Positions 1-39,812 of a DNA stretch of 39,812 nt are shown one piece after another; within the stretch, counting starts at the first letter, position 1; each line of letters begins with the position of its first letter. The translations under genes were made by a program, and so were the position numbers. Source of the stretch: Flavobacteriia bacterium (GTDB lineage Bacteria > Bacteroidota > Bacteroidia > Flavobacteriales_D > Crocinitomicaceae); contig JACOTM010000041.1 of assembly GCA_016178305.1 (NCBI GenBank), positions 1 to 39,812 of the forward strand, read 5' to 3'. The notes beneath the pieces are model-generated. The model searched no databases. It was not told the origin of the DNA and saw nothing but the letters and a program-made list of their open reading frames with translations.

Positions 1-246
1 GTAGCATTATTAATTGTAATTGTCGGAACAGGATTTACAGTCACCGTTCCCGACACAGAAGTGCTAGGACATCCAGCTAAAGTATATACACAAGAGTAAG
101 TTGTAGTAGAACTAGGTGTCACGGTAATAGCAGCAGTTGTTGCTCCTGTATTCCAAAGATATGTACCACCCGCAGCAGAAGGAGTGGCTGTTAAAGTTGC
201 ACTCGTACCATTGCAAACGGTAGCATTATTAATTGTAATTGTCGGA
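1..246 (-). repeat. Ig-like repeat unit with 219-bp period in the partial adhesin gene
   Basis: A 27-bp stretch at 1-27 recurs exactly at 220-246, a spacing of 219 bp or 73 codons. It encodes the start of consecutive Ig-like units (PTITINNATVCNG). Only one full unit lies inside the window, so the total copy number cannot be told. Identity falls off quickly outside the 27 bp, so this is a protein-level repeat with one well-conserved boundary. Confidence 0.75.
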
Positions 247-2024
247 GCTGCGTTTACAGTAATATTTAAAGTTGTAGTAGTTGCGCATTGACCTGGGGTT
301 GGAGTGAAAGTGTACGTTTGTGTACCCGCGGTTGCTGTGCTGACTGATGGAGACCAAGTTCCCGTAATTGCAGGAGAATTGGTTGAACTAGTTGGCAATG
401 TTGGTGCAGTAGCAAATTGACAAACGGCAGCAACAGGATTGAATGTTGGAGTAGGAGAAGCTGTCACCATGAAGCAAACAGTAGTGTCATAAGTACATCC
501 AAAACTATCAGTCATTCTGTAAGTGTAACATTGTGATCCTGTTGTTGTTGGTAATACTGTAATATTGTTACCACTTGTTGATGTAATAGTTGAATTTGCT
601 GTCCAATTTTGAGTAGAAACTGCAGGTGTATATGTTAATTGGTTCGCAGGAGTTAAACCTGAAAAATCTACTGACCAACCAAAAATATATCCATTATCAC
701 TACCTAAATTATCTAAAATTGTAATTGTCCAATCCCCATTTACTTGACATCCAACTAATCCTGAAAATGATTGAATTGGTAAGTAATTTGTAGCTGGCAA
801 CATTACACTACATCCAATGGAAGCAGCAGCCGTGTTCATTGTTTGTGATGCAGAACTAGTGAAACAATAGTTTGCTCCTGTTCCTGCAATACTTGGGGTA
901 GCGTCATTATCAACAGGTGTTCCTAAATATTCACATCCTGTGTTATCACTACTTGAATAATCTAACAATGTAACTGTCTGCCCAGTTGGACAAGTAATAG
1001 TAATATCTAAATCACCTAAATAGGAATGTTCCATATTCATACAGATAGAGGCAATTTGATTTGCATTTGTGATAGTTTGTCCTGAAGAATAGCAGCTAAT
1101 AGTTGTTGAAGTTGTGTATGCTGTACCAGTACCATCAGGAAGATAAACAGTCCCACCTACAGGCGGAGTACAATCTTCAGTATATGGAACAGGAGTCACT
1201 ACTCCATTAATCGTATTTGTTTGTCCAAGGCATATTGATGCCTGTGTTGCCCCAGTACCTGTAAAATGAGGTGTTGTTGATACTTCTACAACCACTTCTT
1301 GAGTGTTGGTGCTAACGCATCCACGATTATCAGTAACTACTAAATCAATATGGTAAGCTCCTTGTGTTGAAAAAGTTTGTGTGGTATTTTGAGTTGTTGG
1401 ACTGGTTGTTGTCCCTGAAGGGTTCGTAACACTCCAAGCATAAGTTGAAGTTGCACTACTTTGCGTGTAATAAGTTCCATTTTGAGGAAAAGATCCTGTT
1501 CCATTAAACGTTACAGCCTGACCTTGACAGACTTTAATAATACCAGATGTAGGTGTTATTGAAGGTGTAGAAACAGCTTGAACTAGTTGGCATGGTGTTA
1601 TACATGAAATACTTGCAACCCAACCGCCTGCTGTTGTTGCTCCATTAGATATAAACCTAAAAGTCAAACAACCTGAAGGATTTGCAGTAGTTGCTTGAAC
1701 AGTACCCACTAATGGGACATTGTTATTATATCCTCCGAGTGATGTTGCAGATGTAGAATTACCATCATAGACGTATAGTATATCTCCAGCATCAACATCA
1801 AATGTTGTAAAATTTAGACTTACTAAAGATGTTCCCGTTGGGCAAATTGTCCAAGTATAGTCTTGATTGTTACCGTATTTACCTGGTCCAGTTGTGCTTG
1901 ATCCACCACTATCGTAAAAATTTCCTGAGCATTGTGAAGAGGAACCATTAGTAGTTAAAGTGATATTTTGAGCCCAATAGCTAATTGGAAAAATAATTGA
2001 TAATATTAAAATAAAATTTTTCAT
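1..2024 (-). CDS. Giant secreted CUB/PKD/P-domain/Ig-repeat surface protein (partial, 3' end outside window)
   Basis: The minus strand is open without a stop from the ATG at 2024 to the window edge, giving at least 674 codons. The protein starts with a Sec signal peptide ending near YWAQ. A CUB-like domain follows at about residues 20-135 (ends TFRFISNG...GGWVASISC), then a PKD-like domain at about 145-240 (YAWSVTNPSG, HIDLVVTDNRGC). Next is a proprotein-convertase P-like domain at about 280-450, with MEHSYLGDLDITITCP, NGDWTITILDN and GWSVDF. After it come Ig-like repeats of the type PTITINNATVCNGTSATL. The same CUB and Ig-like modules occur in the giant protein encoded rightward from 3508, so the two are paralogs. 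The start lies 2 bp after the stop of the small gene at 2027, which implies co-transcription. A C-terminal T9SS sorting domain is expected beyond the window but cannot be seen. It is probably an exported adhesin; the ligand is unknown. Confidence 0.85.
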   Translation of the reverse strand, partial: MKNFILILSIIFPISYWAQNITLTTNGSSSQCSGNFYDSGGSSTTGPGKYGNNQDYTWTICPTGTSLVSLNFTTFDVDAGDILYVYDGNSTSATSLGGYNNNVPLVGTVQATTANPSGCLTFRFISNGATTAGGWVASISCITPCQLVQAVSTPSITPTSGIIKVCQGQAVTFNGTGSFPQNGTYYTQSSATSTYAWSVTNPSGTTTSPTTQNTTQTFSTQGAYHIDLVVTDNRGCVSTNTQEVVVEVSTTPHFTGTGATQASICLGQTNTINGVVTPVPYTEDCTPPVGGTVYLPDGTGTAYTTSTTISCYSSGQTITNANQIASICMNMEHSYLGDLDITITCPTGQTVTLLDYSSSDNTGCEYLGTPVDNDATPSIAGTGANYCFTSSASQTMNTAAASIGCSVMLPATNYLPIQSFSGLVGCQVNGDWTITILDNLGSDNGYIFGWSVDFSGLTPANQLTYTPAVSTQNWTANSTITSTSGNNITVLPTTTGSQCYTYRMTDSFGCTYDTTVCFMVTASPTPTFNPVAAVCQFATAPTLPTSSTNSPAITGTWSPSVSTATAGTQTYTFTPTPGQCATTTTLNITVNAAPTITINNATVCNGTSATLTATPSAAGGTYLWNTGATTAAITVTPSSTTTYSCVYTLAGCPSTSVSGTVTVNPVPTITINNA

Positions 2025-2026
2025 AG

Positions 2027-2464
2027 TTATTTCGCCTCATTAAAATTTTTAACAATCAAATCTTCAGATTGACATACTAAAATATACTTTGTATTTCCTA
2101 TTCTGTAATATAAGGTCTGAGTTTTAGATCTTACAATATTTATGAATAGAGGATTGATTTTTTGCTCATTAAAAAGAGAAATAAATTCAGTTGGGTTGTA
2201 TAATGCAACATTTGTTCTAGAAGAATCCGCCACTTCAATAGAATTCAATATCGGATATTCATTTATTTTAGAATCATCTAATTGTTGAATTGTAAACATG
2301 TTTTCAGTTCGAAATAACAAATATTGATTTTCGTTGCTCAAAGGTGTGTTTAGAGGTAAATTTAAAAACGTATTTACAAAGCCAATGTATTTTTCGTTTT
2401 GACTTAATTGTGAATTTAAATTAAAACTTGAAATGATAATAACTATCACAAGTAGTAGTTTCAT
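2027..2464 (-). CDS. Small exported protein of unknown function, upstream partner of the leftward giant adhesin
   Basis: This is a 145-residue protein with a hydrophobic N-terminal signal peptide (MKLLLVIVIIISS, likely cleaved near NLNSQ). I do not recognise a family. The mature part is about 125 residues with alternating hydrophobic and polar residues and no Cys pair or membrane segment. It ends 2 bp before the giant gene starting at 2024, so translation is probably coupled. The same arrangement, a small exported protein directly before a giant CUB protein, occurs on the other strand at 3077-8439. The two small proteins show only a faint common pattern (a segment like F-x-I followed by I-D/E-V). 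A role in export, folding or anchoring of the adhesin is inference from position only. Confidence 0.7.
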   Translation of the reverse strand: MKLLLVIVIIISSFNLNSQLSQNEKYIGFVNTFLNLPLNTPLSNENQYLLFRTENMFTIQQLDDSKINEYPILNSIEVADSSRTNVALYNPTEFISLFNEQKINPLFINIVRSKTQTLYYRIGNTKYILVCQSEDLIVKNFNEAK

Positions 2465-3076
2465 AATTTTGTAGTATTATAGTTTATTTAGTAATTTAAT
2501 GACGCAACATTTTTAAATGAGTTGCTTAAATTGTTACGTAAAAATACATACTTCGAATGATAAATGTTAGTATATGCAAATTGATTGAATATTTAGTATA
2601 TATGACTGAATATTTTATAAAATTCAATGATAATTTAATTTTATAAAATAAATACATCAGCAACATTTTCTTAAATTTTTAACAAGTAAACTGTTTGTAT
2701 TTCACTTGTAATGTATGTTTAGTTTATGATGTTGAATTTGATGCTAAGCCAAATAATAGGTGTTTCTTAAAGTAGTTTAACAATGTTTATCGGTTTTAAT
2801 TATTTATAGCAAATTAATTTCTTTGCATTGTGATTTTTTTGTGAACAGTGTATTCACAATTGAAATAATGGAATTTTTTAAAGTGATTGACCTATAGAAC
2901 AAAAAATAAATAAATATTTTGTTTTATTCCATTGAATTTTATAATTTTACGTACGTAAATTAGAAAATGTAAACTTTAAACTGAGAAAATATGAAATATT
3001 TATTTACCTAGAGACATAATTTTTATAACTTATTTTCACCCAATAAAAAATATTTATTTAATTACTCTTCAAAAAA
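2465..3076. promoter_or_regulatory. 612-bp gene-free divergent region between two adhesin operons
   Basis: The region is very AT-rich and I see no credible gene. It must hold the start signals of both divergent operons. Symmetric sites visible by eye are two copies of the 12-bp palindrome ATTTTATAAAAT at 2612-2623 and 2638-2649 (26 bp apart), the 7-bp inverted pair TTGTGAA/TTCACAA at 2839-2845 and 2853-2859 with a 7-nt spacer, and the 14-bp palindrome TTTACGTACGTAAA at 2946-2959. No good match to TAnnTTTG was found for either gene. The palindromes are candidate operators; none is proven. Confidence 0.45.
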
Positions 3077-3496
3077 ATGAAAAAAATCCTGTTAATGATT
3101 GGGATTACCCTTTCTTTTTATTCTAATTCTCAAACTGAAATTTCAAAAAACATTCCTATTTCACCTCTAACAGAAGTGATGCTGCGAAAGTATTATTCGG
3201 AGGAAGAAATACAAAAAATAGCTTTAGTTGATGACAAGTTAATATTAATGGAATATCTGTATTCAAAATCTTTTGAAATTGTTGCTGGTCAAAATTATTC
3301 GCAAGAGCAATTCTTGAAAATAGATGTGTTAAATCTTAGGTTGCTAAGAAAACTTGATGAAGATGTTGTTGTATTTGATGAAGCTTCAGGGCTTAACATT
3401 TTACTCTATTCTTTGAATCATGTCGAAATGGGTAAAAAAAATGTTTTACCTAGTTATAAGACAAATGAAGAATATGAAAATAAATTAAATGATTAA
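3077..3496 (+). CDS. Small exported protein of unknown function, upstream partner of the rightward giant adhesin
   Basis: This 139-residue protein has a short signal peptide (MKKILLMIGITLSFYSNSQ). The mature part is acidic and helix-rich, with YYSEEEIQKIAL, EYLYSKSFEIV and RLLRKLDEDVVVFDEASG. I recall similar short proteins next to CHU_C-type proteins in other Flavobacteriales, but I cannot name a family. It lies 11 bp before the 1643-residue adhesin gene and heads the set small protein - adhesin - PorP/SprF - OmpA. The start ATG at 3077 follows an A-rich leader with no strong Shine-Dalgarno, which is usual in this phylum. Function is unknown; context suggests a role in surface display of the adhesin. 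Confidence 0.7.
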   Translation: MKKILLMIGITLSFYSNSQTEISKNIPISPLTEVMLRKYYSEEEIQKIALVDDKLILMEYLYSKSFEIVAGQNYSQEQFLKIDVLNLRLLRKLDEDVVVFDEASGLNILLYSLNHVEMGKKNVLPSYKTNEEYENKLND

Positions 3497-3507
3497 TTAA
3501 TAAAATT

Positions 3508-6500
3508 ATGAAAAAAAACATATTAATAGCTTTTTTTATTATTACTTCTAATTTTATAATTGCTCAAACATATTATGCACCTACAGCAGGGATTTTAGGT
3601 TCTTTTGCTGGCGGGTGTCCAATTGGAACAAATACAGGTACTTATGTTGATGATGGTGGAGTAGGTGGAAATTATTCAACAAATATTAATGGAGTTTACC
3701 AGACAATCTGCCCAACAAATACAGGAGAGTCAATTTCTATAACTTTTTCAAGTTTTAATATGGAAAATGGCTGGGATTATATTGTGATTGGTAATGGACC
3801 TGCTCAAAATAGCACGGCTTTTACTACTGCTCCTGCTGATGCAATGGGTTGGATTACAGGTACACCTAGTGTTCCCTTTACATATACGGCTACAAACTCT
3901 TCGGGATGTTTGACAATTCGATTAACTTCGGATTTTATAACAACCGCAGCCGGTTTTCAAGCAACAATTTCTACGGTAAATAATGGAACGGCTTTAGCGA
4001 CAGGAAATTCTGATTGTAATACTTCCAGATTTATATGTTCGAATACAGCTTTTAATGATGTTTCTTATGGACCAGGAATAGCGCCTGATGAAGCTTGTGT
4101 AAGTAGCTGTTTAACAGGTGAAGTTTATTCAAATTGGTACACTTTTACAGCTATGACAACAGGGACAATTGAATTGACAATTGCTCCTAATACAGGTACA
4201 GATGATTTTGATTTTGCAATTTTTGGACCTGGAACATCTTGTGGGGCTGCTGCCCCAGTGAAATGTTCTTTTTCTGGAGTTACAGGAAATACGGGTTTAA
4301 CAAGTACTTCATTTGATTCTTCTGAAGGTGCAGGAGGGGACGGATGGTTGTCTCCCTTGAATGTTATTGCTGGAGAAACGTATCAGTTAATGGTTAATAA
4401 TTGGTCTCCCGGTGGTGCAGGTTTTGATTTGAATTTTTCAGGTAGTGCAACAATTGGTACACCTGCTCCCGCAATCAACTCGGCATCAGTTTGTGGTACT
4501 CAAACTACAATATTAACGGCTACTCCAACTAAACCAGGTGGTGTTTATTCTTGGAGCACAGGGGAATCTACTCAGTCAATTAGTGTATCTCCAGCAGTTA
4601 CGACAACTTATACTTGTAGTTATACAATTGATGGGTGTACTAGTATTTCTTCTGGTTCAGGTACTGTGACTGTAACACCTGTTCCAACAGCTAATATTTC
4701 ATATATTGGATCCCCTTTTTGTACAACATTAGGCACACAAACTGTTGTGTTGACTGGAACAAATAGTTATACAGGAGGAGTTTTTTCTTCAACAGCTGGA
4801 TTAACGATTAATGCAGGTTCAGGACTAATAACTCCTTCATCAAGTACACAAGGGACTTATACTGTAAATTATGCTATTCCTGTAGTTGGTGCTTGTCCCT
4901 CTACAAATGTTACAACTTCCATTACGATTGATGGTACGCCTACAGCAATAGCAGGAGGAACTCAAAATATTTGTTCAACAGGAACGGCTACTGTTAGTGG
5001 AGCTTCTGCAACAAATGGTTCTATTCTTTGGACGCATAATGGTACGGGTACGCTGACAGGAGCAACAACTTTAACTCCTCAATATTCTCCTTCATTAGGT
5101 GATATAGGAAATACAGTTACTTTAACGATGACCGTTACGAGTAACAATTCTTGTGGAGGAACTGCAACTGCAATATATTCGGTACAAGTTGATCCTTTAC
5201 CAACGGCATCTGCTGGAGGAACTGCAACAATTTGTTCTAATGGAACAGTTGTCGTTTCAGGGGCTATTGCAACGAATGGAACAATTGCATGGACTGAAAA
5301 TGGTTCAGGATTTATATCTGCAAATGGAACAACAAATGCTCCAACATATTCTGCAGCTCTTGGTGATGCTGGGAATACTGTCACATTAACCATGACGGTT
5401 ACAAGTAATAATGCTTGTGCACCAGCAACAGCTTCAGCTATTTATTCCGTTATTGTTGATCCCCTTCCAACAGCCACGGCAGGAGGGACTCAAACAATTT
5501 GTCAAAATGGGATAGCTCTTATTAGTGGGGCTACATCAACAAATGGGACCATTTTATGGACACATAATGGTGCTGGTTCGATTTCAAATTCAAATACAAT
5601 TGCGCCAACTTATAATGCTGTAGCTGGTGATGCAGGAAATACAGTGACATTAACATTAACAGTTACGAGCACTAACAGTTGTGCACCTCAAACTGCAACA
5701 GCAAGTTATACAGTTAACGTAAATGCAAATCCAACATTTACTTATGTTGCTACAGATCCTACTACTTGTAATGGTACTGATGGCTCAATAAATATTCAAG
5801 GGTTAAATAATAATTCAAATTATTCTATTTCATTTACAACTCCTTTAGCTGGTACAACTCCTTTTGTCAGTGATGCTTCAGGGAATTATTTAATATCTAA
5901 TTTACCAGCATCAACATATACAATTACTAATATTACTTTAATTTCATCTGGATGCCAAAGCACAGGTGCAGTTATTAATTTAAGTAATCCAGGTGCTCCT
6001 TCATTGGTTGTTACGGATCCGATTGCAGTGTGTTCTCCGCTAACGGTTGATATCACGCTTCCTGCAACAACAGCTGGTAGTACTGGAGTTATAGGGTTGA
6101 GTTATTGGACTGATGGAGTAGCTACAATTCCATTAGGAACTCCAAATGCAATAACTACTACGGGAATTTATTATATTAAAGCAACCAATGGTATTTGTAC
6201 AGATATAAAGCCTGTAAATGTTACGGTCAATACAACACCAATACTCGTAATTACAAATCCTTCAGCTGTTTGTACACCACTTACAGTAGATATTACTTTA
6301 GCTGCAATTACCACAGGAAGTACAGGAGGAGGAACATTAAGTTATTGGACTGATGGAGCAGCTACAATTCCATTAGGAACTCCAACATCAATTGGCACTT
6401 CAGGTACATATTATATTAAAGCAGATAATATGAGTTGTGTAGATATTAAGCCAGTTATAGTAACAATTAATGCAACACCTGTTTTAGTCATTACAAATCC

Positions 6501-8439
6501 TTCAGCTGTATGCAGCCCTGCTACAGTAGATATTACTTTACCCGCAATTACCGCAGGAAGTACAGGAGGGGGAACATTAAGTTATTGGACTGATGCATCG
6601 GCTACGAGTGTTTTAGGAACACCAACATCAATTGGTATTTCAGGAACATATTATATTAAAGCAGATAATGCAAGTTGTATAGATATTAATCCCGTTGTTG
6701 TAACGATAAATTCATTGCCAACTTTAATAATCACCGATCCTGCGGCTGTTTGTTCACCATTAACAGTAGATGTTACTTTGCCGGCAATTACCGCAGGAAG
6801 TACAGGTGGAGGAACATTAAGTTATTGGACTGATGCTGGAGCTACGAGTGTTTTAGGGGTGCCGACATCAATTAGTTTGTCAGGAACATATTATATAAAG
6901 GCAGATAACTTTGGATGTGTAGATATTAAACCAGTTAATGTTCTGATTAATACATCACCTGTTTTAGTAATCACAGATCCTTTGGCTGTTTGTTCACCAT
7001 TAACAGTAGATATTACTTTACCTGCAATTACATCAGGGAGCACAGGTGGAGGAACTTTAAGTTATTGGAGCGATGCTTCTGCTACGATTGTACTAGCTGC
7101 GCCCTCAGTGATTTCAACTTCTGGTATTTATTATATTAAAACGACAACAGGTTCAGGTTGTACAGATGTCGAACCTGTAAATGTTACGATAAATATATCT
7201 CCAAACTTAACTGTCAATGACCCTGCATCTGTTTGTTCACCATTAACAGTAGATATTACTTTACCTGCAATTACCGCAGGAAGTACAGGAGGAGGAACAT
7301 TAAGTTATTGGAGTGATGCTTCTGCTACTATTGTTTTAGGAACACCAACAGCTATTAGTTCTTCAGGAATATATTATATTAAAGCAATAACAGGACAGGG
7401 TTGTTTCGATGTTCAACCAGTCAATGTGATTGTTAATTTAACACCAGATGTAGATGATATAACTGATATTCAATCATGTGATTCATTACTGTTGCCAGTG
7501 ATAACAGGAGTGAACTTGACAGGTAATGAAGCTTATTTTTTAGGGGCTAATGGTACAAGTGTTCAATATCAGGCAGGAGATTTAATTTTAAATACGGTTA
7601 ATTTAATTTATATATATGATGCAATTTCAAATTGTAGTAGTGAAGAATCTTTTTCGGTTACGATAAATTCAACAGATGACCCTACGTTTATTTTCAGTTC
7701 TTATTGTGAAGGAACAGCAAATGGGCCAACAGGTATAATCACTCCAGGTGGTAGTTTTAATTTTAATCCTTCAGTTGTTGATGGTGCTGTAATAGATCAG
7801 GTAACAGGTGTTATTTCAAACGGTGTAGGAGGAAGTTCATATTCAGTAGAATATATTACAAACGGAACTTGTCCAGATACTTTAGATTTACCGATTATTG
7901 TTTTTACAAAGCCTTCAGCACCATTGTTAAGTGCTTCAACAACTTATTGTTTGTCAGATTCAATATTTGATATGACAGCTACAAGTATAGCCGGAAATAC
8001 AATTAATTGGTATGAATCGAATAATTTAAATACGATTTTTGCTTCTGGAAATATACTAACACCAGTTGCGACAACAATGACATATAATGTAAATGAAATT
8101 TCTTCAAATTCATGTGTTAGTGATTATAGTTTAATTACAATTACAATTGAACATTGTGATGTTGTAATTCCAACTGCTTTTACACCTGATGATGATAAGA
8201 TAAATGACACTTGGGAGTTAAAATATTTAGATGTTAATTTCCCGAAAAATAGTGTGAAAATTTACAATAGATGGGGAAATATAGTATTTGAATCCAAAGA
8301 AGGTCAATATGAATTAGCTCCTTGGGATGGTAAAGTGAATGGTGAAATTCTACCAGTAGCATCATATTATTATTCAATAGAATATAATCAAGATGGTAAA
8401 GAGTCAGCAAGAGGAATTATAACAATTATTAAACAATAA
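3508..8439 (+). CDS. Giant T9SS-secreted adhesin with CUB-like, PKD/Ig repeats and gliding-motility C-terminal domain
   Basis: The product has 1643 residues. It carries a signal peptide (residues 1-20), a CUB-like domain at about 25-155 (SGCLTIRLTSDF, GFQATIST), and a second N-terminal beta-sandwich at about 165-310 (SNWYTFTAMTTGTIELTI, YQLMVNNWSPGGAGFDLNFSG). An Ig-like unit shared with the leftward adhesin follows (GVYSWSTGEST). Three PKD-like units lie at about 478-741 (TNGTILWTHNG, GDAGNTVTLTMTVTSNN) and six near-identical 80-81-residue units at about 832-1313 (AVCSPLTVDITLPAIT, GTLSYWTD, YYIKADN). The final ~90 residues match the gliding-motility-associated C-terminal domain (IPTAFTPDDDKINDTW, IYNRWGNIVFES, PWDGKVNGEILPVASYYY), a T9SS cargo signal. 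Known SprB-like proteins with this ending are moved across the outer membrane and anchored with a PorP/SprF partner, and such a gene follows 17 bp downstream. It is most likely an extracellular adhesin. Confidence 0.93.
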   Translation: MKKNILIAFFIITSNFIIAQTYYAPTAGILGSFAGGCPIGTNTGTYVDDGGVGGNYSTNINGVYQTICPTNTGESISITFSSFNMENGWDYIVIGNGPAQNSTAFTTAPADAMGWITGTPSVPFTYTATNSSGCLTIRLTSDFITTAAGFQATISTVNNGTALATGNSDCNTSRFICSNTAFNDVSYGPGIAPDEACVSSCLTGEVYSNWYTFTAMTTGTIELTIAPNTGTDDFDFAIFGPGTSCGAAAPVKCSFSGVTGNTGLTSTSFDSSEGAGGDGWLSPLNVIAGETYQLMVNNWSPGGAGFDLNFSGSATIGTPAPAINSASVCGTQTTILTATPTKPGGVYSWSTGESTQSISVSPAVTTTYTCSYTIDGCTSISSGSGTVTVTPVPTANISYIGSPFCTTLGTQTVVLTGTNSYTGGVFSSTAGLTINAGSGLITPSSSTQGTYTVNYAIPVVGACPSTNVTTSITIDGTPTAIAGGTQNICSTGTATVSGASATNGSILWTHNGTGTLTGATTLTPQYSPSLGDIGNTVTLTMTVTSNNSCGGTATAIYSVQVDPLPTASAGGTATICSNGTVVVSGAIATNGTIAWTENGSGFISANGTTNAPTYSAALGDAGNTVTLTMTVTSNNACAPATASAIYSVIVDPLPTATAGGTQTICQNGIALISGATSTNGTILWTHNGAGSISNSNTIAPTYNAVAGDAGNTVTLTLTVTSTNSCAPQTATASYTVNVNANPTFTYVATDPTTCNGTDGSINIQGLNNNSNYSISFTTPLAGTTPFVSDASGNYLISNLPASTYTITNITLISSGCQSTGAVINLSNPGAPSLVVTDPIAVCSPLTVDITLPATTAGSTGVIGLSYWTDGVATIPLGTPNAITTTGIYYIKATNGICTDIKPVNVTVNTTPILVITNPSAVCTPLTVDITLAAITTGSTGGGTLSYWTDGAATIPLGTPTSIGTSGTYYIKADNMSCVDIKPVIVTINATPVLVITNPSAVCSPATVDITLPAITAGSTGGGTLSYWTDASATSVLGTPTSIGISGTYYIKADNASCIDINPVVVTINSLPTLIITDPAAVCSPLTVDVTLPAITAGSTGGGTLSYWTDAGATSVLGVPTSISLSGTYYIKADNFGCVDIKPVNVLINTSPVLVITDPLAVCSPLTVDITLPAITSGSTGGGTLSYWSDASATIVLAAPSVISTSGIYYIKTTTGSGCTDVEPVNVTINISPNLTVNDPASVCSPLTVDITLPAITAGSTGGGTLSYWSDASATIVLGTPTAISSSGIYYIKAITGQGCFDVQPVNVIVNLTPDVDDITDIQSCDSLLLPVITGVNLTGNEAYFLGANGTSVQYQAGDLILNTVNLIYIYDAISNCSSEESFSVTINSTDDPTFIFSSYCEGTANGPTGIITPGGSFNFNPSVVDGAVIDQVTGVISNGVGGSSYSVEYITNGTCPDTLDLPIIVFTKPSAPLLSASTTYCLSDSIFDMTATSIAGNTINWYESNNLNTIFASGNILTPVATTMTYNVNEISSNSCVSDYSLITITIEHCDVVIPTAFTPDDDKINDTWELKYLDVNFPKNSVKIYNRWGNIVFESKEGQYELAPWDGKVNGEILPVASYYYSIEYNQDGKESARGIITIIKQ
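4939..5730 (+). repeat. Three tandem PKD/Ig-like units in the giant adhesin
   Basis: The units start at 4939, 5200 and 5467 with lengths of 261, 267 and 264 bp. Each begins PTA-x-AGGT-x-x-IC, has TNG(S/T)I-x-W in the middle and GD(A/I)GNTVTLT(M/L)TVTS near the end. They are clear at protein level but more diverged in DNA than the later 240-bp set, so they look older. Confidence 0.85.
6001..7446 (+). repeat. Six 240/243-bp tandem units with high DNA identity in the giant adhesin
   Basis: The units run 6001-6240, 6241-6480, 6481-6720, 6721-6960, 6961-7203 and 7204-7446. The period is exactly 80 codons for the first four and 81 for the last two, so the frame is kept. The core coding for VDITLPAIT-x-GSTGGGTLSYW is almost unchanged in DNA, including synonymous sites, in units 3 to 6. 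The unit edges (for example VLVITNP, TLIITDP, NLTVNDP) are more variable. This suggests recent duplication or gene conversion. Confidence 0.9.
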
Positions 8440-8456
8440 TTAAGGTACAAAAAATT

Positions 8457-9431
8457 ATGAAAAAAATAATTTTTGGAATTAGCTTACTGGGATTAACAAC
8501 AATTAGTTATTCTCAACAAATACCACAATATAGTCAATATTTGAGAAATCAATTCATGGTAAATCCTGCAGCTGCGGGGGTTTATAATTTTACAGATATT
8601 ACACTTTCAGGTAGATCACAGTGGACAGGTTTTGATAATGCACCTATGACATCTTATATGTCTATTTGTGCGCCTATTTCAAAAAATGCAAGAATTAGGT
8701 ATAATCCAGGAATTCGTACAGGAAGTGGTTTAGTTCAAAATCCTGAGATTCCAACGGGGAAACTCAAACATGCAATTGGAGGACAAATGTTAGTGGATCA
8801 ATATGGAGCATTTAGAAAAATTCAATTTGCAGGTACCTATGCGTTACATATTCCATTGTCTGAAAAAGTAATGATGTCTTTTGGGGCGCGCGTGGGTCTT
8901 TCAAATAATTCATTTATTCAAAGTCGTGCAATTGTATTAGATCCGACATTAGATAAAACATATATTAACTATACAATGAATCAGTCAAATACGAATATTT
9001 TAGATTTAGGGACAGGTTTGTATATTTATTCTAAAAGATTATTTTTTGGAGTAGCAGCAGATCAATTGACTAAAAACATGGTTAATTTTGGTTCTGGTAC
9101 TGCAAGTTTTGATCCTCAAATTTATTTAAATGCAATGGGAGGAATAAAATTAAAAGTGAATGAAAATTTTACAGTTACACCTGCGTTCATAGTTAAATAT
9201 ATGTCTCCAGCACCTGTATCCATTGAGGGTACGTTACAGTTTGAGTATAAGGAGGCTATGTGGGCAGGAATATCTTATAGAAATACGGATGCTATTATTG
9301 CAATGATAGGTATTAATATTAATAAAAAACTTAAATTTGGCTATTCTTACGATTATTCAGTTTCTAGATTTAATAAATACAGTTCTGGAGGACATGAATT
9401 AGTTTTAGGGATAATGATAGGAAGAAATTAA
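8457..9431 (+). CDS. PorP/SprF family type IX secretion-associated outer membrane protein
   Basis: This 324-residue protein has a signal peptide (MKKIIFGISLLGLTTISYSQ) and the family hallmark directly after it: QIPQYSQYLRNQFMVNPAAAG, followed by GRSQWTGFDNAP. The rest has amphipathic strands and alternating glycine and aromatic residues, as expected for an outer-membrane beta-barrel, and it ends in short strand-like segments (GYSYDYSVS, HELVLGIMIGRN). The family is known to help export or anchor SprB-like adhesins carrying the gliding-motility C-terminal domain. It lies 17 bp after such an adhesin and 14 bp before an OmpA protein. It is probably the dedicated partner of the adhesin encoded at 3508-8439. 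Confidence 0.94.
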   Translation: MKKIIFGISLLGLTTISYSQQIPQYSQYLRNQFMVNPAAAGVYNFTDITLSGRSQWTGFDNAPMTSYMSICAPISKNARIRYNPGIRTGSGLVQNPEIPTGKLKHAIGGQMLVDQYGAFRKIQFAGTYALHIPLSEKVMMSFGARVGLSNNSFIQSRAIVLDPTLDKTYINYTMNQSNTNILDLGTGLYIYSKRLFFGVAADQLTKNMVNFGSGTASFDPQIYLNAMGGIKLKVNENFTVTPAFIVKYMSPAPVSIEGTLQFEYKEAMWAGISYRNTDAIIAMIGININKKLKFGYSYDYSVSRFNKYSSGGHELVLGIMIGRN

Positions 9432-9445
9432 GAAAAAAATAACTT

Positions 9446-11245
9446 ATGAAAAAACAACTACTACTGTTAAATCTTTTGCTTGGTATTGGTGTAAATGTAA
9501 ATGCTCAGTTTTATGATGTAACTGAACCTCAAAAATTGAAAGGAGAAGTAAATACTGAAGCGGATGAAAATATGCCTATTTTTTCAAAAGATAGCTCAGT
9601 ATTATATTTTACGAGATCTTTTGACCCAGAAAATAAAGGGAAGGAAAATGATCAAGATATCTGGATAAGTATTAAAGATTCAGATGGAAATTATATGAAT
9701 TGTGAAAAATTAGGAACTATCAATAACAAATTAAAAAATTCAGTTTTTGGTATTAGTGCTGATGGGAATACAATTTATGTTATTGATGCTTATGAAGGAA
9801 AGAAAGATTTAAAAAAAGGATGTGCTAAGTCCACGAAAAAAGGGAAGAAATGGTCGAAACCAGAGCATGTTGAAATCCCAACTTTAGATATTGAAGGCGA
9901 TTTTTATGGATTTCACGTAAACGAAGCTGAAAATATTATTATTATTTCATATAAAGGCCCAAATTCATTAGGAGAAGAAGATTTATACGTTAGTAAAAAA
10001 GAAGGTGAAAATTGGGGAGCTCCTATTCATTTAGGGAATACGATTAATACATCAGGGTTTGAAATTAGTCCATTTTTGTCTAAAAGTACAGATACACTTT
10101 ATTTTTCAAGTACTGGTTTAGGTGGGCAAGGAGATGCTGATATATTTTTTAGTGTGAGAAAAGATGATTCTTGGATAAATTGGTCAACACCTAAAAACTT
10201 AGGAACAAAGATTAATTCTCCCAAATTTGATGCTTATTTTAGTATTTCAGGTAATAATATCTTTTGGTCTAGTAATAAAGCCGATACAGGTAAAGATGAA
10301 ATTTATTTTGCAAATAAAATTCCTACTCCTCCACTGAAAGGTGAAGCTGTAGGCGTTGATGTTACAATATATCAAGGAGCAGATGGAAAAATAGACTTAA
10401 CACCTTTGGAGGGTGTAGCACCTTATACTTTTAAATGGTCAAATGGTTCAGAGACTGAAGATGTTGAAGGATTAGTAAAAGGGGATTATTCAGTTGTAAT
10501 AACTGATGCAATGGGACAGACTAAAGAATTGTTAGTAACAATTAATGAACCGCCATTAAAAACAGGTGACAATATTTCTGAAATATTAAATCCAGAAGTA
10601 ATAGTTTATTTTGATTTAGGTAGTTGGGCAATTCGCCCTGATGCAGCTTCTGAATTAGATCGAATAGTTGCTTTTATGAATGAACATCCAAATATTGTAG
10701 TTGAATTAGGTTCTCATACCGATTGTAGAAGTACAGAAATTTTTAATTTACGTTTATCTCAAAATAGGGCAGCTGCTTCAGCAGCATACATAAAAGCTAG
10801 GATTAAAAATCCAAACAGAATTTATGGAAAAGGTTATGGTGAAACTAAATTAAAAACAGATTGTCCATGTGAAGGTGATGTTTTACCGAATTGTTCTGAA
10901 GCCGATCATCAAAAAAATAGAAGAACGGAGTTTATTATTATTTCAAATGATGTCGCCAAAATACCAAAAGCGGATAAAATTACGCCTAAAATTATAGATT
11001 ACAAATTACATCCAAGTTTAAAAGGTCAAGTTGAATCTAAAGGGAGTACTTTTGTGCCGGCTCCAATTGCAGAGTTAACACCTGCTCAAAAGAAAAATAT
11101 TGAAAATGGATTCTATATCGTTCAAAAAGGTGAAACTTTGTTTAGAGTTCATAAATATACTGGTATAGCTGTAGAGGAGTTGAAAAGATTAAATAACATG
11201 ACAAACAATGAAGTTCATGTAGGTCAAAAAATTATTCTTAAATAA
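9446..11245 (+). CDS. OmpA-family envelope protein with beta-propeller, SprB-like repeat and C-terminal LysM
   Basis: The 599 residues comprise a signal peptide (1-21), then PD40/WD40-like propeller segments at about 35-290 (ENMPIFSKDSSVLYFTRS, LYFSSTGLGGQGDADIFFS). An SprB-like beta module follows at about 300-365 (GVAPYTFKWSNGSETEDVEG, GDYSVVITDAMGQ). The OmpA peptidoglycan-binding domain is at about 382-500 (VYFDLGSWAIRPDAASELD, ELGSHTDCRSTE, LSQNRAAAS, NRRTEFIII), and a LysM at about 555-599 has IVQKGETLFRVHKYTG and LNNMTNNEVHVGQKIIL. The propeller-OmpA part resembles PorE-type T9SS components that link the outer-membrane machine to peptidoglycan. The added LysM gives a second peptidoglycan-binding module, which is less common. 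It is the last gene of the adhesin operon, and a strong terminator follows. Confidence 0.9.
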   Translation: MKKQLLLLNLLLGIGVNVNAQFYDVTEPQKLKGEVNTEADENMPIFSKDSSVLYFTRSFDPENKGKENDQDIWISIKDSDGNYMNCEKLGTINNKLKNSVFGISADGNTIYVIDAYEGKKDLKKGCAKSTKKGKKWSKPEHVEIPTLDIEGDFYGFHVNEAENIIIISYKGPNSLGEEDLYVSKKEGENWGAPIHLGNTINTSGFEISPFLSKSTDTLYFSSTGLGGQGDADIFFSVRKDDSWINWSTPKNLGTKINSPKFDAYFSISGNNIFWSSNKADTGKDEIYFANKIPTPPLKGEAVGVDVTIYQGADGKIDLTPLEGVAPYTFKWSNGSETEDVEGLVKGDYSVVITDAMGQTKELLVTINEPPLKTGDNISEILNPEVIVYFDLGSWAIRPDAASELDRIVAFMNEHPNIVVELGSHTDCRSTEIFNLRLSQNRAAASAAYIKARIKNPNRIYGKGYGETKLKTDCPCEGDVLPNCSEADHQKNRRTEFIIISNDVAKIPKADKITPKIIDYKLHPSLKGQVESKGSTFVPAPIAELTPAQKKNIENGFYIVQKGETLFRVHKYTGIAVEELKRLNNMTNNEVHVGQKIILK

Positions 11246-11275
11246 TAAAATCAACTATTCATTTATGAGTTATTT

Positions 11276-11307
11276 AAAGGTCTTTGAAATATTCAAAGGC
11301 CTTTTTT
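11276..11307 (+). terminator. Rho-independent terminator of the adhesin operon
   Basis: A 13-bp stem pairs 11276-11288 with 11292-11304, with one G-T pair and a 3-nt loop (ATA). The T-run reaches 11307. It lies 30 bp after the OmpA stop and just before the ribF promoter element. Confidence 0.88.
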
Positions 11308-11319
11308 AATTTTATATAC

Positions 11320-11327
11320 TACTTTTG
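11320..11327 (+). promoter_or_regulatory. Likely -7 element of the ribF promoter
   Basis: TACTTTTG fits the Bacteroidota TAnnTTTG element and lies 14 bp before the ribF ATG, just after the upstream terminator. No TTG is present 19 bp upstream, so only half the consensus is met. Confidence 0.5.
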
Positions 11328-11341
11328 TAGAAAGAAATTGA

Positions 11342-12283
11342 ATGAAAATATTTCAAAATATTGATGATGCAACTCAGATTCAAAATCCAGTATTAACTAT
11401 TGGAACTTTTGATGGTGTGCATTTAGGTCATCAAAAAATATTACATAGATTAAATGAAGAAGCATTAAACATTAATGGGGAATCAGTCTTGTTTACGTTT
11501 TATCCGCACCCAAGAATGGTCTTAAATCCAACAAATCATGGGTTAAAACTTTTGCAAACACATGAAGAGAAAATTGAGAAATTAAGAAATTATAACCTCC
11601 AAAATTTAATATTATTTCCTTTTACTAAAGAATTTTCAGAATTATCAGCGGAAGAATTTGTAAAAAAATATTTGGTAGATATTTTAAAAATAAAAACATT
11701 AATTATAGGATATGATCATCAATTTGGAAAAAATCGTGAAGGAAATATTGAATTTTTAAAAAAGATTTCATCAAAATATAATTTTAATGTTATTGAAATT
11801 CCAGCCCATGATATTGATGAAGTAAATATCAGTTCAACAAAAATTAGAGAGGCTTTATTAAAAGGGGATATTGAAGTAGCGAATAGTTATTTAAATGATT
11901 CTTATGAAATTAAGGGAATTGTTGTTGAAGGTCGTAAATTAGGGAGAACTATCGGTTTTCCAACGGCAAATATTGAAATAAAAGAAGATGAAAAGTTACT
12001 GCCTTGTTTAGGGGTCTATTTTGTATCAATATTAGTTGAAGGAAGTAGTCAGTTTGGGATGCTTAATATTGGAAATAATCCTACAATTTCAGAAAACTTA
12101 AAAACTTCAATTGAAGTTCATATCTTCGATTTTAATGAAGATTTATACAATAAAAGTTTAACAATTCAGTTTATTCATAGAATAAGAAATGAAATAAAAT
12201 TTAATTCTTTGGAAGACTTAATTAATCAATTAAAAAAAGATGAAGCTGTTTGTCGTAATTATTTATCTATTTCAAATCTATAA
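11342..12283 (+). CDS. ribF: Bifunctional riboflavin kinase / FAD synthetase
   Basis: This 313-residue protein is full length for the family. RibF phosphorylates riboflavin to FMN and adenylates it to FAD in the cytoplasm. The N-terminal nucleotidyltransferase domain shows TIGTFDGVHLGHQKIL (about 20-35), FTFYPHPRMVLNP, IGYDHQFGKNREG and the ISSTKIRE motif. The C-terminal flavokinase domain starts near residue 187 and shows GRTIGFPTANIE (about 201-212) and MLNIGNNPT. The start follows a TAnnTTTG element by 14 bp. Its last 44 bp overlap the next gene in another frame. Confidence 0.96.
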   Translation: MKIFQNIDDATQIQNPVLTIGTFDGVHLGHQKILHRLNEEALNINGESVLFTFYPHPRMVLNPTNHGLKLLQTHEEKIEKLRNYNLQNLILFPFTKEFSELSAEEFVKKYLVDILKIKTLIIGYDHQFGKNREGNIEFLKKISSKYNFNVIEIPAHDIDEVNISSTKIREALLKGDIEVANSYLNDSYEIKGIVVEGRKLGRTIGFPTANIEIKEDEKLLPCLGVYFVSILVEGSSQFGMLNIGNNPTISENLKTSIEVHIFDFNEDLYNKSLTIQFIHRIRNEIKFNSLEDLINQLKKDEAVCRNYLSISNL

Positions 12284-12812
12284 TTTTTTTGGACAGTCAA
12301 ATTTCAAGATTTATTCTTGGGAAGAAGCAAAAAAATTAGGAATTGATACGGTGTATGGAATTAGTTTCGAGAAGCAAAAATTAGATTCTTTGCCTATCGA
12401 CTTATTTAAATTTACACAATTAAAAACTTTAAATTTAGGGAAAAATAAATTACAACACTTGCCAAAGTTAATGGTTAATTTTAAAAATTTAGAAGAATTA
12501 AATCTTGAAAAAAATAATTTTGATATTTTTCCAATAGAAATTTTACAGATCACTACATTAAAGATATTAATAATTAATAGAAACAATTTTTCAACATTAC
12601 CTGATTCTATTGATTTGTTACAAAGCTTAGAATTTTTAGATATTTATGCGACTCCTATTATGAATTTTCCTGAAAATATCATGAATTTGAAATCACTTAA
12701 AAAAATTGACGCAAGGGGGATTTCACATAGCAATAATTTTCAAACCAATTGGAAAGATAGATTGTATTGGGTGCATATAATTTTTGATCTTCCATGTAAT
12801 TGTGCCGATTAA
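12240..12812 (+). CDS. Exported leucine-rich repeat protein
   Basis: This 190-residue protein has a signal peptide (MKLFVVIIYLFQIYNFFGQ) and four to five leucine-rich repeats of about 23 residues, such as LKTLNLGKNKLQHLP, LEELNLEKNNFDIFP, LKILIINRNNFSTLP and LEFLDIYATPIMNFP. It ends in a Cys-containing tail (CNCAD). The first 44 bp, which encode most of the signal peptide, overlap the ribF 3' end in another frame. A later start would remove the signal peptide, so the early ATG is preferred. An AT-only 8-bp inverted pair (12809-12816, 12826-12833) overlaps the stop. Such proteins usually bind other proteins; the target is unknown. Confidence 0.82.
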   Translation: MKLFVVIIYLFQIYNFFGQSNFKIYSWEEAKKLGIDTVYGISFEKQKLDSLPIDLFKFTQLKTLNLGKNKLQHLPKLMVNFKNLEELNLEKNNFDIFPIEILQITTLKILIINRNNFSTLPDSIDLLQSLEFLDIYATPIMNFPENIMNLKSLKKIDARGISHSNNFQTNWKDRLYWVHIIFDLPCNCAD

Positions 12813-12900
12813 AAATTGAACGTCTATTTTTAAGGTGTTGTTTGAGATTAAACTAAGATAATCAACAGAAATATTAATTATCTTTACAAACAAAAAAATA

Positions 12901-14364
12901 ATGCAGCAATCATTTAAATTTAATTTTTTACTTTTCTTTACTTTTTTTTTCCTTCTAACTAGTTCAAATAGAGTTGTAAAACTTCAACAAAAAGACGGTG
13001 AACTATTTGTGAATCTGTTGAAAAAAAAAGAGGGAATTTTAAATATTCATACTTCAAATGATTCAATAAACATTTTTTTTGATCAGTTATTGACAAAAAT
13101 AAATGAGCCTAAATCGATGATTGAATTGTATAAGTTATTTGGGGCTGTTGTTACTAAAATTGAATGTGGACATACTTCCTTATTTCCTTCTAAAAATGTA
13201 TTGAAAGAATGGGTAATGTTGCGAAAATCTTTACCAATTGATTATGTCTTAATTGGAAATAAACTTTTTGTAAAAGAAATAGAAAAGGATGACGAAAAAA
13301 TAGTGAATTTAGGAAAGTCGAAGGCTCAAATAAGAAAAATACCCAAAAATTCTGAATTGATTTCAATAGATGGACAATCTGTTTCGGAGATGATGTGTAA
13401 AATTGGAGAAATAATTTCATCTGATGAAAACGGAAAAGAATTTAAGTATTTTCAAGCTTCACAGTTGTTTGAGTTTTATAGAAATATTTCATTTGATTTG
13501 AAAGACTCCGTAGAAGTTGTGTACTCCGAAAAAAAAGATACCTCTAAGATATATTTATATACTGGTATTGCTCCTGTAAAATCAATTAATAAACGGTTAA
13601 AAGATTATACCAATTTAGTAAAAAAACAGCAAAAAGATATTGGGAAATTTTCAATATTAAAAAATAAATATGCCCATTTTAAATTCATTTCATTTAAAGA
13701 TTGTCGGGGTAAAAAATATGAAGAATTTTTAGAAAAATCATTTAAAGAAATTGAAAAGAAAAAAATAAAAAAACTGATAGTCGATCTTCGAGGGAACAAT
13801 GGCGGGCAAATGCAATTTTCATTTATGCGTTATTTATTAGGACCTAAAGTATATTTAGGAAAATATGTTGTTAATAAGCCTTTTGTTCGATTTGATAATA
13901 AAGGAATAGCAAAGCACAATGAAGAATTTAGAAATCATAAAAAATTAAGTAAACAACAAGCGAAAATATTAAAGAAGCAAAGTAGTTTTGAAGGTAAAAT
14001 ATTTACATCAGATGTAGATAAAAAACTGATTTTTAAAGGAGATATAATCGTGATAACTGATGAAGGCACATTTTCTGCGGCATCTATATTAGCATGTCAT
14101 TTGAAAACTTTAGCGAAAGCTAAAATTGTAGGACATACTGCAGGTGGGAGTTTTTATAAAGGCAATGCGGGGACTTTAAGTGTGATATTGCCTTATACAA
14201 AATTTGTATTAACTGTAAATCCAAATACATTTTGGTCCAATTTAATTGACTCAAAAGAACCTTGTAAAATTAAAGAACCCGATTTAATTTTAGATCCAAT
14301 TTCACCGAAGCTTAATAAAAAAGATGAGTGGTATTTAAACAAAGCTTGTAAAGCATTTAAATAG
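12901..14364 (+). CDS. S41-family (tail-specific protease-like) peptidase, probably exported
   Basis: The product has 487 residues. The N-terminus is hydrophobic (FNFLLFFTFFFLLTSS), consistent with a signal peptide or anchor. The C-terminal half has the S41 core: KKLIVDLRGNNGGQ near residue 293, VITDEGTFSAASILA near 386 with the candidate nucleophile Ser in FSAAS, then KIVGHTAGGSFYKGNAGTLSVILP. Classical CtpA-type enzymes have Lys in the GxKTxG segment. Here it reads VGHTAGG, like a broad Bacteroidota S41 subgroup with a VGxxTGG form, so the exact mechanism is uncertain. A PDZ domain is not obvious, although residues 135-165 (GKSAQIRKIPKNSELISIDG) could be a degenerate one. The ATG follows an imperfect -7 element, TATCTTTA at 12879-12886. 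Confidence 0.85.
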   Translation: MQQSFKFNFLLFFTFFFLLTSSNRVVKLQQKDGELFVNLLKKKEGILNIHTSNDSINIFFDQLLTKINEPKSMIELYKLFGAVVTKIECGHTSLFPSKNVLKEWVMLRKSLPIDYVLIGNKLFVKEIEKDDEKIVNLGKSKAQIRKIPKNSELISIDGQSVSEMMCKIGEIISSDENGKEFKYFQASQLFEFYRNISFDLKDSVEVVYSEKKDTSKIYLYTGIAPVKSINKRLKDYTNLVKKQQKDIGKFSILKNKYAHFKFISFKDCRGKKYEEFLEKSFKEIEKKKIKKLIVDLRGNNGGQMQFSFMRYLLGPKVYLGKYVVNKPFVRFDNKGIAKHNEEFRNHKKLSKQQAKILKKQSSFEGKIFTSDVDKKLIFKGDIIVITDEGTFSAASILACHLKTLAKAKIVGHTAGGSFYKGNAGTLSVILPYTKFVLTVNPNTFWSNLIDSKEPCKIKEPDLILDPISPKLNKKDEWYLNKACKAFK

Positions 14365-14427
14365 GGCCTGCTGAAAACTATTATACTTTTGAAATACAAT
14401 TAATTGAATCCTTTCTATAATAATCAG

Positions 14428-14467
14428 GTGCAAGGTTTTTGCGACAAATACCTCAAAAACCTTGCAC
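14428..14467. repeat. 13-bp perfect inverted repeat with 14-nt loop
   Basis: GTGCAAGGTTTTT at 14428-14440 is the exact reverse complement of 14455-14467. The loop is 14441-14454. No T-run follows on the plus strand, so it is not a standard terminator there. It may be an RNA hairpin or the remnant of a small mobile repeat. Confidence 0.8.
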
Positions 14468-14772
14468 GTAATTTGTTAAACAAAATATCTTGCCGAAATT
14501 TTTTGCTTAAAAAAGCTCCTAAATCTGTTAAATATTGTCGAAAGTTTGTAAAAAATAGAAAAAAGAGCCGATTTATTAGTTTAAAAATAGTTTGAAGTAA
14601 ATCACTTTTTATAGGTGAAATGTACAAAATGCTTTTCAATTAAATTCGAAAAGCCTTCGTTGTGTCTTCTTGATTTAGCCCGCTAAACCTGCGAAAACAC
14701 GCCTTGTCCTTTCAAATTTAATTAATATCTGAGTGTAAAATATTAATCGAGGTTAATAACCAGAGTTCAAAT

Positions 14773-14810
14773 AAAAAAGAGTGTTAAAATTTAATCTAAC
14801 ACTCTTTTTT
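14773..14810. terminator. Bidirectional terminator between the S41 peptidase region and susD
   Basis: A perfect 14-bp stem (14773-14786 with 14797-14810) has a 10-nt loop. The stem starts with six A and ends with six T, so it can terminate on both strands. It lies 21 bp beyond the susD stop on the minus strand and is the first good terminator after the rightward peptidase gene. Confidence 0.88.
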
Positions 14811-14831
14811 ATTTACAAAAAATCAAATAGT

Positions 14832-16133
14832 TTAATTATCCCAAGTAACTGGTTTTGTAATTGGAATATAACTTGCATTTGCTCCATTTAAGTTTAATTC
14901 GCTTTGAGGAACAGGAAATCTTCTTGGAATAGGGGTTCCAGTATTTGATACTAGCGTTGGGAAATTTGTTCTTCTCCAATCTGTAAAAGTTTCATGTTCA
15001 AAAATTAATGCAATATACTTTTGATTAATAATATGTTCTAAAGTAATGTTTGCAGCCCCTGGATCTATGGCGTTTTGAGCGAGATAAGTATTAATATTTG
15101 TTTGACTTATCCCATCTCGTTGCAATGCTAAAGTAATTCCTTCGATATAATCATTATGAGCACTTGCAGCACCGCTAATTTGGAATTTACACTCAGCCTT
15201 AATGAAAGCTTGCTCAATTAATGAAGCAATTACATGTGGTTTATCCCCAAGAATATAAGTGTTATCATCAACATTAAAAGGTTGGTCATAAAGTGCATTT
15301 CTTGGGTCATTATAATTTGTTAATAATTCTGACATGCGTTTTCCAATTGTAATATCTGGCCAATCTTGAATAAATTGATACATTGGATTTGAAATTGCTC
15401 CACCAGGATAAGGAAATTTAGTATCTGCTGACAACCCATTATTAATGGCATTGAGTGCGTCTTGGTATTTAGAAGCATCTTTTTTAGCTAATCTTAAATT
15501 TGCTCTTGCTTCTAAAAAATAAGTGAATTCAATCCATTTATTGACATCTCCATTATAAATTAAGTCGTCATCTGAGGGTGTTTTTGCTCCTCCATCTGCT
15601 TGGCCTAAATCAGCTCGAGCTTGTTCCAATAAGTCAAAAACAGTGGCATATAATTTTTCTTGAGAATCATAAGCAGGTTGGATGTTATTAAACCCATTTA
15701 AAGCTTCAGAATATGGTGCTGAGTCCCAAAAATCTGCTAAAAACAAAACGGTATAAGCCTCTAAAGATTTAGAGATTCCGTTATAATGGTGATAGCCATT
15801 TTTAGTTGCCGTTTCTTTCAATTTTTTAATTTCCATTAGAATTTTAGTATAAATGTTTGATTCGTACATGTTTTCCACATCCGAGCCATTAAATTTATAT
15901 TGTTCTAAAACAGTCCATTGGCGTTCAACTCCTTTGATTTGCTGATTTAAAATTCCAGAAAATCGAGCAGCATCGCCACCAAAAGTATAACTAATTGCAG
16001 CTTCAATACCTGGTAAGATAACTTTAGGTTCAACTGAATTTGGATTATTTGGGTTTTCATTGACTTTCCCAAAATATTTTTTACAAGCTGTAATTGAAAC
16101 AGCAAGTACACAAAATAGAAGTAATTTTTTCAT
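14832..16133 (-). CDS. SusD/RagB-family outer membrane nutrient-binding lipoprotein
   Basis: This 433-residue protein has a lipoprotein signal with lipobox SITAC (Cys17), followed by the typical SusD_2-type start KVNENPNNPNSVEPKVILPG. Central segments (ARANLRLAKKDASKYQDAL, EAYTVLFLADFWDSAPYSEA) match the TPR-containing SusD fold. The end has FEHETFTDWRRTNFPTL and IPRRFPVPQSELNLN, both typical. SusD proteins cap the SusC channel at the cell surface and capture ligand. The partner susC lies 24 bp upstream but is broken, so the pair may not be functional. The substrate cannot be told; no degrading enzyme genes are adjacent. Confidence 0.94.
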   Translation of the reverse strand: MKKLLLFCVLAVSITACKKYFGKVNENPNNPNSVEPKVILPGIEAAISYTFGGDAARFSGILNQQIKGVERQWTVLEQYKFNGSDVENMYESNIYTKILMEIKKLKETATKNGYHHYNGISKSLEAYTVLFLADFWDSAPYSEALNGFNNIQPAYDSQEKLYATVFDLLEQARADLGQADGGAKTPSDDDLIYNGDVNKWIEFTYFLEARANLRLAKKDASKYQDALNAINNGLSADTKFPYPGGAISNPMYQFIQDWPDITIGKRMSELLTNYNDPRNALYDQPFNVDDNTYILGDKPHVIASLIEQAFIKAECKFQISGAASAHNDYIEGITLALQRDGISQTNINTYLAQNAIDPGAANITLEHIINQKYIALIFEHETFTDWRRTNFPTLVSNTGTPIPRRFPVPQSELNLNGANASYIPITKPVTWDN

Positions 16134-16157
16134 AATATTTACTTTATTCGAGTTTAA

Positions 16158-17912
16158 TTAAATTTTTATATTCAAACCAAATGTAACTGAACGTGTACTT
16201 GGCATGTTAAAATAGTCAAGTCCTTTTGCATTACTAGAAGAACCCGTTAAGCTAGTTTCAGGATCTACACCTGTGTATGGAGTAAATAGTAAAAGATTGT
16301 ACCCTGTAGCAAAAACACGCACTTCTTGAATTACTGGTTTATTGAATTTCTTCATTTTAAAAGTATAGGCAACAGTAATATTTCTCAATCTATATGCCGA
16401 TGCATTTTGAACAAAAGGAGCCGCCGCATTACCGAATCCACCACCATTTCCTGTGTACCAATTTTGGTCTAAAGCTACTGGAACATCATTTGTGTTTTCA
16501 CTAATGATTAAATTTCCTTCTGAATCATAATGACCTTTTACTCCTTCAAATACGGTTGATGCTTGTCCTAAATCATCTCTGTTTTCAGTGTTTTTAGACA
16601 TTCCGAAATAAGTTAAAGCACCTTGTGTACCGTTCCACATTTGTCCACCTACTTTCATATCAATTAAAAAAGACACCTCTAAGTTTTTATAACTGAAATT
16701 ATTCGTAATTCCAAGTATGAATTTTGGATTTGGATTTCCAATCACTTTATAATTAGGATTAGCCATTGGATAACCGTAATTGCCTACATCACTTGTATCA
16801 TCATTGATAACTAATTTTCCATCTGCCGTTTTAGCATAATCTCCACCATAAATTTGTCCAAATTGTTGCCCCGGAATATGGTATATTGCCGATCCATCAA
16901 AACCACCTACGAATAACTGATCTAATCCATCAGCTAATTTATCTACGATTGTTTTATATTTTGTAAAAGTTGTTCCAACATTCCATTCAAATTTCTCTTT
17001 TCTAATAGGAGTAAAATTTAAAACAGCATCGATACCATTTGTGTGTAATTGTCCACTGTTCATTAATATTTGTCCATAACCAGTAGTTCCTGAAACAGAA
17101 ACAGGTAAGATAGCATCTGTTGTTTTTCTGTGATAATATGCAAAATCAACTACAATTCTCTTTTTGAAAAAACTAATATTTGTTCCTATTTCTATATCTA
17201 ATGTTTTTTCTGGAGTCAAATTTGGATTACCTTGTGTATTACTTAATCCAAAGCTGGTTACACCAAAATAAGGAAATGAAACACCACCTGAAGGAGACCA
17301 TCCATCTGTAATGTTTTGTGAACCAGAAAGCTGTTCGTACGTTGTACTCGTATAATAAGATGAAGAAGGACCTTTAGATACTTGTGCAACAGATGTTCTA
17401 ATTTTTCCGAAATCTAAAAATTTCATTTTAGGCATTAACTCAGAAAAAATAAAACTTCCAGATACTGAAGGATAGAAAAATCCAATATCTTTTAATTTGT
17501 AATTTGCATTATTCGGGTCAATAAATCTTGAATCGTAATCTTGTCTACCTGTGAATGTTACATACAATAGAGATTTATACCCTAAATCAACACTTCCAAA
17601 AAATGAAAATGATTTGTATTTATCGATATAGTTTGCGGAATTAATATTGGTTGCAGCTCCTAGGTTTCCAAAATTGTCAAAAGCAAAACTTTTACCAATA
17701 GTATATAATTGATCTGAACTATAGCTGAAAGTATTCATTCCGACATTGTAAGATAGGTCTAATTTTTTATTTTTTGTCACAGCTCCACTACCAGATAAAG
17801 TGTAATAACAATCTAATTGCTTCACTAAATTTACCTCATTTGTTACTTTTCCTTGAGGATTTGCTCTTGATCCTACTGCAAATACTTGTTTTCTTTTATC
17901 TGAATAAGTATC
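16158..17912 (-). pseudogene. SusC/RagA TonB-dependent receptor, C-terminal part (second frame)
   Basis: This frame is open from just after a TGA at 17913-17915 down to the TAA at 16158. It encodes the outer-membrane barrel: YSDKRKQVFAVGSRANPQGK at its start, FFYPSVSGSFIFSELMP, NPNLTPEKTLDIEIGTN, TGYGQILMNSGQLHTNGID and SAYRLRNITVAYTFK, ending FGLNIKI. The first residues continue the protein of the N-terminal frame but are shifted. The only candidate start of its own is a GTG at 17825 inside the barrel, so independent expression is unlikely. The whole gene (16158-19312) would encode about 1050 residues. It lies 24 bp upstream of susD. Confidence 0.85.
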
Positions 17913-19312
17913 TCACCTCTGTAATTTCTTTGTGAACCATCTGCTAATTCGTATGCATCAACAGATTCCCATCCTTTTGCATTTCCATTTGCATTATCAA
18001 AAGTGATAGGTGTTCTCAATAATCCTAACATAATTCCTGAAAGATTAGATCCTTGTTGGATTCGTTGACCGCCAGAATTAATGTAATTTGCTGTCCCGCT
18101 TATATTGAATTTCTTATCAAACATGGAAAGATTTGTTCCTAAGCTAACATTTGTTTTTTCAAATTTATTAGTAGGAATAACGCCAGATTCTTTAACGTTA
18201 GAAACAGATAATCTAAAATTTGAAACTTCTGTACCTCCAGTTATAGAGAAATTATTTTTAGTAGAATATCCGGTTTTAAAAAAGGCATCTAAATTATTAT
18301 AAGGTGTAACAGCTGTTTTTGCTGAAGGATCTGTATTTAATACAATATTTCCATTTTTATCATAAGGATTATTTGTTGCTCCATCATACGAAAGCATATC
18401 GATGGATGGTCCCCAACTTGTACTCACGGCAGAATCTGGTGGATAATATGTTCCATCAATACCTTGTGCATATTTGTTTTGAAGTTCAGGTAATTTATTT
18501 ACTTGGGACAATGTAATTGAAGAACCAGCTGTAACAGTCATTTTACCATTACTATTTTTCTTTCCCTTTTTTGTTGTAATAATAATTACTCCGTTTGCTC
18601 CATCAATTCCATAAATAGCCGTTGCTGCTCCGCCTTTTAAAACAGAAATAGATTCAATATCATCTGGATTAATATCTATCCCTCTATTCGAAAATCCAAC
18701 AGATTCAGTATTATCAGAGGCTTCTCCACCTAATGAAGTTTCATTATTATTTATTTTAACCCCATCAATTACAAATAATGCTTGATTATTTCCTGTTAAA
18801 GAAGTAAATCCTCTTAAAACAATACTTGAACTTCCTCCAGCAACACCTGAAGATTGTGTAATGTTTGCGCCTGCTACTACCCCGTTTAATGAATTAACGA
18901 CATTTGTTTGGTTCGTGTTTCGAATCGTATTGGCATCAACTGTTGAAACAGCATAACCTAAGGCTTTTTCACTCCTTTTCACTCCCATAGCAGTTACAAC
19001 AACTGTTTCAATTTGAGTTACAGGTTTCATCAAAACAACCATGTTATTGGATAAGCCAACTGGTTTTTCAATAGATTCAAATTCCGGCTGACTAAAGACT
19101 AAAGTATCTTTGTCATCACGAACGGTAATGATAAATTGACCTTTATCATCACTCATGGTCCCAATTATAGTACCTTTAATTTTTACGTTTACACCAAAAA
19201 TAGGTTCATTTTTGGTTTCCGATAGAACTGTTCCACTGATCTCACGTTGCCCCAAAGAGACAAAACAGAGCAGTAAAAACATTCCTGTTAGAAATGTTTT
19301 ACATTTTTTCAT
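17873..19312 (-). pseudogene. SusC/RagA TonB-dependent receptor, N-terminal part (first frame)
   Basis: It starts at the ATG at 19312 (a GTG at 19318 is possible), with signal peptide MKKCKTFLTGMFLLLCFVSLGQ. A carboxypeptidase-D regulatory-like domain follows at about 23-105 (ISGTVLSETKNEPIFGVNV). The TonB plug has VVVTAMGVKRSEKALGYAVS, SGVAGGSSSIVLRGFTS and ALFVIDGVKINN, and the start of the barrel is also present. The frame reads DGSQRNYRG near 17915, then runs into unrelated residues and stops at 17873. Related receptors usually have a conserved stretch after NYRG (about YDNPYW and the next 40 or so residues) before the YSDKRKQ segment. Here it appears to be missing, so the lesion looks like an out-of-frame deletion rather than a single-base slip (inference from memory of the family). 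Confidence 0.85.
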
Positions 19313-19435
19313 TTGCACTAGTTTATTAATAGTTTAACGGGACTAAAATAATTATTATTTTTTACAAATAGACATATATTATATTAAAATATAAACACAT
19401 ACATCATTATTTGTTTGTAATTTAATTGACTTAAA

Positions 19436-19468
19436 AACAAAAAGTGACTATTGAAGCCACTTTTTGTT
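19436..19468 (-). terminator. Terminator of the acyl-CoA/regulatory operon
   Basis: An 11-bp perfect stem (19436-19446 with 19458-19468) has an 11-nt loop. On the minus strand it ends in an A/T-rich run. It lies 20 bp past the stop of the 3-hydroxyacyl-CoA dehydrogenase gene and upstream of susC. Confidence 0.82.
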
Positions 19469-19487
19469 ATTGTTTTAAATCAATTAA

Positions 19488-20642
19488 TTATGCTAATTTC
19501 ATCTCTTTTACTTTTCTTTTTAAAAGAGGATTTGGTCTGTAACGATCTTCGCCATATTCATTGAATAAGTTTTCTAATTTAGATAAAACCCATTCCAGCC
19601 CTAATTCATCAGCCCAATTCAATAACCCTTTTGGATAATTAACACCATTTGTCATTGCTAAATCAATATCTTCTTTTGATGCAACGTTTAAGAATAAGGC
19701 ATCGTAGGCTTCATTAATTAACATCACAATAATGCGGTCGAAAATTTGTTGACCTAATTCAAAATTTTCTATTGCTTTTGGGAATTCAACTCCGTCTGTA
19801 TAATTATAATATCCTCTTCCTGATTTTCTTCCTAAGAAACCTGCTTCAGCATGCCTTTTTTGGGTAAATGAAGGTTTAAATCTAGGGTCATAATAAAAAG
19901 CAGCAAACACAGATTCAGTTACTGCGTAATTTACATCATTTCCAATGTAATCCATTAATGTAAATGGTCCCATTCTGAATCCCCCAATTTTAGTCATTGC
20001 CCAATCGATTGTAGCAAAATCTGCGATTCCTTCTTCATAAATTCTCAATGCTTCTCCATAAAATGGTCTAGCAACGCGGTTGACAATAAATCCAGGAGTG
20101 TCTTTACATATACACGCTGTCTTTTTCCAGGAAGTGATCAATTTTTTTGCTGTTTCTAAGGTTTCATTACTTGTTTGAACAGCTGGAATAATCTCTACCA
20201 AAGGCATTAATGGAGCTGGATTGAAAAAATGAATTCCAATAATACGATCTGATTTTTCTAAAACTGACCCTATTGACGCAATAGAGAGGGATGATGTATT
20301 ACTAGCTAACATGCAATCTTTCGAAACAATACCTTCTAGTTGTTCAAAAACCTTGTGTTTTACATCTATTTTTTCAATAATAGCCTCAATGACTAAGCCA
20401 CATGTTTGAAAAGATAGTATATCAGAACTGTATTTAATTCTATTGGTAATCTGTAAATATTCTTCTGAGCTTAATTTGTTTTTTTCTACAAGCCGTGATA
20501 ATATACTTTCTAAATTAGCTTTTGCTTTTTCAATAGCCGACTCATTGACATCAACTAAATATACGATATGCCCAGCTTGTGCTGCAACTTGAGCAATTCC
20601 TGAACCCATTGTTCCTGCCCCTAAAACTCCGATTGCGATCAT
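19488..20642 (-). CDS. 3-hydroxyacyl-CoA dehydrogenase (NAD-dependent, PaaH/FadB-like)
   Basis: This 384-residue cytoplasmic enzyme oxidises 3-hydroxyacyl-CoA to 3-oxoacyl-CoA. The N-terminal Rossmann motif GVLGAGTMGSGIAQ (about 5-18) is followed by SNTSSLSIASIG and the catalytic-site segment GIHFFNPAPLMPLVEI. The first C-terminal domain shows GFIVNRVARPFYGEALRI, MGPFTLMDYIGNDVN and GRKSGRGYYNY. A second one (about 295-384) shows NEAYDALFLNVASKEDIDLAM and NYPKGLLNWADELG. The PaaH type acts in phenylacetate degradation, which fits the enoyl-CoA hydratase remnant nearby, but ordinary beta-oxidation is equally possible. It starts 3 bp after the WG-repeat gene and is the last gene of the operon. 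Confidence 0.93.
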   Translation of the reverse strand: MIAIGVLGAGTMGSGIAQVAAQAGHIVYLVDVNESAIEKAKANLESILSRLVEKNKLSSEEYLQITNRIKYSSDILSFQTCGLVIEAIIEKIDVKHKVFEQLEGIVSKDCMLASNTSSLSIASIGSVLEKSDRIIGIHFFNPAPLMPLVEIIPAVQTSNETLETAKKLITSWKKTACICKDTPGFIVNRVARPFYGEALRIYEEGIADFATIDWAMTKIGGFRMGPFTLMDYIGNDVNYAVTESVFAAFYYDPRFKPSFTQKRHAEAGFLGRKSGRGYYNYTDGVEFPKAIENFELGQQIFDRIIVMLINEAYDALFLNVASKEDIDLAMTNGVNYPKGLLNWADELGLEWVLSKLENLFNEYGEDRYRPNPLLKRKVKEMKLA

Positions 20643-20645
20643 TTC

Positions 20646-21737
20646 TTATTTTAGTTTAAAATATTCAACTCCATTTTCTCCAACAAATACTTTTTCACCA
20701 TTGTACATCACTTCATAAAGAAGAAAATTCCAACGATTGTTTACTTGTAAATACTTATATTTTTGTATAATATCGTAATTTGGTTCTATGGTTGGATAGG
20801 AGGTGGTTACTAATTTTATTCCAAATTTATTGTCTTTCAATAGAACAAAGGAGTTATTAAAATAATCAATCTCAATATAATCATAAAGACTAGGCAAGAT
20901 TATTTCATATTTTTCCACTTTGTTGTAATTTCCAAAATTTTTATATTGCAACAATCCAAATTTCCCATTTTGAGTGAAAACAATATATATCTTTCCATTA
21001 ATTTTTATTCCTCTATAAGCTTTAATTCCATTAGAAAATACTAAATCTCCAACTAACGGAAAGGTAATATTCATATTTTTAGTTGGTTCAAAAAATCCAA
21101 ATTCTTCTTCTGAATCAGCTAATAAATATTCTTCTGTAAATGTGTCTTGTGTTTTAATAAATTCACCTTTATTATTTGGAACATACCATTCTTGATCAGT
21201 GTTACTTTTTCTAAAATAGTATTTATCATGTTCAATGTCATAATACCAGTTATTCATTAAAGATTGAGTGATTTTTTTCTTTTTTAAATCATAAATCATA
21301 ATCGAAAGACTTTGATTTTCTATGAATAGGAAGTTTGAATTCAATGGATTAGGAAAGAGATTTCGAATCATTGTGTCAACTATTAATTCTCGATTTTTCC
21401 AATCGTAAATTCCTTTTAAAGAGTTTTTATTTTCGATTACCCATAAATCTTTTTGTGCCAATTCTTCATTGTGGCAATGTGATAATTTCGTATTAGGAAG
21501 CGGAATATATCCTTTGTTTAAAATATAATTGTATTTATTATTTCCAAATGTCACTTCACTGGTCCAATATTTCCCCAATTTATTAAAAAAACCACAAGAA
21601 TTAAATTCGGGAGTAATTACTATTTTACCTAGTGTATCGCAATATCCCCATTTGCCATGATCATTATAGGGTATGAGGTGTGGGCATAGAAGCAATTTGA
21701 TTTGCAAATTTAAAAACTTCTTCTTCAAAGTTTTCAT
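20646..21737 (-). CDS. WG-repeat protein lacking its native start, fused out of frame to an enoyl-CoA hydratase remnant
   Basis: The open frame has 363 codons. From about residue 21 on it is a WG-repeat protein: LIPYNDHGKWGYCDTLGKI, then weaker units such as NGKFGLLQYKNFG, LPSLYDYIEIDYF and KDNKFGIKLVTTSYPTIEP. The first ~20 residues (MKTLKKKFLNLQIKLLLCPH) are the enoyl-CoA hydratase sequence read in another frame, so the apparent ATG at 21737 is accidental and the true 5' end of the WG gene is absent. The stop lies 3 bp before the dehydrogenase ATG. The open frame is intact for over 340 codons, so the break is recent or the chimera is still translated, perhaps coupled to the hydratase. WG repeats have no firm function. 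Confidence 0.55.
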   Translation of the reverse strand: MKTLKKKFLNLQIKLLLCPHLIPYNDHGKWGYCDTLGKIVITPEFNSCGFFNKLGKYWTSEVTFGNNKYNYILNKGYIPLPNTKLSHCHNEELAQKDLWVIENKNSLKGIYDWKNRELIVDTMIRNLFPNPLNSNFLFIENQSLSIMIYDLKKKKITQSLMNNWYYDIEHDKYYFRKSNTDQEWYVPNNKGEFIKTQDTFTEEYLLADSEEEFGFFEPTKNMNITFPLVGDLVFSNGIKAYRGIKINGKIYIVFTQNGKFGLLQYKNFGNYNKVEKYEIILPSLYDYIEIDYFNNSFVLLKDNKFGIKLVTTSYPTIEPNYDIIQKYKYLQVNNRWNFLLYEVMYNGEKVFVGENGVEYFKLK

Positions 21738-22281
21738 CAGCCACGGCTTTGTATATCATATTCATTTGCTCTGCTTCTTCGGCAGTTACTTTATCGCCAG
21801 TCATCATTAAAGCTAATGCTTTTTGAGAACCAATAATTCGAGGTAAAAAGAAAGTTCCGCCAGAATCAGGGATTAAGCCTATTTTAGAAAATGCTTGAAT
21901 GAAGCTTGCACTTTTTTTAGCGATAGTAATGTCACAAGCTAAAGCAATATTAGCACCAGCACCAGCAGCAACGCCATTTACAGCAGCAATAATTGGTTTT
22001 TCAATATTTCTTATGCGTTCAATAATCGGATTGTAGTGATCTTTAACAATTGATTTTAATTCAGGTCCATTTGGGTCAGTTGCTTCAGCTAAATCTTGCC
22101 CAGCACAAAATGCTTTTCCTTCTCCAGTGATAATTATAGCTCTAACAGCTTCTTCTTTTTCGCAAGTATCAAGTGCATTTTGCAATTGAATAGCCATTGT
22201 TTTATTGAAAGAATTGAAAACCTCAGGGCGATTTAATTTAATTTCACAAACGCCATTTTGGGTTGAAATAACAAGTTCCAT
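21664..22281 (-). pseudogene. Enoyl-CoA hydratase/isomerase (PaaG-like), 3'-truncated
   Basis: This is a crotonase-fold protein with MELVISTQNGVCEIKLNRPEVFN-type start, GEGKAFCAGQDLAEA (oxyanion-hole region), AAVNGVAAGAGANIALACD, and IGLIPDSGGTFFLPR with the catalytic acidic region. It stops at 205 residues (ASMPTP followed by three unrelated residues), where family members run to about 255-265. The missing part is the C-terminal helical segment needed for oligomerisation and active-site closure, so the product is probably not functional. The normal reading is replaced after about 21670 by a WG-repeat gene. The gene still sits in an operon with 3-hydroxyacyl-CoA dehydrogenase, its metabolic partner. 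Confidence 0.85.
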
Positions 22282-22323
22282 GTTTTAGAAAATTTTTAAG
22301 CGAATATAAGCAGTCTTGCTCAA

Positions 22324-24153
22324 TTAACTTTCGACTTGTTTAAAAAAGATTTTAATTAATGTTCCTTCTTCTGAAGAATAAGTACTTAATTCCCCGTCCA
22401 ATTGTTCAGCAAGTGATTCGACGATTTCACTTCCTAAACCTATTTTTTTTGCTTTTGCATTAAATCCCGAGCCATCATCTTTAACTTCTAATATGAAATT
22501 TGAGGGGTCACTTAATTGGTACAGTCGAACGATTAAATTTCCTTCAGTTTTATTATTGAAAGCATGTTTAAATGCATTTGTAACAAGTTCACAAATAATT
22601 AGGCCTACAGGAACAGCTGTGTCGAGATTTAAATTGATGTTTGGGGAATCAATGGTTAAGTTTATTTTCTTTTCGTTTGAAATATAAGTTCTTAAAAGTT
22701 GTTGCGTTAAATCGATAATGTAACTTTCCATATCAATGGATGCAAAAGAGTCTGCCTGGTACAGCTTTTGATGAATCAATGCAATAGCTTGAATTCTTTC
22801 TTTGCCTTCGGCTAAAACATTTAAAGCATTTGGGTCATCAACATTTCGAGATTGAAGGTTTAGTAAACTGGAAATGATTTGCAAATTGTTTTTTACACGG
22901 TGATGAATTTCTTTTAATAAAATGACTTTTTCCTTTAATGCGGCATCGATTAATTCATTTTTTTCGATAATACTTTTTTGTTGTTCAACAAGAACTTTAT
23001 TTAATTTATTTTTAGTTCTATAAGCATACAATATCATCGCGATAATAAATAAAAGAAGTATAGAGCCGATTATTAAAAAAGTAAGTATTAAGCGATTTGA
23101 ATTTTTAACACTTTTAATGACTTCATCTTTATTTCGAATTATTGAGGCATTTTGTTCATTTTCAAAAGCTTTTTCCAATTCATCAGCTAAATTTTTATCA
23201 GCTATTGCACGAATTGAATCTTCAATTTCATGTGTTAATGTGGAATAATGGTAAGCAGAATCAATGTTGTGAATTTTGTTGTAATAAATTTCAAGCCCCA
23301 TATACGTTTGGTAAACATCCCGAATGTCAGCTTGTTTTTTATGTTTTAGAAACTCATTGTAATAGTATTTTGAGCTATCCATTTCATTCATAAACAGATA
23401 TGTTTCTCCTAAATTAACATAGAGGTAATATTTATTAATTTCAAGTTTGTTTTTGATACAATATTGGAGGCATTGTTGAAACTTAGAAATTGCTTTTTGA
23501 TCTTGACCTTCCCAAAAATAGCCGATACCTTCACGAATATCTACAATCAGTAATGAATTATAATCATTAATTTCTTTGAATATTTTTTTTGCTTTGACAA
23601 TATATTCCCGTCCTTTTTTAAAGTTTTTATGATCAAAATAATATTTAACAAAAGTGCTTAAGCAAGTGGCTTCAAGATATTTAAAATGTATTTTTTGAGC
23701 GGCTTTTAATGTCTTTTTTATGTAAGATATATGTTTTTTTTGATTTTTATTAACGGCATAATTAATGGCTTTGTAATAATCTAAAAGCAATTTTTGTTCG
23801 GGTTTTGTTTTCGAATTAACACTTCTTAAAGCGTTAAATAATTCCATTTTCATGTGCGTGAAATCACCAATAAATCGGTATAAATCTATTTTTAGAATTA
23901 CGTAATCCAGCCAGATATTTTTATTTTCATAAATTTGAGATTCTAGAATTTTTTCATCTATTTTTTTTCGAGCCTCATCAACATTGGTAATGATTAAATT
24001 TCTCAATTCTAAAATCTCTTGATCGTGATTTTTTTCAGGTGCAAGATGGTGTATATTAACAGCGGATTTAAGTCCGAGAGGAAGCAGTAAACAGAAATTG
24101 AATACTAAAAATAAAGTCAGTGAAAAATGTTTATTTTTAAAGTTAGATTTCAT
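22324..24153 (-). CDS. TPR-containing membrane sensor histidine kinase, HisKA_2 type
   Basis: The product has 609 residues: a signal peptide/N-terminal hydrophobic segment ([18 protein letters not shown]), then a periplasmic helical TPR-like region at about 45-330, one membrane helix at about 353-376 ([21 protein letters not shown]) and a short coiled linker. The HisKA_2 dimerisation domain has [20 protein letters not shown], with phospho-acceptor His near 415. The HATPase at about 505-605 has [19 protein letters not shown] and [22 protein letters not shown]. The start overlaps the WYL regulator gene by 11 bp. No response regulator gene is adjacent, so the kinase is an orphan in this window. 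The signal sensed is unknown. Confidence 0.93.
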
Positions 24154-25156
24154 ATAATTTAACCATTCCTTTTATTCGAGAAGTTATTTCATCTCTTAAT
24201 TCTTTCGGTTCAATAATTTCTATACCATTTCCATAACTCATGATTGAACGTATAAACTCCTCTGAATTAATTATTTTTAATTCGAAGGTAATTCTGTTTT
24301 TTCCTTCTTTAATTACAGATTGAGAAATGTGGAATGGTTGTGATTGAATGTATTTTGCAGCGACTTTATCTGCTTTAAATTGAATAGAAATAGGTTCGTC
24401 TTTTCCGCTTGTGATACCGATAGCATGCTTGAAAAAATGATCGGGATCAAAGTCACTTGGTTTTAACCCATATTCTTCCGAGATAATTAAATTTTCCATT
24501 CGTTCTAAGGCATACGTAATAACATTTTGCTTATCAACATCGAATGAAATTAGATACCATCTATTGCGGTATTCTTTTAATAATAAAGGAATTACTTTTC
24601 GGCTTTTAGGTTTGTCAGAAATAAAACTCGTATAGATAAAAGTAACAATTTGACTGTCTTTAATCGCTGTCAATAGAGGTGCTAAATAATCACTTCCTCC
24701 ATTTGATATTGCGGTTTCGAATTGAACAAAATTAGAAATGTCGGTATCTGTTGGATTAGAAGCAATATTTATACGGTCAACAATTTTATCAATAGCATTT
24801 CCAAATTGCTTGAATAAATCTACATCTCGAAATTGCATTAATGTTTTAACTGCGAATTTGATTGAATTTAAATCATCTTCAGATAAAGGAATGTCATTGA
24901 TTGAAAAATTTTCATCTTTGTAATAATATCCACCATTTTTTTTGCTGTAGGCAATCGGAGCATCATGTTCCATTTTCATAGCAAACATATCTTTTTCAAT
25001 TGTTGAATCACATATATTCGCTCCTTCTGCTAAGCCATAAAGCGCCTCCTCACATGCTTCTCTTAAATCCTTTTTAGTCGGATAAGGACGAAAAGAATTT
25101 CTGAGACAACGGTCAATAATTCGAAATCGTATTTGGGCATTCTTAATATGAGGCAT
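24143..25156 (-). CDS. WYL-domain transcriptional regulator
   Basis: This 337-residue protein has an N-terminal winged-helix region (about 1-80: [32 protein letters not shown], given here in pieces as [11 protein letters not shown] and [26 protein letters not shown]). The central WYL domain (about 160-235) has [35 protein letters not shown] and ALERMENL. The C-terminal WCX-like extension has [19 protein letters not shown] and [22 protein letters not shown] proteins sense ligands and regulate nearby genes. It lies 9 bp after the 475-residue gene and overlaps the kinase gene by 11 bp, so it may control its own operon. Confidence 0.92.
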
Positions 25157-25165
25157 AACGAAAAA

Positions 25166-26593
25166 TTAAATTGAAACAGGTTCTTTGGATGGTTGTGAAT
25201 AACCAAATAATTCGTAAAATTTGATTGCTTTTACAACTACATCTGGTACATCGTCTTCCCACATTGTTGCACTGTTTCTGATTTTTGAAAGTACATCATC
25301 TGACATAATGTGCAATTGACTTTGATCATATTCTTCAATAGATTCTATCTTATTATTGTCTTTCATGTATGTCAAAAGACCATTCAAATGCGTAGGTATT
25401 TTAACATTTTCGAGGGTGTATAAGTCACCTGTTTCAACGTTTATTGCAGGGTAAACAAATAATTTCACATTGTGACCAAATCCACGTCCAAAAGCTTCTA
25501 ATAAACCGCCGGGAAGATTATCGTAAAAGCGTTCGTCGAAAATAGTATGTAAATTATAAACACCCAGTATAACACCCATTTTTTTACCTTTAGCAATACC
25601 TGCAAGGTAATCAACCATTTTGTAATGTTTCAAATAATTTGAAATCATTACAGTATATCCTAAAGTTCCTAATAGTTCTGCACGATCAACAAAATCTTTG
25701 TCTGAAATTTTGCCATCAGCTGTTAAATCTTTTAATGTTAATTCTAGGATGACACTTACATTTTCAGGTTCAACTTCTTCTTCTTTCATGAAGTTTGCTG
25801 TACCATTTTCAATCATGTCAATATGTACTTTGGTAACAGGTCTGAAACGACCACGCATTAATAAAATATTTCTTTTATATAAAGCGGTTGCGGGTTGCAA
25901 GACATTACCACAAAGATCGAACATTGTTGCATCTGTAATTCCTTTTTTTACAAGATTAAGCGCAATGATTCGATTGTCAACGTTTTCAAAATCTGGACCA
26001 GACACGCGTAACATATCGATTTCCATTTTTTCTCTTGGTAAACGATGTGTAAGAGTATCTAAGAAATTATCTAAATCATCTGTATGAAAATACGCTGCAT
26101 GAATTAAATTTACACCTAAAATTCCTAAAGCATCTTGCTGTGCTTTGTTATTATTGTCATGCATTTTTACATGCAAAATAATGTCGTTCGGTTTTTCATT
26201 TAGACCTAATTGAAAGCGAATTCCGACCCAACCTTGTCCTTGATTTGTTTTGTGATAATTTAAAGATTCAACGGTATTACAAAAAGCAAAAAAACGAGTT
26301 GTCTTATATTTTTCAGGCAAACGATATTTCATTGTTTCGAATTCCGTTTCCAACATCGTTATCAATCTTTCTTCGCAAACATAACGTGAAGCAACACCAT
26401 ACATAGAATCGGAGACTTTCATGTCATAAGCAGACTGGGAATAGGCAATTGTTCCTGAACTACCACCCGCTCGAAAGAAATTTGCTGCAACTTCTTGTCC
26501 TGCACCGATTTCGGCAAAACAACCGTAAATATCACTTGTTAAATTAATTTTTAGTGCTTTTTCTTCTGTCGTTATTTTTTTTTCTTCTGTCAT
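25166..26593 (-). CDS. Conserved protein of unknown function (475 residues), first gene of operon
   Basis: This is a soluble protein with no signal peptide or membrane segment. Recognisable conserved stretches are KALKINLTSDIYGCFAEIGA, GQEVAANFFRAGGSSGTIA, SAYDMKVSDSMYG and RYVCEERLITMLETEF near the N-terminus. The centre has NQGQGWVGIRFQL, DILGVNLIHAAYF-like segments and RGRFRPVTKVHIDMI, and the C-terminus has YNLHTIFDERFYDNLPGGLL and GRGFGHNVKLFVYP. I recall close homologs in many Bacteroidota and cyanobacteria under conflicting labels (TonB receptor, nucleotidyltransferase); nothing in the sequence supports a TonB-receptor barrel. The real function is unknown. It starts an operon with a WYL regulator and a sensor kinase. 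A promoter with a good -7 element lies about 90 bp upstream. Confidence 0.85.
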   Translation of the reverse strand: MTEEKKITTEEKALKINLTSDIYGCFAEIGAGQEVAANFFRAGGSSGTIAYSQSAYDMKVSDSMYGVASRYVCEERLITMLETEFETMKYRLPEKYKTTRFFAFCNTVESLNYHKTNQGQGWVGIRFQLGLNEKPNDIILHVKMHDNNNKAQQDALGILGVNLIHAAYFHTDDLDNFLDTLTHRLPREKMEIDMLRVSGPDFENVDNRIIALNLVKKGITDATMFDLCGNVLQPATALYKRNILLMRGRFRPVTKVHIDMIENGTANFMKEEEVEPENVSVILELTLKDLTADGKISDKDFVDRAELLGTLGYTVMISNYLKHYKMVDYLAGIAKGKKMGVILGVYNLHTIFDERFYDNLPGGLLEAFGRGFGHNVKLFVYPAINVETGDLYTLENVKIPTHLNGLLTYMKDNNKIESIEEYDQSQLHIMSDDVLSKIRNSATMWEDDVPDVVVKAIKFYELFGYSQPSKEPVSI

Positions 26594-26684
26594 TTTTAGA
26601 ACTTTAAAGAAATATGTGTTTTGTAAATAAAATAAATATACCCAGAAAAATGAGTATATATTCTTAATAATACTAACCTTAAAA

Positions 26685-26716
26685 CAAAGTTACGAAAATA
26701 GAATGATACTGTGCAA
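26685..26716 (-). promoter_or_regulatory. Promoter of the 475-residue gene / WYL / kinase operon
   Basis: On the minus strand TTG (26716-26714) is followed after 21 bp by TAACTTTG (26692-26685), close to the Bacteroidota form TTG-N19-TAnnTTTG. The leader to the ATG at 26593 would be about 85 nt. It includes an imperfect inverted pair (ATATACCC/GAGTATAT, 26636-26659). The rest of the 295-bp gap to 26889 holds short inverted repeats around 26752-26782 but no gene. Confidence 0.6.
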
Positions 26717-26888
26717 AAAATTAACGATTGGAAGGGATAGGATCTTTCCGACTATCTTTTTAACATTAAAAAAGATGTTAAATATTTAGAAATCTCCTAA
26801 GTTTGTTTTAATATTCCTATCTTGAATAAAAAATTAATCAGAAAATAATTTTAAGAGATTTGTTATAAAGGCGAATGTAATTTTTGAA

Positions 26889-28154
26889 TCACTTATACAA
26901 CAAATATTTTGCTCTAATTTTTTTGAAGTTGTCCAAATCTGGTTTCCAGGATTCACGAATTTCCTTGGCTGTTTTTCCGGCTAATATTTGTTGTCTCAAA
27001 GCACTATTTCCGGCTAAACGGTTGAAAAAATCTGTTTGATTAATGAATTCAACCGTATCTCCTAAAAGCAATTTAGCTTGTATAATCCAACCTAAATTGA
27101 TTTCATAGGTTCTTCTTTTTTGACTGTGTTGCAAATCAAAACCATTGCAAACTCGATTTTCCCAAAGTGGACTTTTTGCTCCGTAACTTGGAATTGGGGT
27201 GAATGTATAATCTGTTTTAGGAAATAATGGATGACCAAACATTTCAAAAGGTCTTTCAGTTCCTCTTCCAATACTAATGCTTGTTGCTTCAAATAAGCAT
27301 AAACTCGGGTAGAGTGTTACGGCTATTTCTGTTCTTAGATTTGGAGAAGGTGCAACAGGTAAAATATATTTAGTTTTATGGACATAATATTTACATGGGA
27401 CAATCCATAAACTACATTGCAAGCTATCCGACATCCATCTCTCCCCATTCACCATTAACGCATATTCGCCTATCGTCATTCCATAAACAATTGGCACGGG
27501 ATCCATTCCCACAAATGATTTATGAGCGTTATCTCTAACTGGACCATCGATATAATGTCCATTTGGATTGGGTCTGTCTAGTACCAACAGGCGTTTGTGA
27601 TTTTCTGCACAAGCTTCCATGACATAGTGTAATGTAGAGATATAAGTATAGAAACGAACTCCAACATCTTGAATATCGTAAATAACAATATCAACATCTT
27701 CTAATTGATCGGGATAAGGCTTTTTGTTTTTACCGTATAATGAAATAATAGGGATTCCAGTTTTTTCATCAATGGAAGAATTAACCTTTTCGCCAGCATC
27801 CATATCTCCACGAAAACCATGTTCAGGAGCGAAAACTTTCGCAATAATAACTCCTTTCGAAAGCAAGGTATCCACTAAATGTGTTTTCCCCACAACACTT
27901 GTTTGATTACTTACAATTGCAACTCTTTTTCCTTTTAATGAATCGATATAAAGATTTAATCGTTCGGCACCTACAATTGGTTCATGATAAACAACTTGCT
28001 TTGCTTCCTCAGGACGGATTTCTTCTATAGGCTCTTCTATAATTGTAATTTCTTGTTTGGGTTTGGTAGAAGTATTTTCAATTTTTTTAGTCTCACTTCC
28101 AGCTAATAAACTACAAGATGCAATCAAAAACAATAAAATACTTTTCAGGGACAA
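26889..28154 (-). CDS. DUF1343 / GH171 (NamZ-like) exo-beta-N-acetylmuramidase lipoprotein
   Basis: DUF1343 proteins include NamZ, which removes N-acetylmuramic acid from peptidoglycan fragments. Visible family segments are RVAIVSNQTSVVGKTHLVD, KVFAPEHGFRGDMDAGEKV, IPIISLYGKNKKPYPDQL, VIYDIQDVGVRFYTYISTL, VLDRPNPNG, PSPNLRTEIAVTLYPSLCLF and SIGRGTERPFEMFG. The TTG start at 28154 gives a clean lipoprotein signal with lipobox IASC at residues 11-14. Longer in-frame starts (ATG at 28211 and beyond) add a charged leader and run into the divergent permease gene, so TTG is preferred. The product is probably a periplasmic lipoprotein for cell-wall recycling. Confidence 0.88.
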   Translation of the reverse strand: MSLKSILLFLIASCSLLAGSETKKIENTSTKPKQEITIIEEPIEEIRPEEAKQVVYHEPIVGAERLNLYIDSLKGKRVAIVSNQTSVVGKTHLVDTLLSKGVIIAKVFAPEHGFRGDMDAGEKVNSSIDEKTGIPIISLYGKNKKPYPDQLEDVDIVIYDIQDVGVRFYTYISTLHYVMEACAENHKRLLVLDRPNPNGHYIDGPVRDNAHKSFVGMDPVPIVYGMTIGEYALMVNGERWMSDSLQCSLWIVPCKYYVHKTKYILPVAPSPNLRTEIAVTLYPSLCLFEATSISIGRGTERPFEMFGHPLFPKTDYTFTPIPSYGAKSPLWENRVCNGFDLQHSQKRRTYEINLGWIIQAKLLLGDTVEFINQTDFFNRLAGNSALRQQILAGKTAKEIRESWKPDLDNFKKIRAKYLLYK

Positions 28155-28161
28155 AAGCTTT

Positions 28162-29889
28162 ATGTACCTTAGTGCCCTAAAAAATAGTATATTGTCATTT
28201 GAACATTTCATAGCGAAAAGAATTCTCAAAAATGAGGTCGAAGGTACTAAAGTTTCTCGACCAATTGTACGTATATCTATATTAAGTATTTCACTAGCCG
28301 TTGTTGTTAACTTAATAACTTTAGCCATAGTCACTGGTTTTCAGCATGAAGTAAGAAAAAAAGTTTCTGGCTTTGGCTCGCATATTTTCATCATGAATAC
28401 TGGAGAAGCGAGTATTTATGAATGTAATCCGATAAACAAAAATCAAGCCTTTCTTTCTGTGATTCAAAAAATGAAAGGAATAAAATCCATCAATGCAACG
28501 GCTTATAAACCTGTTTTATTTCAATCAGATAAAAATGATATTTCCTATAAATTGGCAAATGGAAAAGATACAAGTTCAGTGCAACAAGAAATTCAAGGGG
28601 CAATCATCAAAGGTGTTGGGATAGATTTTAACTGGAAATTTTTTAAAGAAAATCTAAAATCAGGAAAATTACCAAATTATCGCATGGAACAAGCATCGGA
28701 TGAAATTTTAATTTCGGATCGAATTGCAAGAGATTTACATTTCAAAGTAGGAGATGAAGTTCGTGCTTTTTTTGTAAGAAACCAACCATTGAAACGATTT
28801 TTTAAAGTTGTAGGAATTTATGATACTGGCTTAGAAGAATTTGATAAAAAAATTGTAATTGGGGATATTCGAAACGTTCAACAATTAAATGACTGGGGTA
28901 TTTCTTCTTATATAGAAGTGGAAGATTCATTGACAGGAGACGATTTTATATTGAAAGCAAATGTAAATGGAGGTAATGGCAATTATCGTTTCGATTGGGG
29001 GAATGGGTATGAAGATTTTGGTAGAATTCGAATTTTTCCAACAAAAGATACCTTGATTCGTTTGATTTCATCTGATTATTGGAATAATGTTGATGGGAAA
29101 AATGAACAAACGAGTATTCCAGATACTTCTTATTTGAAAATTAAGGTGACAGGAAATAAATTGTTTTGGTGTATGCCTAAATTAGATGAAGAGGGGTTGA
29201 TTCAGCGAAACTATTTAAACGAAGATGGAACGAAATTTTCGATTGATTGTCCTGAAAAATCAATGATTTTTGAGCAAATTAAAGGAAAAGGAAGTTATGA
29301 AAATTATGTAGGAGGCTATGAAATTAATGTCAAAAATTGGGAGGACTTACCTGAAATAGTCGATGCATTGAAGCATAAAGTAGAATTTATTCCAACGGCT
29401 TATGAGGAGCAATTAAAAGTAACAAGTATTATTGACAATCAAGGTGATATTTTTGTTTGGTTGGGTTTTTTAGATTTAAATGTTGTTATTATTGTGGTAT
29501 TGATGATAATCATAGGAATTATTAATATGGGATCGGCATTATTGGTATTGATATTGGTTCGTTCGAATTTTATAGGAATGATGAAGGCGATGGGTGCTAC
29601 CAATTGGAGTATTCGTAAAATATTTTTATTTCAAGCGGCTTATTTGATAGGAAGAGGAATGATATGGGGAAATGTAATCGGATTAACTTTTTGTTTTATT
29701 CAGAGTCAATTTGGAATTTTCACGTTAAATCCCGAAGTTTATTATTTAGATCAAGTTCCAATAGAATTAAACTTTTGGCATTGGTTATTTTTAAATGTAG
29801 GAACCTTACTTGTTTGCGTAACAGCTTTAATAATTCCAAGTTATGTAATCACTAGAATTACACCAGTGAAAGCAATTAAATTTAATTGA
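28162..29889 (+). CDS. LolC/LolE-like ABC transporter permease with a periplasmic insertion
   Basis: From the ATG at 28162 the protein has 576 residues. The start resembles Bacteroidota LolC/E homologs (FEHFIAKRIL, SRPIVRISILSISLAVVVNLITLAIVTGF, with one membrane helix). A MacB-type periplasmic domain follows, and the C-terminus is FtsX-type with three helices (LDLNVVIIVVLMIIIGIINMG, MMKAMGATNWSIRKIFLFQA, WLFLNVGTLLVCVTALIIPS). A TTG at 28192 (before SFEHF) is another possible start. Related permeases have about 400-420 residues. Here about 110-120 extra residues (about 257-370, DNA about 28930-29275) sit before the VGGYEINVKNW segment, and they look like a beta-rich SprB/PKD-like module (LKANVNGGNGNYRFDWGNG). 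The ATPase partner is not in this window. The likely role is lipoprotein release from the inner membrane. Confidence 0.88.
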   Translation: MYLSALKNSILSFEHFIAKRILKNEVEGTKVSRPIVRISILSISLAVVVNLITLAIVTGFQHEVRKKVSGFGSHIFIMNTGEASIYECNPINKNQAFLSVIQKMKGIKSINATAYKPVLFQSDKNDISYKLANGKDTSSVQQEIQGAIIKGVGIDFNWKFFKENLKSGKLPNYRMEQASDEILISDRIARDLHFKVGDEVRAFFVRNQPLKRFFKVVGIYDTGLEEFDKKIVIGDIRNVQQLNDWGISSYIEVEDSLTGDDFILKANVNGGNGNYRFDWGNGYEDFGRIRIFPTKDTLIRLISSDYWNNVDGKNEQTSIPDTSYLKIKVTGNKLFWCMPKLDEEGLIQRNYLNEDGTKFSIDCPEKSMIFEQIKGKGSYENYVGGYEINVKNWEDLPEIVDALKHKVEFIPTAYEEQLKVTSIIDNQGDIFVWLGFLDLNVVIIVVLMIIIGIINMGSALLVLILVRSNFIGMMKAMGATNWSIRKIFLFQAAYLIGRGMIWGNVIGLTFCFIQSQFGIFTLNPEVYYLDQVPIELNFWHWLFLNVGTLLVCVTALIIPSYVITRITPVKAIKFN

Positions 29890-29908
29890 TATTATTTCAA
29901 AATAAGTT

Positions 29909-30997
29909 TTAGTATATTTTGGTTTCAAATTCTTCAACTTGATTCGCGTAATAACCAGCTTTCTTTTTAATTGATTCTAAAATTTGTTTTGCTTTTTCTT
30001 TGTTTCCCATTTGGAAGTAACTTTTAGCTAAATACCATTCAGATTCTTCGTTGAAATTGGAAAATTCAGATTTTAAGCAATTTTCAAAACATTGAATGGC
30101 TTTATCAGAATCTTTCAGGTTATAATAACATAAACCAGCATAAAAATTGGCATTTATATCATCTGGATAAGTTTTTAAAATTACTTCAAAACGGGTTAGT
30201 GCTTTTTTAAAATTACCTTTTGAAAAGAGTGCAATTGATTTATCAAGGTATTCGATATATGGAATGTCTATAGATTTCCATTCTGCTTCTTCATCTGTTT
30301 GGGCTGATTCCATTTCTTTATTCGCAGGTGTTCCGGTAATGATTAATTGCTTGGTTTCAATGATCGGTTTTGAACGATATTCTCTATAATCAACTAATTT
30401 CATATCACTTAAGTAAATTTCTTTTGCTTTAAAAGTACGTTTCGAAATTTCTTTAACAATTGGAATTGATTCAATTTTTTGTTTCGGTAAAGGTTCGATT
30501 ATGTCGTTGTTTTGTTTTAAATAACTTTCTTTTTTTAAATCTTCTTTTTTTTCAAAATCTTGAGAAATTGTCTGCGGTTTAATTTGCTTATGTTCTGGAA
30601 TTTCCTCTAAAACTTCTATTTGTTGTGGTATAAGAATATCGGTTTCTTCTATTTTTAAGGCTATTTTTGGAGGATTGAATCCCTGTTTTTTATGAATTAA
30701 CGAAATTGTATTTTCGTTTTTAACATAGAAAACAAGAAAAGTGATACATACAAACGTTATGATGGATAGAGAATAAAGGGTATTGAAAGATCTTGGTTTG
30801 AATTGTTTATCTAATGAGGCCATATTTTCTATTCCAACGGAAGCAGCTTCCCAACCTTCTAGAGCATCTGTGTCAAAGTCAGAATGCAAAGATTTTGCTT
30901 CTATTGCGTGTTTACTGCTTTCCGATTTTGTTTCTCTGTATGTTGAAATGTCTTCTCGAGAAAGTGAAGAATTGATGTTATTTTTATTATTTTTCAT
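29909..30997 (-). CDS. Single-pass membrane TPR protein, probable regulator (anti-sigma-like) of the adjacent sigma factor
   Basis: The product has 362 residues. A cytoplasmic N-terminus of about 70 residues carries FDTDALEGWEAAS, a DALEG motif that I recall from Bacteroidota anti-sigma and TonB-like proteins. One membrane helix lies at about 74-92 (LYSLSIITFVCITFLVFYV), followed by a charged, proline-containing periplasmic linker to about 230. Two to three TPR units lie at about 250-360 (GNFKKALTRFEVILKTYPDD, NFYAGLCYYNLKDSDKAIQC, WYLAKSYFQMGNKEKAKQIL). It starts 11 bp inside the 3' end of the sigma-factor gene, so the two are translationally coupled. Topology and coupling suggest that it holds or senses for the sigma factor; no classical zinc anti-sigma motif is present, so this is inference. 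Confidence 0.8.
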   Translation of the reverse strand: MKNNKNNINSSLSREDISTYRETKSESSKHAIEAKSLHSDFDTDALEGWEAASVGIENMASLDKQFKPRSFNTLYSLSIITFVCITFLVFYVKNENTISLIHKKQGFNPPKIALKIEETDILIPQQIEVLEEIPEHKQIKPQTISQDFEKKEDLKKESYLKQNNDIIEPLPKQKIESIPIVKEISKRTFKAKEIYLSDMKLVDYREYRSKPIIETKQLIITGTPANKEMESAQTDEEAEWKSIDIPYIEYLDKSIALFSKGNFKKALTRFEVILKTYPDDINANFYAGLCYYNLKDSDKAIQCFENCLKSEFSNFNEESEWYLAKSYFQMGNKEKAKQILESIKKKAGYYANQVEEFETKIY

Positions 30998-31565
30998 TTT
31001 TAAATTCCTTTAATTCCTCCAGTTGAATTTTGATATTTCGTTTTCCATTTTGAATGAAACTTTTGACTTTCATAAGTGGAATTTGTAAAAAATCACTTAT
31101 TTCTTGATAAGATTTTTCTTCCAGAAAGAAAAGTTGAATGCACTTTTTTTGTTCTGGTTTTAAGTCATCTATAGCTGATTCAAGTAGTGAAATTTGTTTT
31201 TCTTTTACCAGGATTTCGTCTTTTTCTTCTTCGTTTGACAGATGGATTGGTAGGTCAGAAATAAATGCTTGCCCCTTTTTTCTTAAAAGCTGAAAACATT
31301 CATTTTTTGTAACGATGTACAGCCAAGATTTGAAAAATTCAATGTGGTGTTTACATATTTTTAGAGGTAATTCTTCAAAAATTTTAGAAGAAACATCTTG
31401 CGCATCTTCAATTTTCTTTAAATATTTCAAGGATGTTCCCATAACCAAATGCCCATAACGTTCATATAAAATTCCAATACAAATAGATAATTGCTTCTGT
31501 TTGTAAAGCAAAATCAATTCCTCATCGGACATTTGTTTATATTTTTTTCGTTGTAATTGAAACAT
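30987..31565 (-). CDS. RNA polymerase sigma factor, sigma-70/ECF family
   Basis: This 192-residue protein has region 2 at about 12-85 (SDEELILLYKQKQLSICIGI, LYERYGHLVMGTSLKYLKK, EDAQDVSSKIFEELP, FKSWLYIVTKNECFQLLRKK) and region 4 at about 125-185 (AIDDLKPEQKKCIQLFFLEE, KSYQEISDFLQIPLMKVKSF, IQNGKRNIKIQL). It is full length for ECF factors. The start could also be the internal Met at residue 12. It is the first gene of a two-gene leftward operon, divergent from pfkA with a 144-bp gap. Targets are unknown. Confidence 0.93.
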   Translation of the reverse strand: MFQLQRKKYKQMSDEELILLYKQKQLSICIGILYERYGHLVMGTSLKYLKKIEDAQDVSSKIFEELPLKICKHHIEFFKSWLYIVTKNECFQLLRKKGQAFISDLPIHLSNEEEKDEILVKEKQISLLESAIDDLKPEQKKCIQLFFLEEKSYQEISDFLQIPLMKVKSFIQNGKRNIKIQLEELKEFKNEK

Positions 31566-31709
31566 ATTTTACTTTAGATGGAACGAAGCTACTAATTCCA
31601 TAAAAAGAAATGAATTTTTAATTAAAATAATTATATTTATAGGTAATCTGAGTGCAAAATTTTACTTGGCTCAGTTTGTTAGCTTTAAAAAATCTAATTT
31701 CTATTTGGT

Positions 31710-32681
31710 ATGAAAAAAATTGCATTAATTACATCCGGAGGAGATTCACCAGGAATGAACGCATGTATTCGTGCGGTAGTGAAAACTTGTTTGCATTATA
31801 AAATTACACCTTTTGGTATTTTTGATGGATTTCAAGGGATGATAGATGGTCGCGGATTTGAAATGTCATATTTAGATGTTGATAATATTATCCAAAGAGG
31901 AGGTACCATTTTAGGTACAGCAAGGTGTAAGGAATTCATGCAAGTTGAAGGAAGATTAAAGGCAATCGCTTATTTAAAATCTGAAAATATTGATGGCTTG
32001 GTCGTTATTGGTGGTGATGGTTCTTTTACTGGAGCATATCATTTAGGGCAAGAAATGAATATTCCAATTATTGGATTGCCAGGAACAATTGATAACGATA
32101 TTTATGGTACGGATCATACAATAGGTTATGATACTGCTTTAAATACAGTGATGGAAGCAGTTGATAAAATTAGAGATACTGCTGCGAGCCATCATCGTAT
32201 TTTTTTTATTGAAGTAATGGGGCGTGATGCTGGTTTTATTGCTTTAAATTCAGCTATATCCTCAGGAGCAGAAAATGTACTGATTCCTGAAAAACACATG
32301 GACATTGAAAAGTTAGTTCGTGATATTAAAATTCATAACAAAGGGCGTCGAGGATCTATAATCATGGTCGCAGAAGGTGATGAATGGGGAGGAGCAATAG
32401 AATTAATGGAAAAAGTGAAGCCTTTTTTACCTGATTACGATTTACGATATTCAGTTTTAGGTCATATCCAAAGAGGAGGGAGTCCATCCGCATGGGATCG
32501 AATTATTGCAACTAAAATGGGGTCTTATGCTGTTGAATTGTTAATGAATGGAGATACTAATTTAATGGTAGGAATTCAGGGAGATAATTTAGTAACCTGT
32601 TCAATTGAACAAGGAATTAAAGAAAATGCTTCTCCAAATTTAAATAGTATTAAATTACTGGCTAAATTGAGAACAAAATAA
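31710..32681 (+). CDS. pfkA: 6-phosphofructokinase, ATP-dependent
   Basis: This 323-residue enzyme, normal for bacterial PfkA, phosphorylates fructose-6-phosphate in glycolysis. Motifs are ALITSGGDSPGMNACIRAVV at the N-terminus, ILGTARCKEF, VVIGGDGSFTGA near residue 100 (ATP/Mg binding), GLPGTIDNDIYGTDHTIGYD near 122-140 with the catalytic Asp in TIDND, EVMGRDAGFIAL near 170, and LGHIQRGGSPSAWDR near 250. The ATG at 31710 is the only sensible start. It appears to be a single-gene unit; a weak 7-bp hairpin (32774-32780 with 32789-32795) lies about 90 bp after the stop. Confidence 0.97.
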   Translation: MKKIALITSGGDSPGMNACIRAVVKTCLHYKITPFGIFDGFQGMIDGRGFEMSYLDVDNIIQRGGTILGTARCKEFMQVEGRLKAIAYLKSENIDGLVVIGGDGSFTGAYHLGQEMNIPIIGLPGTIDNDIYGTDHTIGYDTALNTVMEAVDKIRDTAASHHRIFFIEVMGRDAGFIALNSAISSGAENVLIPEKHMDIEKLVRDIKIHNKGRRGSIIMVAEGDEWGGAIELMEKVKPFLPDYDLRYSVLGHIQRGGSPSAWDRIIATKMGSYAVELLMNGDTNLMVGIQGDNLVTCSIEQGIKENASPNLNSIKLLAKLRTK

Positions 32682-32903
32682 AAAATTGTAAATAATTGAT
32701 CTAACTTTAAGATTTTTCTAAAATTATTTGATGAACAGATTTCATTGAATTTTTCATTCAAAAAAGGAAAGTTTTTCAGTAATAATAGACTGAAATTTAG
32801 CTTTACTGAAACGTCATGTTCTTAAAAAAAACGTAAGGAATTTTAGTAGAAAAGGCTCAAAATATTGAAGTCATAATATATTGAAGTTTCTTATTATTCG
32901 GAA

Positions 32904-32938
32904 TTTGGATTTTTTTTCTATTTATCTTTCTATTTTTG
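32904..32938 (+). promoter_or_regulatory. Promoter of the O-methyltransferase gene
   Basis: TTTG at 32904-32907 and TATTTTTG at 32931-32938 (TAnnTTTG) are separated by 23 bp, slightly longer than the usual 19-21. The ATG at 32956 lies 17 bp after the -7 element. This decides the start and excludes the longer in-frame TTG at 32881, whose extra 25 residues would cover the promoter. Confidence 0.6.
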
Positions 32939-32955
32939 TTTTTTTTATATCAATT

Positions 32956-33600
32956 ATGGAATTTATTTCTCAAGAATTAGACACTTATGTTTGTTCGCAT
33001 ACCGATGCAGAATCTTTGTTGTTGCAAGAATTAAATAGAAAAACACATGTTAATGTTTTAAATCCGCGAATGCTAAGTGGACACTATCAGGGCCGTGTTT
33101 TGAGTATGATTTCCCAAATGATTCAGCCAAAAACAATTTTAGAAATCGGAACTTATACAGGATATTCAGCATTGTGTCTAGCAGAAGGATTAATTGAAAA
33201 TGGAAAATTATTTACAATAGATGTCAATCCAGAATTAGAAGAATTTGTTGATTCTTTTATTCAACGATCACTATATAAAGATAAAATAGTTCAATTAATA
33301 GGAGAAGGTTTAAAAATTATCCCAGCATTGAATGAAATGTTTGATATTGTTTTTATTGATGCTGATAAACGGAATTACGCGAGCTATTACGATATTGTTT
33401 TTGATAAAGTGAAAAAAGGTGGTTATATCATTGCTGATAACGTACTATGGTCCGGAAAGGTAACTCAAGAATATGATAAGTCAGACTTAGATACTAAAAT
33501 ATTAAAGGATTTCAATACAAAAGTTCAAAATGATTCACGTGTCGAAAATGTCTTGTTGCCAATTAGAGACGGATTGATGGTTGCACGGAAATTGATTTAA
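32956..33600 (+). CDS. SAM-dependent O-methyltransferase (caffeoyl-CoA/catechol type, class I)
   Basis: This 214-residue protein starts MEFISQELDTYVCSHT. Motif I is KTILEIGTYTGYSALCLAEG (about 58-77). FTIDVNPELEEF follows as the acidic SAM-ribose strand. DIVFIDADKRNYASYYDIVF holds the metal/substrate region, then GGYIIADNVLWSGKV. The end (RDGLMVARKLI) matches the family. Methyl acceptors are usually catechols or other phenols, but the substrate here cannot be told. It is a cytoplasmic, single-gene unit. Confidence 0.93.
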   Translation: MEFISQELDTYVCSHTDAESLLLQELNRKTHVNVLNPRMLSGHYQGRVLSMISQMIQPKTILEIGTYTGYSALCLAEGLIENGKLFTIDVNPELEEFVDSFIQRSLYKDKIVQLIGEGLKIIPALNEMFDIVFIDADKRNYASYYDIVFDKVKKGGYIIADNVLWSGKVTQEYDKSDLDTKILKDFNTKVQNDSRVENVLLPIRDGLMVARKLI

Positions 33601-33679
33601 ATTCTTAACAATGTGATTGAAATGTGTTTTTTACCAAAAAAATATATGTCGATGCAACCTTAATCGATTTAGTATAGTC

Positions 33680-33687
33680 TATCTTTG
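33680..33687 (+). promoter_or_regulatory. -7 element before the secreted CHU_C protein gene
   Basis: TATCTTTG is a perfect TAnnTTTG match ending 16 bp before the ATG at 33704. No TTG is visible 19 bp upstream. It supports the start at 33704 over the in-frame ATG at 33617, whose extra 29 residues precede the signal peptide. Confidence 0.55.
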
Positions 33688-33703
33688 TGTAAAACTACAT
33701 ATT

Positions 33704-35236
33704 ATGAAACTCTTATTATTGCTACATGTAATTTTTTCGGTATTTTATATAAATTCACAATGTTCTGGCAATGAGCCTTTGGTTGACTTAGGGAATGATA
33801 CGATTCTTTGTCAAGGGCAAACATTGGCTTTATCCGCTCCTACAGGATATGATTTATATTCGTGGTCAACGAATGCCACAACTCAAAGTATTGATATAAA
33901 TTCACCAGGTGTATATTTTGTTCACGCAACGATATTGGCAGGAAATTCGGAATTGGTTGTTAATGGTGATTTTGAAGCTGGCAATACTGGGTTTTCGTCT
34001 AATTATACTTATGTTTCAACTACAGGACCAACAGCTTTGTGGGACCCAGGGTATTATGCTATTGGCACAAGTCCAAATAATTACCATTCAAATTTTTATA
34101 ATTGTGCAGATCATACGACTAGTACAGGAAAAATGTATATTGCTAATGGAGCAGATATTCCAAATACAACAATTTGGTCTCAAACAATTACTGTAACACC
34201 TAACACAAATTATAATTTTTCAGCGTGGGTATCAAGTGTTGAAAATACATCAGCACCCGCAATTTTACAATTTTTTGTTAATGGTATTCAAATTGGCAAC
34301 GTCTTTTCGCCATCTAGTACCGGGTGTACTTGGTCTCAATTTTATAATTTATGGAATTCTACTTCAAGTACGAGTGCAGTTATCTCTATTAAAAATCAGA
34401 ATACAACTTCTGCTGGAAATGACTTTGCTTTAGATGATATTTCTTTTAAACCTTATTGTGTTAATTCTGATACTATTACTGTTATTTATGATACTTTGTC
34501 TGTCGATGCAGGACCAGACTTAACATTTTGTGATTATGAGCCATTACAACTTGTAGGAAGTACAAATTATCCAATGGCAACTTTGTCTTGGAATACTTTG
34601 GAAACAACTTCAATAATTACCCCAACTGTTTCAGGTCAATATACTATTACAGCAATCTCTCCTAACGGCTGTCAAAAAAGCGATGCAGCTCAAGTTCAAA
34701 TTAATCAATCTCCAACAGCTCAATTTTCTGCAAGCCCGCAAACTGGAATCGTTCCATTATCTGTGAATTTTACAAATGAAAGTCAAGGAGGTATTATTTA
34801 TTATTGGGATTTTGCAAATTCAAATTTAGATACTACGATAGATTTATCGAATGTTAATACAATATATACTAATTTAGGGGATTACAATGTCGAATTGATT
34901 GTTGTCGATATTAATGGTTGTCAAGATACTTCTAAAGTTTTGATCATTGCTATCGATCCTGTTGCACTTGAAACAGCAAATGTTTTCACTCCGAATAATG
35001 ATGGTGTAAATGATGTTTATCAATTTAATATGGTTAATATCAAAACAATTTCTTTAACTATTGTAAATCGATGGGGAGGAGTTATTAAAGAGATAACAGA
35101 TCCTAATATAGGTTGGGATGGAAAAAATTCTGCAGGAAATAATGCTTCAGATGGCGTTTATTTTTACATTTTTGAAGCGAAAAGTATTCAAGAAGAAAGT
35201 TTTAAAGGTCATGGTTTTATTCATTTGGTTCGATAG
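33704..35236 (+). CDS. T9SS-secreted surface protein with carbohydrate-binding-like, PKD and gliding-motility C-terminal domains
   Basis: The product has 510 residues. A signal peptide (1-19) is followed by an Ig-like segment at about 20-80 (DTILCQGQTLALSAPTGY). A CBM/galactose-binding-like jelly roll lies at about 85-265 (ELVVNGDFEAGNTGFSSNY, TVTPNTNYNFSAWVSS, ALDDISFKPYC), then a second Ig-like unit. A PKD domain at about 340-425 has SPQTGIVPLSVNFTNES and GDYNVELIVVDINGCQD. The gliding-motility-associated C-terminal domain at about 430-510 has ANVFTPNNDGVNDVYQF, IVNRWGGVIKE and GWDGKNSAGNNASDGVYFY. It is exported by T9SS. No PorP/SprF gene is next to it, so it may share one encoded elsewhere. 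Confidence 0.92.
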   Translation: MKLLLLLHVIFSVFYINSQCSGNEPLVDLGNDTILCQGQTLALSAPTGYDLYSWSTNATTQSIDINSPGVYFVHATILAGNSELVVNGDFEAGNTGFSSNYTYVSTTGPTALWDPGYYAIGTSPNNYHSNFYNCADHTTSTGKMYIANGADIPNTTIWSQTITVTPNTNYNFSAWVSSVENTSAPAILQFFVNGIQIGNVFSPSSTGCTWSQFYNLWNSTSSTSAVISIKNQNTTSAGNDFALDDISFKPYCVNSDTITVIYDTLSVDAGPDLTFCDYEPLQLVGSTNYPMATLSWNTLETTSIITPTVSGQYTITAISPNGCQKSDAAQVQINQSPTAQFSASPQTGIVPLSVNFTNESQGGIIYYWDFANSNLDTTIDLSNVNTIYTNLGDYNVELIVVDINGCQDTSKVLIIAIDPVALETANVFTPNNDGVNDVYQFNMVNIKTISLTIVNRWGGVIKEITDPNIGWDGKNSAGNNASDGVYFYIFEAKSIQEESFKGHGFIHLVR

Positions 35237-35285
35237 ATTTGAATTAAAGTTTTATGTTTTTTTATGTTTGAGTAAAACGGAATCC

Positions 35286-35440
35286 AAACTAATTCGAGAT
35301 ATTTGAGCTAAGTCAATGGTGTCCGGGTTAATTCGAATGTCTGAGCTAATTCGAGATGTCTGAGCTAAGTTAATGGTATCTGAGTTAATTCGGAGATGTC
35401 TGAGCTAAGTCGATGGTGTCTGAGCTAAGTCGAAGACACC
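35286..35440. repeat. Array of about eight ~20-bp tandem units of two alternating types
   Basis: Units begin GAG or GGG: 35305-35324, 35325-35342, 35343-35361, 35362-35381, 35382-35401, 35402-35421 and 35422-35440, with a partial unit at 35286-35304. Type A is GAGCTAAGTCGATGGTGTCT and type B is GAGCTAATTCGAGATGTCT. The order is B A B B A B A A'. Lengths of 18-20 bp break any reading frame. The array lies between two convergent genes and its last two units fold into a terminator-like hairpin. Confidence 0.85.
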
Positions 35441-35450
35441 ATTTTATTTT
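35413..35450. terminator. Hairpin made from the last tandem units, likely bidirectional terminator
   Basis: ATGGTGTCT (35413-35421) pairs perfectly with AGACACCAT (35434-35442), leaving a 12-nt loop that is part of the repeat unit. TTTATTTT follows on the plus strand. It lies between the convergent stops at 35236 and 35449 and partly overlaps the stop region of the amidohydrolase gene. Confidence 0.65.
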
Positions 35451-36456
35451 AGATAAATAATTTTCTATCCAAATTCAACCATTCTAATGTTGAAGTTGAA
35501 AAAATATTTGTTTGATCTTCAATGCTTAAATTGCTTTCTTCGATGAATTTACCGAATTCTAAATCTCCTAAAGGAAATGGATAATCTGTTCCGAAACAAA
35601 CACGTTTGCTTCCTTGCATTTTTAGTATGTATTCTAAGGCATCTATGTCGTGCGTAATACAATCAACCCAAAATTTCCCAACATATTCTCTTGGATTTAC
35701 TTTATTGTCGATTGCAACTAAATCTGGTCTGCAATTAAAGCCATGTTCAATTCTACCTAATGTTGGTAAGAATGAACCTCCAGCATGAGAAAAACAAACT
35801 CTTAAATTTGGTAAACGCTCTAATACACCCCCGAAAACCATCGAACAAGCGGCACGAGAAGTTTCAGCTGGCATCCCAACCAACCAAGGCAACCAGTATT
35901 TTTCCATACTGTTGAAACCCATCATTTGCCAAGGATGGATCATGACAGCCATATCTAATCGTTCACATGCTTCGAAAATTGGAAAGAATTTTTCTTCACT
36001 TAAATTTTCATCGTTGATGTTTGAACCAATTTGAATTCCAACATGACCAATAGCTTTTGCACGTTCTAATTCTTGAATAGCCAATTGTGGATCTTGCATT
36101 GGAATAGTTGCTAATCCAATATAATTCTTAGGATATTTTGCAATTAAATCTGCAATGTGATCATTTAAAAATTGAGAAGTTTGTAAACAATCTTGAGGCT
36201 TTGCATTGTAAGAAAACATTACTGGAATCGTACAAACAACTTGTACCTTCGTCTGAAAATCTTCATATTCAGTAATACGAATATCTTCATCCCAACAATT
36301 TTCTTTGATACGACGGAAAAATTTCCCGCCTTGCATCATGTCAGCAGTTTTATCTTCGTTATGATTTAAAAAAATAAAATCCCCATAGCCAAATTTTTTA
36401 GTCCAATCCGGTAAGTTTTTTGGAATGATATGGGAATGCATATCAATTTTTAACAT
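35449..36456 (-). CDS. Amidohydrolase-family protein, ACMSD-like (2-amino-3-carboxymuconate-6-semialdehyde decarboxylase)
   Basis: This 335-residue protein starts MLKIDMHSHIIP, with the metal-binding HxH at residues 7 and 9. Other family segments are AVMIHPWQMMG near 170 (third His), MPAETSRAACSMVFGGVLER, LPNLRVCFSHAGGSFLPTLG near 220 (fourth His) and KRVCFGTDYPFPLGDLEFG near 290 with the catalytic Asp. The length and the AGGSFLPT segment fit ACMSD, an enzyme of the kynurenine branch of tryptophan breakdown (2-aminomuconate route). No other kynurenine-pathway gene is in the window, so a related decarboxylase activity is possible. A -7 element lies 17 bp upstream of the ATG. Confidence 0.88.
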   Translation of the reverse strand: MLKIDMHSHIIPKNLPDWTKKFGYGDFIFLNHNEDKTADMMQGGKFFRRIKENCWDEDIRITEYEDFQTKVQVVCTIPVMFSYNAKPQDCLQTSQFLNDHIADLIAKYPKNYIGLATIPMQDPQLAIQELERAKAIGHVGIQIGSNINDENLSEEKFFPIFEACERLDMAVMIHPWQMMGFNSMEKYWLPWLVGMPAETSRAACSMVFGGVLERLPNLRVCFSHAGGSFLPTLGRIEHGFNCRPDLVAIDNKVNPREYVGKFWVDCITHDIDALEYILKMQGSKRVCFGTDYPFPLGDLEFGKFIEESNLSIEDQTNIFSTSTLEWLNLDRKLFI

Positions 36457-36472
36457 TTCGTTTAGTTTTATA

Positions 36473-36502
36473 CAAATGTAGTTTTTTTAATGATATATCC
36501 AT
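36473..36502 (-). promoter_or_regulatory. Promoter of the ACMSD-like gene
   Basis: On the minus strand TACATTTG (36480-36473) matches TAnnTTTG, and 19 bp upstream is ATG (36502-36500), one base off the usual TTG. The gene starts 17 bp downstream at 36456. Confidence 0.55.
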
Positions 36503-36665
36503 GTGATTATAAGTAGAAGTCATGTTCCAATTTATCGAATTTCATCTGATTTGTATAAAAATATTGGATGATATAGTTCGTTTGAAATGATATTTTTAAA
36601 ATATTAAAATAATATAAATTTAAAAAGGTTGTATTGTTTTTAATATGTTGATTTTTAATTATTTG

Positions 36666-36731
36666 ACATTTTAAAATGTGTTTATAATTAGCTATAAGTA
36701 TAATTTCCAATATACTTATAGCTAATTATAA
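36666..36731. repeat. 21-bp perfect inverted repeat plus adjacent 14-bp palindrome in the ACMSD/hisS divergent region
   Basis: The arm at 36682-36702 is the exact reverse complement of 36711-36731, with an 8-nt loop (ATTTCCAA). A separate palindrome ACATTTTAAAATGT lies at 36666-36679. Neither strand has a T-run after the stem, so it is not a normal terminator, and it sits upstream of both divergent genes. The surrounding 355-bp gap (36457-36811) holds the two promoters and AT-rich spacer; a 67-codon frame at 36507-36710 is not credible. The inverted repeat could be an operator, an extruded cruciform site or a remnant of a small mobile repeat. Confidence 0.85.
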
Positions 36732-36762
36732 CTAATGAAAACTCATTTCAATTATCCATATA

Positions 36763-36792
36763 TTGCGCTTTGAATTTATAAATTTATCTTTG
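36763..36792 (+). promoter_or_regulatory. Promoter of hisS-hutH
   Basis: TTG (36763-36765), 19 bp, then TATCTTTG (36785-36792) is an exact match to the Bacteroidota promoter TTG-N19-TAnnTTTG. The hisS ATG lies 19 bp downstream, so the leader is very short. Confidence 0.78.
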
Positions 36793-36811
36793 CAACAAAT
36801 TATTTGAATAA

Positions 36812-38182
36812 ATGGCACAAAAACCTGCAATTCCAAAAGGAACGAGAGACTTTTTACCAGTTGAAGTAGCAAGAAGAAATTATATTTTTGATAATATAAA
36901 GAAATCATTTAAAAAATATGGTTTTGCACCGATTGAGACACCTTCTTTTGAACTTTCATCAACATTGATGGGGAAATATGGAGAAGAAGGAGATCGTTTG
37001 ATTTTTAGAATCTTGAATTCTGGAGAAAAAATGAAAAAAGCAGATATTGAAGCATTACAAGCTGACAATCTTCCTCGTTTTGCAAACTCTTTAGCTGAAA
37101 AAGCATTACGCTATGATTTAACTGTTCCTTTCGCTCGTTTTGTGGTACAACATCAAAATGATTTATCTTTTCCATTTAAACGCTACCAAATTCAACCAGT
37201 ATGGAGAGCAGATCGACCGCAACATGGTCGTTACCAAGAATTTTTTCAATGCGATGCTGATGTGGTTGGAAGTGATTCATTGGTTTATGAAGTTGATTTT
37301 GTGATGTTGTTTGATGAAGTATTAACTTCATTGGGTATTCCTGATTTCACAGTAAAAATTAATAATCGTAAAATCTTATCTGGAATTGCTGAAGTTAGCG
37401 GTGAATCAGATAAAATTATTGACATCACAGTAGCAATTGATAAATTAGATAAAATTGGTGAAGATGGTGTTATTAAAGAATTACTAGAAAAAGGAGTATC
37501 TGAAAGTGCCATTTCAAAAATACAACCTTTGTTTACCATTACAGGCTCAACGGAAGAACGTTTACAACAAATGAAAACCTTTTTAACTAAAAGTGAAATT
37601 GGTTTAAAAGGAATCGAAGAATTAGAATATGTTTTAGCACAAGTGAATGAATTGGGTGTTCAACGTGCAACAATTGAATTTGATGTGACACTTGCTCGTG
37701 GATTGAATTATTACACCGGAGCTATTTTCGAAGTAAAAGCGAATGGTGTAAAAATGGGGAGTATCTGTGGAGGTGGAAGATACGATGATTTGACAGGGCT
37801 TTTCGGAATGAAAGGAATGTCAGGAGTTGGGATTTCTTTCGGTGCAGATCGAATATACGACGTGTTGACGGAATTAAAATTATTTCCAAAAGAAACAGAT
37901 TTAGGATTGACTTTGTTGTTTGTTAATTTCGGAGAAAATGAACAAGCGCATTGTATGAAATTAGTTCATCAATGCCGTAAAGCTGGAATCGATTCTGAAA
38001 TTTATCCTTCAAATGCAAAAATGCAAAAACAAATGAAATACGCAAATGACCGAGGTGTTCAATATGTTGCCTTAATTGGTGAAGAAGAAATGAATAAAGG
38101 AATTGTGAATATAAAAAACATGGAATCAGGAGAGCAGATTGCTTTAGAGACAGAAAAACTAATCTCTTTTTTCCAAAAATAA
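36812..38182 (+). CDS. hisS: Histidyl-tRNA synthetase
   Basis: This 456-residue class II aminoacyl-tRNA synthetase charges tRNA-His in the cytoplasm. Motifs are PKGTRDFLPVEVARR at the N-terminus, TPSFELSSTLMGKYGEEGDR (motif 1 region), LRYDLTVPFARFVV, FKRYQIQPVWRADRPQHGRY (motif 2), EFFQCDADVVG, the histidine-binding ARGLNYYTGAIFEV, GGGRYDDLTGLFG and GVGISFGADRIYDVL (motif 3). The C-terminal anticodon-binding domain covers about 365-456 (CRKAGIDSEIYPSNAKMQKQ). It follows an exact consensus promoter and is joined to hutH with a 16-bp gap. Confidence 0.97.
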   Translation: MAQKPAIPKGTRDFLPVEVARRNYIFDNIKKSFKKYGFAPIETPSFELSSTLMGKYGEEGDRLIFRILNSGEKMKKADIEALQADNLPRFANSLAEKALRYDLTVPFARFVVQHQNDLSFPFKRYQIQPVWRADRPQHGRYQEFFQCDADVVGSDSLVYEVDFVMLFDEVLTSLGIPDFTVKINNRKILSGIAEVSGESDKIIDITVAIDKLDKIGEDGVIKELLEKGVSESAISKIQPLFTITGSTEERLQQMKTFLTKSEIGLKGIEELEYVLAQVNELGVQRATIEFDVTLARGLNYYTGAIFEVKANGVKMGSICGGGRYDDLTGLFGMKGMSGVGISFGADRIYDVLTELKLFPKETDLGLTLLFVNFGENEQAHCMKLVHQCRKAGIDSEIYPSNAKMQKQMKYANDRGVQYVALIGEEEMNKGIVNIKNMESGEQIALETEKLISFFQK

Positions 38183-38198
38183 TTAAACAAAAGAGACT

Positions 38199-39683
38199 AT
38201 GAAAACGACACAAATAGACAATAGATGGATTTCTTTAACAGAAGTTGATCAAATACTAAATGAAAATTATCAATTAGTTTTAGCTGATAATGCTCGTGCT
38301 GCTATTCAAAAGTGCAGAACATATTTAGATGAAAAAGTTGCAAAAAATGAACGTTTAATTTACGGTGTCAACACGGGATTTGGTTCATTGTGTAATACTG
38401 CAATTTCAAACGAAGATTTAGAGCAATTGCAAACAAACCTAGTTCTTTCCCATGCATGTGGAACAGGGGAAGAAGTTCCGTCTGAATTAGTAAAACGAAT
38501 GATTTTCTTAAAAGTTTTAGGGATCTCACACGGACATTCAGGCGTACAAGTGGAAACGGTAGAACGTTTAATTTTCTTTTTCAATAATAACATCTTACCT
38601 GTTGTTTATCAACAAGGTAGTTTGGGTGCTTCTGGAGATTTAGCTCCTTTAGCGCATTTATCGTTGCCTTTGTTCGGTGAAGGGGAAGTGTATGTTGACG
38701 GAGTGAAAATGCACAGTTCTGAAATGATGAAAAAATTCAACTTAGAACCGATTGTATTACGTTCCAAAGAAGGATTAGCTTTATTGAATGGAACGCAATT
38801 TATGAGTACTTACGCTTCTTATTCTGTTTCAAAAGCATTTCAATTATTCAAACAATTCAATGAGGTTGCAGCCATTTCTTTAGATGGTTATGATGGAAGA
38901 ATTGAACCTTTTGGAGTTTCAGTAAATGGAATCCGTAATCAAAAAGGTCAAATTAAGGTTGCTGAAATCATGCGTGAATTATTAGCTGGAAGTGAAATAA
39001 TTGCACAAGGAAAAGCCCATGTTCAAGATCCATATTCGTTTAGATGTTTGCCTCAAGTTCATGGAGCTTCGTTAGACGCAATTGAATACGCGAAAGAAAT
39101 TGTGGAACGTGAAATCAATGCTGTTACTGATAATCCAACGATTTTCCCTGATGAAGATGATGTTGTTTCTGCAGGTAATTTCCATGGACAGCCTTTAGCA
39201 ATTACAATGGATTTCTTAGCAATTGCTTTAGCTGAATTAGGAAGTATTTCTGAAAGAAGAGTTTATAAATTAATTTCAGGAACAAGAAATTTACCAGCAT
39301 TTTTAGTTGCAAATCCAGGATTAAATTCAGGATTTATGATTCCACAATATACGTGTGCTTCGATTGTAAGTCAAAACAAACAATTGTGTATGCCTGCAAG
39401 TGTTGATACGATTGATTCTTCAAACGGACAAGAAGATCATGTGAGTATGGGAGCAAATGCAGCAACTAAATTATACAGAGTGGTTCAAAACTGTTTTACG
39501 ATTCAAGCAATCGAAATCTTAAATGGAACTCAAGCATTAGAATTCAGAAGACCTTTAAAATCTTCAAAACGAGTAGAAGAAATAGTTGCGAAATATAGAA
39601 CAATTGTACCATTTGTAGAAAAAGATAAATACTTGCAACCTGAAATTGCTAAGTCGAGAGACTTTGTAGTTGCTGGATTTTAA
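38199..39683 (+). CDS. hutH: Histidine ammonia-lyase
   Basis: This 494-residue enzyme removes ammonia from histidine to give urocanate, the first step of histidine use. The Ala-Ser-Gly that forms the MIO cofactor lies in GSLGASGDLAPLAHLSLPLF (about 140-160). Other motifs are YGVNTGFGSLCNTAI (about 50-65), LSHACGTGEEVP, LALLNGTQFMSTYASY, VQDPYSFRCLPQVHGA, ITDNP-type segment NAVTDNPTIFPDEDDVVSAG, and SNGQEDHVSMGANAATK. No other hut gene follows inside the window. Co-transcription with hisS is probable from the 16-bp spacing. Confidence 0.97.
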   Translation: MKTTQIDNRWISLTEVDQILNENYQLVLADNARAAIQKCRTYLDEKVAKNERLIYGVNTGFGSLCNTAISNEDLEQLQTNLVLSHACGTGEEVPSELVKRMIFLKVLGISHGHSGVQVETVERLIFFFNNNILPVVYQQGSLGASGDLAPLAHLSLPLFGEGEVYVDGVKMHSSEMMKKFNLEPIVLRSKEGLALLNGTQFMSTYASYSVSKAFQLFKQFNEVAAISLDGYDGRIEPFGVSVNGIRNQKGQIKVAEIMRELLAGSEIIAQGKAHVQDPYSFRCLPQVHGASLDAIEYAKEIVEREINAVTDNPTIFPDEDDVVSAGNFHGQPLAITMDFLAIALAELGSISERRVYKLISGTRNLPAFLVANPGLNSGFMIPQYTCASIVSQNKQLCMPASVDTIDSSNGQEDHVSMGANAATKLYRVVQNCFTIQAIEILNGTQALEFRRPLKSSKRVEEIVAKYRTIVPFVEKDKYLQPEIAKSRDFVVAGF

Positions 39684-39792
39684 TTAGTTTAAACCATAAA
39701 AGTGTCGAATATCAAAAGACTGAATTTCATTCAAATTCATAATAAGCCTGTTTATGGGCTATTCCTGTAATTTGATGCTTTTTGACATAAAC

Positions 39793-39812
39793 TTGATATT
39801 CATGAATATCAA
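39793..39812. promoter_or_regulatory. 20-bp perfect palindrome at the window edge (candidate operator)
   Basis: TTGATATTCATGAATATCAA is its own reverse complement. Its half-site GAATATCAA also occurs alone at 39707-39715, about 90 bp upstream. Both lie after the hutH stop at 39683, possibly upstream of a gene outside the window. The symmetry suits a dimeric regulator, but an accidental AT-rich palindrome cannot be excluded. Confidence 0.4.

Follow-up and report, generated by a model that had tools for sequence, protein, structure and literature searches.

A short deletion has probably truncated both a PaaG-like crotonase gene and the adjoining WG-repeat gene in a Flavobacteriia bacterium

Results

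The crotonase gene is cut and is joined out of frame to a WG-repeat frame

The window, i.e. the whole stretch of 39,812 nucleotides analysed here (contig JACOTM010000041.1 of assembly GCA_016178305.1), carries on its minus strand an operon ordered as a gene that we take to encode a WYL-type regulator, a histidine kinase, a crotonase, a WG-repeat frame and a dehydrogenase (Table 1). Residues 1-201 of the crotonase are homologous to those of its relatives and are followed by PHTL, four residues read out of frame, and then by a stop codon, the ORF ending as ...IASMPTPHTL. The fragment shows the core similarity of the crotonase fold family (Pfam ECH_1, PF00378; E 3.7e-60, 203.8 bits for a cut-off of 27), but the match covers profile positions 2-195 of 251 and thus falls short of a full-length domain. 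Everything after residue 201 of 257 is missing. The crotonase gene is therefore cut in this assembly, as the original prediction had proposed: about 56 residues are lost compared to relatives, where about 55 had been announced, and the junction read from the sequence lies close to the position, near 21670, where the break had been placed.

Table 1. Features of the crotonase/WG locus (positions in the window).
Feature	Positions	Strand	Description or basis
WYL-type regulator (presumed)	24143-25156	minus	first gene of the operon
Histidine kinase	22324-24153	minus	operon member
PaaG-like crotonase (enoyl-CoA hydratase/isomerase), 3'-truncated	21664-22281	minus	205 codons; Pfam, TIGR02280, relatives
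WG-repeat ORF from its first ATG	20646-21737	minus	363 codons, +1 frame relative to crotonase
Crotonase/WG overlap	21664-21737	minus	crotonase codons read in +1 frame; about 20 residues, MKTLKKKFLNLQIKLLLCPH
Putative deletion junction	21677-21681		crotonase codon 201 meets WG codons LIPYND
WG-repeat gene body, without own start and leader	20646-21677	minus	homologue alignment
3-hydroxyacyl-CoA dehydrogenase, intact	19488-20642	minus	384 residues; next gene of the operon

The crotonase stop codon falls within the WG ORF. Within this frame, one WG_beta_rep repeat is recognised (PF14903; E 2e-06, 28.1 bits for a gathering score of 25.6), and the WG conserved domain is retained through its C-terminal end, ...VGENGVEYF. 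Its structural model is mostly beta, with low to moderate confidence (pLDDT 58.4, from a four-row alignment), and no solved structure matched the WG alignment at E 0.1. The 3-bp gap claimed between the WG frame and the next gene was recovered, the WG stop codon ending at 20646 and the dehydrogenase ATG standing at 20642.

Crotonase is full-length in relatives

We compared the best 80 of the 125 crotonase loci found in our genome collection, which may omit records very near the window's genome (G000). The match to the window crotonase reaches residue 201 in 79 of the 80 loci, and residue 200 in L069, whose contig ends there. The crotonase frame closes at 255-263 residues in 79 loci (257 residues in 75, 258 in two, 255 in one and 263 in one), the 80th being cut by a contig end. 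At the genome level, a crotonase was found at E 1e-60 or better in 54 of the 59 related genomes searched, G000 included; the open frame is of at least 258 codons for every match listed outside G000 and of 206 codons in G000, and the best relative among the searched genomes is 89.6% identical.

A dehydrogenase was found downstream of the crotonase in 73 of the 80 loci. The four nearest loci (L040-L043, 88.6-89.6% identical, L042 and L043 coming from the same genome) have a 257-residue crotonase, 8 bp, and then the dehydrogenase, which is the arrangement of intact hydratase and dehydrogenase that had been anticipated for close relatives. A WG gene lies between crotonase and dehydrogenase in a single locus, L045. 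Besides L045, the two genes are more than 300 bp apart in 10 of the 73 loci, none of which gave a WG match at E 1e-8. In five of these wide-gap relatives (L054, L096, L097, L098 and L111), the slot is occupied by a protein of 115-117 residues that is presumably four-helix-bundle-like, in L056 and L107 by a histidine kinase, and the gap of L057, L082 and L110 showed no more than short or partial frames. The crotonase-dehydrogenase slot accepts different genes.

An undamaged gene order is found in L045

In L045 (Flavobacteriales UBA7666), a crotonase of 257 residues is followed, in the same slot as in the window, by a WG gene whose product has a signal-peptide-like leader, and then by the dehydrogenase. 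The WG protein of L045 can start MNKFTYTMLLCCFVSNANAQNSYDPKYLIPYNDRGKCGW, the mechanical ORF beginning further upstream. The slot is equally compact there, the stop codon of the WG gene marking the beginning of the dehydrogenase ORF. The window WG sequence aligns with that of L045 from LIPYND to the end, with an overall identity of about 34%. Since the alignment starts at the first residues after the junction and runs to the end, the WG frame represents a genuine gene body, not an ORF open by chance. In L045, LIPYND lies just past the leader and a short linker, and the window frame, which resumes precisely at LIPYND, thus lacks a start of its own, as had been stated.

Two further WG homologues, in L129 and L130 (genus g17), have a conserved domain starting at the same place as in the window and L045, and neither crotonase nor dehydrogenase was matched within the 10 kb examined near them. 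The leaders of L045 (...SNANA-QNSYDPKY-LIPYND) and L130 (...SFGFG-QKNPAF-LVPFNN) would both read as hydrophobic stretches ending before Q. A Q directly after the signal peptide is what the Bacteroidetes Q-rule (PMC5837995) leads one to expect, and it fits both leaders. These two homologues therefore have the longer N-terminus that had been predicted. Such a leader followed by Q is absent from the window WG sequence, which, upstream of the conserved domain, runs into crotonase sequence. As judged by alignment, the window thus retains essentially the whole WG conserved domain, and its leader is gone.

The deletion would have removed about 300 bp

The original prediction held that a rearrangement had replaced the 3' end of the hydratase gene. 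This is probably not the case: L045 has a leader-bearing WG gene behind an intact hydratase in the same slot, so that replacement is not the simplest reading, and one internal deletion between the two neighbours explains both broken ends. We consider, with a probability of about 0.7, that such a deletion broke both genes, rather than that a crotonase end was replaced or a working chimera formed. The two truncations, the slot shared with L045 and the matching break points are read directly, and no displaced crotonase end was found in the assembly; we infer a single event, its exact size and an ancestor with the gene order of L045.

In that ancestor, the gene for a PaaG-like crotonase of some 257 residues would have been followed by one for a WG-repeat protein that carried a signal peptide and was secreted, and this in turn by the 3-hydroxyacyl-CoA dehydrogenase gene. 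A single illegitimate deletion spanning roughly 300 bp would then have taken away the last 56 crotonase codons with their stop codon, the intergenic spacer and, from the WG gene, the start, the leader and the first residues of the mature protein, leaving the remaining parts joined out of frame. The missing stretch amounts to 303 bp on the scale of L045, although the ancestral spacer of this lineage may differ. A microhomology of about 1-3 bp is possible at the junction (21677-21681). The deletion ends share no word longer than 6 bp, and a repeat-driven misjoin is thus not indicated; this check was done on the sequence of L045 and not on that of the true ancestor. The deletion is also limited by the fact that the undamaged order comes from one genome only, whose WG protein is about 34% identical.

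If a WG fragment had instead been acquired, the 3' part of a WG gene would have recombined into an operon that had never held one, displacing the crotonase end. The nearest relatives do lack a WG gene in the slot, and close WG relatives are rare and patchy. A two-row WG profile (E 1e-5) matched 7 of the 240 family genomes, G000 included, three of the seven being short partial matches; the long ones are in G000, G093 (the genome of L045), G118 and G112. These four are also the only ones of 399 genomes matched at the order level (E 1e-8), and are those whose sequences built the WG query. No WG match was found in the 11 other genomes of the same genus, though nine of them carry the crotonase. The WG gene has thus been lost repeatedly from the slot, or gained separately or more than once, which counts against the deletion. 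The fact that L045 has both genes intact, crotonase and WG, in exactly the same slot nevertheless speaks against replacement, as does the dehydrogenase, whose residues 1-48 are closer to L041 (identity 0.81) than to L045 (0.65), and whose next 48 residues are likewise closer to L041 (0.71 versus 0.40). We also considered that an L045-like donor had supplied the WG gene together with the sequence downstream of it, and rejected this, as no trace of an imported flank is seen along the dehydrogenase identity. The search for a displaced or orphan crotonase C-terminus elsewhere in G000 found none, the sole match to the crotonase end being weak (E 0.006) and lying inside a full-length paralogue on contig C68. 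All in all, we regard replacement as quite improbable.

The WG start looks accidental

The first ATG of the WG ORF sits 74 bases inside the crotonase frame and is the only one before the conserved domain, counting ATG starts and leaving out TTG codons. It had been proposed to lie there by chance, and it does look accidental from the sequence comparisons. In 13 of 79 relatives, too, an ATG opens a +1 frame that reaches this point without a stop, and the intact crotonases of these relatives gave no WG match. The 22 bases before the ATG have the highest GC of 20 window starts compared (0.45, versus 0.05-0.27 for the others) and the second lowest A content (0.32). The leader encoded by the overlap has a peak hydropathy of 1.63, the lowest of six, versus 1.96-3.13 for five comparison N-termini.

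These results bear on whether a chimera could still be alive, with the WG frame translated from the accidental ATG or by way of a +1 shift of the ribosome within the 74-base overlap. The frame is indeed open over 363 codons, and the accidental leader is cationic and then weakly hydrophobic. However, recent damage accounts equally well for the open frame, the ATG-started frame also exists in relatives without a WG match, and both the GC-rich upstream bases and the leader comparison point the other way. The functional, still translated coupled chimera previously envisaged thus receives little support, and we hold it to be extremely improbable. We also judge it very improbable that the deletion gave the WG gene a new start by overprinting, the 20 crotonase-derived residues serving as a makeshift export signal or anchor and an overlapping gene pair being born in one step.

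The remaining crotonase codons show no decay

Over the 201 kept crotonase codons, dN/dS compared to L041 is 0.086, and that of the dehydrogenase is 0.095. Lineage-specific changes, polarised with three outgroups, number 6-8 in the window and 5-8 in sister loci, and none of the 90 near-invariant crotonase sites is changed. A long-dead crotonase would show more changes. Because the kept codons show no decay, either the joint is young, or the living genome does not contain it, or selection still acts on the fragment. If the deletion occurred, it would be recent on the scale of the genus. The undecayed crotonase is also, against the deletion, compatible with an error of assembly or with a protein on which selection continues to act.

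Other breaks leave some weight to an assembly artefact

About 300 bp could have been lost in assembling, the living cell having an undamaged crotonase and an undamaged WG gene. In addition to the undecayed codons, this would agree with the draft state of the genome, in 124 contigs, and with other breaks. A SusC/RagA-type receptor gene (16158-19318, minus strand), 3.8 kb away, lacks 133 bp at 17913/17914, out of frame; the loss has the same size when compared to either of two relatives, G003 and G010, whose frames are open for 1102 codons. On contig C47 (L218, 4239-6451), a TonB-receptor-like gene also looks split into two pieces in different frames, one with a carboxypeptidase-regulatory-like domain and the other with the barrel, a Plug domain being matched in neither piece. 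Such breaks could mark a gene-losing lineage or spots where assembly failed.

On the other hand, the deleted stretch, as it appears in L045, has no long repeat on its flanks, and no third break of this kind was seen by eye in the window, an inspection that covered the matched ranges and not 1-7400, where repeats abound and matches are poor. Nor is there a clear excess of broken-frame candidates over the relative G004. A codon-usage scan gave 3 sites in 19 stretches of G000 (282,547 bases), four of which were not random (the window itself and L218-L220, which carry paa genes or a paralogue), and 2 sites in 15 stretches of G004 (300,000 bases). An earlier version of the scan counted 8 frame switches in G000 and 12 in G004, or one each when switches with an ATG are set aside. 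Genome-wide fragmentation, of which these counts give no clear excess in G000 over G004, was thus not retained. Neither scan flags the crotonase/WG joint, both being therefore insensitive to its kind. Because other breaks exist and the joint goes unflagged, we keep an appreciable weight for an assembly artefact, while considering it unlikely.

The gene order around the crotonase operon is rearranged. The gene at 35449-36456, which we take to be amidohydrolase-like, and the SusC/SusD pair (14832-19318) lie side by side in G003 and G010, with some 16 kb between them in the window; the amidohydrolase-like gene of G008 comes after the dehydrogenase. The stretch 35413-39702, with this gene followed by what are presumably hisS and a histidine ammonia-lyase gene, is 90-94% identical to G010, G003 and partly G008, an identity higher than in the window's other long matched stretches (68-82%).

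The crotonase is related to PaaG

TIGR02280 is the best NCBIfam model for both the window fragment (244.1 bits) and the intact crotonase of L041 (320.9 bits), and both score below its equivalog cut-off of 345.15 bits. No match above this cut-off was found in G000 or in any of 14 control genomes. As even the intact L041 protein scores below it, assignment of the exact PaaG function is tentative. When the PaaG model is run across G000, the window crotonase comes first (242.7 bits) and the next protein reaches 147.7 bits; full-length crotonase paralogues remain in the genome. A model of the intact crotonase made without an alignment (pLDDT 40) was set aside.

Genes of the paaA/paaC type (PF05138) are found in two separate clusters, in L218 (6770-9431, contig C47) and in L219 (5941-8040, contig C2), together with genes that we presume to be paaB and paaD. 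The paaC gene on C2 appeared broken, with two TAA inside the match; an intact ORF of 249 codons is present there, and this candidate was rejected.

Discussion

A single short deletion is the probable origin of both truncations. The C-terminal part missing here is presumably needed, in the crotonase fold, for trimer formation. The truncated crotonase would probably misfold or fail to trimerise properly, the WG protein would be made poorly if at all and would not be exported, and the dehydrogenase would be untouched. If the deletion is real, the only protein of this genome strongly matching the PaaG model is broken and the two paaA/paaC-type clusters remain; a defect in phenylacetate use would be predicted from these sequences. 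More generally, two adjacent genes can be damaged by one short deletion that leaves the other genes of the operon in order, and before such a joint is interpreted as a gene fusion it needs to be compared with a relative in which the order is undamaged.

Among known systems, the crotonase is best compared to PaaG, the 1,2-epoxyphenylacetyl-CoA isomerase of E. coli (PDB 4FZW chain C), which is the best solved relative of the L041 protein, over its full length (E 1e-77); the alignment runs on through a C-terminal part that has no counterpart in the window copy. PaaF and PaaG are described in PMC4498308 as crotonase-fold proteins whose homotrimeric discs are stacked into one complex. The WG frame resembles WG_beta_rep repeat proteins (PF14903) by one repeat above the curated score and a mostly beta model, and differs from them in lacking its own start or leader and in having a single recognised repeat.

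The joint itself probably belongs with deletion-born pseudogenes and gene-end fusions, a general kind in bacterial genomes. It would share with them a short deletion between neighbours, an out-of-frame joint with little or no microhomology and an otherwise healthy operon. It would differ in that a single event has cost each of the two partners one of its ends, and in that the downstream gene gains a chance start inside the upstream gene. The proposed event is nonetheless of a common kind, being ordinary gene damage and no new kind of gene.
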